A stretch of DNA of 64,000 nucleotides from the NCBI RefSeq assembly GCF_002975435.1, contig NZ_PCPT01000002.1, forward strand, positions 620,001 to 684,000, written 5' to 3'. The translations under genes were made by a program, and so were the position numbers. A model generated the notes under the pieces. The model was given only the letters and a program-made list of their open reading frames with translations, did not search any database and was not told the DNA's origin. Source of the stretch: Arthrobacter sp. MYb227 (GTDB lineage: Bacteria > Actinomycetota > Actinomycetes > Actinomycetales > Micrococcaceae). The number at the start of each line of letters is the position of its first letter. Positions within the stretch are counted from its first letter, which is position 1. Positions 1-64,000 of the stretch are shown here, one piece after another.

Positions 1-453
1 CGAGCAGAAATCGATAATCTCTTGGCGGCAGATGGGCAGGAAAATGTACGTGCACTACAGCGAGCCATCCGCAACGTGATGACCGACCACGCCGGAGTAG
101 TACGCGACGAAGACGGGCTTAACGCTGGACTTGTCGAGCTTGATGCGATCGAGGCGCGCATTAAGGAAGTTGGAATCCATCCTGATATTGCAGGTTTCCA
201 AGACTTGGCTCATGCCTTTGATCTCTTGGGCTCAGCCCTTGCAGCTCGTGCCACTTTGGAAGCTGCACTTGAACGCCGAGAAACTCGTGGTTGCCATAAC
301 CGCAGTGACTTCCCAGAAATGGATCCCACATTGGAGGTCAACCTTGTATGGTCGCCAAAGAGCGGGGTTACTCGTGAAGAAATCCCCGAGGTTCCTGCCG
401 AAATTGCCGAGCTGATCAAGGAAGTTTCAACAGCTGGCAAGCTCGTGGAATAA
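1..453 (+). CDS. Succinate dehydrogenase/fumarate reductase-type flavoprotein, C-terminal part (5' end outside window)
   Basis: The reading frame is open from the first base and ends at a TAA at 451-453, so only the last 150 residues are present. The segment matches the helical C-terminal domain of the SdhA/FrdA/L-aspartate oxidase family: an LQRAIRNVMTDHAGVVR stretch and the arginine-rich signature ERRETRGCHNRSDFPEMD. In this family that arginine region helps bind the dicarboxylate near FAD. The end of the protein (LVWSPKSGVTREEIPEVP) looks like the actinobacterial fumarate reductase/succinate dehydrogenase flavoproteins rather than classical SdhA. The FAD domain is not visible, so the exact substrate cannot be decided. 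Confidence 0.8.
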   Translation, partial: RAEIDNLLAADGQENVRALQRAIRNVMTDHAGVVRDEDGLNAGLVELDAIEARIKEVGIHPDIAGFQDLAHAFDLLGSALAARATLEAALERRETRGCHNRSDFPEMDPTLEVNLVWSPKSGVTREEIPEVPAEIAELIKEVSTAGKLVE

Positions 454-652
454 GTCAAAGCAGCCAGCCTCATGAGTCAGCGGGCGCATGAAGCTGGCTG
501 CTTGCTATCGGCGTATTGGCAGGACTGTCACAGCCCCTTAGCGGCACAAAAATAGCTCTGTCATAAGAATGACGCACATCCTTGAAGAGTGCCGGCGGTG
601 TATGCCGGGCCACCAAGTGGTACCGCGCGGGCGGCCACCGAAAGGAAAATTC

Positions 653-1204
653 ATGGCTAAGAAAAAGACAATCGCTTTAGGGACTTCCGCGGCTGCCTTG
701 GCGTTGATCGCTGGGATTGGTTTCACGGGAGTTGCCAGCACTGCCAATGCGTCGGGTCCTTCTTCGGACACCACGACCACCAGCACCACCAATTCTGCGC
801 CGTCAGAGCACGGCCGACATGGTGACCACGGTGAGCAACGCGGCGAAAAGACCAATTTGGCGTCCACCCTTGCTGAAAAGCTCGGCGTGGACCAAGCAAA
901 GGTGAAGGAAGCACTCGCTGACTTCAAGAAAGTAAACAAGCCTGCAAAGCGTGGTGAAGCTGGCGCAAAGCCTGATTTCGCCAAGCGAAGTGAGGCACTT
1001 GCGCAATCCCTTGCTAAGTCACTTGGTGTAGATGAAGCCAAGGTCACCACCGCCTTGGAAGAACTTCGCACAGAAGCAAAGACTGAACGGAATACGGAGC
1101 TGAAATGGAAGCTTGATGCCGCTGTAAGCGACGGAAAGCTGACTCAGGCCGAAGCCGACGCAGTCACCAAGGCCATCGAAAAGGGAGTGATTGACGGACA
1201 CTAG
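653..1204 (+). CDS. Small secreted protein with duplicated LGVDxAKVxxAL motif
   Basis: The 183-residue product starts at ATG 653, placed by GAAAGGA eight bases upstream; the frame is also open further upstream, but without a ribosome site. Residues 1-35 form a Sec signal peptide (MAKKK, a hydrophobic Ala/Ile core, then ASTANA). A Ser/Thr-rich linker and a His/Gly patch (EHGRHGDHGE) follow. Two similar helical segments carry LAEKLGVDQAKVKEAL and LAKSLGVDEAKVTTAL, and a third helix near the C terminus has KLTQAEADAVTKAIEKG. Such repeats are seen in uncharacterised secreted actinobacterial proteins. No enzymatic motif is visible. A hairpin terminator follows at 1237-1271. Confidence 0.7.
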   Translation: MAKKKTIALGTSAAALALIAGIGFTGVASTANASGPSSDTTTTSTTNSAPSEHGRHGDHGEQRGEKTNLASTLAEKLGVDQAKVKEALADFKKVNKPAKRGEAGAKPDFAKRSEALAQSLAKSLGVDEAKVTTALEELRTEAKTERNTELKWKLDAAVSDGKLTQAEADAVTKAIEKGVIDGH

Positions 1205-1236
1205 TCCGTACGATTCCAACCCAAAAATGGCGAGAA

Positions 1237-1271
1237 GGGTGGCCACCGGAAGAAATTCTTGGTGGCCACCC
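1237..1271 (+). terminator. Hairpin terminator after the small secreted protein
   Basis: GGGTGGCCACC at 1237-1247 pairs perfectly with GGTGGCCACCC at 1261-1271, with AAGAAATTCTT in the loop giving further pairing. It lies 32 bases after the stop at 1204. No long T run follows. The rest of 1272-1499 shows nothing I can assign. Confidence 0.6.
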
Positions 1272-1499
1272 CCCTAGCTACGTCTTAGCCTCGAGACATA
1301 GTGAGTACGCTTGGCTTGGCAACCAAACGTACTGCAAAGACCGGTGAAGCTAGCCACTGGTAGACCGTGCAGGAGATGCTCTTCGTCGTGGTCCATCGTC
1401 AACTGCGAGAGAACATGACGAATAAAGCAAATTTCGTGTCAAATCTGGCGTTAGATCGATCTCTGGAAGAAGTCTCATGACTGGAACTTGAATGGACGC

Positions 1500-3161
1500 T
1501 TAGTCCGATGTGGCTCCTACTGGGACGTGGGCCCGAACGCGACGTCCATCAATCCACGTTTCTTGGATCCGTATGTTTCCCAACTCGTGAGCCGAAACAT
1601 CCAGTGGATTACGTTCCAAAACTACGATGTCGGCGAATTTCCCGATCTCCAGTGAACCAACCTCATGATCCGAGAAGAGCTGCCATGCCGCATCGATGGT
1701 CTGCGCCTTAATAGCGTCACGAATGTCAATACGGAATTCCGGGCCCAGGACCTTGCCGGATGGAGTTTGCCGGAGAATAGCCGCCTGCATGTTAATCAAT
1801 GGCGATTCCGGGGTCACCGGGGGATCGTTGTGCAGCGAGAAGCGCATGCCAGCCTCTGCAGCGGCGCCGGCAGGTGTCCACGCTTCGGCATTCTCGCCGA
1901 AAAGTCCGGCGAGGATATCGCCGTAGTAATGGATGTGCGCCACAAAGAAGGAAATACCTACTCCCAGCTCCCAAGCACGCTTTACCTGTTGCGGGGTGAT
2001 GGAACCGCAGTGCTCCATCCGCAGCCGACCGTCGGCACGCGGGAATTCACGTTGCACCTGCTCAAAAACGCTAAGTACCGTGTCAACTGCGATATCTCCG
2101 TGCACGTGGCATGCCATTTGCCAACCGTTTGCATAGTGCTGACGGCAAATGGTCAGCAACTGTTCTTCTGTGTAGTTGGAACATCCCTGATGACCGGCGT
2201 TGAGCCCGATCGCCTCGGTTTGAATGCTGTCCTCATAGCCGAAGCTCGTCTCGATATTGCCGACCCATGGCGACCCATCAGTCCACACCTTGACCCCAGT
2301 GGGACGAAACATGGCTGTACTGGTCCCCATCAAAGGATCGGTGCCCGGCGCCGGGATGTTTGCGCGGATACCCGACATCTCATAGGACCGGATGCGTGCA
2401 GGTGGCTCGTGCGTGCGCTGGTATTCCTGCATGAGTGGATACGAATCCGGGTGGAATGCAAGATCACCGGTGGTGGTGACGCCGGCAGCGGCCATGCGAT
2501 AGAGTTCGAAGTCCAAAAACTCCGAAAACTTCTCTGCACCCGCATGCATCTTGGGACCCATGAAGTTCATGACGGCCGGGATTTCCAGGGCTTCACCGGT
2601 CAGTTCACCGGTCTCATCTCGCAGGTATTGCGAGGCACCGGGATCTTCCGAATTGCGGTCGAGCCCTAGTTCCAGCAGAGCCGCGTCGTTGGCCCACGCC
2701 GAATGTGCGGAGTAATGCATGATCGACAGAGGAACCGTCGGCGAAAACTCCGTCAGCCACGCACCGCTGATGCGGGGGAGATCCGGCAACAGTAGTGGAT
2801 CCCAGCCAAAGGCCGCAACCCAGGCTCCAGGACCAGAAGCTTCGGCCTCGGCAACAGCATCACGCAGTTTCTCCAACACTACCTCTGCGCTTCCGCAAAG
2901 TGAGGCCCTGATGTCTATGGCGTCGGGGCCGATGAAGTTCATTTCCGCGGTAGGGTGCCCGTGAGCTTCCACAAATCCTGGCAGGACGGTGCTACCTTCC
3001 ATATTGTGGATCTCGGTGGCCGGTCCTGCGAAGCCCATCACCTTTTCTGTCGAACCGATGGCGACGATCATGCCATCCTTGAAAGCAATTGCCTCCGCGG
3101 TACTGAAATCCTCGTCGACGGTGATGATGGTGGCATTGTGGAGAATGGTAGTTGCGTTCAT
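1500..3161 (-). CDS. Amidohydrolase family 3 protein (YtcJ-like)
   Basis: A 553-residue metal-dependent hydrolase of the YtcJ/AepA-like amidohydrolase_3 group. The N-terminal beta domain (LHNATIITVDEDFSTAEAIAFKDG) leads to GFVEAHGHP, the HxH metal motif at about residues 66-68. Later histidines (MACHVHGD, RMEHCG, FSLHNDPP) fill the usual metal and base positions, and the end IGKFADIVVLERNPL is typical of the superfamily. Substrates vary in this group and cannot be read from sequence. GAGAGG lies eight bases before the ATG. The gene starts 17 bases after the MFS transporter upstream, so the pair is probably one operon for uptake and hydrolysis of an amide or formamide-like compound (inference). 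Confidence 0.88.
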   Translation of the reverse strand: MNATTILHNATIITVDEDFSTAEAIAFKDGMIVAIGSTEKVMGFAGPATEIHNMEGSTVLPGFVEAHGHPTAEMNFIGPDAIDIRASLCGSAEVVLEKLRDAVAEAEASGPGAWVAAFGWDPLLLPDLPRISGAWLTEFSPTVPLSIMHYSAHSAWANDAALLELGLDRNSEDPGASQYLRDETGELTGEALEIPAVMNFMGPKMHAGAEKFSEFLDFELYRMAAAGVTTTGDLAFHPDSYPLMQEYQRTHEPPARIRSYEMSGIRANIPAPGTDPLMGTSTAMFRPTGVKVWTDGSPWVGNIETSFGYEDSIQTEAIGLNAGHQGCSNYTEEQLLTICRQHYANGWQMACHVHGDIAVDTVLSVFEQVQREFPRADGRLRMEHCGSITPQQVKRAWELGVGISFFVAHIHYYGDILAGLFGENAEAWTPAGAAAEAGMRFSLHNDPPVTPESPLINMQAAILRQTPSGKVLGPEFRIDIRDAIKAQTIDAAWQLFSDHEVGSLEIGKFADIVVLERNPLDVSAHELGNIRIQETWIDGRRVRAHVPVGATSD

Positions 3162-3177
3162 GGTTGTGCCTCTCTAA

Positions 3178-4653
3178 CTAGGCCGTTGCACGGCGGTTGC
3201 GCGGGGTCAACAGCAGGAAAATCAGTCCTGCGGCGACTACAAAGATGATGGACTGGACCGCGAGTCCCAGACCGTAAGCATGAGCGGTCATCACACCGTC
3301 GGTCATGAAAATGGTGGACATGGGGCCAGCGAGGGCGAAGCCCAAGCCAAAACCGAACTGTCCAACGGCGGGCTTGACCGCGCCCACAGCACCAAGCTGG
3401 TCGGCGGGAGCCGACCCCATGATGATGGCGCTTTGCGGGTTTTGCATCCACATGACGGCAAATCCCACCACGAACAGGCCAAAGGCCGGCAACACGATAT
3501 TGTGCGGGTCTCGCATGAAAATCTGGCTCGCCAGCCCTGCGGCACACAGCAGCAGACCGCTAGTGAACATGGTGCGGTTCGTTGCGCCGAAGCGCTTCTG
3601 TGCGATACCTGCCATGGGGGCGCCGCAGATCATCCCGATGTACATGACCGCGACAACCACCGAGACGGCCGAAGCCGGAACACCGGCGGGCAGTGCCAAA
3701 GCAGGGTACTGGCCCAACAAGGATGCATCCGCCCAGTTGAACAGCACACCAGCTAGGCATGCTGCCGCGAACGCCGGTTTTTTGAAAAGTTCAACTGGGA
3801 AGGCTGGATTTTCAATTCGACGTTCCCACAAGGCGAATCCGCCAAGAACTACCAGTGCCAGGAAAATTCCCCCAATGACCAGAGGACTTCCCCAACCACG
3901 AGTGGAAGCTTGTCCGATTGAGTAGACAAGTGCGATGAGTCCTGCTGCAGCAAGTAGGACACCGACTGTATCGAACTTTCGTTGAGCTGCGGAACGGTTT
4001 TCTGGCAGGAGCCGGATCGCAATAAGCGTCAGGACCAAGCACAATACGGCAGTGCTGACGTAAGTTGCGCGCCAGCCGAGTGCGCTCTGGATTGTTCCGG
4101 AAAGGGATGTTGCAATCACGATCAACGTGGCACCAGCACCGAAGAAGAGTCCGAAAGCCTTAGGTAAATCCTTCTTTTCAAAAAGAGTTGGGATCAGTGC
4201 CAGACACATTGCGAAGGACATAGCCGTGGAGATGCCCATCAGTACACGGCCTGCTCCGAAGATCATAGGGGTTGGTGCTGCCGCGGTGACTAGTGCCGCG
4301 ACGCCCATCAGAAGGATTCCTGCAACTAGGATTTTCTTGCGTCCGTGTCGATCCCCGATGATTCCAACGCCGAGCATGCTGGCGGCAAGAACAATGGTTC
4401 CAATACTCTTGAGAAACGCTGCCAGCGAAGGGTTCATACCAAGGGCTTTTGCCGCTGCCGGCATTGCAACTGAATGTAATGCCGGGTCAACTCCCTGCAT
4501 TCCTCCAATTAGCGCAATACAAATCATTGCTGCCATGACCGGTTTGCGAGCCAGCAGTCGGTGCGTCGGCCATTTTTGTTCGGTGGGAGTATCAATAGGT
4601 GTCATGGTTGCCTTGTGCGCAGTAGCGCGCGGGAGAGTTATGCGGGTGTCCAT
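3178..4653 (-). CDS. MFS transporter, drug/metabolite type
   Basis: A 491-residue polytopic protein with about 14 hydrophobic segments, resembling DHA2/QacA-like MFS proteins. The loop-2 motif appears as GDRHGRKKI at about residues 120-128 and a motif-C-like GWRATYVSTA follows later. The start at 4653 is supported by AAGGAC nine bases upstream; an internal ATG at 4605 is possible. It lies 17 bases upstream of the amidohydrolase and downstream of a ROK regulator in the same direction. A 20-bp palindrome at 4735-4754 sits in its promoter. Substrate unknown; context suggests import of what the amidohydrolase hydrolyses, but export is equally possible. Confidence 0.85.
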   Translation of the reverse strand: MDTRITLPRATAHKATMTPIDTPTEQKWPTHRLLARKPVMAAMICIALIGGMQGVDPALHSVAMPAAAKALGMNPSLAAFLKSIGTIVLAASMLGVGIIGDRHGRKKILVAGILLMGVAALVTAAAPTPMIFGAGRVLMGISTAMSFAMCLALIPTLFEKKDLPKAFGLFFGAGATLIVIATSLSGTIQSALGWRATYVSTAVLCLVLTLIAIRLLPENRSAAQRKFDTVGVLLAAAGLIALVYSIGQASTRGWGSPLVIGGIFLALVVLGGFALWERRIENPAFPVELFKKPAFAAACLAGVLFNWADASLLGQYPALALPAGVPASAVSVVVAVMYIGMICGAPMAGIAQKRFGATNRTMFTSGLLLCAAGLASQIFMRDPHNIVLPAFGLFVVGFAVMWMQNPQSAIIMGSAPADQLGAVGAVKPAVGQFGFGLGFALAGPMSTIFMTDGVMTAHAYGLGLAVQSIIFVVAAGLIFLLLTPRNRRATA

Positions 4654-4734
4654 CGCCGGGTCCTTGTGAGCTGGGATCTAGTTTGCGGGCCCGGCTCTAA
4701 ACGGAAGAGGTGGGTGCCGCGCGTCACAGTTAGC

Positions 4735-4754
4735 TTATTCCACGGCGTGGATAA
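4735..4754. promoter_or_regulatory. Candidate operator upstream of the MFS-amidohydrolase operon
   Basis: TTATTCCACGGCGTGGATAA is a near-perfect inverted repeat centred on the CCACG-G-CGTGG core. It lies about 85 bases upstream of the MFS start at 4653 and between that gene and the ROK gene. A site for the ROK repressor is the simplest reading; this is inference. Confidence 0.5.
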
Positions 4755-4794
4755 TGTCGAGACTGTTTTTCTAATATGACATTTGAGGGAGAAA

Positions 4795-6072
4795 TCAGTG
4801 CACGGCCGAGCCTGGGTGATGCGCCACGGCGAGTCCCGCGGCAATATGCATGCCACGGTTTACCGGGGTGAAAGGATCTTCTGCGAAGATGATGTTTAGG
4901 TCAGTGATGGATGGCAACGCTCCAATGGAAGCCAGCTGCTTTCGCATCTCCGGCTGAAGGTATTCCTGGAGCGCAGCAAGGTATCCATCGATAATGAGAA
5001 CCCGTGGATTGACTACTGCGGCGATGGTGTCGACCGCAATGCCGAGCCAATACCCGGCCTGATCCAATGCTTTGAGCACCTGCTGCTCACCGGACCGCGC
5101 TCGTGTTAGGAGCTCTTCGACCATTTCTTCGTGTCGCCGTGCAAGTTGGGGAACGAGGTCGGCCTCGACGGAGTCCATGATGCTGCATCTGGAATAGATG
5201 CCGGCCAGGCCCAGCTGAGTTTCCACGCAACCTCGTCTGCCGCACCAGCATTGGGCGCCGGTGGGATCGATGACGAAGTGTCCGAATTCTCCGGCAAGCC
5301 CGGTGGAGCCATGCTCGAGCGCTGACCGGCTATAGATTCCGCCGCTGACCGCGTAAAGGCCGCCTAGGTGCGCCACGGTCTCGAAGTCACCGGGCAAGTC
5401 CAAATCCTGTAAACGGGAGAGCAATGAGTAATTGGTGGCGCGGTCAATACCTACCAGTATCGAGGGCGAGACCCCGGCATCGATGGCCGAAACCAACTCC
5501 GAGAGCACCTGTCGAAGCGGATATGGGCGGAACCAGCCATTAAGCACGGAGCGCATCATGACTCCCGAAGAGTTATTCACGGCTCCGGGGACTGACGCCT
5601 CAACGGCAAGTAATATTTGCCCAGCACTGCGACATTCCTCGGCGATTCGATCAAGAGCCAAGCCAACATACTTGATATACGCGTCGATTTCCAAGGATAT
5701 TGGTGTGGCAACCGTAAATGAGGTGCTGTATTTTCCGTCGATCCCACCAATGGATGCATAGATTGAACCATTGTCCAGACTCAGAGACGCGGTAGCCCAG
5801 TAATGCCGGGCCAAAGTAATGAGGCTTGTCGGGCGGCCCATGGTTGCTGGGTTGGTGTCGGCAACTTCCATTACGAGCTGTCTGTCGCGCAACTCCGCAA
5901 TGAGTTTGGTCATTGCCGTGATTCCGAGACCAGTGCGTCCCGCGATCTGGGCGCGGGACAGTGGAGAATCAGTGGCGAGCACCAATAGAATTCGTGAAAG
6001 ATTGTGTTCTCGCAGGTGCGCGATCGACCCTCCACTTGTGCCAAGCGGTCCCGGCGGAATCACGATAGTCAT
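4795..6072 (-). CDS. ROK-family transcriptional repressor
   Basis: A 425-residue protein with an N-terminal winged helix (SRAQIAGRTGLGITAMTKLIAELRDRQLV, about residues 38-66) followed by an ASKHA sugar-kinase-like fold. The ROK zinc signature is present: GLAGEFGHFVIDPTG, then CWCGRRGCVETQLG, where the histidine and three cysteines bind structural zinc in known ROK proteins. NagC/Mlc/XylR-type members repress sugar genes and are released by a sugar ligand. The neighbours here are an MFS transporter and an amidohydrolase, so the inducer may not be a simple sugar. The start at 6072 lacks a clear Shine-Dalgarno site. Confidence 0.88.
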   Translation of the reverse strand: MTIVIPPGPLGTSGGSIAHLREHNLSRILLVLATDSPLSRAQIAGRTGLGITAMTKLIAELRDRQLVMEVADTNPATMGRPTSLITLARHYWATASLSLDNGSIYASIGGIDGKYSTSFTVATPISLEIDAYIKYVGLALDRIAEECRSAGQILLAVEASVPGAVNNSSGVMMRSVLNGWFRPYPLRQVLSELVSAIDAGVSPSILVGIDRATNYSLLSRLQDLDLPGDFETVAHLGGLYAVSGGIYSRSALEHGSTGLAGEFGHFVIDPTGAQCWCGRRGCVETQLGLAGIYSRCSIMDSVEADLVPQLARRHEEMVEELLTRARSGEQQVLKALDQAGYWLGIAVDTIAAVVNPRVLIIDGYLAALQEYLQPEMRKQLASIGALPSITDLNIIFAEDPFTPVNRGMHIAAGLAVAHHPGSAVH

Positions 6073-6344
6073 CCTTGCTTCTGGCTCCTGAGGAACTCTT
6101 AGTCTATGCGGAGCTGGATGTACGTAGCCGTATTCTTGAAGTGTGGCGGAGGTCTCGCGCGTGTATGGGCATCAGAACGAAACCGGGTCCGACCACCATA
6201 AAAGGCGCCCAACTTCAGGTAGTGGCTTTGTTGCCTGAGAGATGCGGGGCATCCATAGCAATACGTCCGCCGGTGTGGCATCGGGATTCGTTGGAGCGTT
6301 GGCGAACGAATCGAAGTTGTTTCTTCGATCCTGAAGTGTGGCTC

Positions 6345-6387
6345 CCTTCGGGATCGAGAACTCATTCTCGGAGCCCGATCCCGAAGG
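6345..6387 (-). terminator. Terminator hairpin downstream of lutC
   Basis: CCTTCGGGATCG at 6345-6356 pairs with CGATCCCGAAGG at 6376-6387, and the loop holds a second small stem (CGAGAA/TTCTCG). It lies 18 bases beyond the lutC stop. The remainder of 6073-6404 contains no convincing gene; a short leftward frame there looks spurious. Confidence 0.65.
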
Positions 6388-6404
6388 ATGCCTTGCTGGG
6401 GGTA

Positions 6405-7043
6405 CTAGAGTCCCTTGACGACAATGACGTCCAGCTGACGCGGGCCGTGCACACCCTCAACTCGCTCAAGCTCAATGTCGCTTGTGGCGCTCGGGCCGGA
6501 AATCCAGGTCAACGGACGGGTGATATCCATGCGCGGCAGCGCCTCGGGCAGCAAACGAACAATCGTCGAAACCGGAACCACGCACACGTGGTGATCAGGA
6601 ACCAATGAGATGGCGCGGCGGCCCTGATCGGGTGTTCCGTCAAGAACAATGGTTCCGGACTCGGCAATGGAAACCGCCGAGGACGTCAAGACTGCATCGG
6701 TCGAATCAAGCTCGGGAATGCTCAAAATGGCACCCGGTGCATCGACGCGGCGACGCGCATCGTTTGCCGGGGCTGCCTCAACAAGCCAGTCTTCGTTGAT
6801 GCCGTGCGGCACCACAAAGCTTGTTGCATCCTTCAGACGTTCGGCAATAGTTGCTGCAAGCTGAGCCGAGTCAACGACATCAACGTGTGCCTTGTAGTCC
6901 TCGATCCTGTCGACAAGCAATTCGATGAGCTCGGCTTCTGGCATATCAGAGGTCCTGCGGTATTCGCGGGGGACAGGTTCCGGAGTTGGGGCATCGCGCA
7001 GGGCGGAGGTGATGCGGGAGAGAATTTCTTCCTTGGCGCTCAT
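6405..7043 (-). CDS. lutC: Lactate utilization protein C (LUD domain)
   Basis: A 212-residue protein of the LutC/YkgG family (LUD domain), with the typical N terminus SAKEEILSRITSALRDAP and the core GTIVLDGTPDQGRRAISLVPDHHVCVVP. LutABC together form the iron-sulfur L-lactate oxidation complex known from Bacillus subtilis. It is the last gene of lutABC here, starting five bases after lutB, and a terminator hairpin follows. Confidence 0.9.
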   Translation of the reverse strand: MSAKEEILSRITSALRDAPTPEPVPREYRRTSDMPEAELIELLVDRIEDYKAHVDVVDSAQLAATIAERLKDATSFVVPHGINEDWLVEAAPANDARRRVDAPGAILSIPELDSTDAVLTSSAVSIAESGTIVLDGTPDQGRRAISLVPDHHVCVVPVSTIVRLLPEALPRMDITRPLTWISGPSATSDIELERVEGVHGPRQLDVIVVKGL

Positions 7044-7048
7044 CGTTT

Positions 7049-8551
7049 TTACTTCTCCTGCTCGGTCTTAGCTGGGCTCTGGTGTTCCTTTTTCCACCAG
7101 TCACGGAATGACTGGGAGGGGGGAGCAGGGATATCTCGGGACTGGGTCCAGCCCGCTGCAATACCGGGGAGACGCTTGATTTTCTTATCCCGTCCGGCCG
7201 CGAGCTTGCCCAAGGGAAGCCCCTTCTCCAACAGAGCGAGGTTCTTCCCCGAAGAGAATGCCCACCCGGCACCCTTCATCATCAGATCCATCTGAGTTGG
7301 GAGCTTCTTCTTACCACGCTTGGAATCCACATCCTCGCCACGTAAATGGACAAGGATTTCGGGGATATTGATCTTCACCGGGCAGGCATCATAGCAAGCG
7401 CCACAGAGTGAGGAGGCGTAGGGTAGTGAGCTGTTTTCCTCGGACTTAATGCCGGTGAGCAGCGGGGTGAGGATGGCACCGATCGGCCCCGGGTAGGTCG
7501 AACCATAGGCGTGACCGCCGGTGCGCTCGTAGACCGGGCACACGTTCATGCAGGCCGAGCAGCGGATACAGTTCAGTGCGGTGCGCCCGTACTTATCCGC
7601 AAGTGCGGCGGTGCGGCCGTTATCGAGCATGACTAGGTGCACGTTTTGCGGTCCGTCGCCCTCGGTGACACCGGTCCACAACGAGGTGTACGGGTTCATG
7701 CGTTCACCGGTTGAGGAGCGTGGCAGTAGCTGCATAAAGACTTCGAGGTCTTCCTTACCCGGCAGCAGCTTCTCGATTCCCATGACGGTGATCAGGGTTT
7801 CGGGCAGCGTCAAGCACATCCGTCCGTTGCCCTCGGATTCAACCACGGCAAGGGTTCCGGAATCGGCGAGGGCGAAGTTGGCACCGGAGATGGCGACCTT
7901 GGCGGCGAGGAATTTACGGCGCAGATGTTCACGCGCGGCCATGGCCAACAGGCGCGGTTCATCGGTCAGGTTTGGATCCACGTTCGGCATTTCGGCAAGG
8001 AAGATGTCGCGCACCTCGGTGCGGTTCTTATGGATTGCAGGGACCAGGATATGGCTTGGTTTGTCGTGGCCCAGCTGGACGATCAGCTCGGCAAGGTCTG
8101 TCTCCAGGGCGGAGATTCCCTGTTCTTCGAGGTATTCGTTGAGCCCTATTTCCTGGGTGGCCATTGACTTGACCTTGACCACCTCGTCTGTTTCTTGTTC
8201 CTTGATCAGCTGGGCAACAATTTTGTTTGCCTCGTGTGAATCGCGGGCCCAATGGATCACGCCGCCACGTGCCGTGAAGTTCTTCTCGAACTCTTCAAGC
8301 AGCGCTGGAAGATTGGCCATGACGTGATTCTTGGTTGCCGCACCTGCATCACGTAGTTCCTCCCAGTCGGGAAGTTCGCCAACGACCTTCAGGCGCTTAT
8401 CTCTAATGGTGTGGGTTGCGTGGCGTAGGTTGGCGCGCATTTGCGTGTTGCCAAGTTCGCGGTGCGCTGCATCCGGGAATGGCTCATCGATGTGCAGGTT
8501 TCCATCGCCAAAGACCGGCAATGAGGGCATTCCCATGAAGACGTTGCTCAT
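7049..8551 (-). CDS. lutB: Lactate utilization iron-sulfur protein B
   Basis: A 500-residue protein with a LUD domain in its first ~300 residues (GTLAVVESEGNGRMCLTLPETLITVMGIEK) and a ferredoxin-like 2x[4Fe-4S] domain. The cluster ligands are visible as CIRCSACMNVCP and CGACYDACP. In LutB these clusters carry electrons from lactate oxidation. Its ATG abuts the lutA stop exactly (8551/8552), implying coupled translation. The C-terminal tail (PSQSFRDWWKKEH) is the usual LutB ending. Full length. Confidence 0.93.
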   Translation of the reverse strand: MSNVFMGMPSLPVFGDGNLHIDEPFPDAAHRELGNTQMRANLRHATHTIRDKRLKVVGELPDWEELRDAGAATKNHVMANLPALLEEFEKNFTARGGVIHWARDSHEANKIVAQLIKEQETDEVVKVKSMATQEIGLNEYLEEQGISALETDLAELIVQLGHDKPSHILVPAIHKNRTEVRDIFLAEMPNVDPNLTDEPRLLAMAAREHLRRKFLAAKVAISGANFALADSGTLAVVESEGNGRMCLTLPETLITVMGIEKLLPGKEDLEVFMQLLPRSSTGERMNPYTSLWTGVTEGDGPQNVHLVMLDNGRTAALADKYGRTALNCIRCSACMNVCPVYERTGGHAYGSTYPGPIGAILTPLLTGIKSEENSSLPYASSLCGACYDACPVKINIPEILVHLRGEDVDSKRGKKKLPTQMDLMMKGAGWAFSSGKNLALLEKGLPLGKLAAGRDKKIKRLPGIAAGWTQSRDIPAPPSQSFRDWWKKEHQSPAKTEQEK

Positions 8552-9349
8552 TTACTTGCCGCCCTTTCCTACAAATACCTCGCCGGTGACCGAGACTGGC
8601 TCATCGATGGTGCTTGCGAGGATTTCTGCGAAGTGCAGTGTTGTCGTGTCGGATTTGGTGCGCGAGAGCCCGCCGCCAATGTGCATGAGGCAGGATGCGT
8701 CTCCGCCGGAACACAGCGAGGCACCTGTCGATTCAATGTTTTTGGTCTTGTCCTCAAGCATTGCCGAGGAAACATCCGCATTCTTCATGGAGAAGGTTCC
8801 GCCAAAGCCGCAGCATTGGTCGGCCTCGGGAAGATCGGTGAATTCGATGCCGCCAACGGATTTGAGCAGATCGAGTTGGCGATCGCCCAAGCCCAGCGAG
8901 CGCATGCCGTGACAGGAGGGGTGATAGGTGACCTTGTGAGGGAAGTGTGAGCCGAGCTGCTCGGCTGCATTGGTGACACCCAGAACGTCAACCAACAGCT
9001 GGGAAAGTTCGTAGGTTTTGGCGCCAACTGCCTCGGCGCGTGCCTTCAGTGCTGCATCTCCGCAGCGTTCGGCGAGGATGGGGTGCTGGTGCTTGACCGA
9101 GGCAACGCAGGAGCCCGAGGGGGCTACGGCAACGTCGTAGTGATCGGCTTCGAAGGCCTCGACGTGGTTGGTGACAACCGGTAGCGCTTCATCCATGTAG
9201 CCGGAGTTGATGTGCATCTGTCCGCAGCAGGCCTGGCCGGTGGGGAAGATAACCTCGTGGCCCAGGTGCTCAAGAATCTTGACTGTGGCACGCGCGGTTT
9301 GCGGATACATAGCATCGACGATGCATGTTGCGAAAAGTGCGATTTTCAT
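8552..9349 (-). CDS. lutA: Lactate utilization protein A (CCG domains)
   Basis: A 265-residue LutA/YkgE-type protein with two CCG cysteine-rich domains: TGQACCGQMH near residue 40 and ADQCCGFGGTF near residue 190, the ligands of a heterodisulfide-reductase-like cluster. The start is ATG 9349 (MKIALFATCIVDAMYP), supported by GGAAGGG about seven bases upstream; a 26-residue upstream extension lacks family similarity. First gene of lutABC. A GntR-type palindrome lies 39-49 bases upstream, consistent with lactate-responsive repression. Confidence 0.92.
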   Translation of the reverse strand: MKIALFATCIVDAMYPQTARATVKILEHLGHEVIFPTGQACCGQMHINSGYMDEALPVVTNHVEAFEADHYDVAVAPSGSCVASVKHQHPILAERCGDAALKARAEAVGAKTYELSQLLVDVLGVTNAAEQLGSHFPHKVTYHPSCHGMRSLGLGDRQLDLLKSVGGIEFTDLPEADQCCGFGGTFSMKNADVSSAMLEDKTKNIESTGASLCSGGDASCLMHIGGGLSRTKSDTTTLHFAEILASTIDEPVSVTGEVFVGKGGK

Positions 9350-9387
9350 GTGTGGCCCTTCCGGCTGCGTTGCCGAAGACTTTTGTG

Positions 9388-9398
9388 TGGTCAGACCA
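9388..9398. promoter_or_regulatory. LldR/GntR-type operator in the lut promoter
   Basis: TGGTCAGACCA is a perfect 11-bp palindrome about 40 bases upstream of lutA. It fits the TNGTNNNACNA pattern described for LldR, the FadR-type lactate repressor of Corynebacterium. A FadR-type regulator gene lies nearby at 11139-11873. The assignment is inference from pattern and context. Confidence 0.6.
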
Positions 9399-9448
9399 TA
9401 GTAGGTCGTAGAGCGAAGTACGTCCACCGAGCATAAAAACGAAGTGAA

Positions 9449-10016
9449 ATGTGTCTGAGCATCGCTAATTATGACACCTCAGAGCCATACAGCGTAGGCG
9501 GCAACCGGCCCCTGGATCTGGTGATCATGCGTGTTCCACATGATGTTTTGGGTCTATCCCCATCACGGGTTGCACGAATAGCTGCAACATCACTACGCGC
9601 AGAGGGCACCGAATCTGTCTGCTCGTCATTGATTAGCCGAGGGATTACCCGCAACAGACTACGAATACGCTCTGGACCGCCTCGCGAGGACTACAGCGGT
9701 GGTTCGGCCACGTTTATCACCTCGTAGTGATCCACGAGTGCTCAGAGAACAGGCCATCGCCATGGCCATGGCCTCGTCCAGATTGCGTTATGGGGAACTA
9801 TCCCGGAGTATCTTGCCGGTCTGCTAGGTGTATCCCGGCGTACCCTTTATTCGGCATTTGCCGAGGACGGATCGGGAGCGTATTGGCACCACGATCACGG
9901 AGATCGTCACGGAATGCGGATCCAAGGATCTGGCCAATTTCAGTAGACTTTTCCGAAGCGCCTACGGATGCGCTCCGTCGAAGTTCTCTGTATATTCCAC
10001 GTCCCTAACGGGCTGA
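9449..10016 (+). pseudogene. AraC-family regulator remnant (NitR/NphR-like), multiply disrupted
   Basis: Three pieces in two frames resemble one AraC/XylS regulator. Frame 2 first gives the end of an AraC ligand-binding domain (NYDTSEPYSVG, RPLDLVIMRVPHDVLG, then SRVARIAATSLR), and ends at tandem stops TAG-TGA (9725-9730). Past those stops the same frame gives a first HTH (PEYLAGLLGVSRRTLYSAFAEDG, about 9806-9874). The second HTH appears only in frame 3 (TTITEIVTECGSKDLANFSRLFRSAYG, about 9880-9970). About 100 N-terminal residues and the linker between the HTHs are missing. This is clearly inactive. It faces a disrupted nitrilase gene, a pairing known for NitR-type activators. Confidence 0.8.
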
Positions 10017-10059
10017 ATCGTCATTAGGTAAGCCGCCGGGGTTACTCGCTGGCGGTGTT

Positions 10060-10951
10060 CTATGACTGCCAACGAGCAACCAGCGGCGCGATTTCACCAA
10101 TGCTCTGGTTAGTCAACGGTTCCTGGGACCTGCGATCGATACCGAAGGAGAAGACATCGGGCCGTGCGTAGTGGCCTGCACCATCGGTAAAGAACTTCGC
10201 AAAGGGAATGATGCCTAAATCGAGGTCTGCGTAGATAATTGCTTCGTCGTCGCGGTGAGGTTCGGACAGCCATTTTCCATTGGGGGCAATGAACCCGGTC
10301 ATTCCACCACCCACTACCGGTGCATCCGGACCAGCAGGTACATCCAAGCGGTCAACGATTTCCCGACTGATCCGACCCTGCACAACTATGACGTAGGTCT
10401 GCGCGGAAATGGCATGGGCCTGAGCCAACGTGGAGGAATAATGATCGAAATCGCCAGCGTTGGGATCCGCATGCGTGGCATTGATAGCCGGCCACGCGGC
10501 GATATGAATCTGTTCACCCAGAGTAGCTAACGCATAGCGGTTTAGATCCATGCTGTGCTCAAAGCAGATGAGTCCACCAACCTTGGCAAATCCCGTATCA
10601 ACCACGAAAACATCGCGACCATCTCCACGACCCCAAATCGTTCGTTCCGCATTGGTGGGGTGAAGCTTTCGATGTTTGGCAACGAGTTGGCCCGACGGGG
10701 AGAAATACGCCTGGGAGCTCCATGGAGTTGTGGTGCAACTGCGCGAACAATGGAGCGGAATATTTGGCCGTGTGAGACCAAATCCAGCACGGATAACCCG
10801 GCAAGAACGTTTCGGGAAAAGCAACGAGCCGAGCACCATTCTGACCGGCTTCTCGAATAAATTCGCAGGTCTTTGCGACGCCAGCGGAAAGGTCCAAGAA
10901 AGGTGCTGCCGCATGCACTGCGGCCACTTTGACAACTTGTGATGCATTCAT
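10060..10951 (-). pseudogene. Nitrilase, inactivated by internal deletion and frameshift
   Basis: From ATG 10951 the first frame gives MNASQVVKVAAVHAAAP and the catalytic glutamate region LVAFPETFLPGYPCWIW, up to HNSMELPG. The frame then breaks near 10700-10730. A second frame continues with SQAYFSPSGQLVAKHRKLHP (catalytic lysine) and KVGGLICFEHSM (catalytic cysteine), then GEQIHIAAWP, to the stop at 10060. In intact nitrilases about 84 residues separate Glu and Lys; here about 46 remain, so some 38 codons are deleted as well as the frame changed. All three catalytic residues survive, so the damage looks recent. No functional full-length product is expected. Confidence 0.85.
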
Positions 10952-11138
10952 GGCTTCACAGTAGGAAGAACACGCGATATGCATTTGACGATGCGTGCAA
11001 GTCCGTAAATATGACGTAAGTTCCTCTGTCTGTCGGTAGTAATGGCAAAGACCTGCTGGAGCCAGGCTCCGAAATTCTGTGATCGCCGAAGCAGCAAGAT
11101 ATTCCTTGAACTTCAAGAAGCGTGCGAACATAATCTGT

Positions 11139-11873
11139 GTGGCAAACAACGTAAACACACCCGCGCTCCCCGCACGCGCCTATGAAGTGGTGCTCAAGAG
11201 TGTCGAGGCAGACCTACTCGCGGGGAAGATCAAACTTGGCGACCAGCTTCCCGGTGAGCGGATCTTGGCCGAACGCCACGGAATCTCTCGTGCCTCAGTG
11301 CGCGATGCCATCCGCATCCTTGATGCCATGGGCGTTATACGCACCTCCACCGGCTCGGGGCCCAACTCCGGGGCCGTGATCATTTCCAACCCAGCGGTGG
11401 GGCTCTCCGCCGCCTTACGCCTGCATGTTGCCTCACGCCAACTCTCGGTTGGGGACATCGTCGAATCCCGCATACTGCTAGAAACCTGGGCAGCGGAATC
11501 CGCGGATCTTGGAACAGATCCGGAGCGTAGCAAGGCTGTACTTGAACGTACCGCCGAACTCTTAATTGCCATGGACGACCCGAGCCTTGACCGCGAAGAA
11601 TTCCACGATCTTGACTCCCAATTCCATGTATTGCTTTCCTCGTTGGCAGGAAATGCTGTCATCGAGGCAATGATGGAATCCTTGCGCCTATCCATTAGTG
11701 ATTACGTCAGCGATTCAATTGAGGACGACGCAAGCTGGGAACGCATTGCAGCGGTGCTACGTACCCAGCACCACGCGATCCATGCGGCGGTTGCCGTGGG
11801 GAACGGACCCGAGGCGGCACAGCGATTGCGAGAACACATTCAGTGGTTCTATAACCAATCCCACAAGCTCTAA
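11139..11873 (+). CDS. FadR-type GntR regulator with FCD domain (possible lactate regulator)
   Basis: The product is 244 residues from GTG 11139; an in-frame GTG at 11079 would add 20 residues that look unlike the family, and neither start has a strong ribosome site. The winged helix covers about residues 10-70 (LPGERILAERHGISRASVRDAIRILDAMGVI). The FCD ligand domain follows, with metal-binding-type positions in ESRILLETWAAE, DLDSQFHVLLSSLAGN and the C-terminal HHAIHAAVAVGN and REHI. Family members respond to carboxylates, and LldR/LutR are relatives. Divergent from the dead nitrilase and about 1.8 kb from the lut promoter, which holds a matching palindrome. Confidence 0.85.
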   Translation: MANNVNTPALPARAYEVVLKSVEADLLAGKIKLGDQLPGERILAERHGISRASVRDAIRILDAMGVIRTSTGSGPNSGAVIISNPAVGLSAALRLHVASRQLSVGDIVESRILLETWAAESADLGTDPERSKAVLERTAELLIAMDDPSLDREEFHDLDSQFHVLLSSLAGNAVIEAMMESLRLSISDYVSDSIEDDASWERIAAVLRTQHHAIHAAVAVGNGPEAAQRLREHIQWFYNQSHKL

Positions 11874-11913
11874 AAGATATTTTGATGTGCCGCGAGCCGA
11901 TGCGTGCCCGTAG

Positions 11914-12303
11914 CTAAGAACGTAGATAAATAATGCACCAGCCACCGGCCAACGCGGGAACCACCAGTTGGATCAGCGCGGCTCGGAGCATATTTGGTGC
12001 TGAAATCATCAAAATTAACCCGGAGGCAACCATTGAGCCGGTACCTGCCAAGAACAATGCGGCCCCGGCCCCAAGGGTTCCTTGCAACAAGAGAACCCCA
12101 CCCACCACCGTCATGATGGCAAGAAATAGGTTGTAAAAACCCTGGTTGAATGCCAACTGACGGGTGTATGCGGCCTGTTCGGTGCTGCGGATTCCAAAGA
12201 TCTTGTGAGTTGATTCCTTGTCCCAGAACAGGGACTCGAGCGCAAAAATATATAGATGGATCAATGCTGCCAATCCGCCCAGCACTACCGAAATAATCAA
12301 CAT
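11914..12303 (-). CDS. DUF1304 membrane protein
   Basis: A 129-residue protein with four membrane segments, matching DUF1304: IHLYIFALESLFWDKESTHKIFG near the N terminus, then AAYTRQLAFNQGFYNLFLA. The function of the family is unknown. The start at ATG 12303 is chosen because GAGGAAGGG lies about ten bases upstream; an ORF extension to 12345 has no such site. It stands alone between convergent and divergent neighbours. Confidence 0.85.
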   Translation of the reverse strand: MLIISVVLGGLAALIHLYIFALESLFWDKESTHKIFGIRSTEQAAYTRQLAFNQGFYNLFLAIMTVVGGVLLLQGTLGAGAALFLAGTGSMVASGLILMISAPNMLRAALIQLVVPALAGGWCIIYLRS

Positions 12304-12493
12304 AGTGGTGCGCCCTTCCTCGTGGTGGTCCTGACCCTTTAGCACTCAACTATGCACCCGGTGCCAACCAAGTATCTAGTGCCACAGGCAACACCGAGTA
12401 CGCTCCGGCGCGCTAGTTGGGGGTTGTAAGTGCGTGAGTTTGACCTCCATACGCGTAACTTCGTGCTTGAGAGACCTGCAAGGGTCGTAATCT

Positions 12494-13738
12494 GTGAAGA
12501 TGCCCAACGCCTCAACCTCGGTAACGCCCATGACCTCACGCACGGGTTTCACCCTGCTTTCCCTTGCCGCAGTGGTGCTGGTGGGGCTCAATCTACGCGC
12601 CGGTATTACCAGTGCTTCGGCACTGTTCCACGACCTGCAGCTCTTCTTGGGCTATGGTCCACTGATCGCCGCGTTGCTACCCTCCATCCCCACGCTTGTC
12701 TTTGCCGTGGCTGGGGCGGGAACGGCATGGATTGCACGGCGCATAGGACTAGCCGGAACCATCATGCTGGCATTGAGCGTGTTAGCGGTGGGCCTCGGCT
12801 TCCGCGCCATCCCTACTACCTGGGCGCTGCTTGCCGGAACCGTTGCAGCAATGTGTGGCATCGCGCTGTGCAACGTGGCAATGCCATCGTTTATTCGTCA
12901 GCACTTCGCGGAAAAAACCTCGATGATGACAGGCGTTTACACGGTTACCATGTCCGTGGGTGCCACCGCCGCCTCCTCGCTTAGCGTCCCCCTGGCGTTG
13001 GCTGCGGGATCGCCAACACTGGGACTCGCAACGTGGGGTTTCCTAGCGCTTGCCGGTGCACTGGCCTTTGTTCCGTTCCTGATGATGGCTCGGGCAGATA
13101 AGACTAAAGCCGCGGCAACTGAAACTACGACGGGCAAGGGAATCAACCCGTTTGCGCTCCTGCGCACCGGCCGCGGACTGGTCATCACCGGGCTTTTTAG
13201 CGTCCAATCCCTGATGGCTTACGCGATTATGAGCTGGCTGCCCAGCGTGCTGATTTCCCGCTCCATGTCCCCGGCAGATGCCGGAGTGATTCTTGGGGTG
13301 CTCCAACTTGTCTCTATCCCGGCAACAATGCTCTCGCTGTGGATGGTCAATAAAAGGAATATGCTCCGCGGGGCAATCATGATGTGCTCGATCAGCGTCG
13401 GACTGGGGCTTGCGGGTCTATTGGTGTTACCGCTGGGTCTTGCCTGGCTGTGCGCGGTGGCCATGGGCATCGGCTTCTCGATCTTCCCGCTGGTATTACT
13501 GATCATCTCCCAAAGCGGAGATACTGCAGAAGAAACCACTGCCATGAGCACCCTCGCCCAATCGGTGGGTTACCTGGTTGCTACCAGCGGCCCGTTCGGG
13601 ATGGGACTGCTCTACGCTGCATCCGAATCGTGGACGCTACCGATTCTGCTACTCATTGGAGTTGCCTGCATCCAGCTATGCCTTGGCATCGCAGCGAGCT
13701 CCTACCGCAAGAATGCGCCACGACGCAGCGCGGCATAA
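12494..13738 (+). CDS. MFS transporter, CynX/NimT (cyanate permease-like) family
   Basis: A 414-residue protein with 12 hydrophobic segments. The N-terminal signature VVLVGLNLRAGITSASALF is characteristic of the CynX/NimT branch (COG2807), which includes E. coli CynX and the 2-nitroimidazole transporter NimT. The start is GTG 12494 or ATG 12500. No cyanase is nearby, so the substrate is open. A strong bidirectional terminator at 13742-13785 separates it from the convergent permease. Confidence 0.85.
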   Translation: MKMPNASTSVTPMTSRTGFTLLSLAAVVLVGLNLRAGITSASALFHDLQLFLGYGPLIAALLPSIPTLVFAVAGAGTAWIARRIGLAGTIMLALSVLAVGLGFRAIPTTWALLAGTVAAMCGIALCNVAMPSFIRQHFAEKTSMMTGVYTVTMSVGATAASSLSVPLALAAGSPTLGLATWGFLALAGALAFVPFLMMARADKTKAAATETTTGKGINPFALLRTGRGLVITGLFSVQSLMAYAIMSWLPSVLISRSMSPADAGVILGVLQLVSIPATMLSLWMVNKRNMLRGAIMMCSISVGLGLAGLLVLPLGLAWLCAVAMGIGFSIFPLVLLIISQSGDTAEETTAMSTLAQSVGYLVATSGPFGMGLLYAASESWTLPILLLIGVACIQLCLGIAASSYRKNAPRRSAA

Positions 13739-13741
13739 AAC

Positions 13742-13785
13742 TTCGGCCCCTGAACATCCTGTAAGCAGGACGCTAAGGGGCCGAA
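13742..13785. terminator. Bidirectional terminator between MFS and permease genes
   Basis: TTCGGCCCCT (13742-13751) pairs with AGGGGCCGAA (13776-13785); inside, TCCTG/CAGGA forms a nested stem around TAAG. A short A run follows on the plus side. It lies between convergent genes ending at 13738 and 13804. Confidence 0.8.
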
Positions 13786-13803
13786 AACCGAATCGCGTGG
13801 GGC

Positions 13804-15366
13804 CTAGTTCTTCGCCAGGGCTTCCTCTTCTTCAAGATCTGCCGGGCCAGAAAGGTCCATTTGATCCAGCGGGACTACCTTGTCCTTGGTGATCCGTGCA
13901 TGGATGATCCACAGGCCAAAGAAGATCGGCAGGCCAATGTATGAGGAAAGTACCTCCATGCCCCGCCCCGCCAAGACCGCCTCATAGTTCTGACCGGCAA
14001 TCACCAAAATCAGCACAGCAAAGGCCAAGATTGGGCCGATCGGGAACCACGAAGCCCGGTAGGGAAGGTCGCTAACCTTATTGCCCTGGGCCAGGAAACC
14101 GCGACGGAATCTATAGTGCGAGACCGCAATTCCCGCCCACACAATAAATCCGCAGAGTCCCGAGACATTTAGCAGCCAGGAATATGCGGCTCCTTGTCCG
14201 ACGATTGCCGAGAGGAAACCGAAGAGGCCAACCGCTGCAGTTGCCAAGAGTGCTGCCATGGGAACGCCACGGGAATTGGTACGACCAAAAATCTTCGGTG
14301 CCTTGCCGTCATGAGCCATGGCATAAAGCATGCGTGTTGAGGCATATAGGCCGGAGTTGCCTGCCGAAAGGATCGCGGTGAGGATCACCGCATTCATGAG
14401 GGCAGCGGCAAAGGCAATCCCGGCACGTTCAAAGACCAGGGTGAATGGAGAGGCAGCAATATCGGCTTCGCCGGAGGCTAACAGGCTTGGATCGTTGAAG
14501 GAGACAAGCGTGCCAATGATGAAGATGGCGCCAATGTAGAAGAGCATGATGCGCCAGAAGACGGTGCGAATAGCCCGGGGTACTTCGCGGCGAGGGTTCT
14601 TTGCCTCACCCGCGGCAACACCCACAAGTTCGGTGCCTTGGAAGGAGAATCCGGCGATCATGAAGACAGAAATAATTGAGATCCAACCACCGTGGAATAC
14701 GTCCTCACGGTTTTCCCAGTTGCTCATTCCCGGGGAGGAATCTCCAAGAATGCCCAAGATCATCAGTACCCCGGCAATCAGGAAGGCAATCACGGCAATG
14801 ACCTTGATCATTGAGAGCCAGAATTCGGACTCACCAAAGGCCTTGGCCGACAAAGCGTTGAGCCCGGTGAGCAACACCAAAAATACTCCGGCCCAGATCC
14901 ACCCGGGGACATCTGGTAGCCAGAAACTCATGATGATGCCAGCGGCAACAAGTTCGGCTGCCACGGTAATGGCCCAGTTGAACCAGTAGTTCCAGCCAAT
15001 GGCGAAGCCAAATGAGGGGGAGACAAAGCGTGTCGCATAGGTTTGGAAGGATCCGGCAACAGGGATTTTTGCCGACATTTCGCCCAGTGACTGCATGAGC
15101 AGGAAGACCATGAGACCAACCAGCGCGTAGGCGACAAGTGCGCCGCCCGGGCCCGCTTGGGAGATGGTGCCGCCGGAAGCGACGAACAGGCCGGTGCCGA
15201 TGGCGCCACCAATGGCGATCATCTGCATGTGGCGGCTGCTGAGGCCACGCTTGAGTTCGTTGCCCTCCATAGACAGGGTGGTAGTGCCCGGTGTTGAGGG
15301 CTGCTCATCAAGAGCTACCGGTGCTCCGCTGGGCAAGTCGCCAGGGACTTGGCTGTTCTGCTGCAT
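13804..15366 (-). CDS. Amino-acid permease, APC superfamily (LysP/AAT-like)
   Basis: A 520-residue, 12-segment permease of the amino acid transporter family. The N-terminal consensus RHMQMIAIGGAIGTGLFVASG and PGGALVAYALVGLMVFLLMQSLGEM are diagnostic, and WNYWFNWAITVAAELVAAG matches the LysP/GabP/AroP group. LysP-like members take up cationic amino acids, but specificity is not certain. ATG 15366 is chosen because GAGGAAG lies about eight bases upstream; an ATG at 15393 has none. The leader holds a hairpin at 15432-15450 and a palindrome at 15514-15535. Confidence 0.88.
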   Translation of the reverse strand: MQQNSQVPGDLPSGAPVALDEQPSTPGTTTLSMEGNELKRGLSSRHMQMIAIGGAIGTGLFVASGGTISQAGPGGALVAYALVGLMVFLLMQSLGEMSAKIPVAGSFQTYATRFVSPSFGFAIGWNYWFNWAITVAAELVAAGIIMSFWLPDVPGWIWAGVFLVLLTGLNALSAKAFGESEFWLSMIKVIAVIAFLIAGVLMILGILGDSSPGMSNWENREDVFHGGWISIISVFMIAGFSFQGTELVGVAAGEAKNPRREVPRAIRTVFWRIMLFYIGAIFIIGTLVSFNDPSLLASGEADIAASPFTLVFERAGIAFAAALMNAVILTAILSAGNSGLYASTRMLYAMAHDGKAPKIFGRTNSRGVPMAALLATAAVGLFGFLSAIVGQGAAYSWLLNVSGLCGFIVWAGIAVSHYRFRRGFLAQGNKVSDLPYRASWFPIGPILAFAVLILVIAGQNYEAVLAGRGMEVLSSYIGLPIFFGLWIIHARITKDKVVPLDQMDLSGPADLEEEEALAKN

Positions 15367-15431
15367 TGGTGAAGCTTCCTCGCTGCTGATCATTCTGGAT
15401 CAAGACCATGCCGCTGTCATTGATCTAAAAC

Positions 15432-15450
15432 GGGGATCGGCCCGATCCCC
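15432..15450 (-). repeat. GC-rich palindrome in the permease leader
   Basis: GGGGATCGG and CCGATCCCC are separated by one base, about 66-84 bases upstream of the permease start. In RNA it would form a strong hairpin in the 5' leader. Role unknown. Confidence 0.5.
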
Positions 15451-15513
15451 GGGTGAGTCGAATCGGATGACCGGCTAAGAGATCATGCCCGGGTATCGAA
15501 ACAACAATGTTCA

Positions 15514-15535
15514 TTATGACGCTCATGGGTCATAA
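15514..15535. promoter_or_regulatory. Candidate operator upstream of the permease
   Basis: TTATGAC (15514-15520) and GTCATAA (15529-15535) form a 7-bp inverted repeat with an 8-bp spacer, about 150 bases upstream of the permease start. No regulator gene is adjacent. Between here and the hairpin at 15640 I see nothing else. Confidence 0.35.
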
Positions 15536-15639
15536 AGACAGAATCGGTGCATTTGGCCATGCTTCGGACTATCGTGTCCGGCAACACAAATCGTTCCCCG
15601 CGTGTAGTTTGCGGTATTTGCTTCACGTTACGAACACAA

Positions 15640-15687
15640 CAGGTGGGGAACCGTTTCATAATTTGTTGTGAAATGGTTCCCCACCTG
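15640..15687 (-). terminator. Terminator hairpin after the 5'-nucleotidase gene
   Basis: A 19-base arm (15640-15658, CAGGTGGGGAACCGTTTCA) pairs with 15669-15687 with a single G-T mismatch and a 10-base loop. It begins 39 bases beyond the nucleotidase stop. A T-rich stretch follows only weakly on the minus strand. Confidence 0.7.
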
Positions 15688-15725
15688 CCTGTATGAAATT
15701 TGTGCAGCGGTGTTTAGCGCAGTGC

Positions 15726-17465
15726 TTATTGAGCTGCCTGTGCCCTGCCTAATGGCGCCGGATCGACCATGGGGTGAGCCTTGAAGTACTCAATGCCCGC
15801 GACAAGGTCAATCTGACCCGAATCTGCGCTATTTGTTCCCTGAGTGAAGGTTCCAAAGTTATCTCCACCGGTTGCCAGGAACGAGTTGGTGACAATCCGG
15901 AACGTCGCATCCATTGCCACCGGTTGTCCCTGGTAACTCATCGAGAGGATGTGTTCACCGCGCGGAGCATTCGGAGCATAGGTGTAAGAGAAACCCTCGG
16001 AAATACCCAGATGCAGTTTGGGACGCGAAGAGCCCTCGGGCTGCCACTGTTCTTCGAGCACCGATTTGATCTGTGCGCCGGTCAAATCCATGGTGAAGAG
16101 CGTATTGCCGAACGGTTGGACCGATGCAGCATCCTTATAGGTCACCGTTCCATCGGTGCCGTAGAGCAGATCGGCACGTAGCCCACCGGGATTCATGAAA
16201 GCAATCTGTGTGGGAATTCCGCCAAATGACTCGTTAGAGGTTGCCCAGTGGTGCATATCTGCGACCAAGTTACCCAGCGAGGATTCAACACCTCGGTCAG
16301 ATCCATTGGTGCCACCACGCAGAACGCTTGCGCTAATATTTCCGATCTTTTGTGTGCCAACAACTTCGGCCTGTTTGACCGCGGCATCAACAATGCTTGC
16401 CACCTTGGGAACCGGAGTAAAGCGTGGAACTGTGCTGCCATCTGGCCCAATGGTGGTTAGCGAGATCAGCCCGCCTTCGAGTCCCACCACTTGCTTCTGC
16501 CCCTTGGAGACCTCAATCTTCAGGGTATCGAGAGTGGTTCCATATTGGTGAGCCTGTAATACCGGACGTTCAAGTCCCTTGGTCCATCCGGCCACCGGGT
16601 AGGAGCAAGCGTAGCCAATGTGCGTATGTCCGGAAATAATCGCATCCACCTTGGAAGATGCCTGACGAATCAAATCACCATAGGAGGTGTCTTCGGTGCC
16701 AATCGAGGCACAATTGCTACTCGAGGATCCCTCATGGGTCAGCAGCACAATCACATCTGCCTCACCATTTTTCTTGTTCCCGTCACTGAGCTGAGTCGCA
16801 ACCCGATTCACCGCTTCAACCTGGTCACCAAAATCGAGTCCGGAAATACCGGCGGGCGTCACCAGCGTTGCTGTTTGGTCGGTCACGGTTCCAATGATGC
16901 CAACGGTGACCCCATTGAGCTTGCGCAGCGCATACTCCTGCAATGCGGGGGTCTTGGTGCCCTTTATATAAACGTTGGCTCCCAGTGCGTAGTCGGCACC
17001 AGCCGCAGCGTCCCCCTGGCCGTAGCGGGGGATCACCCGGTTGATCAGGTCATCAAATCCACGATCAAACTCATGGTTACCCACGGCCGAAACATCAAGC
17101 CCCGCGGCGACCAGCGCGTCGATCGTTGGGTCATCCTGCTGCGAGAACGAGGTAAAAGTTGAAGCCCCAATGTTATCGCCGGCCGAAACAAAGAGCGTGT
17201 TCTTAGTGCGCTGCTTGTAGTCCTTGACCGCCCCGGCCAGTACCGAGGCACCGGCTTCGGCACCGTTGGCCTCGATGCGGCCATGGAAGTCATTGATGCC
17301 CACCAGTTCGATGGTGGTCACCGGGGTGTTCTTGTCCTTTTGTGCTTGCCCCGGCGCCTTGGGCTTTGGGGCAGCGTTGGCAGGTCCTGCCGCGGATGCG
17401 CCAACCAGTGCCAGTGCTGCTGCCGCCACCAGCAGGGGGCGGTACTTGCGGTGTTGTTCGGACAC
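15726..17465 (-). CDS. Secreted 5'-nucleotidase / UshA-like metallophosphatase
   Basis: A 579-residue exported protein starting at GTG 17465, where AGGGAG sits six bases upstream. A signal peptide (PLLVAAAALALVGASAAGPANA) is followed by a calcineurin-like phosphoesterase domain. Its metal motifs are visible in order: GINDFHGRI, SAGDN, GNHEFDRG, LLTHEG and SGHTH. The C-terminal 5'-nucleotidase domain starts near SSLGNLVADMHHW and ends with the substrate-loop-like FLATGGDNFGTF. Such enzymes release nucleosides and phosphate from extracellular nucleotides. There is no LPxTG anchor, so it is probably released or loosely held. Confidence 0.9.
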   Translation of the reverse strand: MSEQHRKYRPLLVAAAALALVGASAAGPANAAPKPKAPGQAQKDKNTPVTTIELVGINDFHGRIEANGAEAGASVLAGAVKDYKQRTKNTLFVSAGDNIGASTFTSFSQQDDPTIDALVAAGLDVSAVGNHEFDRGFDDLINRVIPRYGQGDAAAGADYALGANVYIKGTKTPALQEYALRKLNGVTVGIIGTVTDQTATLVTPAGISGLDFGDQVEAVNRVATQLSDGNKKNGEADVIVLLTHEGSSSSNCASIGTEDTSYGDLIRQASSKVDAIISGHTHIGYACSYPVAGWTKGLERPVLQAHQYGTTLDTLKIEVSKGQKQVVGLEGGLISLTTIGPDGSTVPRFTPVPKVASIVDAAVKQAEVVGTQKIGNISASVLRGGTNGSDRGVESSLGNLVADMHHWATSNESFGGIPTQIAFMNPGGLRADLLYGTDGTVTYKDAASVQPFGNTLFTMDLTGAQIKSVLEEQWQPEGSSRPKLHLGISEGFSYTYAPNAPRGEHILSMSYQGQPVAMDATFRIVTNSFLATGGDNFGTFTQGTNSADSGQIDLVAGIEYFKAHPMVDPAPLGRAQAAQ

Positions 17466-17723
17466 GTTTTCTCCCTTGGCTCTGAGCTCTGCTGCCATTG
17501 GCTTCAAATTCATCCCCGAGGGACCTAAACTTCCGTATTGCCTAGGTGGAATTGCCGCAAGCATCAACTACATGCGTCAACGCTGGCGCACATGTTGGTG
17601 ATACTACCCAGAGGTGACTTTCAAGCCAATAGGTACTGCACACTCGAGTATTCGCTGGTGCCAAACAACAACGATGGGGCCGCCACACAGTGTGGCGGTC
17701 CCATCTGGGAAGTGCTTATAAAA

Positions 17724-18269
17724 CTAGTTGGCTAGCACCAGTTCAACGCTGATGGGTGTTGGATTGGCGATGATGTCAAAGACCGGGCAGTGCGCATCGA
17801 CGGTGTCCTGCAGTTCCCTGTAGCGTTCCGGGGTTTCCGGGCCAGTGAGCTGAACGATTAGGCGCACCCCGGAGAACCCTGGACGGGTATTTTCATCGAT
17901 GCCAAAGAGTCCGCGCACATCAAGATCGCCTTGCGCATCGATCTTCAGAGAATCAATCTTGATACCCAACTGGTGTGCATAGAGCCGGTAAACGACAACC
18001 TGGCAGGAGATCAACGCACCAAGCGCGTATTCAACGGGGCTCGCAGCCTCATCGTCACCGGCAAGGCCCACCGGCTCATCAACTAAGAAGGAGTGCGTGC
18101 CACTGGTGATCTGGGTGGCTACCGAGCCCTGTGCGGTGCCGGAGGTTTTGAAGGTTAGCGATGCGCTTGCCGTGTTTGCTGCGATGCGTTCACCCCAGGC
18201 ACTGCCCGCGGCATTGAGCTTTTCGGCGCGCAGTAGCTCCGGGGTGGTTTCAAGAAGAGTTTCGGACAT
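17724..18269 (-). CDS. OsmC-family protein, downstream of a SAM riboswitch candidate
   Basis: A 181-residue OsmC/Ohr-family protein. The two conserved cysteines are present in GALISCQVVVYR and DAHCPVFDII; in Ohr/OsmC they form the peroxidatic pair that reduces organic hydroperoxides. The EYALGALISC segment and PGFSGVRLIV sit as in the YhfA/OsmC group. The start at ATG 18269 has AAGGA about ten bases upstream; an extension to 18314 is open but lacks one. The leader carries a SAM-I/IV-like aptamer (18343-18428), tying the gene to methionine/sulfur status, so a role in sulfur or thiol metabolism is more likely than plain osmotic response (inference). Confidence 0.85.
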   Translation of the reverse strand: MSETLLETTPELLRAEKLNAAGSAWGERIAANTASASLTFKTSGTAQGSVATQITSGTHSFLVDEPVGLAGDDEAASPVEYALGALISCQVVVYRLYAHQLGIKIDSLKIDAQGDLDVRGLFGIDENTRPGFSGVRLIVQLTGPETPERYRELQDTVDAHCPVFDIIANPTPISVELVLAN

Positions 18270-18326
18270 GAGAAGAATCCTTGTCGTGGTGGCGCGTGCC
18301 AGACACGTCGCCATACTTACGCCGGT

Positions 18327-18339
18327 CCGGTTGGGCGGC
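18327..18339 (-). promoter_or_regulatory. Anti-aptamer strand of the SAM riboswitch
   Basis: On the minus strand GCCGCCCAACCGG can pair with CCGGTTGGACGGC of the aptamer (18395-18383) with one mismatch, which would destroy P2 and the conserved GGCAAC junction. Another option is the short stem CGCCG/CGGCG just downstream. This is the likely expression platform; inference from base pairing. Confidence 0.5.
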
Positions 18340-18342
18340 GTC

Positions 18343-18428
18343 GAATCTTCATCTGGAGCACCCCACTATGACGAAGGGGGTTGCCGTCCAACCGGCCAGA
18401 GCCGTGAATGGTTGGAACTCGTGATTCT
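18343..18428 (-). ncRNA. SAM-I/SAM-IV-type riboswitch aptamer
   Basis: Read on the minus strand: P1 is closed by GAATC (18427-18423) and GATTC (18347-18343). CACGAG follows the first P1 strand. P2 is CCAACC (18415-18410) with GGTTGG (18393-18388). The conserved junction ACGGCAACCCC comes next, then P3 (CCCC with GGGG), then GGGGTGCTCC and TGAAGA before P1 closes. Order and conserved blocks match the actinobacterial SAM-I/SAM-IV-variant riboswitches. It lies 74 bases upstream of the osmC start, with no other gene between. Confidence 0.82.
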
Positions 18429-18471
18429 TTATAAAAGTTTGCCCGAGCGTGCTGTGGAGGACAAATACGAT

Positions 18472-18493
18472 GCTTCATGAATCGTCATGAAGC
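18472..18493. promoter_or_regulatory. 9-bp inverted repeat between MarR gene and osmC leader
   Basis: GCTTCATGA (18472-18480) and TCATGAAGC (18485-18493) are perfect arms around ATCG. It lies 20 bases after the MarR stop and 44 bases before the riboswitch, so it may be a weak terminator for the MarR gene or an operator. No T run follows. Confidence 0.4.
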
Positions 18494-18512
18494 TAGAGGT
18501 GCCACCACGTTG

Positions 18513-19004
18513 CTAAGCATCAGTTGAGGCATTCAGCCTGCCCAAAAGATCGCTGAAGCGGCGGATTTCTTCGGGGTCCCACTGTGAAAGACGTTCACGC
18601 AGTAACGTGCGTGCCTGTGCGCCCGAAGCAAACCAAGCCTCGGCTGCCGAGTCTGTGATGCTGACCAGCATGGCGCGGCCATCGTTGGGGTCAGCCACGC
18701 GGGTCACCAGGCCTTGAGCCTGAAGTTGTTTGATGGTTCGGCTAATGGTTGCCTTGTCCACCTGAAGTTCATCGGCAAGCACTATCTGCTGCTGGGCCTG
18801 TTGTCGAACAAGAATTGAAAGCACCCGGTAGCCCAAGGGTTGAAGTTCCGGGTGGATTGAAAGGGCTCGCCTGCGAATTGCATTGCGGGCATTGACCACC
18901 ATGATTGAAAATTCCTTCTCAACCTCGGCCATAAGAGGTTCAAGGCTCTGCGGCACCACTGAGTCTTGGATCGCCGGGTGCTCTTCATCGAACGGGGTAG
19001 TCAT
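18513..19004 (-). CDS. MarR-family regulator, paralogue of the next one
   Basis: A 163-residue winged-helix protein. The DNA-binding part is LADELQVDKATISRTIKQLQAQGLVTRVADPNDGRAMLVSITDSA (about residues 75-118), with the DPNDGRA wing typical of MarR. It contains no cysteine, so it is not an OhrR-type peroxide sensor despite the osmC gene downstream. It is strikingly similar to the protein at 19180-19710, sharing AIRRRA, SIHPELQPLGY and VDKAT. A terminator between the two makes this a separate transcription unit. Confidence 0.88.
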   Translation of the reverse strand: MTTPFDEEHPAIQDSVVPQSLEPLMAEVEKEFSIMVVNARNAIRRRALSIHPELQPLGYRVLSILVRQQAQQQIVLADELQVDKATISRTIKQLQAQGLVTRVADPNDGRAMLVSITDSAAEAWFASGAQARTLLRERLSQWDPEEIRRFSDLLGRLNASTDA

Positions 19005-19091
19005 GAGCCTATTTTATGCCCCAACGGCGAAAGCTTGAGCACCTTGAATCACCAATACCTTGCGGTGCCTCATAAATCGCCCATTAAATGC

Positions 19092-19129
19092 GCTGGCCCC
19101 GCCCCACAAACTCTCGGGGCGGGGCCAGC
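19092..19129 (-). terminator. Terminator of the exporter-MarR operon
   Basis: GCTGGCCCCGCCCC (19092-19105) and GGGGCGGGGCCAGC (19116-19129) are perfect 14-bp arms with a 10-base loop, about 50 bases beyond the MarR stop at 19180. Confidence 0.75.
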
Positions 19130-19179
19130 TAGATCAACACTCAGGTGCCTATAGTGCTCACGGAACGCATAAATGAGGC

Positions 19180-19710
19180 TTAGCTCGCGGGTGGAACCTG
19201 ATGCTCGTGGAGCATTACCGAGGAAACGTTCAAGCGTGCCAAAAGATCGGAAAACCTCTTGATTTCCGCCGGTTCCCATGTAGCAAGCCGCTCCCGCATC
19301 AGGGTCCGGGAACCAATGCCAGCTGCAACAAATGAACTACGTGCCGATTCGGTGATACTCACCAGCATGGCCCGCCCATCCGCGGGATCTGGGATGCGGG
19401 TGACCAGCCCCTGAACCTCAAGTTGTTTGATAGTTCGGCTCATCGTTGCCTTATCTACCTCGAGCTCTTCGGCAAGTGCAATTTGTTGGTGAGCCGGTTG
19501 TCGAACCAATACCGAGAGAACCTTGTAGCCTAACGGTTGTAATTCTGGGTGGATTGACTGAGCACGCCTGCGGATAGCGATTCGTGCCTTGTAGACCATC
19601 GTTGAAAATTCATTTTCAACATCTTGAATCAGGGTACTGAGCACCGGATCTTCATGTGCCGGGGCGGGGGTGCTGACCCCGGATGAGAAGCAAGGAGAAT
19701 TAACGTTCAT
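19180..19710 (-). CDS. MarR-family regulator of the adjacent drug exporter
   Basis: A 176-residue MarR protein with winged helix LAEELEVDKATMSRTIKQLEVQGLVTRIPDPADGRAMLVSITESA. It begins two bases after the stop of the DHA2 exporter gene, so the two are co-transcribed. This arrangement is usual for MarR proteins that repress their own exporter operon and are released by the drug. Palindromes overlapping the operon promoter (21457-21505) are likely targets. It is a close paralogue of the protein at 18513-19004; the N-terminal 30 residues differ most. Confidence 0.9.
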   Translation of the reverse strand: MNVNSPCFSSGVSTPAPAHEDPVLSTLIQDVENEFSTMVYKARIAIRRRAQSIHPELQPLGYKVLSVLVRQPAHQQIALAEELEVDKATMSRTIKQLEVQGLVTRIPDPADGRAMLVSITESARSSFVAAGIGSRTLMRERLATWEPAEIKRFSDLLARLNVSSVMLHEHQVPPAS

Positions 19711-19712
19711 GA

Positions 19713-21428
19713 TCAGTGGCGTTGGGTCGGCTCAAGGTCATCGTCATTTGCCTCGGGCCTAGGTTCGGCTTTGATGCCCAAGGATGCATCGGAGGGGCTT
19801 GGTGCTGCATCTAGATCGTTGGCATCGATGACTATGCCACCAGCCTTCTCTTCAACCTCGCTGCGTTCGGTGCGCGTCATCTTGCTCAATGGCAAGTTCG
19901 GCAGGAAGATCACCGCAAGGATCGTGATCAGACCCAGCGGGGCCGCGATGGCGAAGATGTGTGCCACGGCGTCGCCGTAGACTGACTCGATGATTTGGCG
20001 GATCGATTCGGGCAGAGCACCCATTGCTGGCATGGTTCCGGAGGACATGGCCGCGGCTACTTCCTTGCCACCCTCGCCCAATGCTGCAATTGCTGCGCCG
20101 ATTTCATCCTTACGTGCCGCAAGCATTTCTGGAATCTTCAGTGCAAGGACAGCACCAAGTGCTGCAACGCCGGCCGTTCCGCCCAATGAGCGGAAGAAGG
20201 CAACTGCGGAGCTGGCAACGCCGAGCTCCTTCTGCGGAACCGCGTTCTGGACTACCAGCACCATGTTCTGCATGACCATGCCAACGCCTGCACCAAGGAG
20301 GAACATGAATGTTGAGACAAGGACAAAGTTGGTGTCATAGCGGATTGTTCCTAGCAGGAACATTCCCGCCGTCTGCATGATCGAACCGGCAACCACATAC
20401 ATCTTCCACTTACCCGTGCGTGAAATCAGTGCACCGGCAACGGTTGAGAAGACCAACACGCCTGCCATCATGGGCAGTGTCATAAGTCCGGCATTGGTTG
20501 CGGATGCTCCGCGAGCCATAATCATGTACTGCGAGAGGAACACCGAGGTGCCAAACATTGTCACGCCAACGGACAGTGAGGCGATGACTGCCAAGGTGAA
20601 GGTTGCGTTCTTGAAGAGGTCTAGGTTGATCAGTGGTTCTTCTGCGCGGATTTCTACAATCACAAAGGCAATGAGTGCCAGGACCGAGCCGCCGACCATC
20701 CATGCGCTGGTGGGTGAAACCCAATCGAAGTTGGTCCCTGCCATGGAAACCCAGATCAGCAGCAGCGAAACGCCGGTAGAGAGCAGTACGATGCCGAAGT
20801 AGTCGATCTTGACCTTGCGCTTGGGAACTGCGGGAAGGTGCAAGGTGCGCTGAATGAGCAGGATGGCAATGACCGCCACCGGGAGAGCAACAAAGAAGTT
20901 CCAGCGCCAGTTGATAGTGTCGGTGATGAATCCACCGATCAGTGGTCCGGCCACGGTGCCCACTGCCATGATGGCCCCGAAGAGGCCCATATACTTACCG
21001 CGCTCGCGGGGGGAAATGATGTCGGCCATGACGACCTGGCTCAAGGCGGCCATGCCACCGCCGCCAAGACCCTGGAAGACACGCATGGTGATGAGCATGT
21101 TTGTATCTTGCGAGAAACCGGCGATTGCCGAGGCAACGACGAAGATTGCCAGCGAAAGTTGCAGAAGCAGCTTGCGGTTGCCGAGGTCGGCAAGTTTGCC
21201 CCAGATGGGGGTTGAGATGGTGGTGGCCAGCAGGGTTGCCGTCACTACCCAGGTGTAGGAAGTCTGGCTGCCGCCAAGGTCGGAGACGATGATCGGCAGT
21301 GAGCTAGCAACGACGGTTCCTGCAAGGATGGACACGAACATGCCCATCAATAGGCCGGTCAGCGATTGCATGACCTGGCGATGTGACATTTTTGCCGTCT
21401 CGCCGGGAAGTGTTTGGGGTGTAGACAC
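19713..21428 (-). CDS. DHA2 (EmrB/QacA) family multidrug exporter
   Basis: A 571-residue MFS protein with 14 membrane segments. Conserved motifs are GKLADLGNRKLLLQL (motif A-like), MRVFQGLGGGGMAAL and a motif-C region GPLIGGFITDTINWRWNFF, the signature of EmrB/QacA antiporters. The C-terminal ~60 residues form a charged cytoplasmic tail. GTG 21428 is preferred because GAGGA lies eight bases upstream; an ATG at 21449 has no such site. First gene of an operon with the MarR regulator. Substrates are unknown; proton-driven export of lipophilic compounds is expected. Confidence 0.9.
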   Translation of the reverse strand: MSTPQTLPGETAKMSHRQVMQSLTGLLMGMFVSILAGTVVASSLPIIVSDLGGSQTSYTWVVTATLLATTISTPIWGKLADLGNRKLLLQLSLAIFVVASAIAGFSQDTNMLITMRVFQGLGGGGMAALSQVVMADIISPRERGKYMGLFGAIMAVGTVAGPLIGGFITDTINWRWNFFVALPVAVIAILLIQRTLHLPAVPKRKVKIDYFGIVLLSTGVSLLLIWVSMAGTNFDWVSPTSAWMVGGSVLALIAFVIVEIRAEEPLINLDLFKNATFTLAVIASLSVGVTMFGTSVFLSQYMIMARGASATNAGLMTLPMMAGVLVFSTVAGALISRTGKWKMYVVAGSIMQTAGMFLLGTIRYDTNFVLVSTFMFLLGAGVGMVMQNMVLVVQNAVPQKELGVASSAVAFFRSLGGTAGVAALGAVLALKIPEMLAARKDEIGAAIAALGEGGKEVAAAMSSGTMPAMGALPESIRQIIESVYGDAVAHIFAIAAPLGLITILAVIFLPNLPLSKMTRTERSEVEEKAGGIVIDANDLDAAPSPSDASLGIKAEPRPEANDDDLEPTQRH

Positions 21429-21456
21429 AGAGGGGTCCTCAAAAAGCATTTGGATG

Positions 21457-21505
21457 GTTGATCTGTGTCAACTATAAAATTATTGGTTGCGCTAAGTCAA
21501 CCAAT
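21457..21505 (-). promoter_or_regulatory. Promoter with two palindromic MarR operators
   Basis: On the minus strand TTGACT (21500-21495) and TATAGT (21476-21471) form a sigma-70-type promoter with an 18-base spacer. ATTGGTTG (21482-21489) and CAACCAAT (21498-21505) form an 8-bp inverted repeat over the -35 and spacer. GTTGA/TCAAC (21457-21461, 21468-21472) forms a second repeat over the -10 and start region. Both share the GTTG/CAAC core, as expected for one dimeric repressor, most likely a MarR. Confidence 0.65.
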
Positions 21506-21651
21506 TTAGTCCTTATGTGATCGGGTGCACTTCTGCTGATCTTCGGAGAACTCTCAGTAACTTTTTGGCTTATCGCTATTTGCTCCGTGGGTGAGTCGGG
21601 TCAGACTTGGCTGTGGGTTCGCGCTCGTGAACCGGAATGAAGGAGAAAATC

Positions 21652-22074
21652 ATGTCAACGATTCTCAATCCCTACATCAGCTTCCGCGATCAGGCGCGTG
21701 CGGCCCTGGAGTTCTACCAGAGCATCTTCGGTGGAGAGCTCGACCTGCGCCCCTTTGGGGAATACGAGTTCGCTCGCACCGGAAATTCGGCAGAAGATAC
21801 AAAAATTATGCACGGGCAGTTACGTGCGCCAGGGGGACTGAATGTAATGGCCGCCGATACCCCCGACTCCATGGAGTGGAAGGGTGGAACCGCCATTTCT
21901 ATCGCACTGACCGGTGAGAATCGTGAAGAACTACAGGAGCACTGGGCCCGGCTCAGCCAGGATGCCGTTATTGGTCAAGAGCTGACTCGGGCTCCCTGGG
22001 GCGACTGGTTTGGGATGCTGACCGACAAGTTCGGCGTTGACTGGATGGTGAACATCGATGGGTCGGGGCAATAG
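21652..22074 (+). CDS. VOC-family protein (PhnB/glyoxalase-like)
   Basis: A 140-residue protein of the vicinal oxygen chelate superfamily, close to the PhnB-like group: NPYISFRDQARAALEFYQSIFGG at the N terminus, MHGQL, and a C-terminal WGDWFGMLTDKFGVDWMVN. These proteins form dimers; many lack a known reaction. ATG 21652 has AAGGAG six bases upstream. Single gene followed by a strong terminator. Confidence 0.88.
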   Translation: MSTILNPYISFRDQARAALEFYQSIFGGELDLRPFGEYEFARTGNSAEDTKIMHGQLRAPGGLNVMAADTPDSMEWKGGTAISIALTGENREELQEHWARLSQDAVIGQELTRAPWGDWFGMLTDKFGVDWMVNIDGSGQ

Positions 22075-22096
22075 GCGCAGCGGTATTTAAGAAGTA

Positions 22097-22126
22097 TTGG
22101 GGGCAGTTCCGTGGAACTGCCCCCAA
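22097..22126 (+). terminator. Terminator after the VOC gene
   Basis: TTGGGGGCAGTTCC (22097-22110) and GGAACTGCCCCCAA (22113-22126) are perfect 14-bp arms, 22 bases beyond the VOC stop. It may also serve the convergent DUF2249 gene. Confidence 0.8.
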
Positions 22127-22160
22127 CACTTTAAGGGCCGGGCTGGTTCGGTGCTACTTC

Positions 22161-22475
22161 TTAGGCCTTGCGCACTAGCTGCAAGTGCCATTCCTCGGGA
22201 TCCTGCTTCAGGTAGATGATGTCGAATGCCCAGGGTGCGCGCTGCTCGAGCTGCTCAAGAAGTGGCAAGGGGTTGTGCGGGGCAATCAGGACGATCCCGC
22301 CGCCAACGGCAATCGAATCAATGGCACCAAAAATTGCCGCATGACGAATCGCGTGTGGAATCACGCGGGCATCGAGCTCGGGGTATCCGGCGTCGTGATC
22401 GCCGCAGGCGCACGCATGAACCGGAGCCTGCTGCTGTGCTTCTTCTTTGCTTGAAGAGATGACGATATCGGCCAT
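22161..22475 (-). CDS. DUF2249 domain protein
   Basis: A 104-residue cytoplasmic protein with a single DUF2249 domain: ELDARVIPHAIRHAAIFGAIDSI, then LIAPHNPLPLLEQL and the ending PEEWHLQLVRKA. The N-terminal tail holds a histidine/cysteine cluster (HACACGDHDAGYPELD). DUF2249 proteins often occur with nitrite, nitric oxide or iron-sulfur repair genes. Here it is divergent from the regulator of a copper nitrite reductase operon, which suggests the same role (inference). An AT-rich inverted repeat lies between the two. Confidence 0.85.
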   Translation of the reverse strand: MADIVISSSKEEAQQQAPVHACACGDHDAGYPELDARVIPHAIRHAAIFGAIDSIAVGGGIVLIAPHNPLPLLEQLEQRAPWAFDIIYLKQDPEEWHLQLVRKA

Positions 22476-22535
22476 TTTTTATCGAATCCTTTGCTTTGTG
22501 AACGACCATCGCCGCTCTGTTTTGGAAGCCACCAC

Positions 22536-22568
22536 TTATTTTATTACAGTTAACTACGTGGAAAATAA
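22536..22568. promoter_or_regulatory. AT-rich inverted repeat in the DUF2249/nirK-operon divergent promoter
   Basis: TTATTTT (22536-22542) and AAAATAA (22562-22568) flank a 19-base centre containing GTTAAC. It sits midway between the divergent starts 22475 and 22613 and could bind the regulator encoded at 22613. Weak support. Confidence 0.35.
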
Positions 22569-22612
22569 TCTGCGCCAATTATGACAGTGGTGCATCGGTG
22601 AGAGGAAGCCCT

Positions 22613-23320
22613 ATGCAGCAGGCAAACGAGAATACCGCGCAGCCGGTGCGCAGGACTTCCTATGGGCGCCCGCTCTCGCCCACTCGAGCGAATATTCTCG
22701 AACTTGTTGAGATCCAGCCCGTCCCCACAACGCTCGCTGCCATCGTGCGCAACTGCGGACTGCATGAAAATACTGTCAGGACCCACCTCGATGAACTCAC
22801 CCGCGATGGCTACCTACGCAAAACCAAAGCTGAAGCACAAGGCCGCGGGCGACCTGCCTGGCTGTTCTCGGCCGTAACCCCACTAGAACCTTCACCCTTC
22901 GCCGGTCTCACCTCGGCGCTTGCTGAGGTTCTGTACGAAACCAGCGATAACCCGACCCGCGACGCAAAACGTGCCGGCGCAAAATGGGGCAAACAACTTC
23001 AGTCCACACTTCCAGAAATCCGCGAAGCGGTAGCAGGCGTTGCCGAAGCCAAGGAACGGGTCATGGGTGTGCTTGATGGCATCGGTTTTGAACCAACTAG
23101 CGATGCAAGAACCGAAGAAATCACCCTAAACCGTTGCCCACTGATCGAAGCTGCCAATAAACACCCGGAGATTATCTGCAACGTACATTTGGGTATCATT
23201 GAGGGGGCTGCCGACTCAATGGGCTTTACCTCCGATGGCAGCGTATTGCTTCCGTTCTCCGCACCCGGGCAATGCTCACTGAACCTCGTGCTCAACCGGG
23301 CAAAGACCGGCTCGGCATGA
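22613..23320 (+). CDS. Winged-helix regulator with C-terminal cysteines (SufR/NO-sensor-like)
   Basis: A 235-residue protein with an N-terminal winged helix (LAAIVRNCGLHENTVRTHLDELTRDGYLRK, about 41-70). The C-terminal domain holds three spaced cysteines: NRCPLIEA (C175), PEIICNVHLGII (C189) and GQCSLNL (C221). This resembles SufR-type regulators, where such cysteines hold an iron-sulfur cluster. ATG 22613 is supported by GAGAGGAAG just upstream. The stop overlaps the next start (ATGA), so it leads the operon with the NnrS-like protein and NirK fusion. A nitric-oxide- or redox-sensing role is inferred from the context. Confidence 0.8.
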   Translation: MQQANENTAQPVRRTSYGRPLSPTRANILELVEIQPVPTTLAAIVRNCGLHENTVRTHLDELTRDGYLRKTKAEAQGRGRPAWLFSAVTPLEPSPFAGLTSALAEVLYETSDNPTRDAKRAGAKWGKQLQSTLPEIREAVAGVAEAKERVMGVLDGIGFEPTSDARTEEITLNRCPLIEAANKHPEIICNVHLGIIEGAADSMGFTSDGSVLLPFSAPGQCSLNLVLNRAKTGSA

Positions 23321-24624
23321 GCGCCGGGCCGCGCACTTCCACCCGTACCCCGCGCCCACTTCCATGGCGCACCCTGCTCATGCTTCCAGCCGGACTCAGC
23401 CTTCTAGCAGGACTGAACGCTGCACTGACGCTGCTTGAACTTCCGGCACTTTTCAACGTTGCTGCTTGGTCCGAAGTCCACGGCATGGTCTTGGCCCTAG
23501 GATTTGTCGGCACGCTCGTTGCCCTAGAACGCGCGGTGGCATTGGGGAAACGCGTCGGTTATCTCAGCCCGCTGCTGATCGGGATTGGTTCGCTGCTCCT
23601 GCTGACCTCGCTTCCCCAAAACCTTGGAAAACTCGGACTGCTCTTGGGCATGGCCGGACTTATCTGGGTCTATATACCGCTTTGGCGCAGGCAACGTGAC
23701 AACGCGGTATTGGTGCAGATGCTTGCTGCTGGACTCGGCACCGGGGCCGCATTGCTCTGGCTCGGTGGGTTGGATATGAACCTCTTGCTGCCATGGCTCG
23801 TAGCATTCGTGGTGCTCACCATTGCGGGGGAGCGCATTGAATTGGCACGCATCACCATGGGTGCACGTGCCGGGCGACGAATCGGCCAACTTTCGTGGGG
23901 TGTAACCTTCGGTGTTGTTGGCTCGCTGCTGTGGCCACAGTGGGGGTCTATCGCCTTTGGGCTCTCGTTAGTGGTGCTCACTGCATTTCTGGCCACCAAC
24001 GATGTTGCCCGACGAACCATTAAAGCCACCGGGGCCACCCGATTTATGGCAGCCTGCATGCTTGCCGGCTACGCCTGGCTTAGCGTTGCCGCAATTACCT
24101 GGTGCTTTGGATTTCCAAGCACCCAGGCACGCTATGACACGGTGATTCACGCTGTCTTCCTGGGCTTCACCATGTCGATGATCATTGCCCACTCCTCAAC
24201 GATTCTTCCCGCCGTCTTACGGCGCCCCTTGCCCTACCGCAAGATGATGTGGGCACCGGCAATATTGCTACATGCGGGATTACTGTTGCGCGTATGGATT
24301 GGTGACGGGCTTGGATATCACGGTGCATGGATCATTGGAAGCGTCATCAACATCATCGCATTACTACTCTTCTTTGCCTTCGCCATCCTCAGCGTCGCCC
24401 TCGGTGAGGTACCGTCCAAGACGCCACAGCGACAACGGCCAGACGCGCCAAAACCAGCAAGTGGCCTTGGTGTTGGCGCTCGCCCCGGTAGCCTTAGCCT
24501 CGGTCTAAGTGCCGGACCCAAAGGACAACCAAGACCATCTCAAAACCCGGGACAGGGCCTCGAAACTAGGCCACGATCTTCCACAGAACCACTAGTGCCA
24601 GCGAAGGACACACCGGATGAGTAA
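23317..24624 (+). CDS. Polytopic membrane protein, NnrS-like
   Basis: A 435-residue protein with about 12 hydrophobic segments and a 60-residue Pro/Gly-rich cytoplasmic tail. Histidines lie in membrane segments at WSEVHGMVLALGFVGTLVALER and YDTVIHAVFLGFTMSMIIAHSSTILPAVLRR, a pattern recalling NnrS, a heme/copper membrane protein that relieves nitric oxide stress. Similarity is only by pattern, so the family call is tentative. It overlaps the regulator by four bases and the NirK fusion by eight, so the three are made together. It may supply copper or heme or act as a partner of NirK (inference). Confidence 0.65.
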   Translation: MSAGPRTSTRTPRPLPWRTLLMLPAGLSLLAGLNAALTLLELPALFNVAAWSEVHGMVLALGFVGTLVALERAVALGKRVGYLSPLLIGIGSLLLLTSLPQNLGKLGLLLGMAGLIWVYIPLWRRQRDNAVLVQMLAAGLGTGAALLWLGGLDMNLLLPWLVAFVVLTIAGERIELARITMGARAGRRIGQLSWGVTFGVVGSLLWPQWGSIAFGLSLVVLTAFLATNDVARRTIKATGATRFMAACMLAGYAWLSVAAITWCFGFPSTQARYDTVIHAVFLGFTMSMIIAHSSTILPAVLRRPLPYRKMMWAPAILLHAGLLLRVWIGDGLGYHGAWIIGSVINIIALLLFFAFAILSVALGEVPSKTPQRQRPDAPKPASGLGVGARPGSLSLGLSAGPKGQPRPSQNPGQGLETRPRSSTEPLVPAKDTPDE

Positions 24625-27340
24625 GAATCCAACCAGAGGATTTTGGCCCATGAGGGATTTGCCCGTTGCTATCTGGCTCATGGTTCTGGTGCTCACCACC
24701 CTGATTCACCGTGAGCTACCGGCCCCGCGCTGGCTGATGATTCACCTGATGCTGCTCGGTGCCATCTCTCACGCAATCCTCGTCTGGTCACAATACTTCG
24801 CCTTCGCCTTGCTACGTACCCAGGGCAGCCCTCGAGATCGAATCACCCAAAACTATCGCTTGCTATTGCTAAATATTGGCACCCTCGGAGTCTTTAGTGG
24901 AGTGCTTGGAAACCTGTGGTTAGTTACCGCTACAGGCGCTGCATTGATTGCCGCTGCAGCAATCTGGCATGGGATAAGTCTGTTCCAACGGATGCGACAG
25001 GCACTGCCTTCCCGTTTTGGTGCCACCGTCAAGTACTATATTTTCGCCGCAGCATTCTTGCCCGTCGGGGCACTGCTTGGTGCGATCCTCGCCGGCGGCT
25101 CGGCAATACCTGGCTACCAACAGACGACTCTTTCACACGCAATGCTCAACCTCCTGGGTTGGGTGGGGCTGACAGTCGCAGGAACCTTGGTGACCCTATG
25201 GCCCACCATGCTGCGTACCAAGATTGCCGATCACGCGGCCCGAAATTCCCAGCAAGCCTTGCCAATACTTGCCGGGTCCGCCGTCATTGCGGCGCTGGGT
25301 GCCGGGTTCAATATGCTTCCGGTGGCAGTTCTTGGATTAGTTGGCTACGTCGTGGGCCTCGGAATCATGGCAGGATCCTTTATTCAGGTGGCCCGCAATA
25401 AACCACCCAAGACTTTTTCTACGCTCTCGGTACTTGCTGCTGTTGGTTGGTGGATAGGCTGCCTGATTGCCATGGTTATCATGCTGGTTTCCACGGGAGA
25501 GATGAATGTCGCGTACAGCGGTTTTAGAAGTGTTGTGCCATACGTGGTGGCAGGCTTTGCTGCTCAGATTCTCTTGGGCGCACTCTCCTACCTGATTCCG
25601 GTGGTGCTTGGCGGGGGACCACGCCCGGTGCGTGCAGCAACAACGGTCTTTGACAAAGGCGCTGTACTGCGCGTGGTAACCGCAAACCTTGCACTACTTG
25701 CCTGCGTGCTTCCGGTGCCCTCACTTGTACGAGTGATCTGCTCGGTGCTATACCTCATTGCCATGTCTAGCTTCTTGATCCTGCTCTTTGCTGCGATGCG
25801 GGCCCACAAACTCGCCAAGCGGGAAATTGCAGCTGCTCCTGCGCCGACTCCCGGTTTGCGGCGTGAACGTGTGGCTCCGGAAGGCGATCGACCTGCCGGT
25901 CAGCGCGCGGGTCAGGCGATGGTGGGGCTGCTTGCAGTGGTTCTTGCCATCGCCATCGGTGTTGCCCTGGATCCGGCCTCCAGCGGAATCGCTGCCCCAC
26001 CGGCAGCTAGCTCAAGTCAATCACTGGCGGCGCCAACCGAAGATGTGAAGACTCAAACCATCAAGGTTGAGGCAGCAAATATGCGTTTCACCCCGGCAGT
26101 AATAGAAGTTGAAGCCGGAACCCGACTGGTCATCGAACTAACTAATACCGACACCGCAGATACCCATGATCTGGTGCTTGCCGCCGGGGCCGACAGCGGG
26201 CGGCTCTCCCCGGGACAATCTGCAACCATCGATGCCGGGGTGATCACTCAGGACGTTGCTGGCTGGTGCTCGATAGTGGGCCACAAACAAATGGGCATGG
26301 TCTTCGAGATCAAGGTGACTGGCGAGGTATCATCCGATCCCGACTCAACACCGCAATCCGGCGCAATCGATGAAGCGCCAACCGGTCTCAGCTCTATGCA
26401 TGGCTCCACGCACGGCACCCAGCCCTTGGCAACCGAGGGCACCCCCAAGCTCGACTTCCAAGCCAAACCAGCGACGGATTTCACGGCCCGCGACGCCCGC
26501 TTGCCCCAACTTGCACCCAAAAATAAGGATGGCAGCCCCACCACCCACAAGATCATGCTCACCGCGCAGGAAATGATCACCGAGGTGGCACCCGGTGTTC
26601 GGCAAAAACTCTGGACCTTCAATGGCACAGCGCCGGGCCCCCTGTTGCACGGGCGAGTGGGTGACACCTTTGAGGTGACGCTGAAAAATGATGGCACCAT
26701 GGGCCACTCGATTGACTTCCATGCAGGTGCCTTGGCCCCCGATAAGCCCATGCGAACCATTGCCCCGGGTGAGTCACTGAACTACACCTTTACCGCCACC
26801 AAGGCCGGAATCTGGATGTATCACTGCTCCACGATGCCGATGAGTGCCCACATTGCTAATGGCATGTTTGGCACCGTGGTTATCGAGCCCGAGGATCTGC
26901 CCGAGGCTGACCGTTCCTATGTACTGACCCAATCCGAGTTCTACCTCGGTGCCCGGGACAAGGAAGTGAACGCTGATAAACTCGCGATCGAAACCCCCGA
27001 CATGGTGGTTTTTAACGGCTATGCAAACCAGTATGACCACCGGCCGCTTGAAGCAACGGTGGGGCAACGGGTTCGCATTTGGTTGTTGGATGCCGGGCCA
27101 AACCGTGCTTCCTCGTTCCATATCATTGGAGGACAATTCGATACCACGTGGTTTGAGGGCGCGTATCTTTTAGACCGACGTGATGGCGGTGAAGGTGGCA
27201 GTCAGGCCTTGGCATTAGCGGTGGCTCAAGGCGGGTTTGTTGAGCTCGAATTCCCCGAGGCCGGTTCCTATCCTTTCGTTTCACACGTGATGATTGATGC
27301 CGAACGTGGCGCGCATGGGCTGTTCAAAGTCAGCAAGTAA
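24617..27340 (+). CDS. nirK: Copper nitrite reductase fused to a membrane domain and an extra cupredoxin
   Basis: A 907-residue protein in three parts. Residues 1-395 form about 10-11 membrane helices, and another helix lies at about 432-452. A cupredoxin spans about 480-567 with type-1 copper ligands H517, C551, H556 and M559. Residues 620-907 are a NirK two-domain unit with every functional residue: H697 and H702 (HSIDFH, with the catalytic Asp700), H736-C737, H745 and M750, the active-site H835 (SSFHIIGG) and H890 (YPFVSHVMIDA). NirK reduces nitrite to nitric oxide as a trimer. Known NirK is about 350 residues; the membrane-tethered, cupredoxin-bearing form suggests direct electron delivery. 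ATG 24617 overlaps the upstream gene. Confidence 0.88.
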   Translation: MSKNPTRGFWPMRDLPVAIWLMVLVLTTLIHRELPAPRWLMIHLMLLGAISHAILVWSQYFAFALLRTQGSPRDRITQNYRLLLLNIGTLGVFSGVLGNLWLVTATGAALIAAAAIWHGISLFQRMRQALPSRFGATVKYYIFAAAFLPVGALLGAILAGGSAIPGYQQTTLSHAMLNLLGWVGLTVAGTLVTLWPTMLRTKIADHAARNSQQALPILAGSAVIAALGAGFNMLPVAVLGLVGYVVGLGIMAGSFIQVARNKPPKTFSTLSVLAAVGWWIGCLIAMVIMLVSTGEMNVAYSGFRSVVPYVVAGFAAQILLGALSYLIPVVLGGGPRPVRAATTVFDKGAVLRVVTANLALLACVLPVPSLVRVICSVLYLIAMSSFLILLFAAMRAHKLAKREIAAAPAPTPGLRRERVAPEGDRPAGQRAGQAMVGLLAVVLAIAIGVALDPASSGIAAPPAASSSQSLAAPTEDVKTQTIKVEAANMRFTPAVIEVEAGTRLVIELTNTDTADTHDLVLAAGADSGRLSPGQSATIDAGVITQDVAGWCSIVGHKQMGMVFEIKVTGEVSSDPDSTPQSGAIDEAPTGLSSMHGSTHGTQPLATEGTPKLDFQAKPATDFTARDARLPQLAPKNKDGSPTTHKIMLTAQEMITEVAPGVRQKLWTFNGTAPGPLLHGRVGDTFEVTLKNDGTMGHSIDFHAGALAPDKPMRTIAPGESLNYTFTATKAGIWMYHCSTMPMSAHIANGMFGTVVIEPEDLPEADRSYVLTQSEFYLGARDKEVNADKLAIETPDMVVFNGYANQYDHRPLEATVGQRVRIWLLDAGPNRASSFHIIGGQFDTTWFEGAYLLDRRDGGEGGSQALALAVAQGGFVELEFPEAGSYPFVSHVMIDAERGAHGLFKVSK

Positions 27341-27519
27341 GACCCAGCGTTTCAACGACTTAGGGCAAAGATTCGTTAAGTTTTGGGCATGCAACGGCAC
27401 TAAATCCTTTGAACAACGGGTAAGAAAACTTCATTGGCGCATGTAGTGGCGCTCGGCTTTGCGCCACGACAAATAATGGCCCGGAGCAATTCTCGGGCTC
27501 AAGGCAATATCATGAGGGT

Positions 27520-27936
27520 GTGCGTGAAATTCTCGGGGCTGTGGGTCCCGCACTAGAACTCTTCGGTTGGTTCGCACTTCTTGGAGCCATCGGATTCTTT
27601 GTAGTGGCCAAAATTTCCAGGCGTGGTCATGCTACCTGGCGTGAAGCTCTCTGCGAGGTGACCTCGTTGGAGGGACAACGTTGTGTGGTCTGGAACACCG
27701 AGGACGGGGTTGCCCATAGTCGGGTGCTCGCCGAACTCGAACACGGCGAAGAACCGAGCATCATTCCTGAACGCGTATTTTTCAAACAGCACGAACCATT
27801 GCTGATCCGTTTGGTCCCGCCGCGCTCCAATGTGCGATTCATGCTGGTACTTGCCTGGACCATGACGGCATTGTGGGTTTTGAGCAATGTGGTTCCGCTC
27901 ATTATGCAGCAACTATTGATTGCAGAGTCCGCCTAG
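27520..27936 (+). CDS. Small membrane protein of unknown function
   Basis: A 138-residue protein with one N-terminal (ALELFGWFALLGAIGFFVVAKI) and one C-terminal (FMLVLAWTMTALWVLSNVVPLIM) membrane helix around a soluble middle part of beta character (EGQRCVVWNTEDGVAHSRVL). The layout recalls DUF3592-like proteins but I cannot confirm it. GTG start. It lies 179 bases after the NirK fusion and overlaps the convergent sugar dehydrogenase gene by four bases through a shared CTAG. Confidence 0.6.
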   Translation: MREILGAVGPALELFGWFALLGAIGFFVVAKISRRGHATWREALCEVTSLEGQRCVVWNTEDGVAHSRVLAELEHGEEPSIIPERVFFKQHEPLLIRLVPPRSNVRFMLVLAWTMTALWVLSNVVPLIMQQLLIAESA

Positions 27937-29039
27937 AGGGCCAGCGATAGGATCCGTGAATCGGTGCCCTCATTTGTCGCAATTAATATTTCGTTCTTCG
28001 AAACAGCCATGACATCTCGTAATCGCCCCTGCTTGTCTAGAGCAATCCGGGCTGCGGACACCACGGCCCCATTGCCCGAGCTGGCAGCGGGCAGCTCTAG
28101 CCGCCAAAGCCGTTCACCACGGAGAGCCGTAATATAGGCGGCGCCTCCAACAATTGCCATTCCGCTCGGTGAAGCATCTGCCGTTGATGGCCATACGTAC
28201 GCGGCATCGACGAGTCCTTCGCTGTGTGGTGCACCGGTCACCCGTGGCCATCCATAATTTGCGCCGGGTCGGATCAGATTCACTTCATCATCACGATCCG
28301 GACCCAACTCGGTAGCCCACAGACGATCCACCGAGTCCCAGACGAGGCCTTGGACGTTGCGGTGCCCATGGGAATACACCGGGGAGCCGGTAAAAGGATT
28401 GGATTCCGGGGTACTCCCATCGGGATTGATACGCAGGATTTTTCCGTTGAGTCGAGAGATTTCCTGGGCCGCTGGCTGATCGGTGGCATCCCCGGTACCG
28501 ATATATAGCAGCCCATCGGGGCCTTGTTTTATACGCCCACCATTGTGAATAGTGGCCCGAGGAATCCCCGTCAAGATATTTTCTACGGGGCCCACCGTTG
28601 AACCTTGTAGCTCCATGCGCACCACCCGGTTATCGCTCTCGGTACTCATGAAGGCGTAGAGCCACTGTTGCGTTCCGGAATCGGAAATAACCGCCAGACC
28701 CAGCAGCCCGGCTTCACCGCCGGGGACTACTTGGGGTAGATGAACCAGCGGGGTAAGTGTCCCATCGGTGGCTAGCCGCAAAATTCGCGCGGTGTCGCGT
28801 TCGGAAATCAGCATGCTGCCATCCCCGGTGCGGGCCATTGACCATGGAGTATCAAGGCCGGTGGCCCTGGTTGTGATGTGAGCAGCGGTGCTGCTCCCGC
28901 TCTGCTCGGGTGTTGCCGTGGCACTCGGTTGATTCTCGGTGGAACACCCTGTCATGGCGCTCAAACCTAGGGCACCACCAAGGATCAACACCGTGCGGCG
29001 ATCCATCCGGGGGCCGGCCGCGGGCCCAAGAGCCGTCAT
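27933..29039 (-). CDS. Lipoprotein glucose/sorbosone dehydrogenase-type (PQQ-dependent sugar dehydrogenase)
   Basis: A 368-residue (from ATG 29039) six-bladed beta-propeller protein. The N terminus has an arginine patch, hydrophobic core and lipobox (LILGGALGLSAMTGC), so it is membrane-anchored outside the cell. Family blocks are ATGLDTPWSMARTGDGSMLISERD, GGEAGLLGLAVI, NGGRIKQGPDGLLYIGTGD, GHRNVQGLVWD and ELGPDRDDEVNLI, as in PQQ-dependent soluble aldose sugar dehydrogenases. Whether PQQ is available in this organism cannot be seen. Start is uncertain: ATG 29006 and GTG 29072 are alternatives. The stop overlaps the convergent gene at CTAG 27933-27936. Confidence 0.88.
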   Translation of the reverse strand: MTALGPAAGPRMDRRTVLILGGALGLSAMTGCSTENQPSATATPEQSGSSTAAHITTRATGLDTPWSMARTGDGSMLISERDTARILRLATDGTLTPLVHLPQVVPGGEAGLLGLAVISDSGTQQWLYAFMSTESDNRVVRMELQGSTVGPVENILTGIPRATIHNGGRIKQGPDGLLYIGTGDATDQPAAQEISRLNGKILRINPDGSTPESNPFTGSPVYSHGHRNVQGLVWDSVDRLWATELGPDRDDEVNLIRPGANYGWPRVTGAPHSEGLVDAAYVWPSTADASPSGMAIVGGAAYITALRGERLWRLELPAASSGNGAVVSAARIALDKQGRLRDVMAVSKNEILIATNEGTDSRILSLAL

Positions 29040-29096
29040 GGCCACGAGTCTAATCTGCACTAACACCGGCACGGAAGGGCACTGCTCAACGCCAAG

Positions 29097-29153
29097 AAAA
29101 AAGCCCGGGCCGCTTGGGATACCGGTACTACCGGTATCCCAAGCGGCCCGGGC
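29097..29153 (-). terminator. Very long perfect terminator of the betaine importer operon
   Basis: Bases 29103-29127 and 29129-29153 are perfect reverse complements (25 bases each, about one base apart; ACCGGTACTACCGGT at the centre makes the real loop about five bases). On the minus strand the stem is followed directly by TTTTTT. It lies 22 bases beyond the binding-protein stop. Confidence 0.88.
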
Positions 29154-29174
29154 CCTTGGGAAGCTACTGTGTGA

Positions 29175-30095
29175 CTACTTAGCAGCGGTCAACGAATCGA
29201 CCCATTCCTGATTCTCGGTGATCCACTTATCGACGATCGGACCGTAGTCCTGGGTTTCGTCCTGGTTGAACATGGCGTTTTCCAAGGAGAAGAGCTTGTC
29301 GTCATCCATCTTGAAGCCCGCCATCCAGCCCGTGAGGGTGGGGAAGTCGTCCTTGAATGTCAGGCTGCCGTAGGAGCTGATGTGCTCGGCGGTACCCAAT
29401 GCACCCTTGGGATCTTCGAGGTCCTTGATGGGGAAGGCATCATAGGCCCAGTGCGGGCGCCACAACGTGACAACGATGTTGTCCCCGGCTGTGGTGGCCT
29501 TCTTCAACTCGGTCAACATCGCCGTGGTTGAGGAAGTCACGAAGTCCATCTTCTCCAAGCCGTAGTCCGGGCTGACCCGATCCTTCATAGCAGCAGTCAA
29601 CCCTGCACCCGGGTCGATGCCTACGATACGGTTGCCGAACATGTCTGCCTTGGCGGCGAGCTCGTCCAAGGACGTGATGTCAGCGTCCTTATTGACAGCA
29701 ACTGTCAGCTTGGCGTTTTCGTTCCACGTGCCCAGTTCCTGCATTTTGTCGCCGTACTTTTCTAAGTACTGAGCGTGGGTGTCCGGAAGCCAGACGTCCA
29801 TGGTCATGTCGAAGTCGCCGGTGCTGACACCTGTGAAGACCGGTGCCGCATCGGCGCTGGTCAGGGTTACATCGTAACCCTTCTTGTCCAGAATGCGCTC
29901 CCAGAGATTGGAGACGGCAATGCCTTCGTCCCAGCCGGCGAACACGCCAATGGTCAGTTCCTTTTTGTCGCCGTTGTCGAGTCGCTCAACCGTGGGCGAA
30001 GCTGCCGGATCATTGCCGTCGCCCGATCCGCAGGCCGTCAGGGCTAGCGCGGACGCCGCGGCAACGGCCATCAGCGATATGAGTTTCTTTTTCAT
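29175..30095 (-). CDS. Glycine betaine ABC transporter, substrate-binding lipoprotein
   Basis: A 306-residue OpuAC-type binding protein. The signal ends in the lipobox LALTACGSG. Family blocks include LTIGVFAGWDEGIAVSNLWERIL, DFDMTMDVWLPDTHAQYLEKYG, RIVGIDPGAGLTAAMKD and VVTLWRPHWAYDAFPIKDLEDP; tryptophans in these blocks form the quaternary-ammonium cage in OpuAC/ProX. The C-terminal WITENQEWVDSL is usual. Third gene of an ATPase-permease-binding protein operon; typically for osmoprotectant uptake. Confidence 0.92.
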   Translation of the reverse strand: MKKKLISLMAVAAASALALTACGSGDGNDPAASPTVERLDNGDKKELTIGVFAGWDEGIAVSNLWERILDKKGYDVTLTSADAAPVFTGVSTGDFDMTMDVWLPDTHAQYLEKYGDKMQELGTWNENAKLTVAVNKDADITSLDELAAKADMFGNRIVGIDPGAGLTAAMKDRVSPDYGLEKMDFVTSSTTAMLTELKKATTAGDNIVVTLWRPHWAYDAFPIKDLEDPKGALGTAEHISSYGSLTFKDDFPTLTGWMAGFKMDDDKLFSLENAMFNQDETQDYGPIVDKWITENQEWVDSLTAAK

Positions 30096-30155
30096 GAAAA
30101 TTTCCTTTCAACGGTGGCTCCCGGCTGAATGGGTGCCTCATATATTGGTGACTGC

Positions 30156-31001
30156 CTACGCCGCCACGTGCTTCTTGGCATGGCTCAGCGAAGCAGTGAT
30201 GCGATCTAGGAAGATCGCCAAGATGACAACAGCGAGGCCAGATTCCACACCCAACGGTGTATTCAAACTGGTCAAAGCCCCATAGACGGCACCACCGAGG
30301 CCGCCGGCGCCGATCATGCCGGCGATGACGACCATGGAGAGGGAAAGCATAATGATTTGGTTGATGCCGGCCATGATGGTGGGCATCGCCAGCGGGATCT
30401 GGATCTGGCGCAGGATACGCATCGGTGAGGCACCGAAAGCCTGTCCCGCTTCGACTACTTCTTTATCCACTGAACGAATTCCCAGCTCGGTGAAGCGAGC
30501 TCCCGGAGCCAGCGCAAAGGCGATGGTCGCCACGATGCCGGGAACTGGTCCGAGGCCCAGCAGCAACAACATCGGAATCAGGTACACGAAGGCCGGCATA
30601 GTCTGTAGGAAGTCCAAGACCGGTTTGACGATGCTGGAGACCACAGAGGACTTGGCAGCGGCGATGCCCAGCGGCACAGAGATGACCACAGCGACCAGCG
30701 ATGCCACGAGCACGAGCGCTAATGAGTTCATGGCGTTTGTCCACTGGTTCATACCGTAGATCAGCAAGAAGCCAAGGACGCTACCCACAGCGAGCTTCCA
30801 GCCCTTGAGCCAAAATGCAAGGGCGGCAAGCACGATGATGATGACCCAGAAAGGTGGAGTCGTCAGGACCCAATCAAGCCCTGCGTAGAATTTCGCGAAG
30901 AAGACCTTGACACCATCGAAGAACGCTCCAAGGTTGGCGATGATCCAGTCAAGGGCTGTTTCCGCCCACTTACCCACGGGAATGCGGAACAAATTGTCCA
31001 T
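30156..31001 (-). CDS. Glycine betaine ABC transporter, permease
   Basis: A 281-residue OpuAB/ProW-type permease with about six membrane helices. The coupling region is FALAPGARFTELGIRSVDKEVVEAGQAFGASPMRILRQIQIPLAMPTIMAGINQ, the conserved EAA loop that docks to the ATPase. The N-terminal part holds VLTTPPFWVIIIVLAALAFW. Its start overlaps the ATPase stop by one base, showing coupled translation. Confidence 0.93.
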   Translation of the reverse strand: MDNLFRIPVGKWAETALDWIIANLGAFFDGVKVFFAKFYAGLDWVLTTPPFWVIIIVLAALAFWLKGWKLAVGSVLGFLLIYGMNQWTNAMNSLALVLVASLVAVVISVPLGIAAAKSSVVSSIVKPVLDFLQTMPAFVYLIPMLLLLGLGPVPGIVATIAFALAPGARFTELGIRSVDKEVVEAGQAFGASPMRILRQIQIPLAMPTIMAGINQIIMLSLSMVVIAGMIGAGGLGGAVYGALTSLNTPLGVESGLAVVILAIFLDRITASLSHAKKHVAA

Positions 31002-32329
31002 TAGAGTGCGCCTCCCTCTTCACCAAATGGTTCCTGGGTAAATATCCGTGGTTTCTGACTGCCATCATCACTTCCGGCACTCTGCCCCGGGGGCAATACG
31101 TCCAGGGAGCTAGTCGTCGATGGCACGTTACCCAGAGCTGCAAGTAACGTTGCACGAGCCACAGCGCCGACCAACCTTCCACGTTCATCGATGACAGGCA
31201 GCGGGGTACTGCTTTCCACTGCACGTCCAAAAAGATCGTTGAGTGGAGTTTCAGAGGAAACTGCATCATCGGCACGGGTCAAGATCTCTGTGAGATCAGA
31301 TCCTCCCCGATCGGCTAGCGCCTGGGTTTCGCGGTCGGTGACGATCCCGCGGAAGTTCCGGTGCCTGTCGACGACGAAGGCGCCGGAGGTCTGCTGCTCA
31401 CGCATCGTCAACAATGCGGCGCGGGCACCACCGCTGATCGAGACCACGGCACGCGGATTCTGCATCACGGCACCGGCGGTGAGCACGCGCGTGCGGTCAA
31501 CATCCCTGACAAAGGCCGAAACATAATCGTTGGCAGGGTGCGTAAGGATCTCATCGGGGGTGCCGATCTGCACGATCTCTCCATCGCGCATGACGGCGAT
31601 TCGGTCACCGAGGAACATTGCCTCGTTCAAATCGTGGGTAATAAAAATGATGGTCTTGCCCAGATCCGCTTGTAGAGCGGCAAGCTGCTCCTGCATATCG
31701 CGGCGGATTAACGGGTCAAGCGCGGAGAATGCCTCGTCCATCAGGAGGATGTCTGTTTCCGAGCACAGCGCACGGGCAAGGCCGACGCGTTGCTGCATGC
31801 CACCGGAGAGCTGCGAGGGGTACTTATCTCCCCAACCGGTCAGCCCGACGGTGTCGAGCATCTTGGTGGCTAGGTCGGTACGTTTTTTCTTATCTACGCC
31901 CTGAATCTCCAACGCATAGGCGGCGTTTTCCAATACCGTGCGGTGTGGCAACAACGCAAAGTGCTGGAAGACCATGGAAATGCTTTTTTGCCGGACCTCG
32001 CGCAGCCGCTTTCCGGAGATCTTGGAAATGTCTACATCTCCAATGTGAACCGACCCGCTGGTCATGGGCCACAGTCCGTTGAGCATCCGGATCAACGTTG
32101 ACTTGCCGGAGCCGGATAGACCCATGACAACGAAGATCTCTCCGGGTCGCACCTCAAACGACGCATCGATGACTGCCGCGGTTCCCAGCGGTGCCACATC
32201 CTCACGGGTCTGACCCTCTTGGAGCGCTTTCACTGCTTCTTGCGGTCTACGCCCGAACACCTTGAAGGCGTTTGCGACACGTAGGGCCGGCGGTGCTGCC
32301 CCGGGTGCTGATTTCATGGGTAGTTCCAT
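31001..32329 (-). CDS. Glycine betaine ABC transporter, ATPase with CBS domains
   Basis: A 442-residue OpuAA/ProV-type ATPase. Motifs in order: Walker A GLSGSGKST, Q-loop VFQHFALLPHRTV, signature LSGGMQQRVGLARAL, Walker B ILLMDEAFSALDP and switch FITHDLNEA. The last ~150 residues are paired CBS domains (GAFVVDRHRNFRGIVTDRE; PLPVIDERGRLVGAVARATLL), which in OpuA sense ionic strength and, in some bacteria, bind cyclic-di-AMP. The start is uncertain: ATG 32329 is used, ATG 32317 and GTG 32380 are possible. A leader hairpin lies upstream. Confidence 0.92.
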   Translation of the reverse strand: MELPMKSAPGAAPPALRVANAFKVFGRRPQEAVKALQEGQTREDVAPLGTAAVIDASFEVRPGEIFVVMGLSGSGKSTLIRMLNGLWPMTSGSVHIGDVDISKISGKRLREVRQKSISMVFQHFALLPHRTVLENAAYALEIQGVDKKKRTDLATKMLDTVGLTGWGDKYPSQLSGGMQQRVGLARALCSETDILLMDEAFSALDPLIRRDMQEQLAALQADLGKTIIFITHDLNEAMFLGDRIAVMRDGEIVQIGTPDEILTHPANDYVSAFVRDVDRTRVLTAGAVMQNPRAVVSISGGARAALLTMREQQTSGAFVVDRHRNFRGIVTDRETQALADRGGSDLTEILTRADDAVSSETPLNDLFGRAVESSTPLPVIDERGRLVGAVARATLLAALGNVPSTTSSLDVLPPGQSAGSDDGSQKPRIFTQEPFGEEGGAL

Positions 32330-32384
32330 CCACGTGGAGCGCGGAAGATCCGGCCTCACGATTTGTGCTTTCTGGATCACAGAG

Positions 32385-32418
32385 CCGTTGCGATCGGCGG
32401 GTGAGCCCCTCGCAACGG
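32385..32418 (-). repeat. Leader hairpin of the betaine importer operon
   Basis: CCGTTGCGA (32385-32393) and TCGCAACGG (32410-32418) are perfect 9-bp arms with a 16-base loop, 56-89 bases upstream of the ATPase start. It may be an RNA structure in the leader or an operator. The following stretch 32419-32845 is AT-richer than its surroundings, is open in one frame without ribosome site or homology, and probably holds the divergent promoters. Confidence 0.45.
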
Positions 32419-32845
32419 ATGAGACTTAGAACCCTCACGCTAACAGCAGCTTCACGAAAAAAGGAGAAGAAAGTCACATAATCTTGTTTTTTAGCTCGGT
32501 GTAAAACCCTTATTTCCCCATGTCCGCGCGGTAATAGCGGTGTTACGACATTGTGATACTCGACGGCGTCTCACATTGATTCACGATCGAATTTCATGCA
32601 AAACGTTCACCGATCTTCGAGAACAATGTGAGCACAATGATAAAAGTTATCCACTCAATATCGGGTGTTATCGGCAGAAAGAAACGCATATAAGTTATTT
32701 TGGTGCAGATGCTTCCCTCAATCGACGCATTTTGGTTCGGCAGTTGGGTCGCGGCTCGAAAAGCGGGATGATGGAGGGGAAAGCAATCAGTCTTTTGCCA
32801 CCGAGAATCAAACGATGGCAACTACACACCTCAGGAGGCCACCTC

Positions 32846-33184
32846 ATGCGTGAGGCAATCAATATCGGTTCGGTCGATGACATCGACGAAGGCGAAGCAC
32901 TAGTCATCCCCGCCGAAGATAACGGCACCAAGGACGATATCGCGGTATTCCACGCAGAAGATGGAAACTTCTACGCAATCAACGATGAATGCACCCATGA
33001 GACGGCCTCGCTTGCCGATGGGTGGATCGAAGGCACCGAGGTAGAATGCCCGGTTCACGCCGCGAAGTTCTGCCTCAAATCGGGTGCGGCACTGTGCCTT
33101 CCGGCAACTGTTGCGGCACGCACGTACAAGATTGAGGTTCAGGACGGGGACTTGTTGCTCTACCCGGATACCCCCGTCGTCTAA
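32846..33184 (+). CDS. Rieske-type ferredoxin
   Basis: A 112-residue protein with the Rieske [2Fe-2S] ligands CTHETASLADG and VECPVHAAKFCLKSG (pattern CxH-x16-CxxH), as in BphF/CarAc-type ferredoxins of dioxygenase systems. ATG 32846 is fixed by CAGGAGG seven bases upstream; the frame is open for another 102 codons but that part has no family similarity. Followed by a ferredoxin reductase, so the two form an electron chain from NAD(P)H. No oxygenase component lies in this window. Confidence 0.92.
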   Translation: MREAINIGSVDDIDEGEALVIPAEDNGTKDDIAVFHAEDGNFYAINDECTHETASLADGWIEGTEVECPVHAAKFCLKSGAALCLPATVAARTYKIEVQDGDLLLYPDTPVV

Positions 33185-33283
33185 TTCCTTGCCGTCCCCG
33201 GCATTTCCTCTTAGGGCCTATGGCTCAAGCCTCAGGTTCAAGGCCAAGAACACACCCAGCAGAAAGTCGTGCTCCCGCCCCTC

Positions 33284-34519
33284 ATGGATATCAACTCAAT
33301 CCTCATTATTGGCGGGGGCCTGTCCGGGTTCACCGTGGCACAAAACCTGCGCACGCGCGGCTACGACGGAACCCTGGGTATCGTTGATCCCGACGGGATT
33401 CCCTACGACCGTCCACCGCTGTCAAAGGCCTACCTGCTGGGGCAGAAGGATGCCGGGGGCATCGCGCTGGCCCCAGAATCCTGGTACACCCAACACGATG
33501 TCGAGATCATCACCGGTACAGCCAGGGAGCTTTTACTCGCGGAAAGTAAAGGCCCCGATGCCCAAGGTATCGGTGTACGGCTGACCGATGACAGGGAACT
33601 TTACGCGGATCGTATCGTGTTGGCACTGGGCGGTCAGGCCAGAACACTGCCCATCGAAGGCGGTGATCTTGACTCGGTGCTGGTGCTGCGGGATCGAGCA
33701 GACGCAGATAAATTACGCAGCAAACTTCACCCCGGAACTCATCTGGCCATCATTGGCGCCGGGCTAATCGGTGCCGAGGTTGCCTCCGCGGCGCTGAAAC
33801 TAGGCGCCACGGTAAGCCTGATTGACCCCATCGACCCACCCCTGATTCCGGCGGTGGGCCAAGAACTGGCCCGCAAACTCCATGACATGCACACCCCCGC
33901 TGGCATCACCACGGTGCAGGGTACTCCGGCGCGCATAAGCTGTGCTCAGGGGATGCACACGGTAGAACTTGTTGATGGAACACTGATCACCGCGCATGAG
34001 GTCCTCGTCGGCATCGGTATGGTGCCCAATACCTCGATGGCGCAGGTCGCCGGCCTAGAAACAGATCACGGGATCATCGTCGATGAACACCAACGCACCA
34101 GTGATTCGCACATCTATGCGGTGGGCGATGCTTCACGTACCCGCACTACAACCGGTGAATTACTGCGCCGTGCAGAACACTGGGAATACGCAATGAATAC
34201 CGGTGCAACGGCGGCCGCATCGCTCAGTAACCAGGAACTCCCTCAACACGGAGCCTCATGGTTCTGGTCCGATCGCCACGGCGTCCATGTGGAAGGCGTG
34301 GGGGAAATGAACGCCCAAGGCACCACCATCCTGCGGTTCATTGATGATTCCCCCGTGGCAGCATTTAGGCTCGGCGAACATGGGAAACTTGTGGGCGCAG
34401 CTGCCATCGATGGGGGACTCACGATCAGGGCGGCACGGCGCATCATCGATCGCGGGATCATTGTTGACCCGGTGGCCCTTGCCGACCCGAACATTCCGCT
34501 TAAAAAGCTGGCCCGCTAA
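33284..34519 (+). CDS. FAD-dependent ferredoxin reductase (Rieske system type)
   Basis: A 411-residue pyridine nucleotide-disulfide-type reductase. The FAD motif is ILIIGGGLSGFTVAQNLRTRG; the NAD(P)H motif is LAIIGAGLIGAEVASAALKLG; a second FAD block is SHIYAVGDASR. YDRPPLSKAYLLG and the C-terminal EGVGEMNAQG region match BphA4/HcaD-like reductases. It would pass electrons to the ferredoxin 100 bases upstream. ATG 33284 or GTG 33269 can start it. Its stop overlaps the convergent gene by four bases. Confidence 0.92.
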   Translation: MDINSILIIGGGLSGFTVAQNLRTRGYDGTLGIVDPDGIPYDRPPLSKAYLLGQKDAGGIALAPESWYTQHDVEIITGTARELLLAESKGPDAQGIGVRLTDDRELYADRIVLALGGQARTLPIEGGDLDSVLVLRDRADADKLRSKLHPGTHLAIIGAGLIGAEVASAALKLGATVSLIDPIDPPLIPAVGQELARKLHDMHTPAGITTVQGTPARISCAQGMHTVELVDGTLITAHEVLVGIGMVPNTSMAQVAGLETDHGIIVDEHQRTSDSHIYAVGDASRTRTTTGELLRRAEHWEYAMNTGATAAASLSNQELPQHGASWFWSDRHGVHVEGVGEMNAQGTTILRFIDDSPVAAFRLGEHGKLVGAAAIDGGLTIRAARRIIDRGIIVDPVALADPNIPLKKLAR

Positions 34520-35361
34520 GCATCATCGCGAAGCGCATCGAGCGTCTCAATCGCCGCATCGGTACCTAACTCTGCACGCGCAGCCGGGTGCTGTAAGTAA
34601 TGAGCTAGCGTGCGTAGCAATAAGTCTGGGTTAGCCGAAAGTTCGTGAACCTGGATCAACACTGCTGTGTCTTTGGAGCTTTGCTCGGCCCGTGCTTGGT
34701 TGAAGCGTTCGATCCGAATCCATGCCGGCCCGCGGCGGCCCAACGGGTGACGCCCCGGTGGGTCGGCCGCCTCGATGGCCGAAATTTCATTCCAATAGAT
34801 TTCGGCCATGCCGTGCGAATCATATTGCACCACTCTGCTGCGCGTTAGATAGACCCCTGGGGCCTGGTCAACAGCTGCAATTTTGGCCATGCGCAGCCCT
34901 CGACCAATCAAAAATATTGCGCAACCTATGAGCAAGGCCCCGGCAATAGCCGCAATAACTGTTGGAACATTATCGTGCATGAAAAGCAGCTTGGAGCTCA
35001 GCGCAATGCTTGCTACAAGCACCACCACGGCCAAACCCACCATGAGCGCGGCAAGAGTCGTTGAGGTTCTAAATATCGGGAACCACGTGGCGGCACGCTG
35101 CCCCGTACTCGTTTCTACTGCAGCGTTTCCCACCCTGGTATCTACCGTGGGTCGACGAAAAGTCGAGAACACCACCAAAACGAGGCTCAGTGCGCTGGCC
35201 AAAAGTGCTGTTGAAAGTGCTGGCCGCCCATGCCAGAAGGCGTAGATTCCTGCGCCACTGAGGAAAAGGATCAAGAGGAATGTTGGCAATAAATGGTGGG
35301 CAAGGTTCCAGCCTCGGTGTCGAGGTCTCCACATAGACGACCCGCGTCCCGATTCACTCAT
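34516..35361 (-). CDS. Membrane protein of unknown function
   Basis: A 281-residue protein with two N-terminal helices (HLLPTFLLILFLSGAGIYAFW, ALLASALSLVLVVFS) and two central helices (LMVGLAVVVLVASIALSS, VIAAIAGALLIGCAIFLIG). The C-terminal ~110 residues are soluble and contain RSRVVQYDSHGMAEIYWNEISAIEAAD, like a PH-type membrane-signal fold with a beta strand ending in a tryptophan. I do not recognise a named family. Convergent with the ferredoxin reductase. Confidence 0.65.
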   Translation of the reverse strand: MSESGRGSSMWRPRHRGWNLAHHLLPTFLLILFLSGAGIYAFWHGRPALSTALLASALSLVLVVFSTFRRPTVDTRVGNAAVETSTGQRAATWFPIFRTSTTLAALMVGLAVVVLVASIALSSKLLFMHDNVPTVIAAIAGALLIGCAIFLIGRGLRMAKIAAVDQAPGVYLTRSRVVQYDSHGMAEIYWNEISAIEAADPPGRHPLGRRGPAWIRIERFNQARAEQSSKDTAVLIQVHELSANPDLLLRTLAHYLQHPAARAELGTDAAIETLDALRDDA

Positions 35362-35464
35362 ATCAATAGCTTAATCCGGCACGTCAACTAAGTAACTAAA
35401 CCTTTGGGCTGATTAACCGAAGAAATACGCATTTGCTGGAAAACTCGCTTACGATGAACGCATC

Positions 35465-35563
35465 ATGGAATCAATACGTAAACGTACAAAACTCATTACC
35501 TGGTGCCTCATTGGTGCATTGGTGGTGGGCACCGGAGCCGGGCTGCTGTCCGGACTCGTCTAA
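35465..35563 (+). CDS. 32-residue membrane peptide coupled to the MFS transporter
   Basis: A short frame encodes a positively charged N terminus (MESIRKRTK) and one membrane helix (LITWCLIGALVVGTGAGLLSG). Its TAA stop shares its last base with the ATG of the MFS gene (TAATG at 35561-35565), a strong sign of coupled translation. A ribosome site is weak. Small proteins ahead of transporter genes are known as small subunits in some MFS groups; a stabilising role is possible. Too short to be certain. Confidence 0.5.
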   Translation: MESIRKRTKLITWCLIGALVVGTGAGLLSGLV

Positions 35564-36825
35564 TGATTGACGATGATGCCGGAACCGGTTCGGCACCCGA
35601 AGCGCTCAAGGAGCCAACAACACCCGTCACCAAGCGATGGGTCAGTTCGGTTGTCCTGGTCAATCTTGGCATCAACGTCGTTATCTTCGCCCCTATCAAT
35701 GTGCTCCTTGGTCTCCAAGCAACGGCCATCGACCCGGCGAACAAGGAAGCCATTCTCTCACTTGTCACTGCCTGCGGAGCGGCTGTGGCGTTGGTTTCCA
35801 ACCCACTCTTTGGTGCGCTTTCGGATCGCACCACATCGGCCATGGGCCGGCGTTCTCCATGGATTCTTGCCGGAGCGATACTTGGCGTAGCTTCACTCTT
35901 AATTCTCTCCGGAGCCACAACCGTGGGGCTGATGCTCATTGGTTGGTGCGCACTTCAAGCATCGATCAATGCCGCGTACTCATCAGTTACTGCAACGATC
36001 CCTGACCGGGTCCCACAAGCCAAGCGTGGGGCGATTGGCGGATTAGCCGCCATGGGACAAACGGTTGGCATCCTGCTTGGAGCAGTTGTCGGGTTTGTCA
36101 TTTTTGGGAACATCTCGGCTGGCTACATAATCTGTGCCGCAGCCCTTGCTGTTTCCGTTATTCCATATTTGCTCAAACCCAATGATCCGCACCTGCCCAA
36201 GGAATACCGGAAGCCGTTTGCCCTTGGCACATTTTTCAAGAGTTTCTGGATAAACCCAGCCAAACACCCCGACTTCGGCTGGGCCTGGTTGACCCGACTC
36301 ATCATGAATGTTGGCAACCAGATGACAATCGTTTACCTCTTGTTCTATCTCACGGATGTGGTGAAATATCCGGATCCCGCCGGGGGAGTGCTCATTTTGA
36401 CGGGCACCTACGCAGTCATGGTCATCATCAGTGCAATCATTTTTGGGCCGATGAGCGATAAGAGCGGCAAGCGGAAAATCTACGTGATTTTCTCATCGGT
36501 GGTTGTCTCCTCTTCGGCCCTGATCATTGCGATTTTCCAAACCTTCCCCGGCGCCATGGTGGGAGCAGCGGTTCTCGGGTTCGGGTTCGGTGCTTACCTT
36601 GCCGTTGACTTTGCCCTGCTGACCATGGTGCTTCCCTCGGCGCGCGAACGGGCCAAGGACATGGGAGTCATCAATATAGCCAACTCCTTGCCACAAGTTA
36701 TTGCTCCGGCACTTGCACTCTTTGCCGTCACTGTTTTAGGCAGCTACACAGCCCTGTTTGTTGTTGCTGCGGGCATTGGACTTGTTGGAGCATTCCTGGT
36801 GCGCAATATTCGTTCAGTCCCGTAA
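35563..36825 (+). CDS. MFS transporter
   Basis: A 420-residue, 12-helix MFS protein. Motif A appears as GALSDRTTSAMGRRSPWILAG and again as GPMSDKSGKRKIYV in the second half, as in GPH-like and sugar-type MFS members. VTATIPDRVPQAKRGAIGGLAAMGQTVG is conserved in an actinobacterial subgroup often found with glycoside or nucleoside genes. ATG 35563 shares a base with the stop of the 32-residue peptide. Substrate unknown. Confidence 0.85.
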   Translation: MIDDDAGTGSAPEALKEPTTPVTKRWVSSVVLVNLGINVVIFAPINVLLGLQATAIDPANKEAILSLVTACGAAVALVSNPLFGALSDRTTSAMGRRSPWILAGAILGVASLLILSGATTVGLMLIGWCALQASINAAYSSVTATIPDRVPQAKRGAIGGLAAMGQTVGILLGAVVGFVIFGNISAGYIICAAALAVSVIPYLLKPNDPHLPKEYRKPFALGTFFKSFWINPAKHPDFGWAWLTRLIMNVGNQMTIVYLLFYLTDVVKYPDPAGGVLILTGTYAVMVIISAIIFGPMSDKSGKRKIYVIFSSVVVSSSALIIAIFQTFPGAMVGAAVLGFGFGAYLAVDFALLTMVLPSARERAKDMGVINIANSLPQVIAPALALFAVTVLGSYTALFVVAAGIGLVGAFLVRNIRSVP

Positions 36826-36959
36826 TCCACCTGGGTCAAGGCCGTGCCAGACTTGTCCCTGCTGCTTGCCAAGAGTCGACTTTAAATCACGATAACCACG
36901 CGGTGTCTGGTAGATCACTAAAAGTCTCATCACTTCGATACCAACGTTAGGATTTAGGG

Positions 36960-37412
36960 ATGGACTGGTTACGGGATGCATCTTTCGGTTGGGCGTTTGC
37001 ATTTATGTTCCTGCTGGCCATGGCGCGCGCTAACACCACCTATTGGGTAGGCCGTGGGTTGGCAGCGGGAGTCAAGCACACCAGATTCCAGCACGTGATG
37101 ACAGGCCCCATCTATCAGCGCGCCGAACGCTTCATCCAGCGTTGGGGCATCTTTGCTATCCCACTCTCCTTCATGACCGTTGGCATTCAAACTGCGGTCA
37201 ATGCAAGTGCCGGAGTTGCGCGCATGCCGTTGATTCGCTATATTCCATCCGTCATCGTCGGATGTCTGATCTGGGCCACCATCTATTCAACCGTGGGTAT
37301 GGCTGTTGTCTACGCGTGGATTGCTATTGGCTGGCAATGGATTATCGCCGGTGCCTTGGTCATCGGCATTACTACCTACGCCTGGATTCGCTACCGCCGC
37401 CGCGAGGGTTAA
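36960..37412 (+). CDS. DedA/VTT-domain membrane protein, short form
   Basis: A 150-residue protein with three to four hydrophobic segments. ANTTYWVGRG and RWGIFAIPLSFMTVGIQTAVNASAGVARMPLIRYIPSVIVGCLIWATIY match the core of the DedA/VTT family, which includes lipid scramblases and envelope maintenance proteins. Typical DedA proteins are about 200 residues; the first helices are shorter here. ATG 36960 follows AGGATTTAGGG. Confidence 0.8.
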   Translation: MDWLRDASFGWAFAFMFLLAMARANTTYWVGRGLAAGVKHTRFQHVMTGPIYQRAERFIQRWGIFAIPLSFMTVGIQTAVNASAGVARMPLIRYIPSVIVGCLIWATIYSTVGMAVVYAWIAIGWQWIIAGALVIGITTYAWIRYRRREG

Positions 37413-37557
37413 CACTCCTGTCTTTCTTCCCTGTTATCGCCCGCAGTGATGTGCGGTGGCTAGCGTAGGGCTTCTTGCGGCGCGTTGGGCACTTTTGCAA
37501 ATTTTCATCGGTACTATCGGATGAACCAAGTACTATTTGCGAAAGTTGGGTGCCGCG

Positions 37558-38052
37558 GTGGCCATTGCAGCGAAAAATCTTCGGGATTCCGGTCCTGTCG
37601 AATTGGACGACATCGACAGGGGTCTGTTGCGCATGCTGACCGAGAATGCGCGACGCACTAACAACTCGCTGGCCGAGGAGCTTGGGATTGCTCCTTCCAC
37701 CTGTCTGGCGCGACTCAATGCGCTACGCTCTGCCGGGGTGATCCGACGCTTCACCCTAGAAATTGATCCGGTAGTGCTGGGGCACGCGCTCGAAGCTCTG
37801 ATTTTTGTGAAGATTCGCCCCGGGGCCCGCCATCTCATGTCCACATTTGCCGAAGAAATGCGTGCCAAGCCCGGAGTTACCCAGCTGTTCTTCCTGGGTG
37901 GGGCCGATGACTTCTTGATTCACGTTGCGGTGCGCGATTCAAATGATGTGCGCCAATTTGTTCTCGATAATCTGTCGGCAAACCCGGCTGTGGCAACCAC
38001 CCAGACCTCACTGGTCTTCGAACATAGTCAGGGCGCCGTTCCCTGGCTTTAG
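37558..38052 (+). CDS. Lrp/AsnC-family regulator
   Basis: A 164-residue regulator. The HTH is LDDIDRGLLRMLTENARRTNNSLAEELGIAPSTCLARLNALRSAGVIRRF, and the RAM/effector domain follows (EALIFVKIRPGARHLM, FFLGGADDFLIHVAVRDSNDVRQFV). Lrp/AsnC proteins sense amino acids and form octamers. The start is GTG 37558 or TTG 37537. Convergent with guaB1. Target unknown. Confidence 0.92.
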   Translation: MAIAAKNLRDSGPVELDDIDRGLLRMLTENARRTNNSLAEELGIAPSTCLARLNALRSAGVIRRFTLEIDPVVLGHALEALIFVKIRPGARHLMSTFAEEMRAKPGVTQLFFLGGADDFLIHVAVRDSNDVRQFVLDNLSANPAVATTQTSLVFEHSQGAVPWL

Positions 38053-38084
38053 ACGGTGGGCTTCACCGCGTGCTCGGGGAAATG

Positions 38085-39551
<1,467 letters not shown>

Positions 39552-39706
39552 CTACAGCTCAAGCGCCGGCATTAAGTGCTCCATGTCACGTGCGGATGCT
39601 AAATAGGATGTAAAAGTGGCACTAATTTATTTGGGGCAACGGGCGTACCGTGGTGATCAAGCGCGATCCGAACCCAGTGTGATCGCCTTGAACGACGGAG
39701 AGAATC

Positions 39707-40000
39707 ATGACGGTCACGGTTCCGGTCACTGAATGTGCCGTAGCAAATTGCTCGTTCAACGATCACTCGCATTGCGGTGCCGCGGGGATCACCATCGGCG
39801 GTCATACCGACCACGCCCAGTGCGCAACATTTATCGACACGGGTGTTCACGGGGGACTTCCAAAGATCTTGGCTTCGGTGGGTGCCTGTCAACGCACCGA
39901 ATGCATTCACAACGATCATCTGCTCTGCGGTGCCACAGAGGTGCGTGTTGGACCCGGAGCGGATAATGCCGATTGTTTAACATACGCGCATCAGGACTAG
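39707..40000 (+). CDS. Protein with two DUF1540 cysteine motifs
   Basis: A 97-residue protein made of two similar cysteine-rich units: CAVANCSFNDHSHCGAAGITIG...CATF, and CQRTECIHNDHLLCGATEVRVG...CLTY. DUF1540 units are thought to bind metal through their four cysteines; the function is unknown. ATG 39707 follows GGAGAGAATC. Small acid-rich composition. A GC hairpin at 40048-40075 follows. Confidence 0.85.
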   Translation: MTVTVPVTECAVANCSFNDHSHCGAAGITIGGHTDHAQCATFIDTGVHGGLPKILASVGACQRTECIHNDHLLCGATEVRVGPGADNADCLTYAHQD

Positions 40001-40047
40001 CCAACCCGGTAATCTGAGCCCTCAAGGCGAGCTGTTGTTCCCGGGGT

Positions 40048-40075
40048 GCCCGGCCGCCTGGTGTGGCGGTCGGGG
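40048..40075 (+). terminator. Hairpin downstream of the DUF1540 gene
   Basis: CCCGGCCGCC (40049-40058) and GGCGGTCGGG (40065-40074) pair with one mismatch around TGGTGT, 48 bases past the stop. No T run follows, so termination is uncertain. Confidence 0.5.
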
Positions 40076-40184
40076 CTTCGCGGAAGTCATGCGAGTTTGG
40101 CAGGGTTTGATGAAAGATTCTTGCCCTGTTTTGGCTCCTGCCGCTGGAATGTTTTCTTGCCCGGGGACCCCCCAATACAGCAAA

Positions 40185-40219
40185 TTGTTGAACAACCCCT
40201 TGCCATGATTGTTCAACAA
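40185..40219. promoter_or_regulatory. Paired 11-bp palindromes upstream of the NRAMP gene
   Basis: TTGTTGAACAA (40185-40195) and TTGTTCAACAA (40209-40219) are the same palindrome in either orientation, centres 24 bp apart, i.e. close to two helical turns plus a few bases. This looks like a double site for a dimeric repressor, possibly GntR-type. No regulator gene is adjacent. Confidence 0.55.
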
Positions 40220-40251
40220 CATGTAATGTACCTTTCATTGCTCCCCTTCTT

Positions 40252-40265
40252 GTGACAGCTGTCAC
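40252..40265. promoter_or_regulatory. Perfect 14-bp palindrome just upstream of the NRAMP start
   Basis: GTGACAGCTGTCAC is fully self-complementary and ends 23 bases before ATG 40289. It may be an operator or a leader hairpin; the position would block transcription or initiation if bound. Confidence 0.45.
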
Positions 40266-40288
40266 CCACACTCTTGATGGATGGAATC

Positions 40289-41506
40289 ATGGCTACTCCC
40301 AGCATTAAACCGAAGCTCAGTGCTTCAGCCCGGCGCACAGCAATGCTCGGTGCCATGTTCCTCATGGCCACCAGCGCCATCGGCCCCGGGTTTATCACCC
40401 AGACCACCGAGTTCACTGTAAAGATCGGTGCTTCCTTCGCCTTCGCGATCGTCGTCTCCATCCTCGTTGATATTGCCGTGCAGCTAAATGTCTGGCGCGT
40501 CATTGGGGTCTCCGGTCTACGCGCCCAAGAACTGGGCAACAAGGTGCTTCCCGGTGTTGGCTGGTTGCTCGCTGCGCTTGTCTTCATCGGTGGCATGGTC
40601 TTCAATATCGGCAATATTGCAGGTACCGGTCTGGGCGCAAACGCCATGATGGGCATCGACCCCAAGATCGGCGGCATTATTTCCGCCATCGTTGCTATCT
40701 TGATCTTCCTGTCCAAGAAGGCCGGCATGGCCCTGGACAAGATTGTGGTGATGCTCGGCGCGATCATGATCCTGCTGATGCTCTACGTGGCAATCGTCGC
40801 GGCGCCACCCGTTGGTGAAGCACTGAAAAACTCGGTACTGCCAGAGAACATCGACTTTTTGATCATCACTACCTTGATCGGTGGCACCGTCGGCGGTTAC
40901 ATTACCTACGCCGGAGCCCACCGCATGCTCGACTCCGGTGCCGCGGGCATCGAAAACGTCAAGGACATCACCAAAACTTCAATCCTGAGCATCATCGTCA
41001 CCGGCATCATGCGCGTGCTGCTCTTCCTGGCGATCCTCGGCGTGGTAGCCGGGGGAGTTGTACTCACCAGCGATAACAAAGCAGCCGAGGCCTTCGGCCA
41101 CGCGGCAGGCGATATTGGCATGCGTTCCTTCGGCGTGATCCTCTGGGCCGCAGCACTGACATCCGTGATCGGCGCCGCCTACACCTCGGTTTCCTTCGTC
41201 ACCAAGTCGACCACACCCGAACGCACCCGCAACCTGATCACCGTCGCATTTATCGCCGTTTGCGCGGTCATCTATCTCTTCCTAGGCCAGGCACCACAAA
41301 CCCTGCTGATCTTCGCCGGTGCCTTCAACGGCCTGATCCTCCCGGTGGGCTTCGCGGTTCTGCTCTACGCGGCATGGCGCCGCCGTGATCTGCTGCAGGG
41401 CTATGTTTACCCCAAGTGGCTGCTCATTATTGGTGTTGTGACTTGGCTGCTGACGCTCTTCTTGGGCTGGAACTCGCTGGCGGGTCTGGCCAAGCTCTGG
41501 GCCTAA
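40289..41506 (+). CDS. NRAMP-family transporter (YcsG-like)
   Basis: A 405-residue, 11-12-helix protein of the NRAMP family. It has MATSAIGPGFITQTTEFTVKIG near the N terminus, where typical metal-transporting members carry DPGN; this branch lacks that motif. The next gene encodes a DUF1445 protein, and the same pair (ycsG-ycsI) occurs in Bacillus subtilis, where it is linked to amino-acid-derived lactam metabolism rather than metals. The start may also be ATG 40277. Several palindromes lie in the leader. Confidence 0.85.
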   Translation: MATPSIKPKLSASARRTAMLGAMFLMATSAIGPGFITQTTEFTVKIGASFAFAIVVSILVDIAVQLNVWRVIGVSGLRAQELGNKVLPGVGWLLAALVFIGGMVFNIGNIAGTGLGANAMMGIDPKIGGIISAIVAILIFLSKKAGMALDKIVVMLGAIMILLMLYVAIVAAPPVGEALKNSVLPENIDFLIITTLIGGTVGGYITYAGAHRMLDSGAAGIENVKDITKTSILSIIVTGIMRVLLFLAILGVVAGGVVLTSDNKAAEAFGHAAGDIGMRSFGVILWAAALTSVIGAAYTSVSFVTKSTTPERTRNLITVAFIAVCAVIYLFLGQAPQTLLIFAGAFNGLILPVGFAVLLYAAWRRRDLLQGYVYPKWLLIIGVVTWLLTLFLGWNSLAGLAKLWA

Positions 41507-41550
41507 CGACAAGAAACTTTAGTACCATCCGCTGAAAGGAATCATCGGCC

Positions 41551-42366
41551 ATGAACGTCAAGGATATGCAGTCAATCCTGCCAGAAGATCGTGCAGAGCT
41601 TTCCCCTGCACAAGCCCGTGAACTCTTCCGCAATGGGCTGGCCGTTCCCACCGCGGGTTTCTCGTTGGGCTACGCACAGGCGAACTTGATCATCGTGCCC
41701 AAGGAACAGGCGTTCGACGTGTTGCTCTTCGCCCAACGCAACCCCAAGTCCTGTCCTATCTTAGGTGTGCTGGATGCCGGGGAGACCAGCGGAGACTTGC
41801 TGGCCGGCGGCGATATTCGCACCGACGTGCCAGGGTACATCGTGTACGAAAACGGGGTGAAGGTTGCAGAGCCCCGGGATCTGACCGAATACTGGCGTGA
41901 TGACCTTGTCACCTTCATCGTTGGCTGTTCGTTCACGTTCGAAACGGCTTTGATGGAAGGCGGAATCAAGATCGCGCACATCGATCAGGGCGTCAACGTG
42001 CCGATGTACAAATCAAACATTCGCAGCGCCTCGGCCGGGTCCATGTCCGGGCCCATGGTGGTCTCGATGCGCCCGATCCCCGCCTCGCAGGTGTCCGATG
42101 CTGTGCGCATTACCTCACGCTACCCGGCGGTGCACGGGGCACCGGTGCACATTGGCAATCCTGAAGAATTGGGGATTGCGGATTTGTCCAAGCCTGATTT
42201 CGGGGACCCGGTGGACATCCCTACCGGGCACATTCCGGTGTTCTGGGCCTGCGGGGTCACCCCACAGGCAGCCGTCATGGAATCCAAACCCGTACTAGCC
42301 ATCGGCCACGCACCGGGGTACATGCTCATCACCGACGCCAAGGATAGTGCGTACCTGATTCCCTAA
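41551..42366 (+). CDS. DUF1445 putative hydro-lyase (D-glutamate cyclase family)
   Basis: A 271-residue DUF1445/YcsI protein, full length. Conserved blocks are LSPAQARELFRNGLAVPTAGFSLGYAQANLIIVP, VTFIVGCSFTFETALMEGGI and HIPVFWACGVTPQAAVMESKPVLAIGHAPGYMLITD. A mammalian relative is D-glutamate cyclase, giving 5-oxo-D-proline; bacterial members are annotated as hydro-lyases. The gene begins 44 bases after the NRAMP-like transporter, so transport and conversion of the same compound is likely. GAAAGGA precedes the ATG. Confidence 0.9.
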   Translation: MNVKDMQSILPEDRAELSPAQARELFRNGLAVPTAGFSLGYAQANLIIVPKEQAFDVLLFAQRNPKSCPILGVLDAGETSGDLLAGGDIRTDVPGYIVYENGVKVAEPRDLTEYWRDDLVTFIVGCSFTFETALMEGGIKIAHIDQGVNVPMYKSNIRSASAGSMSGPMVVSMRPIPASQVSDAVRITSRYPAVHGAPVHIGNPEELGIADLSKPDFGDPVDIPTGHIPVFWACGVTPQAAVMESKPVLAIGHAPGYMLITDAKDSAYLIP

Positions 42367-42464
42367 ACGAGTATTCGGCAAGCTGTCAGTCAGCTACGGA
42401 TGTCAGGAGACAGCATCGATGGGTGCTATCCACCCTGGAGGAGTCCTTGGTTGGCGAGGAGCCG

Positions 42465-42785
42465 CTACAGCACCGTAACGTCTACGTTGAGTGCATCCGG
42501 GTTTTCGAGGTAGTCGGCGAGTACCGCATGGATTCGCTGTTGGACCATGCCCGCAACCTCAAGCGCATTTGCGTCCTTGAGCAGACCAATGTCTAGTTGT
42601 GCGCTCACCGAATCACCACGCCAACTCAGTCGAAGTAGGTCGTGCTCGGGTACCTTTTTTCCCGCCAGCTCTTTCCAAATGCTGTGGGTTGGTGCGTAAA
42701 TTTCTCGCACCCCGGGTTCTTGACGCGCGGCCTGAATCGCCAGCATACGAATCTTCGCCGGGATGCTCTGGGAACTAGAAGTCAT
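42465..42785 (-). CDS. Small Asp23-like domain protein
   Basis: A 106-residue protein, starting at ATG 42785 inside the end of the upstream gene. EIYAPTHSIWKELAG, a beta-rich middle (LSWRGDSVSAQLDIGLL) and the ending NVDVTVL resemble the Asp23 fold, as in the two neighbouring genes, but similarity is weak. Third gene of the ECF sigma operon. Function unknown; probably interacts with the other Asp23 proteins. Confidence 0.6.
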   Translation of the reverse strand: MTSSSQSIPAKIRMLAIQAARQEPGVREIYAPTHSIWKELAGKKVPEHDLLRLSWRGDSVSAQLDIGLLKDANALEVAGMVQQRIHAVLADYLENPDALNVDVTVL

Positions 42786-43344
42786 GGAAAACGTCCTCCA
42801 GATTGATATCAATGTCGTCTAGGGAGATCCCAATGGCTTGGGCAAAGCGGGCGCGCAGCGCGTCTCTGATCCCGTTGGTCAATCGAACGCCATCTTCTCC
42901 GGCTTCCAGTGCCAGATTGATGGACATGGAAATGGACTCGGGATGGCTTCCGGGAAGGATTTTGTGGGTCCGTAACGCAACTCCGCGTATCGAATCGACT
43001 ACCTCACGTAAGGTTTCCAAGAGCACATAGCCGCTGATTCGGAGGGTGCCTAACGTCGTAATGCGTAGGGTGAACCGTGTGCCACGCCGAATTTCGGCTT
43101 TGATGCCATCCATGACTCGGCCACGGATGCTTCCTAAGAGAGCCGTATCGGCTTCATTCTCGGAGTCATTGCCGATTTTCCATTGTGTGGTTGCCTTGGC
43201 CAAGGGAGCTAAACGCTGGCGTTGAGCTTGGCAATAGGGGCAACCGAGTTCGTGCTGATCTGGAGGCATACTCAATCGTGACCAGAGTTCATCCTCGCTG
43301 CGGCCGCAACTGTAAGGCAGGTCAGAGACCTGTGTTATTTCCAA
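42775..43344 (-). CDS. Zinc anti-sigma motif fused to an Asp23-like domain
   Basis: A 189-residue protein starting at TTG 43344, supported by AAAGGA eight bases upstream and overlapping the sigma gene by 10 bases. Residues about 14-50 contain HELGCPYCQAQ, i.e. the HxxxCxxC zinc anti-sigma (ZAS) motif. Residues about 75-189 form an Asp23/Gls24-like domain (GSIRGRVMDGIKAEIRRG, then SISMSINLALEAGEDGVRLTNGIRDALRARFAQAIGI). ZAS proteins bind ECF sigma factors; here the sensor half is Asp23-like, so it may connect the sigma to the Asp23 complex encoded divergently. Not a standard transmembrane anti-sigma: no membrane helix. Confidence 0.7.
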   Translation of the reverse strand: MEITQVSDLPYSCGRSEDELWSRLSMPPDQHELGCPYCQAQRQRLAPLAKATTQWKIGNDSENEADTALLGSIRGRVMDGIKAEIRRGTRFTLRITTLGTLRISGYVLLETLREVVDSIRGVALRTHKILPGSHPESISMSINLALEAGEDGVRLTNGIRDALRARFAQAIGISLDDIDINLEDVFHDF

Positions 43345-43919
43345 GGCTGCATCCTTTCTGCGAGGGTGACACGGGCACGGGCAATTCGGCCACGCACCGT
43401 GGTAAGCGGTGCGGAAACTATCTTGGAGATATCTGAGTAGGAGAGATCGTGAACCTCTTTCAAGACCCAACACTCTCGTTGGGTTGCGGGTAACTCGTTG
43501 ACAAATCGTCGCAGTTCCACAATTGCTGCACGCGTCTCAGCGCTCGATTCCAAAGATGCGTTGGCACGTGGCTCTAAGACCTGACGGGGACCGGGGTTGC
43601 CCTCCTCATCGTGGAAATCCTGCGGGAGCGGGGTGCGCTTTCGCAGGTGGTCGATGCAGCGGTGTCGAGCGATGCGGTAGAGCCAAACGCTCAAAGCTTC
43701 GGGGGATTGCAAGGTCGATAGCTGGCGCCAAGCGCTCAGATAGACCTCTTGCAAAACATCCTCGGCTTCACCCGACGAATTAATCATACTCCTGCAGAAT
43801 CTGAGCAAACCATGCTGGTAGAGCACCAGAATATTTTCGAAGGCGCGAGGATCACCTGATTGTGCCCGAGCAACTAAGGTGCGTAGCTCGTGTTGGTCTG
43901 GTTTTTCCGGACCCGACAT
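43335..43919 (-). CDS. ECF-type RNA polymerase sigma factor
   Basis: A 194-residue sigma-70 family protein with region 2 (LRFCRSMINSSGEAEDVLQEVYLSAWRQLSTLQ... VWLYRIARHRCIDHLRKR) and region 4 (LPATQRECWVLKEVHDLSYSDISKIVSAPLTTVRGRIARARVTLAE). ATG 43919 has TAGGAG six bases upstream. It leads a three-gene operon with the ZAS-Asp23 protein and a small Asp23-like protein, and is divergent from the asp23 operon, which it may control (inference). Confidence 0.92.
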   Translation of the reverse strand: MSGPEKPDQHELRTLVARAQSGDPRAFENILVLYQHGLLRFCRSMINSSGEAEDVLQEVYLSAWRQLSTLQSPEALSVWLYRIARHRCIDHLRKRTPLPQDFHDEEGNPGPRQVLEPRANASLESSAETRAAIVELRRFVNELPATQRECWVLKEVHDLSYSDISKIVSAPLTTVRGRIARARVTLAERMQPWK

Positions 43920-43963
43920 ATGCGCTCCTAGCCGCCCAACCAAATCGGGCTTATTACTCGGTA

Positions 43964-43980
43964 GTAGGTCTATAACCTAC
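43964..43980. promoter_or_regulatory. Palindrome in the sigma-factor promoter
   Basis: GTAGGT (43964-43969) and ACCTAC (43975-43980) are inverted arms with spacer CTATA, 45-61 bases upstream of the sigma start. It may be an operator. Region 43981-44130 shows no clear ECF promoter that I can defend. Confidence 0.4.
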
Positions 43981-44130
43981 GAGGTAAATAGCGTCCTGAA
44001 AACCCCTGCCGTCATCCGACGTCAAAAATTTGTTTCAAATTTACCAAAAGTTTCCGTGACGATTTGGGGACCTCACACGTCTGTATCTGTGTAATGCACC
44101 AAAGCTCTTGAAGAAACGGATGGATAGACA

Positions 44131-44619
44131 ATGTCAGAGAACAACAACCGAACCCTTCCCAAGACAACCGAAGAGGCGCAGGCGGCCGAAGCAGCAACCA
44201 AGGACGAAACCCCGAAGGGTCCGCTGCACACAGAATTCGGATCCACGACCATCGCCGACACCGTGGTGCAGAAACTTGCAGGCATCGCAACCCGCGAAGT
44301 CCCCGGCGTATACGCCATGGGCAATGCTGCCCGACGTGCACTGAATTCCCTGGCCGAACGCATCCCCGGTTCGCAGACCAACGTCAGCGGCGGCGTCAGC
44401 GTCGAAAAGGGCGAACGTCAGACCGCAATCGATGTCAATGTGGTTGTTGAATACGGTGCGGCGATCGCCGAAGTCGCCGAAGAAATCCGTCGCAATGTCA
44501 TCCAAGCCGTCGAACACGGAACATCTCTGGAAGTTCTGGAAGTCAACGTGAATGTCAGCGACGTTCATCTTCCCGAAGATGACGACGAGTCCACCGACCG
44601 CTCAGATCGCTTGGAGTAA
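44131..44619 (+). CDS. Asp23/Gls24 family envelope stress protein
   Basis: A 162-residue Asp23 protein: charged N terminus, then GSTTIADTVVQKLAGIATREVPGVYAMGNAARRA and the core INVNVVVEYGAAIAEVAEEIRRNVIQAVEHGTSLEVLEVNVNVSDVHLPED. In Staphylococcus Asp23 binds the membrane through AmaP and responds to cell-wall stress. First gene of an operon of at least six. Confidence 0.92.
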   Translation: MSENNNRTLPKTTEEAQAAEAATKDETPKGPLHTEFGSTTIADTVVQKLAGIATREVPGVYAMGNAARRALNSLAERIPGSQTNVSGGVSVEKGERQTAIDVNVVVEYGAAIAEVAEEIRRNVIQAVEHGTSLEVLEVNVNVSDVHLPEDDDESTDRSDRLE

Positions 44620-44623
44620 GGCC

Positions 44624-44806
44624 ATGACAACCACCCGATTCAGCGTTGCGGTGGGGCTGGTGCTGGGCTCCGTGTGGGTCTTTGGCGGATTCTTCTCAAT
44701 GCTGTTGGTGGCCCTCGTGGCGTTGGCAGCTTTCTGGATCGGCCACGTCTTGGAAGGACGCGTAGACCTGCATGAAGTGGTCTCTCGACTACAAGGGCGG
44801 CGCTGA
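44624..44806 (+). CDS. Small DUF2273-like membrane protein
   Basis: A 60-residue protein that is almost all membrane helix (VAVGLVLGSVWVFGGFFSMLLVALVALAAFWIGHVLEGR) with a basic tail. DUF2273 proteins of this size occur within Asp23/AmaP operons. ATG 44624 lies four bases after the asp23 stop. Confidence 0.75.
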   Translation: MTTTRFSVAVGLVLGSVWVFGGFFSMLLVALVALAAFWIGHVLEGRVDLHEVVSRLQGRR

Positions 44807-44808
44807 GC

Positions 44809-45180
44809 ATGGAGCGCGAATCGAATGACCCGGCACATCGGGGGAGCCTGAGCGTCAACGAACGGGTAGTTGAACGTATCGCCGCCAAATCGGCGGCGCG
44901 GCACCCGCAGGTCGGAGCCAGAAGTGGCGGGGTGCTCGGCATCGGAGAGACGAACGATTTCGGGGCCCTGCCACCTGTCAACGTGTCACTCGCCGGCAAC
45001 GTCGCTTCTATTAGCCTGAAAGTCGCGCTGCGCTTCCCCACGGATCTGCGGGCCATCACAGCCCAGATCCGTGAGGCGGTGGTCACCGACCTGCGGACCC
45101 TTGCAGATATCACCGCGGCCCCCGTGGACATCGAGGTGCAGTGGCTCGAGAACGCACCTGCGGCAAGGAGGATCCTGTGA
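44809..45180 (+). CDS. Asp23/Gls24-like protein
   Basis: A 123-residue soluble protein with Asp23-type segments: LSVNERVVERIAAKSAARHPQVG and VSLAGNVASISLKVALRFPTDLRAITAQIREAVVTDLRTLAD, ending in VDIEVQWLEN. Its stop overlaps the next start (GTGA at 45177-45180). A second Asp23 subunit in the same operon would allow a mixed assembly. Confidence 0.8.
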   Translation: MERESNDPAHRGSLSVNERVVERIAAKSAARHPQVGARSGGVLGIGETNDFGALPPVNVSLAGNVASISLKVALRFPTDLRAITAQIREAVVTDLRTLADITAAPVDIEVQWLENAPAARRIL

Positions 45181-45749
45181 ACAGCGAAGTTACGGCCGGC
45201 ACGCGCGTCAATTCCCCCGCACCCGTTGCCAGAACACGTTCTACCCGCGGGCTTGCGGCCACGATCACCGCAATACTGATTGGTGCAGTTGCCATCACGA
45301 TGATCGCGGCCGGATTTAGCCGAATCAGAACCGGTCAATGGCCCGAGTTCGTGCTCTTCGTGGCTAGTGACCGGTCGCTGACCGGCTCAAGCCCGCTGGT
45401 CATTGCCGTGGCTAGCCTGCTGGCGATACTGGGGTTGATCCTGCTGCTCAGCGCACTGATTCCCGGACCACGGAAGCATTTTGCCGTGGCCACCGAAAAT
45501 TCACGTGACGTGCGGATCAACGGTTCCGGAATCGCTAGGCTGGTTGAACATCGCATCGATTCGATCGATGGCGTCTCTGCGGTGCGCGCAAATTTGCGCC
45601 GCGTGCGCGTCGAGGTGCGCGTCAGCACACCTTTACGCGCTACCGAGACGGTTCACAACAAGGCACTGAGCGCGGCCACCGAGGTGCTAGAAGATACCCT
45701 TGAAGCCCCGCTCCCACGTATTAACATTCAGGTGAGGAGCCTGTCATGA
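45177..45749 (+). CDS. Membrane-anchored DUF6286-like alkaline-shock operon protein
   Basis: A 190-residue protein starting at GTG 45177 with AAGGAGG five bases upstream. Two membrane helices (IGAVAITMIAAGFSRI and VIAVASLLAILGLILLLSALIPG) precede a cytoplasmic domain with Asp23-like beta/helix pattern (VRANLRRVRVEVRVSTPLRATETVHNKALSAATEVLED). The layout is that of AmaP-type anchors; DUF6286 is the best guess at a named family. Confidence 0.7.
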   Translation: MNSEVTAGTRVNSPAPVARTRSTRGLAATITAILIGAVAITMIAAGFSRIRTGQWPEFVLFVASDRSLTGSSPLVIAVASLLAILGLILLLSALIPGPRKHFAVATENSRDVRINGSGIARLVEHRIDSIDGVSAVRANLRRVRVEVRVSTPLRATETVHNKALSAATEVLEDTLEAPLPRINIQVRSLS

Positions 45750-46396
45750 GGCATTCGGAAGGGACCTGGAACCGCGTGGCGCTCGCCTTGTGGGGACTCG
45801 GACTGCTCGCCGCCGCAAGCTGGGTACTGTGGCCGGCATTGGTGGGGCTGTTGTGGAACGAAGACGCGGCCAATACCACCCGTTATTGGGGTGCCGATGG
45901 CGCCCGGCGCGTCTTGGATTTTCCCGGCGGGATTGCCTTTGCCGACTGGTTTGCCGCGGCGGTGATAGTACTGGGGCTGTTGCTCCTAGTTCTTGCGGTG
46001 TCTTGGCTCATCAGGCAGTTGCCCCGAACCCCCCGTGCGGGAACGCTGAAGCTCGAAGATGATGTGGCTAACGGGACCACCACGATGCAACCAAGCGTCC
46101 TAGAGGGCGCCTTGAAGCACATGGCGGAGGACGACCCCGCAGTACAGTCTGCCCAGGTGGCGCTGCATGGGAGCGCTAATTTTCCGGGGTTACTGCTACG
46201 CATCACTGCCGAACCTTGGGCACGATTGCCGGATCTGAGCCGCAGCCTTTCCGAACGGCTTCAGCAAGCTCTCGAGCTGTCGTTGGGTGTGGAGGCAGAG
46301 GACACGGCCATCGAATTCTCGGTGGCACGCAAGCAACAACAGGTAGCGCACCGTGGCATGGCTAGTAGTGCGGAACCGAAAGTGGGGCGGAAATGA
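45746..46396 (+). CDS. AmaP-like alkaline shock membrane anchor
   Basis: A 216-residue protein with two helices (RVALALWGLGLLAAASWVLWPALVG; DWFAAAVIVLGLLLLVLAVSWLI) joined by a 35-residue outer loop, and a soluble C-terminal domain of Asp23-like character. This topology matches AmaP, which anchors Asp23 in Staphylococcus. It overlaps both neighbours by four bases. Confidence 0.75.
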   Translation: MRHSEGTWNRVALALWGLGLLAAASWVLWPALVGLLWNEDAANTTRYWGADGARRVLDFPGGIAFADWFAAAVIVLGLLLLVLAVSWLIRQLPRTPRAGTLKLEDDVANGTTTMQPSVLEGALKHMAEDDPAVQSAQVALHGSANFPGLLLRITAEPWARLPDLSRSLSERLQQALELSLGVEAEDTAIEFSVARKQQQVAHRGMASSAEPKVGRK

Positions 46397-46497
46397 GAAA
46401 CCGGATATTGCTGGCCTTGGGCGTGTGGGCCTTAGGTTGGCTGCGCGGTCGAGTTCAACGCCGCAATGCCAGCAAACGCGTTGACCGCAGCTCATAA
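46393..46497 (+). CDS. 34-residue basic membrane peptide
   Basis: Starts with ATG 46393 in an ATGA overlap with the previous gene. One short helix (ILLALGVWALGWL) precedes a strongly basic tail (RGRVQRRNASKRVDRSS). The overlap supports translation, but the length is too small for family assignment. Confidence 0.55.
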   Translation: MRNRILLALGVWALGWLRGRVQRRNASKRVDRSS

Positions 46498-46551
46498 GGC
46501 TCGAACGAATACTCAAGAAATCAACATAATGCGACAAGGAAAGAAGTAATC

Positions 46552-46815
46552 ATGACTATCTTTGGATGGATCCTTATCGGTCTCATCGCGGGCGCACTGG
46601 CCAAGGCGATTCTTCCCGGAAAACAAGGTGGTGGCTGGATCGCTACTTTGGTGCTTGGCGTCGTGGGAGCCATGGTTGGTGGTTTCATTGGCAATGCCGT
46701 TTTCGGCGGCGGACTACAGAACTTCTTCTCACTCCAAACCTGGCTGCTGGCCACCGGTGGCTCAATTGTGGTGCTGCTGATTTGGGGCATGGTGACTGGC
46801 AAACGTAAGGAGTAA
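46552..46815 (+). CDS. GlsB/YeaQ/YmgE family membrane protein
   Basis: An 87-residue three-helix protein with the family pattern IFGWILIGLIAGALAKAILPGKQGGGWIATLVLGVVGAMVGGFIG, known as transglycosylase-associated or GlsB proteins. It is often found with Gls24/Asp23 genes under stress control. GGAAAGAAG lies upstream of the ATG. A strong terminator follows. Confidence 0.9.
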   Translation: MTIFGWILIGLIAGALAKAILPGKQGGGWIATLVLGVVGAMVGGFIGNAVFGGGLQNFFSLQTWLLATGGSIVVLLIWGMVTGKRKE

Positions 46816-46851
46816 CATTTCAGGTTCTGAAATTGGTTCACTTGCTTTGCT

Positions 46852-46897
46852 CAGGTGGTGTGCTTCTTCCCTGGCCCGGGAAGAAGCACACCACCTG
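46852..46897. terminator. Bidirectional terminator after the asp23 operon
   Basis: CAGGTGGTGTGCTTCTTCCC (46852-46871) and its exact complement at 46878-46897 form a 20-bp stem with a six-base loop, followed by CTTTT. It lies between convergent genes ending at 46815 and 46910. Confidence 0.85.
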
Positions 46898-46909
46898 CTT
46901 TTAATGCGT

Positions 46910-47890
46910 TTAGGCCGAAATGTTGGTTGCTAAGGCTAGGGTGCTGTGCATAATTTCATCCATGGCGCACTCCTGAGCGATGAGCACCACGCGACAGGTG
47001 GCCCCGGCCGGCTTGGGATAACCCTTGTAGAGCCCACGCATATCGCAGATGGTTTGCCCGCGACCCGGACCATCGGTTGCATCAACGATGACTCGTGCAT
47101 AGGGGGCGCTGAGTGCTTCTACCCGTCCAATGGCGATGGCTGCTGCCAACGGATCATGCATCGCGGAACACGGACGTCCAAAGACACCGATGTAGAAATC
47201 GAAGTAGTAGCCGAGCATGTCTCCGACGGCGCTCAACGCAGGGTGCTCGCTTGCCAGCAGCCGTAGCCTGTCATCTTCCTCGAGCACGTGGTGCATGGTG
47301 ACATCAAGCGGTACCAACACAATTTCCCAGTTCGCCGCAAAGACCTCGGCAGCTGCCAGTGGATCCCCGTGGATGTTGGCTTCGGCGACGGCTGTGATAT
47401 TTCCCGGCGCGATAGCTGCACCACCCATGATGGTCAGTTCGGCAATCAGCGCCGGAAGGTTTGGCTCCAGACGTAATGCCGCGGCAATGTTGGTCAGCGG
47501 TCCGATCGCGATGACCCGCAATTCACCGGGGTACTTGCGTGCCATGGTCACCAAGAGTTCGGCGGCGCTCATGGCTTCCGGCGTGCCGGTGATTTCCGGT
47601 AGCTGGACATCGCCGATTCCATTGTGGCCATGCACGTGGGTGGTGCCGCCGTGGTAGCTACCCTCCAATGGATCATGGCCGCCCACAGCGACAGGAATAT
47701 CTGTACGTCCGGCGAGCGCCAGCAGGGCTTGGGTATTGCTGGCGCCCTGTGCCGCACTGGTGTTTCCGGAGACCGATCCGATACCAACCAGATTGGTACC
47801 GGCGCCCAAGAGGTAGACAAGAGCCAGCGCATCATCGATCCCGGTATCGCAGTCTAGGAAGAAGGGTCGGGAATCGGTGCTGTGGCTCAT
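46910..47890 (-). CDS. Inosine/uridine-preferring nucleoside hydrolase
   Basis: A 326-residue IUNH-family enzyme. The calcium-binding motif is FFLDCDTGIDDALAL; ELTIMGGAAIAPGNITAVAEANIHGDPLAA and VPLDVTMHHVLEEDD are the other active-site blocks, and the final metal ligand sits in SAMHDPLAAAIAIG. The enzyme splits nucleosides into base and ribose. GAGGAAAA precedes the ATG. Together with the secreted 5'-nucleotidase (15726) it could serve nucleotide salvage. Confidence 0.92.
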   Translation of the reverse strand: MSHSTDSRPFFLDCDTGIDDALALVYLLGAGTNLVGIGSVSGNTSAAQGASNTQALLALAGRTDIPVAVGGHDPLEGSYHGGTTHVHGHNGIGDVQLPEITGTPEAMSAAELLVTMARKYPGELRVIAIGPLTNIAAALRLEPNLPALIAELTIMGGAAIAPGNITAVAEANIHGDPLAAAEVFAANWEIVLVPLDVTMHHVLEEDDRLRLLASEHPALSAVGDMLGYYFDFYIGVFGRPCSAMHDPLAAAIAIGRVEALSAPYARVIVDATDGPGRGQTICDMRGLYKGYPKPAGATCRVVLIAQECAMDEIMHSTLALATNISA

Positions 47891-47931
47891 GTAATTTTCC
47901 TCGTTTGTGAGTCATTGGTGCGCTGAGACAG

Positions 47932-47995
47932 CGACAAGGCTCCCGGAGGTCGTACCCGTTGCATTGCGTGTCGGGTGAGACTCGGGAGCCTGTCG
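47932..47995 (-). repeat. Long inverted repeat between MFS exporter and nucleoside hydrolase
   Basis: CGACAAGGCTCCCG (47932-47945) and CGGGAGCCTGTCG (47983-47995) pair with one bulged A. The 37-base loop contains CCCG/CGGG, giving a second stem. It lies 42 bases after the DHA2 exporter stop and 42 upstream of the hydrolase start, on the same strand. It may be a terminator or a structured leader; it does not match any riboswitch I know. Confidence 0.5.
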
Positions 47996-48037
47996 TTGAA
48001 GCAGATATCAAGCGTACCGTTTGCCGAAGGCCTCCGG

Positions 48038-49555
48038 TTAGCCGCGTGTGGTTGCCAACGGGGTTTCCTTGATCATAAAGCCAAGTATCAAGGCGCCTAC
48101 GGCGAGGAAGATGGAAATGATGAAGATCTGTGGCATGGAGCCCGCCATTGCGTCGGCGATCAGGGCCTGGCTGCTGGCGGGAAGTGAGTGGACGAATTCT
48201 GGGGTCAGCGAGCCCAGCCCGCCTTCGCCGCCCGGAGCAATCTCGATGCCGCTGCCGGCGATCTTGGTGGTGAATGAGGAGACGAAGATCGAGCCGAAGA
48301 CCGCGATGCCTACCGAGGCACCGATCATGCGGAAGTAGTTGGTGGCGCTTGTGGCGACGCCTAGATCTGCGCGCGATACCTGGGCCTGGACGATGACCAC
48401 GAGGTTTTGCATCATCACACCGATGCCGATGCCTACCATGAACATGCCTGCAGCTGCCATGAGGTACGGGGTGTGGGCGTCCATGAAGCCCAGTAGTCCA
48501 AGGCCGCCGAGGGTAAGGATGGGGCCGGTGATCAAGAAGATTTTGTAGCGTCCGGTCTTGGAGACCATTGCGCCGCTGCCCATTGAACCAAAGACGTTGC
48601 CAAGTGTCATCGGGATCATCATGAGGCCCGATCCTACTGCGGTGGCGCCGTTGACCAGCTGGAAGAAGGTTGGCAGGTAGGAGATGGTGGAGAACATGGT
48701 TACGCCCACCAAGATCCCGGCAATGGTTGCTATAAGCACCTGACGGTTTTTGAAGAGATATCCAGGTAGTACCGGGGAGCTTGCGCGGCGTTCAACAACA
48801 ATGAAAAGTGCCACGAGGGTTAGTAGTGCTGCGCTCTGGCCAAGGATCAGCGGGGAAGTCCATCCGTGGGTGCCGCCCTGGCTGGTGATCAGGACCAGCA
48901 GAACCGAGGCCGAAGAGAGCAGCGCCATGCCGGCATAATCAAGGGAACCAGTGGATTTAGGGGTCTTGGGTAGCTTCAGGTATTTGAGAATGAAGAAGAG
49001 CGCGATGGCACCGAGTGGCACGTTGATGTAGAAGATCCAGCGCCAGCCCCAAGACTCGGTGATGATTCCGCCCAGCAGTGGGCCGCTGATTGACGCCACC
49101 GCGAATGCCGCGCCGAGCAGGCCCATGTATTTTCCTCGGTCACGGGGTGGGACCATGTCGGCAATGATGCCCTGCGCGCCGATCATCAATCCGCCGCCGC
49201 CAAGACCCTGCAATGCGCGGAAGGCGATGAGCAGTGGCATGGAGGTGGCCATGCCGCTGAAGACCGAGCCGGCCAGGAAAAGCAGAATTGCGAAGACGAA
49301 GACGGGTTTGCGACCGAATTGATCGCCGAGCTTGCCGTAGATCGGCAGCCCGATGGTGGAGGCCAAAATGTAGGCGGTGATGACCCAAGCGAGCTGGTTG
49401 AAGCCGTCGAGTTCGCCCACGATGGTGGGTAATGCGGTGGCGACGATGGTTTGGTCTAGGGCGTTGAGTAGCACCGCCAGGATCAGGCCGGCAAAGACCA
49501 GCTTGAAGGCTGGAGCCTGAACTTTCTCGCGGGCTGCGGACAGAGTTGCATCCAT
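48038..49555 (-). CDS. DHA2 (EmrB/QacA) family multidrug exporter
   Basis: A 505-residue, 14-helix MFS exporter. LDQTIVATALPTIVGELDGFNQLAWVITAYIL is the classic DHA2 N terminus; GKLGDQFGRKPVFV is motif A and GPLLGGIITESWGWRWIFYINVPLG is motif C. A TetR gene lies upstream in the same direction, and a 32-bp palindrome precedes this gene, so drug-inducible expression is likely. Substrate unknown. Confidence 0.92.
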   Translation of the reverse strand: MDATLSAAREKVQAPAFKLVFAGLILAVLLNALDQTIVATALPTIVGELDGFNQLAWVITAYILASTIGLPIYGKLGDQFGRKPVFVFAILLFLAGSVFSGMATSMPLLIAFRALQGLGGGGLMIGAQGIIADMVPPRDRGKYMGLLGAAFAVASISGPLLGGIITESWGWRWIFYINVPLGAIALFFILKYLKLPKTPKSTGSLDYAGMALLSSASVLLVLITSQGGTHGWTSPLILGQSAALLTLVALFIVVERRASSPVLPGYLFKNRQVLIATIAGILVGVTMFSTISYLPTFFQLVNGATAVGSGLMMIPMTLGNVFGSMGSGAMVSKTGRYKIFLITGPILTLGGLGLLGFMDAHTPYLMAAAGMFMVGIGIGVMMQNLVVIVQAQVSRADLGVATSATNYFRMIGASVGIAVFGSIFVSSFTTKIAGSGIEIAPGGEGGLGSLTPEFVHSLPASSQALIADAMAGSMPQIFIISIFLAVGALILGFMIKETPLATTRG

Positions 49556-49612
49556 GGCTCTGCTGTTATCTCGTTTCGGTGGGTGCGACTGAGGGCGTGA
49601 ACGCTACCGCCA

Positions 49613-49644
49613 CCATTAACAGTACGTAACCGTACCGTTAATGG
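49613..49644. promoter_or_regulatory. 32-bp TetR operator upstream of the exporter
   Basis: From CCATTAACAGTACG to its near complement CGTACCGTTAATGG the two 16-base halves match at 13 positions. It lies 58-89 bases upstream of the exporter start, between it and the TetR gene. Length and symmetry are those of sites bound by two TetR dimers. Confidence 0.7.
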
Positions 49645-49701
49645 CAATGTGTCATCCCCGTGATCCTCGGCACCCACCTAAATACGGTGCCACAAGCTGA
49701 T

Positions 49702-50352
49702 TTATGCCTGAGGATTTGCCGCGGCACGCAGCGCCGGAATAATAACCGCATCAATCACCGAAGCAATATATTTCTTATCAACCGGACGTGCCTCGACCGC
49801 CAAACGATGGAACACCAAGGCGGGCAAAGCACCGCGCAATGGTTCCAACCCCGCTCCGCCGCTCAGCTCGCCACGTTTGATCGCGCGGCTAATCACCGCC
49901 TCAATGGCGATACCGCGAGGAATCGACACCCTGGTCATAAAGAGTTCACGCAGCTTCTCATCGCGGGGCAACGCAGCCAAAAGGTTCATGAAGATCTGAT
50001 CGCGCATCTTATCTTCGGCAAACCACACCCCGGTCAGCTCCAAAAGATCTTCACGCAGCGACCCGGTATCCGGGGCGGGAGCACTCCATTCAAGATCACC
50101 AATCACCCCGGCCACCAGCTCTGCCTTTGAAGCCCAACGCCGGTACAGCGTCGCTTTCGATGCCCCCACGCGCGTGGCAATCGCTTCCATAGTGAACTGT
50201 TCATAACCGACCTCGGCCAACAACTCCTGGGCAGCCTGCAGGATCAATTGATCCTTGGCCGCGTCTCTTGGACGTCCGCGCTTGGCCGGAGTAAGAGCTG
50301 TTTCGGGGGACTGGGCATGTAGATCGGTCACACCGCCCAGTCTATCGACCAT
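49702..50352 (-). CDS. TetR-family repressor
   Basis: A 216-residue regulator. The HTH region is AAKDQLILQAAQELLAEVGYEQFTMEAIATRVGASKATLYRRWASKAELVAGVIG, preceded by a basic RGRPRD. The C-terminal ligand domain is of the TetR_C_16-like type (LREDLLELTGVWFAEDKMRDQIFMNLLAAL). The exporter gene lies 146 bases downstream with a palindromic operator between. ATG 50352 is used; a GTG at 50331 is possible. Confidence 0.92.
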   Translation of the reverse strand: MVDRLGGVTDLHAQSPETALTPAKRGRPRDAAKDQLILQAAQELLAEVGYEQFTMEAIATRVGASKATLYRRWASKAELVAGVIGDLEWSAPAPDTGSLREDLLELTGVWFAEDKMRDQIFMNLLAALPRDEKLRELFMTRVSIPRGIAIEAVISRAIKRGELSGGAGLEPLRGALPALVFHRLAVEARPVDKKYIASVIDAVIIPALRAAANPQA

Positions 50353-50476
50353 CTATACGTCGGTATCTGCTGCGTAAACTTGCAGCGTCATCAATCCAGG
50401 CCCACATGAACAAACATGAAACACTTGCCAGCAACGTGAAATAACATCCCAAGTGAAAGTCGGAGAGCCCACCACC

Positions 50477-51748
50477 ATGTCCAGCTCGGTCAAATATTGG
50501 TTCCCCGCAGCACTGAGCCTGATGGTTGTCGGGTGGGGAGCGAATCAGTATGTTGCGTTACTGGTGCACTACAAACAAGACCACGGATTCTCCGAACTGC
50601 TCGTCACCTCGCTGTTAGGTGTCTACGTAGTGGCACTAGTCCCGGCACTGCTCATCGGCGGAAGATATTCGGATAAAACCGGGCGTAAAAAGCTAACAAT
50701 CATCGCTGTATCTCTCTCCATGGCCGCGAGCCTGACGCTGATGGGCGTGGCCTGGGGACCGGCGCCCCTCTTCGTGGGAAGACTCTTGGCCGGAGCCGCC
50801 ACAGGATTGGCAATGGCCGCGGCGACAAGCTGGGTCAAGGAACTCTCCCAGCGGCCTTGGGATGCCCACGCGGTGCCAGGCTCGGGTGCCCGTCGTGCCT
50901 CGCTGCTGACCAGCGCAGGATTCTGCCTCGGACCGGTCATTGGCGGAATCCTTGTAGCCGCAGTCCCGGGTCCAGACTTCGTTCCCTATGCTGTGCATAT
51001 CTTATTGTGCATCCCGCTACTCTTTATTCTGCTCAAACTGCCAGAAACTCGCGAACGGCAAGGTGCTTCCGCGCAGATCAATGCAGGTCCAAAGGCCGCT
51101 AGCGTTGCCGCGGTGGCCCATGCTGGCGGACGCAAACGCTTCTGGGCGGTCATTGCACCCGCGGCACCTTGGGTTTTTGCGGCGGCAACCATGGGTTTTG
51201 TTGTCATCCCGGAAATGGTCCCAGCCATGCGCGAAGAACGCCTGATCTACACAACGGTGACAGTTGGAATCACCATGGGCTTCGGAGTGCTGATTCAGCC
51301 ACTGGCCCGACGCTTAGATACTGTCAGCAACGCCCGATCCCTGCTCTGTGGAGTTACTGTCGTATTGCTAGGCATGAGCGTAGGACTAAGCGCGATCCTG
51401 CTCAATAGCCCAATACTTGGTCTGGTGACATCGGCCCTGCTTGGCTGCGGAAACGGGCTATTGATGGTCAGTGGACTACTTGAACTTCAGCGGGCTGCAG
51501 ACCCCAACGAGCTAGGTACCCTTACCGGCTTCTTCTACACCCTTGCCTACGCCGGATTCCTGGCACCAACTATTATTGCCTTCATCGCCCAATGGGTCAG
51601 CAACCTGTGGATCATGGGAGGCACCATCATCCTGTGCATGATCTCCTTGGCTGTTATCGCGCTGAACTCCCGCAAACATCTGCCCCAAGCTCTCGAGCAA
51701 GTCGACGCCGAGCCCGGGGCTCAGGCGATGAGGACAGCAAGAAGCTAG
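50477..51748 (+). CDS. MFS transporter
   Basis: A 423-residue, 12-helix protein with motif A as GGRYSDKTGRKKL (about residues 60-72) and LFVGRLLAGAATGLAMAAATSWVKEL as motif B. ATG 50477 has GGAGAG about 10 bases upstream; a GTG at 50453 lacks a site. The C-terminal half is divergent from known subfamilies. Divergent from the TetR gene but without a shared strong palindrome, so co-regulation is uncertain. Substrate unknown. Confidence 0.85.
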   Translation: MSSSVKYWFPAALSLMVVGWGANQYVALLVHYKQDHGFSELLVTSLLGVYVVALVPALLIGGRYSDKTGRKKLTIIAVSLSMAASLTLMGVAWGPAPLFVGRLLAGAATGLAMAAATSWVKELSQRPWDAHAVPGSGARRASLLTSAGFCLGPVIGGILVAAVPGPDFVPYAVHILLCIPLLFILLKLPETRERQGASAQINAGPKAASVAAVAHAGGRKRFWAVIAPAAPWVFAAATMGFVVIPEMVPAMREERLIYTTVTVGITMGFGVLIQPLARRLDTVSNARSLLCGVTVVLLGMSVGLSAILLNSPILGLVTSALLGCGNGLLMVSGLLELQRAADPNELGTLTGFFYTLAYAGFLAPTIIAFIAQWVSNLWIMGGTIILCMISLAVIALNSRKHLPQALEQVDAEPGAQAMRTARS

Positions 51749-51830
51749 CTTCAGTCACAATATCGCGTGGCGCTCAGAACTTGCTCGGCTTGGGCGATAA
51801 TAATAGCTGCCCCCCTGCTACGTTGAATAC

Positions 51831-52667
51831 GTGAAGATCCATAGATATAGCGAAGTCGATGTTTTCTCCCCGCTTGCATACCAAGGCAACCCACTGGCGG
51901 TGGTGCATGATGCAGATGAGCTGAGCACCGAGCAGATGCAACGCTTCGCCAAATGGACGAACCTTGCCGAAACCACGTTCCTACTCACCCCCACCAACCC
52001 GCTGGCCGACTACCGGGTTCGCATCTTCTCCGCCACCCAAGAGTTCCCCTTCGCCGGTCACCCAACACTCGGCACGGCATTTTCTTGGCTGGATCGTGGG
52101 GGAAAGGCCAAGAACGAACACGAGGTCATTCAGGAGTGCGGTGCCGGACTGATCAACGTCCGAGTCGATGACCAATCACTTGCCTTCAAAGCCCCACCGC
52201 TGACTCGCTATGAACCGGTGGCCGAAGCACAGATACATGAGATTGCTGTAGCTCTTGGCATTACCCGCGAAACCATCCTCGACTGCTCCTGGCTGGTCAA
52301 CGGTCCGGAATGGATTGGGGTCAAACTCGCTAACGCCCAAGAAGTGCTTGCCCTGCGCCCAGATCCCGCAAATCTTGGCACCTTCTGTGTGGGAGTGATC
52401 GGTGAGCATTCACCCGGGCACGACGCCCGCTTTGAGGTGCGCGCATTCCTTGGGGACGATCCGGTATGGGAAGACCCGGTGACCGGAAGCCTGAATGCCG
52501 GATTGGCACGTTGGATCTTCGATACTACAAACATCGACAGGCACTATACTGCTGCCCAAGGCACGGTCATTGGCTACCACGGACGAGTGCACATCACCGC
52601 CGATGGGGACGACATCTGGGTTGGTGGAAATGTGTCCAGCTGTGTTCGCGGTGAAGTCAGCCTCTAG
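51831..52667 (+). CDS. PhzF-family isomerase-like protein
   Basis: A 278-residue PhzF/YddE-family protein. The family pattern YSEVDVFSPLAYQGNPLAVV and catalytic-glutamate block NLAETTFLLTP (E48-like), plus FPFAGHPTLGTAF and the second-half block EDPVTGSLNAGLARWI, are all present. PhzF acts in phenazine synthesis, but most relatives have unknown isomerase reactions. GTG start. Its stop shares CTAG with the kdpE stop. Confidence 0.9.
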   Translation: MKIHRYSEVDVFSPLAYQGNPLAVVHDADELSTEQMQRFAKWTNLAETTFLLTPTNPLADYRVRIFSATQEFPFAGHPTLGTAFSWLDRGGKAKNEHEVIQECGAGLINVRVDDQSLAFKAPPLTRYEPVAEAQIHEIAVALGITRETILDCSWLVNGPEWIGVKLANAQEVLALRPDPANLGTFCVGVIGEHSPGHDARFEVRAFLGDDPVWEDPVTGSLNAGLARWIFDTTNIDRHYTAAQGTVIGYHGRVHITADGDDIWVGGNVSSCVRGEVSL

Positions 52668-53371
52668 GATCCTTCATCGGGAACAAACCTGTACCCCATG
52701 CCAGGCTCGGTGATGAGATACCGTGGCGTTGAAGGAACCGGCTCAAGCTTCTTACGCAATTGCCCCACATAAAGACGCAGATACCCGGTCTCCTTGAGTA
52801 AATGCGGTCCCCACACCTGTTCAAGTAAGAATTGTTGAGTGACAAGCTTGCCAGGGGCATTGAGCAACACCTCCAGCACCTGCCATTCGGTGGGCGTCAA
52901 ACGCAGCACCCGCTGGTCCGGTCCACGCGTGACGACCTTGGCTGCCATATCGACGCTCACCTGACCAAAGCGAATCACCGCTGGTCCTGCAGTGCTGGTG
53001 GTTCCTGCAGCGCTCGGGGTGCGCCTTGATAGTGCACGAATCCGCGCCAATAATTCCTCGGTGGAAAAAGGCTTGGTGACATAGTCATCGGCACCAGCAT
53101 CTAGGGCAGCGACCTTGTCAGTTGCATCGCTGCGCCCGGAAAGCACCAAGATCGGCATCGATGACCAGCCACGCACGGCACTAATCACTTCAATCCCATC
53201 AAGCTTTGGCATCCCCAAATCCAGCAACAACAAATCCGGGTGACGTTCAACGGCCAACCGCACGGCCGCCGCACCATCGGCAGCCGGGATTACCTCATAA
53301 CCGTAGGCAGCAAGGGTAATGCGCAGGGCACGTAAAATCTGCGGATCGTCATCGGCCAACAAAATTTTCAT
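52664..53371 (-). CDS. kdpE: KdpE response regulator
   Basis: A 235-residue OmpR-type regulator. The receiver has acidic ILLADDDPQIL, the phosphorylated Asp in LLLDLGMPKLDG and Lys in VTKPFSTEELLARI; the winged helix ends with GYLRLYVGQLRKKLE and GMGYRFVPDE. It is the last gene of kdpFABCDE and begins inside the end of kdpD. Controlled with KdpD by potassium limitation. Confidence 0.95.
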   Translation of the reverse strand: MKILLADDDPQILRALRITLAAYGYEVIPAADGAAAVRLAVERHPDLLLLDLGMPKLDGIEVISAVRGWSSMPILVLSGRSDATDKVAALDAGADDYVTKPFSTEELLARIRALSRRTPSAAGTTSTAGPAVIRFGQVSVDMAAKVVTRGPDQRVLRLTPTEWQVLEVLLNAPGKLVTQQFLLEQVWGPHLLKETGYLRLYVGQLRKKLEPVPSTPRYLITEPGMGYRFVPDEGS

Positions 53372-55884
53372 CTAGTTTCTCCCTCACGCGGTTCCGCCAC
53401 AGACCCGGGCTCCACAGCCGAGCCGGGCAGGGAAAGCACAATGGTTAATCCTCCACCCGGGGTATCTTCCGGAAGTAGCGACCCACCCATTGCCTCGGCA
53501 AAGCCACGAGACAGCGCAAGCCCCAACCCCAACCCGGTTAGATTATCGGTATCCCCACGACGCTGGAACGGAACAAAAACCGACTCCCTGAGTTCTGCAG
53601 GAATCCCGGGACCAAAATCTATAACCCTGATCTCTGTACGCCCACCAAATTGGCTTGCAGCAAGAATCGGCGTCCGTGAACCAGCTCCATGCCGCACCGC
53701 GTTGAGCAACAGATTCACCACGATGCGCTGAAAGAGCACCGGATCGGCCTGAACCATCGCCAACCCCACCGGGATCTCCAGCTCAAGTGCATCCGGACCC
53801 AACCCAGCCTCTTCAAGAGCAGGCAACAACATGTCCTCCACCCCAGTGGTAACCATATGCACCCCCAACATTCCCGCCTGAAGCCGCGAAACATCCAAAA
53901 GATCGGTGACAAGCAAGGAAAGAGAATGAACCGATTCGGTTGCGGTTTCCAATAGCTCGGTCCGATCCGCTGGCGAATAGGAAACTTCGGTTGAACCAAG
54001 CGCGCTCAGCGCAGTAGTTGCGGCGGTCAGCGGCCGGCGCAGATCATGACCCAGCGCCTGAAGCAATGCACTACGCAATTTATCTGCTCGAGCCAACGGC
54101 CCAAGTTCATCTGCAGTTGCCGAGACCGCTCGAAAATCCAGCACAGCTTCCAGCTGGGAAATAATTGCACCAAGCGCTCGCCGGTCGGAGACGGCAAGCT
54201 CCCTGCCATAGAGTTCAAGGCGTGCTTTTTCACCCACGGGTAGACTCACAGGATCCCGGCTCAGCACCCCGGCCTGATAGTTTTCTCCCGCCGGATCAAC
54301 CAAACGCACCCCGGTCAGGCCAAAAGCCTCACGCGTTTGATCAATCAAGGCACTCAGTGCATCGGTACCGCGCAACACCGAACCCGAAACCGTTGCCAAG
54401 AGCGCGGATTCGGCGACGGCTCGCGTTGCGGTGCGATGCCGCCGGGCAGCCTGATCAACGACAACTGAGACCAACCCGGCAATGAGAATGTATAAAACCA
54501 GCACCACAAGGTGTGTGGGCTCGGCAATGGTGATCGTGTAGAGCGGTTCAATAAAGAAAAAGTCAAGACTGAGCCCGGAAAGCAGCGCGGCAAAGACTGC
54601 TGGAAACAGCCCACCGACCAAGGCGACGATTACCACCAACATTTGGTAGGCAAGCACATCGACGGTAATTGAATCATCGCTATTGGGTAGCGTGTGAAGA
54701 AACCATGTAAGCAGCGGCCCGCCAAGTAACGCGAGAATAAATCCGGTAAGGGTGCGATGTACGCTCAGCGCGCCACCGGCGCGTGGCAAACGGTGCCCGC
54801 CGGCGGCCGCGGCATGATTAACCATGTGTACATCGATGTCCCCGCTCAGGCGCACAATCCCGGCACCGATGCCCGGGCCGCTGAGCGCCGCAGCTAGCTT
54901 TGAACGCCGCGAGGCACCAACCACCAGCTGGGTAGCGTTTTCGGCGCGCGCAAACTCAACAAGTGCTGCGGGGATATCCTCGCCAATTACCTGATGAAAG
55001 CTCCCGCCGAGCCGTTCAACAAGTAACCATTGGTCTGCCAAGAGTTTGGGGTGAGCTTCGAGTAGCCCGTTGGGTGCGGCTACGTGCACGGCGCTTAGCT
55101 CCCCGCCACCTGAACGTGCTGCAATTCTGGCCCCGCGACGCAACAGCGTCTCGCCTTCCTCACCACCGGTCAAGGCAACCATGACTCGTTCACGTGTTTC
55201 CCAACGGGTTGATATCCCGTGTTCGGCGCGGTATTTTTCCAGCGCGGAATCCACCTCGTCGGCAAGCCAGAGCAGCGCCAATTCTCTCAGTGCCGTGAGG
55301 TTTCCAAGCCGGAAATAGTTTGAGAGTGCGGCATCGATGCGCCCCGGCGGATAGATCAGCCCTTCCCCGAGCCGCTCACGAAGGCCCTGCGGCGTTAGAT
55401 CAATCAGTTCGATGGCATCTGCGGCCCGCAACACGGCATCGGGAATCATCTCGCGTTGGGCAACCCCGGTGATTTCCTGCACCACGTCGGCCAGCGATTC
55501 GATGTGTTGGACGTTCAAGGTAGAAATTACATCGATCCCGGCGGTAAGTAATTCATCAACATCCTGCCATCGCTTGGCATTGCCTCCGCTGCCAACATTT
55601 GAATGCGCCAGCTCATCAACGAGCGCGATCTGTGGTGCGCGGACTAACACTGAGGCAAGATCCATATCGGAAAGTTGCACCCCGCGATGGGTAAGATGCT
55701 TTCGTGGAATTAGCTCAAGTCCGGAAACCAGCGCGGCGGTGGGTTCCCGCTCATGGGTTTCCACGAGGGCCAAAACCACGTCTTTGCCCTCGGAAAGCAG
55801 CTGGTGGCCTTCTTGGAGCATTGCGTAGGTCTTGCCGACGCCGGGGGCCGCGCCGAGTAAGACCCTTAACGTTCCACGTCTCAT
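53368..55884 (-). CDS. kdpD: KdpD sensor histidine kinase
   Basis: An 838-residue KdpD with the N-terminal KdpD domain (Walker-like LRVLLGAAPGVGKTYAML), a universal-stress-protein domain at about 230-360, four membrane helices (about 385-490), a GAF-like part, and the kinase core with phosphorylated His in LLQALGHDLRRPLT and ATP motifs NLLLNAVRHGAGS and DFGPGIP. ATG 55884 is used, five bases before the kdpC stop. Full length. Confidence 0.95.
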   Translation of the reverse strand: MRRGTLRVLLGAAPGVGKTYAMLQEGHQLLSEGKDVVLALVETHEREPTAALVSGLELIPRKHLTHRGVQLSDMDLASVLVRAPQIALVDELAHSNVGSGGNAKRWQDVDELLTAGIDVISTLNVQHIESLADVVQEITGVAQREMIPDAVLRAADAIELIDLTPQGLRERLGEGLIYPPGRIDAALSNYFRLGNLTALRELALLWLADEVDSALEKYRAEHGISTRWETRERVMVALTGGEEGETLLRRGARIAARSGGGELSAVHVAAPNGLLEAHPKLLADQWLLVERLGGSFHQVIGEDIPAALVEFARAENATQLVVGASRRSKLAAALSGPGIGAGIVRLSGDIDVHMVNHAAAAGGHRLPRAGGALSVHRTLTGFILALLGGPLLTWFLHTLPNSDDSITVDVLAYQMLVVIVALVGGLFPAVFAALLSGLSLDFFFIEPLYTITIAEPTHLVVLVLYILIAGLVSVVVDQAARRHRTATRAVAESALLATVSGSVLRGTDALSALIDQTREAFGLTGVRLVDPAGENYQAGVLSRDPVSLPVGEKARLELYGRELAVSDRRALGAIISQLEAVLDFRAVSATADELGPLARADKLRSALLQALGHDLRRPLTAATTALSALGSTEVSYSPADRTELLETATESVHSLSLLVTDLLDVSRLQAGMLGVHMVTTGVEDMLLPALEEAGLGPDALELEIPVGLAMVQADPVLFQRIVVNLLLNAVRHGAGSRTPILAASQFGGRTEIRVIDFGPGIPAELRESVFVPFQRRGDTDNLTGLGLGLALSRGFAEAMGGSLLPEDTPGGGLTIVLSLPGSAVEPGSVAEPREGETR

Positions 55885-55888
55885 GTGG

Positions 55889-56500
55889 CTAATTCTCCAA
55901 CCGTGAAAGGGCAATGTTTAGCTCCAACACGTTGATTCTTTCTTCTCCCAAAAATCCTAGGTCACGGCCCGTTGTTTGCTGGTGCACCAGCGCGAGAACC
56001 TTAGCCAGATCCAGTGAGCGGGCTTTAGCCACTCGTGGAGCCTGATCAAGAGCGTTTGCGACCGAGATATCCGGGTCAAGTCCGGAGGCGGAAGCTGTCA
56101 GTGCATCCGGTGGCACCACAATAGTTCCGGGGTTTTGCGCAAGATAAGCTGCCTTGCGCGCGGCGATCTCCTTGAGCAGTACCGGGTTTTCCGGACCCAG
56201 GTTGGATCCGGAGGATGCTGTGCCGTCATAGCCGGTGCCGGCTGCCGAGGGACGCGGCTGAAAATAGGCCGGGTCCGGAGTACCGTCGGGCCTAGTGAAA
56301 GTTTGCCCCAGCAGGGCCGAACCCACCGGGCCCGTATGTCCGGGGGACTGGAGCATTGAACCGTTGGCCTGGGCGGGGAAAGCTAGCTGCCCAATACCCA
56401 AAATGGCCGCGGGAAAGAGCACACCCAGGACCAAAGTGAGAATGAGCATTGAACGCACCGACACCCAAAGTGTGCGGGAAACCGAACGGGTTGTAGCCAT
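55889..56500 (-). CDS. kdpC: Potassium-transporting ATPase subunit C
   Basis: A 203-residue protein with one N-terminal helix (SMLILTLVLGVLFPAAILGIGQLAF) and the external domain containing LGQTFTRPDGTPDPAYFQPRPSAAG, DALTASASGLDPDISVANALDQAPRVA and LGFLGEERINVLELN. KdpC stabilises the KdpFABC complex and aids ATP binding. ATG 56500 is used; an upstream TTG at 56512 is possible. Confidence 0.95.
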   Translation of the reverse strand: MATTRSVSRTLWVSVRSMLILTLVLGVLFPAAILGIGQLAFPAQANGSMLQSPGHTGPVGSALLGQTFTRPDGTPDPAYFQPRPSAAGTGYDGTASSGSNLGPENPVLLKEIAARKAAYLAQNPGTIVVPPDALTASASGLDPDISVANALDQAPRVAKARSLDLAKVLALVHQQTTGRDLGFLGEERINVLELNIALSRLEN

Positions 56501-56582
56501 GGCGTATATCAATCCTTTGAAGAGCGGAAAATAGGGGAGAAATCAGCGAAAGTGCCGAACACTCAGGAGGTTGCGGTGCGCA

Positions 56583-58748
56583 TCAGAACCCCGGAATCAG
56601 TGAGATCAACATGTCGATGAGCTTGATTCCGATAAACGGAACAATGACTCCACCCAGACCGTAAATCAGCAGGTTGCGGTTAAGCGTTGCGGCGGCCGAA
56701 CGCGGATGGTATTTCACCCCGCGCAGTGCCAAGGGAATCAAAAAGACGATCACCAGCGCATTGAAAATCACCGCCGAAAGGATTGCGGAGGCCGGGGTGG
56801 AAAGCCCCATAATGTTAAGCACCGCCAGACCTGGGAAAGCTATCGAGAACATTGCCGGGATGATCGCGAAGTACTTGGCAACGTCGTTGGCGATCGAGAA
56901 CGTTGTCAGCGCGCCACGGGTGATCAGCAATTGTTTGCCGATGCGCACCACGTCGATCAGCTTGGTTGGATCCGAATCCAGATCAACCATGTTCCCGGCC
57001 TCCTTCGCCGCGGAGGTACCCGAATTCATCGCCATTCCAACATCGGCCTGCGCCAACGCCGGGGCATCGTTTGTGCCATCGCCGGTCATAGCCACCAAGT
57101 TGCCGCCTGCCTGCTCGGCCTTGATCAACTCCATCTTGTCTTCCGGGGTGGCCTCGGCCAGAAAATCATCCACGCCCGCCTCGGCGGCAATCGCGGCGGC
57201 GGTGCGCGGATTATCCCCGGTGATCATCACGGTACGAATGCCCATGGCACGTAGTTGCGCAAAGCGCTCCTTGAGACCCTGCTTGACCACATCCTTCAGG
57301 TAGACGACGCCCAGCACCGAGGCACTATCTGCGGTGCGGGTGGCGACCACCAGCGGGGTGCCACCGACTGTAGAGATCTTCTCGATGATCGTCCCTAGTT
57401 CCTGCTGGCGCCCGGACTCAAGCGGCGCAGACTCTGCCACCCAGGCCAGGATCGCGGAACCGGTGCCCTTGCGCAGCGAGCTTCCGTCGGTGAAGTCGAT
57501 GCCGCTCATGCGTGTTTGCGCGGTGAATTCCACGCTCACTCCGTCAGGGTTCCGATCGGCCTGCACACCCAAGGAAGAAGCGAGGGTGAGAATCGATTGG
57601 CCTTCCGGTGTTGCATCGGCAACCGAAGCATCGGCAGCGGCCCGTGCCAACTGGGTTTGGGTCACCCCGGAAAGCGGATGGAACTCGGCTGCCTGCCGAT
57701 TGCCATAGGTAATGGTGCCGGTCTTATCAAGCAGCAGCGTGGTGATATCTCCGGCCGCCTCCACCGCCCGCCCGGATAACGCCAGCACATTGTGTTGGAT
57801 CAGCCTGTCCATGCCAGCAATGCCGATCGCCGAAAGCAACGCACCAATGGTTGTCGGGATCAGGCAGACCAGCAGCGCAATGAGTACCGGCAGGGACACC
57901 TGGGCGTTTGAGTATGCGGCAATCGGATTCAAGGCAAGCACTATAACCACAAAAATGATCGAGAGCGTGGCAAGTAAGATATTTAGCGCAATCTCGTTGG
58001 GGGTCTTTTGACGCTGGGCACCCTCGACCAACTTGATCATCCGGTCAACCAGTGAATCTCCCACGGCCGTGGTGATCCGCACGATGATGGCATCGGAGAT
58101 CACCTTTGTACCTCCTGTGACAGCCGATCGATCGCCACCGGATTCACGGATCACCGGGGCAGATTCTCCGGTGATTGCCGATTCGTCGATGGCTGCGATG
58201 CCATTGACGATTTCACCGTCGCCCGGCACCAGTTCACCGGCGATGATCCGTACGTAATCTCCGATGCGCAGGTCGGTTGAAGGGATTTGTGTTGTTGCCA
58301 GCTTGTTGCCGGTGGGATCGTTGCTTGGGTCATAGCCTTGCAGCACTGTCGCCATGGTTGAAGTTCGCGAAGCCCGCAACGATGCAGCCTGAGCCTTGCC
58401 GCGGCCCTCCGCAACAGACTCGGCAAGGTTTGCAAAAAGCACAGTCAGCCACAGCCAGCCGGCAACCGCCGCGGTAAAACCGGCGGGCTCCGCCGAATTT
58501 TCGGCGCCGGAAGATGCGGCGAGGAAGGGCTCTGCAACGGCCAACGCGGTGGTCAGCAACGCGCCAATGAGCACTATGAACATCACCGGGGAATGCCACA
58601 TCAGCCGTGGATCAAGTTTCTTGAAGGCACCGGGGACCGCTGCCCTGACTTGAGCCAGACTCAGTGCACTACTGCGCGGAGTGTGCTCGTGGCCGTGAGG
58701 AGCGGAACCCGTAGGAGGTTCTGTTGCATCTTTAATGAGAATAGACAT
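56583..58748 (-). CDS. kdpB: Potassium-transporting ATPase subunit B (P-type)
   Basis: A 721-residue P-type ATPase. The phosphorylation site is [15 protein letters not shown]; the actuator motif is ITGESAPV, the hinge [24 protein letters not shown], and IMITGDNP-type [14 protein letters not shown]. It has the seven-helix membrane arrangement of KdpB and an N-terminal extension of about 35 residues rich in Pro/His. It supplies energy for potassium uptake through KdpA. Confidence 0.96.
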
Positions 58749-58754
58749 GATGAC

Positions 58755-60422
58755 TTAGCGGAGCCCTTCGGCTAGTGGTCCCAAAACCAGGACCGGGAAG
58801 AACGTCAACGCGGTGACGATGAGCGTGATGCTGCCCAGCAGCACCGAGAACTGGGGTTTGTGAGTTGGCAGCGTTCCGGCGGTGACCGGGATGCGGTCCT
58901 GGGCCGCAAGCGCCCCGGCCAAGGCTAGAACCATGAGCATCGGCAGGAACCTACCCAGCAACATGGTGATGCCCAGCGTGGTGTTGAGCCACGGGGTGTT
59001 GGCGCTTAGCCCTGCGAAGGCAGATCCGTTGTTGTTTGCCGCCGAGGTAAAGGCATAAAGCACCTCGGAGAAACCGTGCGGTCCGGGATTCAGCATTGAC
59101 ACCGATTCAATCTCGGCACGCACCGGCGCGATAGCAAAGCTCAGCGCCGTGAATGAAAGGATCAGCGTGGGGGTGATGAGCAGGTAGAGCGAGACGAGTT
59201 TGATCTCCCGCGCCCCGATCTTCTTGCCAAGGTACTCGGGAGTACGCCCCACCAGCAGGCCGGCGATGAACACGGTGATGATGGCAAGGACAAGCATTCC
59301 GTAGAGCCCGGAACCAACGCCGCCCGGCGCCACCTCACCGAGCATCATGTTCAGCAGCGGCAACATCCCGCCCAGTGCTGTGAACGAATCAAACATTGAA
59401 TTTACTGCCCCGGTGGATGTCAGCGTGCTTGAAGTTCCAAAGAGTGTGGATCCGCCGATGCCAAAACGCATCTCCTTGCCCTCCATGGCGGCGCCGGCGC
59501 CCTGTGGACCGCTTCCAGCACCCGCATATTCGAGCAGGGTAAGTGCGGTGAGCGAGATCAAGAACAGCCCGGCCATCACGGCAAGGATCGTGTAGCCCTG
59601 CTTTTTGTTCCCCACAATCACCCCGAACGTACGGGTCAGTGAGAAGGGGATTACCAGCATCAGCACGCATTCAAACAGGTTGCTCAGCGGTGTGGGGTTC
59701 TCAAAGGGATGAGCGGAATTTACATTGAAGAACCCTCCACCATTTGTACCCAACAGCTTGATTGCCTCCTGAGATGCAACCGGTCCACCGGGAATGCTTT
59801 GGGTTCCACCCACTAGCGTGGTGATGTGGGTGAATTCGTTGAAGTTTTGGATCACCCCGGACGCCAGCAGGAGCACCGCGGCAACGATTGATAGCGGTAG
59901 CAGCAACCGGACGATCCCGCGGATCAAATCCACCCAAAAGTTTCCAAGGGTTGCCGCACGGCGCGCGGCCAAGGCCCGAATCAAGGTGACTGCCACGGCC
60001 AGCCCGACGGCTGCCGAGGCAAAGTTTTGTACACCGAGCCCCGCCGCCTGTACCAGGTAGCCCATCGTTGATTCACCGGCATAGGACTGCCAGTTGGTGT
60101 TTGTCACGAAGGAGACGGCTGTATTGAAGGCGATCCCCGGGGCGACCGGGCCAAGACCCAACGCAAGAGGCAGCCATTCTTGGAGTCGTTGCAGCCCATA
60201 GAGCAGCAAGACCCCCACCAGTGAGAAGCCAAGCACTGCACGTGCATAGGCCTGCCATGTTTGGGATGATGCCGGATCTACGCCGATGAGCCGGTAGATG
60301 CCGCGCTCGACTTTCAGATCCTTTCTTGTGGTGTAGATCCGGGCCATGTAGTCGCCTAGCGGGCGATACAACACTGCGAGCACAAGCCCCAGCGATGCCA
60401 CCTGCGCGATGAAAAACCACAT
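58755..60422 (-). CDS. kdpA: Potassium-transporting ATPase subunit A
   Basis: A 555-residue, 10-helix potassium channel-like subunit. Selectivity-filter-type loops are visible at [40 protein letters not shown] and [12 protein letters not shown], with a fourth at [15 protein letters not shown]. The ATG overlaps the kdpF stop (TAATG). Length matches E. coli KdpA (557). Confidence 0.96.
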
Positions 60423-60511
60423 TAGAATCGCTCGGGTTTCAACAAAGCAAGCAACAGGTAGGTGATGCCCGCAATTGCCAACGCGGCGGCGATGATCTCA
60501 AAAACGATCAC
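60422..60511 (-). CDS. kdpF: Potassium-transporting ATPase subunit F
   Basis: A 29-residue single-helix peptide ([28 protein letters not shown]) with the typical KdpF ending KPERF. GTG 60511 overlaps the stop of the 27-residue peptide upstream (GTGA), and its own stop overlaps kdpA. KdpF stabilises the complex. Confidence 0.9.
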
Positions 60512-60591
60512 AGCTTTTCCACCGCCTGCAGCGTGAGGCCCAGGATGCCAAAAATGGCAAGAACTGTCAATAGAAAAATGATGTCGAGCAT
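60508..60591 (-). CDS. 27-residue membrane peptide heading the kdp operon
   Basis: ATG 60591 opens a frame coding for MLDIIFLLTVLAIFGILGLT plus the polar end LQAVEKL: one membrane helix with a short charged tail. The stop overlaps the kdpF start through GTGA, a strong sign of coupling. GGAGGG lies upstream, but 14 bases away, which is far. I recall similar short frames at this place in other actinobacterial kdp operons, but no function is known to me. Confidence 0.6.
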   Translation of the reverse strand: MLDIIFLLTVLAIFGILGLTLQAVEKL

Positions 60592-60668
60592 GACGGTGAT
60601 GCCGTCCCTCCGATGAAGAAATGATGATGACATTTCCATCAGATACCCGCGGATGACTCGTGCACCCG

Positions 60669-60687
60669 ATCCTTACGAAATCCTCAC
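60669..60687. promoter_or_regulatory. Candidate KdpE box: 11-bp-spaced direct repeats
   Basis: ATCCTTAC (60669-60676) and ATCCTCAC (60680-60687) are direct repeats one helical turn apart, as OmpR-type regulators bind. They lie about 80-95 bases upstream of the first kdp frame. On the minus strand they read GTGAGGAT and GTAAGGAT. Confidence 0.55.
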
Positions 60688-60773
60688 GCGCTACTGGCAA
60701 ACCCCTACGCGATGCTTACACTTTTCGCTGCGTGACGCACCAGTTCATAGGTTCGTACCTACTCAGGCAGCGA

Positions 60774-61265
60774 TTACTTGGTGAGCGTGAACTGTTCCAA
60801 CGGCATCATGCACGATGCGCGCACCATCACCAGTCCGGTAGTCCCAAAGCTGGGGTTCTCAATGCGGTTATTGACCCCGGTGTCATCGCACCAATCAAGA
60901 TTGTGCGGGGTTGCCGAAATTCCATAAGTTCCTGGCTTCAACGATGCCGGAAGCTTCAAGGTGTAATCGAAGGAGCCGGCATCGGCCATGGGGGCGAGTT
61001 TGGTCTCGAGTACCTGATTTGCAGAATCAAGCAGCTGGAGCTGAATCTGTGCATCCTGCCCGTAGCGCGGATCGCAGGTGGCGTCCTGCGCCGAAATTTT
61101 CAGTTCCCCACCGGCACTTACGGAGCTGGATCCGAGCGAATATTGAGGTGGAGGGCATGGTTGGGAATCTCCCGAACTCGCCGGTCCTTGAGCGCATGCT
61201 GCAGAAACAAGCACTAAGCCAATACAAATTGCACCAAGACCTGCACTTCTGCTGATGATCCTCAT
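60774..61265 (-). CDS. Lipoprotein of unknown function
   Basis: A 163-residue exported protein with lipobox VLVSAACAQG. The mature part is beta-rich and has four further cysteines (PCPPPQY, ATCDPRYG, DWCDDTG, RASCMM), likely two disulfides, with an Ig-like pattern (ISAQDATCDPRYG ... FDYTLKLPASLKPGTYGISATPHNLDWC). ATG 61265 is used; the frame extends further to 61313 without reason. No family recognised. Confidence 0.7.
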   Translation of the reverse strand: MRIISRSAGLGAICIGLVLVSAACAQGPASSGDSQPCPPPQYSLGSSSVSAGGELKISAQDATCDPRYGQDAQIQLQLLDSANQVLETKLAPMADAGSFDYTLKLPASLKPGTYGISATPHNLDWCDDTGVNNRIENPSFGTTGLVMVRASCMMPLEQFTLTK

Positions 61266-61421
61266 GAGATGAGTATTTCGGTTTGTATCGCCGATGCCTA
61301 GCCAACGGTGCAATATGTGATTGCTTCGTTACGTCAAAGGGCAGCTAGCCCTCGCACAGCTTGCAAACAGCGGAACCTGTTAGTGTTCACAAGGATCTAA
61401 GCAAAAGTGTGGAGAAAAGTT

Positions 61422-62210
61422 TTGAATAAAAAGTGGATCGCGTCCTTGGCAATCGTTGCCGCCTTGACGCTCACCAGCGCCTGCAGTGCTCAAAATGATA
61501 AGGCGCCGGATGCGGCGAGCTCTTCATCGGCAGGCCCCAGCGCGACGACAAGCGATCCAAGCGCTGACCCAAGTGCTGCGAATCCCAGTGGACAGCTTCC
61601 CAAGCCCGATCTCGGCGACGTGCCTGACATCGTTGCCATCGTCAACGGTGAAAAGATCACCAAAGCAGACTTCACGCGCATCTATGAAGGCCAATTCCAG
61701 CAGATCGCACTGCAAGCCCAAATGGCAGGACAAACCCTAGACCAGGCACAGCTACGTCAGCAGACCGCCGAAGGCCTGGTCAACACCGAGCTGCTGATCC
61801 AACAGGCAGCCAAGAAAAAGATCTTTGCCACGGCCAAAGATCAGGAGAAGGCGCTCGCCGATGTTGCCAAGTCCAACAAGCTAGATACCAAGGGCTTCTT
61901 GGAGGCTATGGCCAAGCAGGGGCTCGACGAAACGGCGGTGCGCGCACAGCTACGCACCCAGCTTGAAGTTGAACGTCTGATTGCCACGGAGGTCGGGGAT
62001 TTCACGCCTGATGAAAAGGACCTGAAAGCTGCCTACGATACGGTCAAGAAGCAGGCTGAAAAGGACCCGGCCACAGCCAAAAACATTCCCGGCTTTGATG
62101 AGATCAAAGCCGAGCTGAGCCAACAACTCAAACTGCAAAAGGAAGCTTCGGTTGTCAAAAGCTATGTTGAAAAACTGCGCAAGGACGCAAAGATCGAAAT
62201 GAACATGTAG
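61422..62210 (+). CDS. SurA N-domain lipoprotein (PrsA/SurA-like chaperone)
   Basis: A 262-residue lipoprotein with lipobox LTLTSACSAQ, a Ser/Ala/Pro linker, then a SurA N-terminal domain: VNGEKITKADFTRIYEGQFQQIALQAQ ... EGLVNTELLIQQAAKKKI ... QLRTQLEVERLIATEVGDFTPDEKDLKAAYDTVKKQAEKDPATAK. No PPIC rotamase insert is visible, so it is probably a chaperone without isomerase activity. TTG 61422 has GGAG eight bases upstream; GTG 61407 is possible. Confidence 0.85.
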   Translation: MNKKWIASLAIVAALTLTSACSAQNDKAPDAASSSSAGPSATTSDPSADPSAANPSGQLPKPDLGDVPDIVAIVNGEKITKADFTRIYEGQFQQIALQAQMAGQTLDQAQLRQQTAEGLVNTELLIQQAAKKKIFATAKDQEKALADVAKSNKLDTKGFLEAMAKQGLDETAVRAQLRTQLEVERLIATEVGDFTPDEKDLKAAYDTVKKQAEKDPATAKNIPGFDEIKAELSQQLKLQKEASVVKSYVEKLRKDAKIEMNM

Positions 62211-62282
62211 GTTCGTTACTTCCAAGGCGGCATAATCACGCTGGGCGTATCGTGAGGCACCTCGGATCCGGAGTCAGAGAGT

Positions 62283-63530
62283 TTAGACCGATTCCGGTGA
62301 AACGCTGGGAAAACTAACCGAAACACTCAACCCTCCGGTCGGCACGGCACGTAGTTCAAGAGTCCCTTGGTGCCGTTCCACAATGGCGGCGACGATCGAC
62401 AATCCCAGCCCGTGGCCTTTCGTTCCCGAGGCTGAGGTGCGCCCTGCGGCCCGATAAAACGGCTCGGTAAGATTCTGTACCACCGTTGGTTCTAACAACG
62501 CACCGGTATTGGTTACCCGCAGATTGGCCTGCCCCTGGACATTGGTTGACGTTTGGATGCTCAGTTGTCCGCCCTGAGGCAGATTATGCCGAATCGCGTT
62601 CTGCACCAGATTGCTAAGCAATTGGCGGATTAATACCGGATCACCACTCACCCGGGAGGGCTCCAGCAAGAGCTGAATCTTCACACCACGCTCAGCGGCC
62701 TCGGCCTGGCAAGTTCTTGCCACCTCGCGAGCAGATTCTGCTAGGTCAATGACCTGTGCGGCTGTGCTCGCCGAATCCACACGTGCAAGTTCCAGTAATG
62801 CCGCGGTAATTTCAATGCTGCGCTCATTCATGATCTGCAAGCGTCCCAACACCTTGCGCACCGCAGGGTCCTCCTGCTGGGCAAGTGCCACATCAAGCAT
62901 GGCCCTGCTGGTAGCCAGCGGTGTGCTCAATTCGTGAGAAGCATTTGAAGCAAATCGTTTGGATGCGGCAAAGGAACGTTCGAGTCGTTCGAGCATGGTG
63001 TCGAAGTTTGCCGCAAGTTCGGAAATCTCGTCCCTAGGGCCTTCCAAGCCAATACGTTGGCTCAGATCTCCCTGAGTTGCCGAACGCACTGCCGTATTGA
63101 TGTAAGTCAAAGGCTTGAGTACCCGCCCGGCCACGGCCCAACCCACGGCTATCCCGACGATCGTTAAAATCGACAAGACCACCAAGGAAACCATCAAGAA
63201 CAGGTTCAGCAATTGGTCCGTCGAAGTCACCAATAGTTCTGAAGCGGGCCCCGAAGGGGTAGCTGGCACTCCTTCATCGGGGAATAAAGTCTCCGGAGTT
63301 TCTAACCCGTGCGTTGGGCCGGGGATACTTGTGGCAGCTGGGGTCACCGAAGGTGCCAGATCATAGGTGGGTACAAAACGCATGAATGCGTAGACCAAGC
63401 CGAGCAAAACAATTCCCGAACCGGTGAGTAGCGCGGAGTATGTGAGGGCAAGACGCGTTCGCACCGTGGCCCGGTATTTACGGATACTGGGGAGTCCGGA
63501 CTGCTCTTCGAGGGTTTTAGACAAAGACAT
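62283..63530 (-). CDS. Sensor histidine kinase
   Basis: A 415-residue kinase: first helix LALTYSALLTGSGIVLLGLVYAFM, an outer loop of about 75 residues rich in Pro/Thr, second helix (LNLFLMVSLVVLSILTIVGIAVGWAVAG), HAMP (RVLKPLTYINTAVRSATQGDLSQRIG), His box FASNASHELSTPLATSR and ATP lid NLVQNAIRHNLPQG and GTKGHGLGLSIVAAIVERH. ATG 63530 lies inside the end of the response-regulator gene. Signal unknown. Confidence 0.93.
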   Translation of the reverse strand: MSLSKTLEEQSGLPSIRKYRATVRTRLALTYSALLTGSGIVLLGLVYAFMRFVPTYDLAPSVTPAATSIPGPTHGLETPETLFPDEGVPATPSGPASELLVTSTDQLLNLFLMVSLVVLSILTIVGIAVGWAVAGRVLKPLTYINTAVRSATQGDLSQRIGLEGPRDEISELAANFDTMLERLERSFAASKRFASNASHELSTPLATSRAMLDVALAQQEDPAVRKVLGRLQIMNERSIEITAALLELARVDSASTAAQVIDLAESAREVARTCQAEAAERGVKIQLLLEPSRVSGDPVLIRQLLSNLVQNAIRHNLPQGGQLSIQTSTNVQGQANLRVTNTGALLEPTVVQNLTEPFYRAAGRTSASGTKGHGLGLSIVAAIVERHQGTLELRAVPTGGLSVSVSFPSVSPESV

Positions 63531-64000
63531 AACCAGCACCCGAAATAGTTCTGATCGGGCTGGGATCGCCGAGCTTGCGACGCAGCGTGCTAATGGTGAC
63601 CTTCACGGCGTGAGTGAAAGGATTAGCATTCGCATCCCAGGCTCGCTCCAGCAGCGTTTCGGCGCTCAGGGCCTCGCCTCCTGCCTGCATCAGCAATTCC
63701 AGTACCGTAAATTCCTTGGGTGTCAGGACGATGGGAATTCCATCACGGCTAACTTCACGGCGTGCCGAATCAACCCGGATCCCGCCGCGTTCTAGCACCG
63801 GTGGCAGCGTGGTAAATTTCCTGCGCGACAGAGCCCGCAGCCGGGCGATCAACTCTGCAAATTCGAAGGGTTTAGACATGTAATCATCGGCACCCAGCTC
63901 CAAACCCGCCACGCGCTCCTCCAAATCTCCGGCGGCGGTGAGCATCAATACGGCAGGTCCCTGCGGATCGGCGGCCAATCGGCGGCACACCTCATCGCCG
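63517..64000 (-). CDS. OmpR-family response regulator (5' end outside window)
   Basis: The frame stays open to the window edge, so about the first 60-70 residues, including the phospho-acceptor Asp, are missing. Visible are the end of the receiver (VLMLTAAGDLEERVAGLELGADDYMSKPFEFAELIARLRAL, with the conserved Thr and Lys) and a winged helix (LTPKEFTVLELLMQAGG ... AVKVTISTLRRKLG ... ISGAGYVFV). It overlaps its histidine kinase by 14 bases. Confidence 0.92.
   Translation of the reverse strand, partial: GDEVCRRLAADPQGPAVLMLTAAGDLEERVAGLELGADDYMSKPFEFAELIARLRALSRRKFTTLPPVLERGGIRVDSARREVSRDGIPIVLTPKEFTVLELLMQAGGEALSAETLLERAWDANANPFTHAVKVTISTLRRKLGDPSPIRTISGAGYVFV

Follow-up and report, generated by a model that had tools for sequence, protein, structure and literature searches.

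The window, the whole 64,000-nucleotide stretch of DNA analysed here, encodes a protein in which a membrane module, a tethered cupredoxin and a copper nitrite reductase (NirK) domain are joined in a single chain. Upstream lie genes for another membrane protein, a winged-helix regulator and a divergently oriented DUF2249 protein (Table 1).

Table 1. Genes and protein domains at the nirK locus (window positions)
Feature	Position	Strand	Remarks
DUF2249 protein	22161..22475	-	divergent; in conserved neighbourhood
Winged-helix regulator	22598..23320	+	conserved cysteines C180, C194, C226
Upstream membrane protein	23272..24624	+	450 aa; weakly NnrS-like; 8-base overlap with nirK start
Fused membrane module-cupredoxin-NirK protein	24617..27340	+	907 aa
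Membrane module, residues 1-402	24617..25822	+	12 long helices; predicted heme-copper oxidase/NO reductase fold
13th membrane helix, residues 429-451	25901..25969	+	taken to bring the chain outside
Tethered cupredoxin, residues 474-572	26036..26332	+	type-1 copper ligands H517, C551, H556, M561
NirK domain, residues 625-906	26489..27334	+	type 1 H697/C737/H745/M750; type 2 H702/H736/H890; catalytic D700, H835

The fused protein and its copper domains

The frame of the fused protein runs from ATG to stop without internal stop codons. In a sample of 394 genomes from the class, its layout recurs as a single unbroken frame in 46, comprising 37 with one match free of stops and nine with two matches, whose frames were inspected (G062 among them), and dN/dS ranged from 0.08 to 0.45 across all three domains in ten hand-picked pairs. 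The protein is real, intact and conserved, bearing out the one-chain arrangement of 907 residues proposed in a preliminary description of the locus. That description had itself named a sequence error merging separate genes as grounds for its rejection; relatives do have separate genes, but the 46 unbroken layouts rule out such a merger and leave next to no room for an assembly error or a chance fusion.

The three-part layout is already known: actinobacterial NirK with a membrane domain and a cupredoxin, of the Propionibacterium acnes type, is in print (Decleyre et al. 2016, PMC4770552, citing earlier work). In the available part of that paper, this type has about 900 residues, a 400-residue transmembrane extension, a CX4HX4M cupredoxin and a NirK core, a layout that does not differ from that of the window protein, and its membrane domain is assigned no function. 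The window protein, with a membrane part of 400 residues, a CX4HX4M cupredoxin and NirK in one chain, belongs to this actinobacterial type.

Residue conservation was assessed in 54 full-length relatives, counting the window protein and filtered so that their membrane parts share less than 72% identity, and in an alignment of 87 rows. The latter contains two duplicates, L085 repeating the window protein and L130 repeating L091, and omits L002, L069, L089 and every shorter match. The NirK domain matched the Cu-oxidase_3 profile (residues 655-759, E 3.2e-16) and the copper nitrite reductase family TIGR02376 (residues 628-905, E 8.4e-49), the latter with 166.7 bits, below the curated NCBI cut-off of 296.3. 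Four of five NirK relatives scored 154-174 bits against the same family and the fifth, L128, passed with 320.7, while a multicopper oxidase relative (L125) reached 59.8. The closest PDB relatives over residues 641-906 are nitrite reductases. All type 1, type 2 and catalytic residues, which the preliminary description had reported as complete, are present and invariant in 54 of 54 relatives, with the exception of the axial type 1 ligand M750 (Met in 77 of the 87 rows, Leu in the other 10). Judged by this full residue set, the window protein is a copper nitrite reductase, and it presumably reduces nitrite. The cupredoxin, matched by the Cupredoxin_1 profile at residues 470-539 (E 2.4e-11), retains all four ligands in 54 of 54 relatives. 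Three of them, H517, C551 and H556, had been named before; the methionine had been placed at M559, which occurs in 71 of 87 rows, and is reassigned to M561, found in all 87 and in agreement with the CX4HX4M motif in the available part of PMC4770552.

A membrane module with a predicted oxidase-type fold

The AF2 model of residues 1-402 (pLDDT 96.6) contains 13 helices of at least four residues; with an 11-residue helix (335-345) counted as non-crossing, 12 remain and, together with the helix at 429-451, replace the about ten membrane helices estimated earlier. Loop charges obey the positive-inside rule, on which basis the cupredoxin and NirK are predicted to lie outside the membrane. A Foldseek search of the module model against the PDB gave 220 matches at E ≤10, 11 of them at E ≤0.001, and the 50 listed of these 220 were all heme-copper oxidases, NO reductases (NORs; 4xyd, E 7e-4) or supercomplexes containing them, the subunit I chain being judged by length and chain as the listing gives no subunit name. 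In its predicted structure the module has the 12-helix fold of subunit I, and it probably shares descent with the heme-copper oxidases. A description of this membrane domain as oxidase-like was not found in the open-access literature searched; recognising in it a predicted oxidase- or NOR-like fold whose ligands are altered makes the electron route to actinobacterial NirK directly testable.

Compared by sequence, the module and the oxidases are weakly linked. Pfam COX1 did not match the window protein and gave one match among 57 module members (E 0.0024). A COX1 search matched two stand-alone module relatives (E 4.5e-6 and 2e-5, both under the cut-off) and neither the window protein nor other fused copies; it also matched L184 and L185 (E 1.8e-4 and 9.7e-4), neither of which matches the module profile. 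Aligning the module with a COX1 alignment made here by hhalign yielded E about 1e-3 and a probability of 19-24%, but paired the H174 helix with helix X, not VI, so that the alignment was judged repeat-shifted and was not used to assign ligands. The module profile found no oxidase among PDB sequences; its three matches there to SemiSWEET-type transporters (E 0.15-0.22) were taken as chance. Of the two families against which residues 1-395 had been proposed for comparison, subunit I holds for the predicted fold, with the weak sequence match just described, and NnrS was rejected (no Pfam match in 57 members, hhalign E 0.2-0.34).

Oxidase subunit I carries six histidines in helices II, VI, VII and X; those in helices VII and X hold CuB and hemes, and the usual low-spin heme pair sits on helices II and X. 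In the module, H43 (codon at 24743), H118 (24968) and H174 (25136) are invariant in 54 of 54 relatives, and H43 and H174 in 57 of 57 members, including 13 stand-alone modules. H43 lies on helix 2 and H174 on helix 6, the only two of the four counterpart helices with an invariant histidine; no conserved histidine occurs in helices 7 and 10 in either the 87-row or the 54-relative alignment. The usual low-spin heme pair is thereby impossible, and with the histidine set incomplete we do not class the module as an oxidase or NOR; unlike in subunit I, catalysis would take place in the copper head. A working NO reductase in the module, with one chain taking nitrite to N2O, would suit the NOR-like fold and the lack of any other NOR among the COX1 family matches of the genome: the COX1 family search recovers HLWVE-type (NOR-like) proteins elsewhere (L168, L169), but in this genome returned two COX1 genes, both judged aa3-type from their HPEVY motif, and no NO reductase. 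Without conserved histidines in helices 7 and 10, however, the module lacks both an FeB triad and a high-spin heme ligand of the known kind, and we consider this reading highly improbable.

Gene arrangements and the upstream membrane protein

Modules are shuffled among relatives. The module gene adjoins a separate cupredoxin-NirK gene in L115/L212, a separate NirK gene in L128 and a cupredoxin-multicopper oxidase gene in L125. In L203, L204 and L206, NirK and the cupredoxin are encoded by separate, neighbouring genes. In L216 it is the upstream protein that is fused to cupredoxin-NirK, with the module standing alone in the same nitrate-reductase cluster. Stand-alone modules with no adjoining copper enzyme were found in 11 of 15 loci (L115-L129) and in L217-L225, and a cupredoxin-NirK frame without a fused module in seven of 394 genomes (five inspected).

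The upstream protein has invariant H70, H293, H307, E86-R87 and E187-R188. Its resemblance to NnrS lies in two invariant histidines, H70 and H293, placed by eye like H67 and H312 of NnrS, and in the nitrite/NO setting; in sequence the protein is weakly similar and scores below the family cut-off (Pfam NnrS, 10.6 bits against 28, E 0.35; three of 38 members matching at E ≤1, best 0.22; hhalign E 0.015). Its profile matched no PDB sequence, and a search of the strain's genome for NnrS found none at E ≤1. Comparison with the membrane module (E 1e-4 to 2e-5, probability 57-78%) is suggestive of distant kinship only. All 30 genomes of the class sample that carry the upstream gene also match the fused protein; conversely, the gene is absent from 19 of the 46 genomes with the fusion and lies away from nirK in five of the 27 possessing it.

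Oxidase/NOR-fold module and NnrS-like neighbour might together bind, sense or channel NO instead of delivering electrons. Such handling of the product would accord with the NO reductases among the fold matches, the histidine placement in the neighbour and the lack of a NO reductase in the COX1 family search of the genome. We think it unlikely, given how faint the NnrS resemblance is and that a module also adjoins the multicopper oxidase gene in L125, where NO is not expected.

Electron supply to NirK

We favour, with even confidence, a membrane-tethered nitrite reductase fed through the modified oxidase-fold module and the tethered cupredoxin. The module would descend from subunit I of a heme-copper oxidase or NO reductase; having lost the centre that reduces the gas, it would now transfer electrons near the outer face by way of bound heme, probably heme b on H43 and/or H174. 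The 12-helix module would supply the cupredoxin with electrons, which would pass to the NirK type 1 copper and on within the NirK head, where nitrite would be reduced to NO at the type 2 copper, outside the membrane. Where present, the NnrS-like upstream protein would act as an accessory partner, probably binding heme. We infer that heme is bound and that electrons come from the quinol pool and flow in this direction, and likewise the roles given to the upstream protein and the regulator. The mechanism is supported by copper ligands that, M750 apart, never vary among the 54 relatives, by the fold matches, the COX1 matches to two stand-alone modules, the invariance of H43 and H174, the loop charges, the low dN/dS and the shuffling of modules; it is weakened by the lack of conserved histidines in helices 7 and 10, the weak sequence link to oxidases, the stand-alone modules without a copper neighbour, the seven genomes with unfused cupredoxin-NirK and an upstream gene that some genomes with the fusion lack or carry away from nirK.

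For the step from cupredoxin to NirK, a comparison is offered by the three-domain NirK of Hyphomicrobium denitrificans (PDB 2dv6, 6tfo), which heads the fold matches found with the full-chain model. This hexameric enzyme likewise has an N-terminal cupredoxin fused to NirK but, unlike the window protein, no membrane module. In pulse radiolysis its N-terminal cupredoxin copper, about 24 Å from the core copper, was reduced first and then handed the electron on (PMC7201279). This order counts for the proposed path, while the 24 Å gap counts against it, as does a cupredoxin-site mutant reported as more active in the available part of PMC4770552. Our full single-chain model deviates from the Hyphomicrobium enzyme by an rmsd of 26 Å over 467 columns, which suggests that the cupredoxin is placed differently in the model.

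The module could instead be an anchor without a redox centre that holds NirK beside a bc1-aa3 supercomplex, with cytochrome c feeding the cupredoxin or NirK directly, a reading we hold possible but doubtful. The two aa3-type COX1 genes and the absence of most canonical oxidase histidines speak for it, as does the available part of a study of Intrasporangium calvum, whose authors place NirK downstream of the Rieske protein and assume a route via bc1 (PMC6349771); NirK of that species is probably of the fused type, judging from its congener L046. Against it, the invariance of H43 and H174 even in the 13 stand-alone modules exceeds what an anchor needs, and 12 helices would be costly where a lipoprotein or a single helix suffices.

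A more specific form of the module-fed mechanism, to which we lend tentative credence, is an oxidase-derived quinol:nitrite oxidoreductase, in which electrons would run from menaquinol through the oxidase-fold module (and the NnrS-like partner where present) to the cupredoxin and NirK, bypassing bc1 and soluble cytochrome c, and both membrane proteins would be interchangeable carriers of the copper head, as in L216. We know of no quinol-site motif for an oxidase/NOR-type module fold, and no quinol site was identified in the module; the absent helix VII and X histidines and the 24 Å separation in Hyphomicrobium NirK also speak against the uptake of electrons from quinol that the preliminary description had suggested. 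If true, electron supply through the module would add an example of an oxidase scaffold turned to delivering electrons, with a bearing on which actinobacteria release NO. The winged-helix regulator, which may resemble SufR, is perhaps an Fe-S sensor and, with its cysteines, may answer to nitrite or NO. In I. calvum, according to the available part of the study, nirK transcripts increase with nitrite (PMC6349771).

Architecture of the fused chain

An unbroken 907-codon frame occupies 24617-27340 and, together with the domain matches, bears out the preliminary description of three parts in one chain. The nearest solved structures to the encoded protein, spanning residues 641-906, are nitrite reductases. 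Its copper ligand sets are complete and, M750 excepted, unchanged across a filtered set of 54 relatives; the NirK set was therefore rightly described as complete, and the cupredoxin ligand previously given as M559 should be M561, as judged by conservation among relatives. M750, the axial ligand of the NirK type-1 site, is replaced by leucine in 10 of 87 aligned rows (loci L019, L021, L026, L035, L039, L047, L056, L058, L060 and L062), all titled Nocardioides or Nocardioidaceae. Leucine at this position should raise the copper potential.

In ten chosen pairs of relatives, dN/dS ranged from 0.08 to 0.45 for each of the three domains (membrane module, cupredoxin, NirK). The second linker was under looser constraint, with values above 1 in two of the pairs. 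Pairwise distances of module and NirK correlated at 0.77 (3,570 pairs), as expected for one inherited chain, which says nothing on function.

Segments of the 907-residue protein and arrangement of its parts in loci of relatives (L-handles)
Segment or loci	Residues or arrangement	Remark
Membrane part	1-402	
Additional helix	429-451	
Cupredoxin	about 474-572	
Linker	572-606	poorly ordered, pLDDT <50
NirK domain	about 625-906	
L115 (same place as L212)	cupredoxin-NirK gene, then membrane-module gene	adjacent
L128	membrane-module gene, then NirK gene	adjacent
L125	cupredoxin-multicopper oxidase gene, then membrane-module gene	adjacent
L203, L204, L206	NirK adjoining separate cupredoxin gene	
L200, L201, L202, L205, L207, L208, L226, L227, L228	cupredoxin-NirK	no module in stretch examined
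L116, L118-L124, L126, L127, L129	stand-alone module	no cupredoxin/NirK match in stretch examined
L217-L225	stand-alone module	no cupredoxin/NirK match in stretch examined; some at contig ends
L117	stand-alone module	multicopper oxidase gene 2.3 kb off

Fold and putative role of the membrane module

Pfam has no named family for the membrane module, and scanning 57 module relatives returned scattered weak matches, including one to COX1 at E 0.0024. An AlphaFold2 model built from 57 sequences (pLDDT 96.6, pTM 0.94) comprised one short helix, at residues 335-345, besides twelve long ones. Foldseek comparison of this model with the PDB gave 220 matches at E <= 10, 11 of them at E <= 0.001; the 50 listed among these 220, with query TM-scores of 0.43-0.73, were all cbb3, ba3, aa3 or quinol oxidases, cNOR, qNOR or supercomplexes containing them. 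We know of no solved NnrS structure, so this search cannot separate an NnrS-like from an oxidase-like ancestry. At the sequence level, a scan of 100 genomes with the COX1 family model matched two stand-alone module relatives, at E 4.5e-6 and E 2e-5 and both short of the curated cut-off, a hint of oxidase kinship. The scan matched none of the fused copies in these genomes, the window's included, and also picked up two proteins unrelated to the module (E 1.8e-4 and 9.7e-4). In the open-access library searched, we found no paper naming the fold of the actinobacterial NirK membrane domain, and the model would provide a testable identification of this part of the layout.

Canonical oxidases hold the low-spin heme on helices II and X, the high-spin heme on X and CuB on VI and VII. 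H43, H118 and H174, which lie on helices 2, 4 and 6 respectively, are unchanged throughout the fused family (54/54); when 13 stand-alone modules were aligned with 44 fused ones, H43 and H174 were kept in all 57, and H118 was not invariant. By helix count, H43 would correspond to the heme ligand on helix II, and H174 to the CuB ligand on helix VI. A profile alignment paired the H174 helix with helix X instead of helix VI, which we attribute to repeats within the fold. Helices 7 and 10 carry no conserved histidine in the alignment of relatives, so the gas-reducing centre is gone and heme, if bound, is held differently.

Over the 54 sequences, mean loop charge (K+R) was 0.00-0.63 in the six stretches predicted to be outside and 1.13-2.54 in the seven predicted to be inside; these means are raw and uncorrected for length, with four outer loops only 2-4 residues long, but even the two longer outer loops (7-8 residues; 0.57 and 0.63) lie below inner loops of similar length (5-8 residues; 1.22-2.26). 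Given 13 crossings, the charge rule predicts that cupredoxin and NirK lie outside the membrane, like NirK elsewhere.

Electron delivery by the module is the best supported reading, which we hold about as probable as not, and direct quinol oxidation by the fused protein is possible. The Hyphomicrobium cupredoxin copper lies ~24 A off the core and is still reduced first in pulse radiolysis (PMC7201279); a tethered donor domain alters apparent Km and copper potentials (PMC13324648); Bacillus NirK, a predicted lipoprotein, may use menaquinol by an unclear route (PMC3475470); and nirK is transcribed in Intrasporangium calvum, where a Rieske protein is put upstream of NirK (PMC6349771).

Occurrence and rearrangement of the parts

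The three-part layout is real, widespread and already described: PMC4770552 reports a 900-aa P. acnes NirK whose transmembrane domain is assigned no function there, with a cupredoxin in every actinobacterial NirK that it covers but a membrane part not in every one; other Nir fusions are reported from Chloroflexi (PMC8756737). By record titles, 78 of the 80 loci kept (the best 80 of 313 confirmed candidate stretches) bear actinobacterial names. Bacillota names stand on the other two, Bacillus sp. AZ43 (L022) and Sporosarcina beigongshangi (L082), whose copies are of actinobacterial type. Given their identity to a Blastococcus (87.7%) and an Arthrobacter protein (76.7%), respectively, the labels may be wrong; mislabelling, contamination or transfer may each account for these records.

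In the class sample, 62 of 394 genomes matched the protein (E <= 1e-20) and 46 carried the complete three-part chain without a break in the frame, 37 with a single match and nine with two matches whose frames were checked (G062 and eight others). The phylum sample gave matches in 63 of 296 genomes. Fused copies occurred in 7 of its 26 genomes from the same class (G000, G139, G288, G023, G182, G038 and G062), and among the 270 beyond it no stop-free match joining module and NirK was seen: module and NirK stand in line in G025 (the genome of L128), separated by a TGA, and long frames in G078 and G108 matched in the NirK part alone.

The shuffling seen in the table is evidence for a partnership of module and copper enzyme, yet shows that the module also exists apart from NirK. 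The stand-alone module directly behind the cupredoxin-multicopper oxidase gene (L125:4348-7213) hints at a broader family of membrane-fed copper enzymes. Two ORFs adjoining NirK genes, L209:3053-4513 and L210:3010-4557, match the membrane-module profile weakly (E 2e-7 and 6e-7).

Neighbouring genes and nitrogen physiology

The source genome carries narG and two oxidase-type COX1 genes, and a COX1 family search found no NO reductase in it, so conversion of nitrate via nitrite to NO is likely.

Within 6 kb, the upstream membrane-protein gene occurs in 69 of the 80 loci and in each of them lies immediately upstream of NirK. The regulator is present in 71 of the loci and DUF2249 in 66, some missing neighbours reflecting contig ends. 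In the class sample, all 30 genomes (of 394) with the upstream gene fall within the 62 matching NirK, a hypergeometric probability of 5e-28 that exaggerates the significance, because related genomes are not independent. The gene is present in 27 of the 46 fused genomes, adjoining nirK in 22 and elsewhere in five (G355, G367, G577, G639 and G647), with only pieces matched in G421 and G639; absent from 19, it is not essential. In G343 (L216:15458-18157), the upstream protein replaces the module, fused to cupredoxin-NirK in one open frame of 899 codons, and the cluster also holds a stand-alone module, on the far side of narG- and narH-type genes; this fusion is known from one contig of a genome 84% complete. 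In a related genome, G328 (L215), adjacent genes encode the module, nar-type proteins, cupredoxin-NirK, the regulator and the upstream protein. H70 and H293 of the upstream protein are invariant (38/38) and, by eye, placed like the invariant H67 and H312 of NnrS (15/15), although its NnrS family score is below the cut-off.

The regulator (22598-23320) retains C180 and C194 in 72 of 72 relatives and C226 in 66, the other six rows having a gap; these cysteines could hold an Fe-S cluster, perhaps NO-sensing. After nirK, a 138-aa ORF with hydrophobic ends (27520-27936) was matched in 3 of the 80 related loci, and a profile scan placed it in no family above cut-off. Further along lie what we take, by eye, to be a glycine-betaine-type ABC transporter (29175-32380) and a kdp-like potassium-uptake cluster with its own two-component system (52664-60422).
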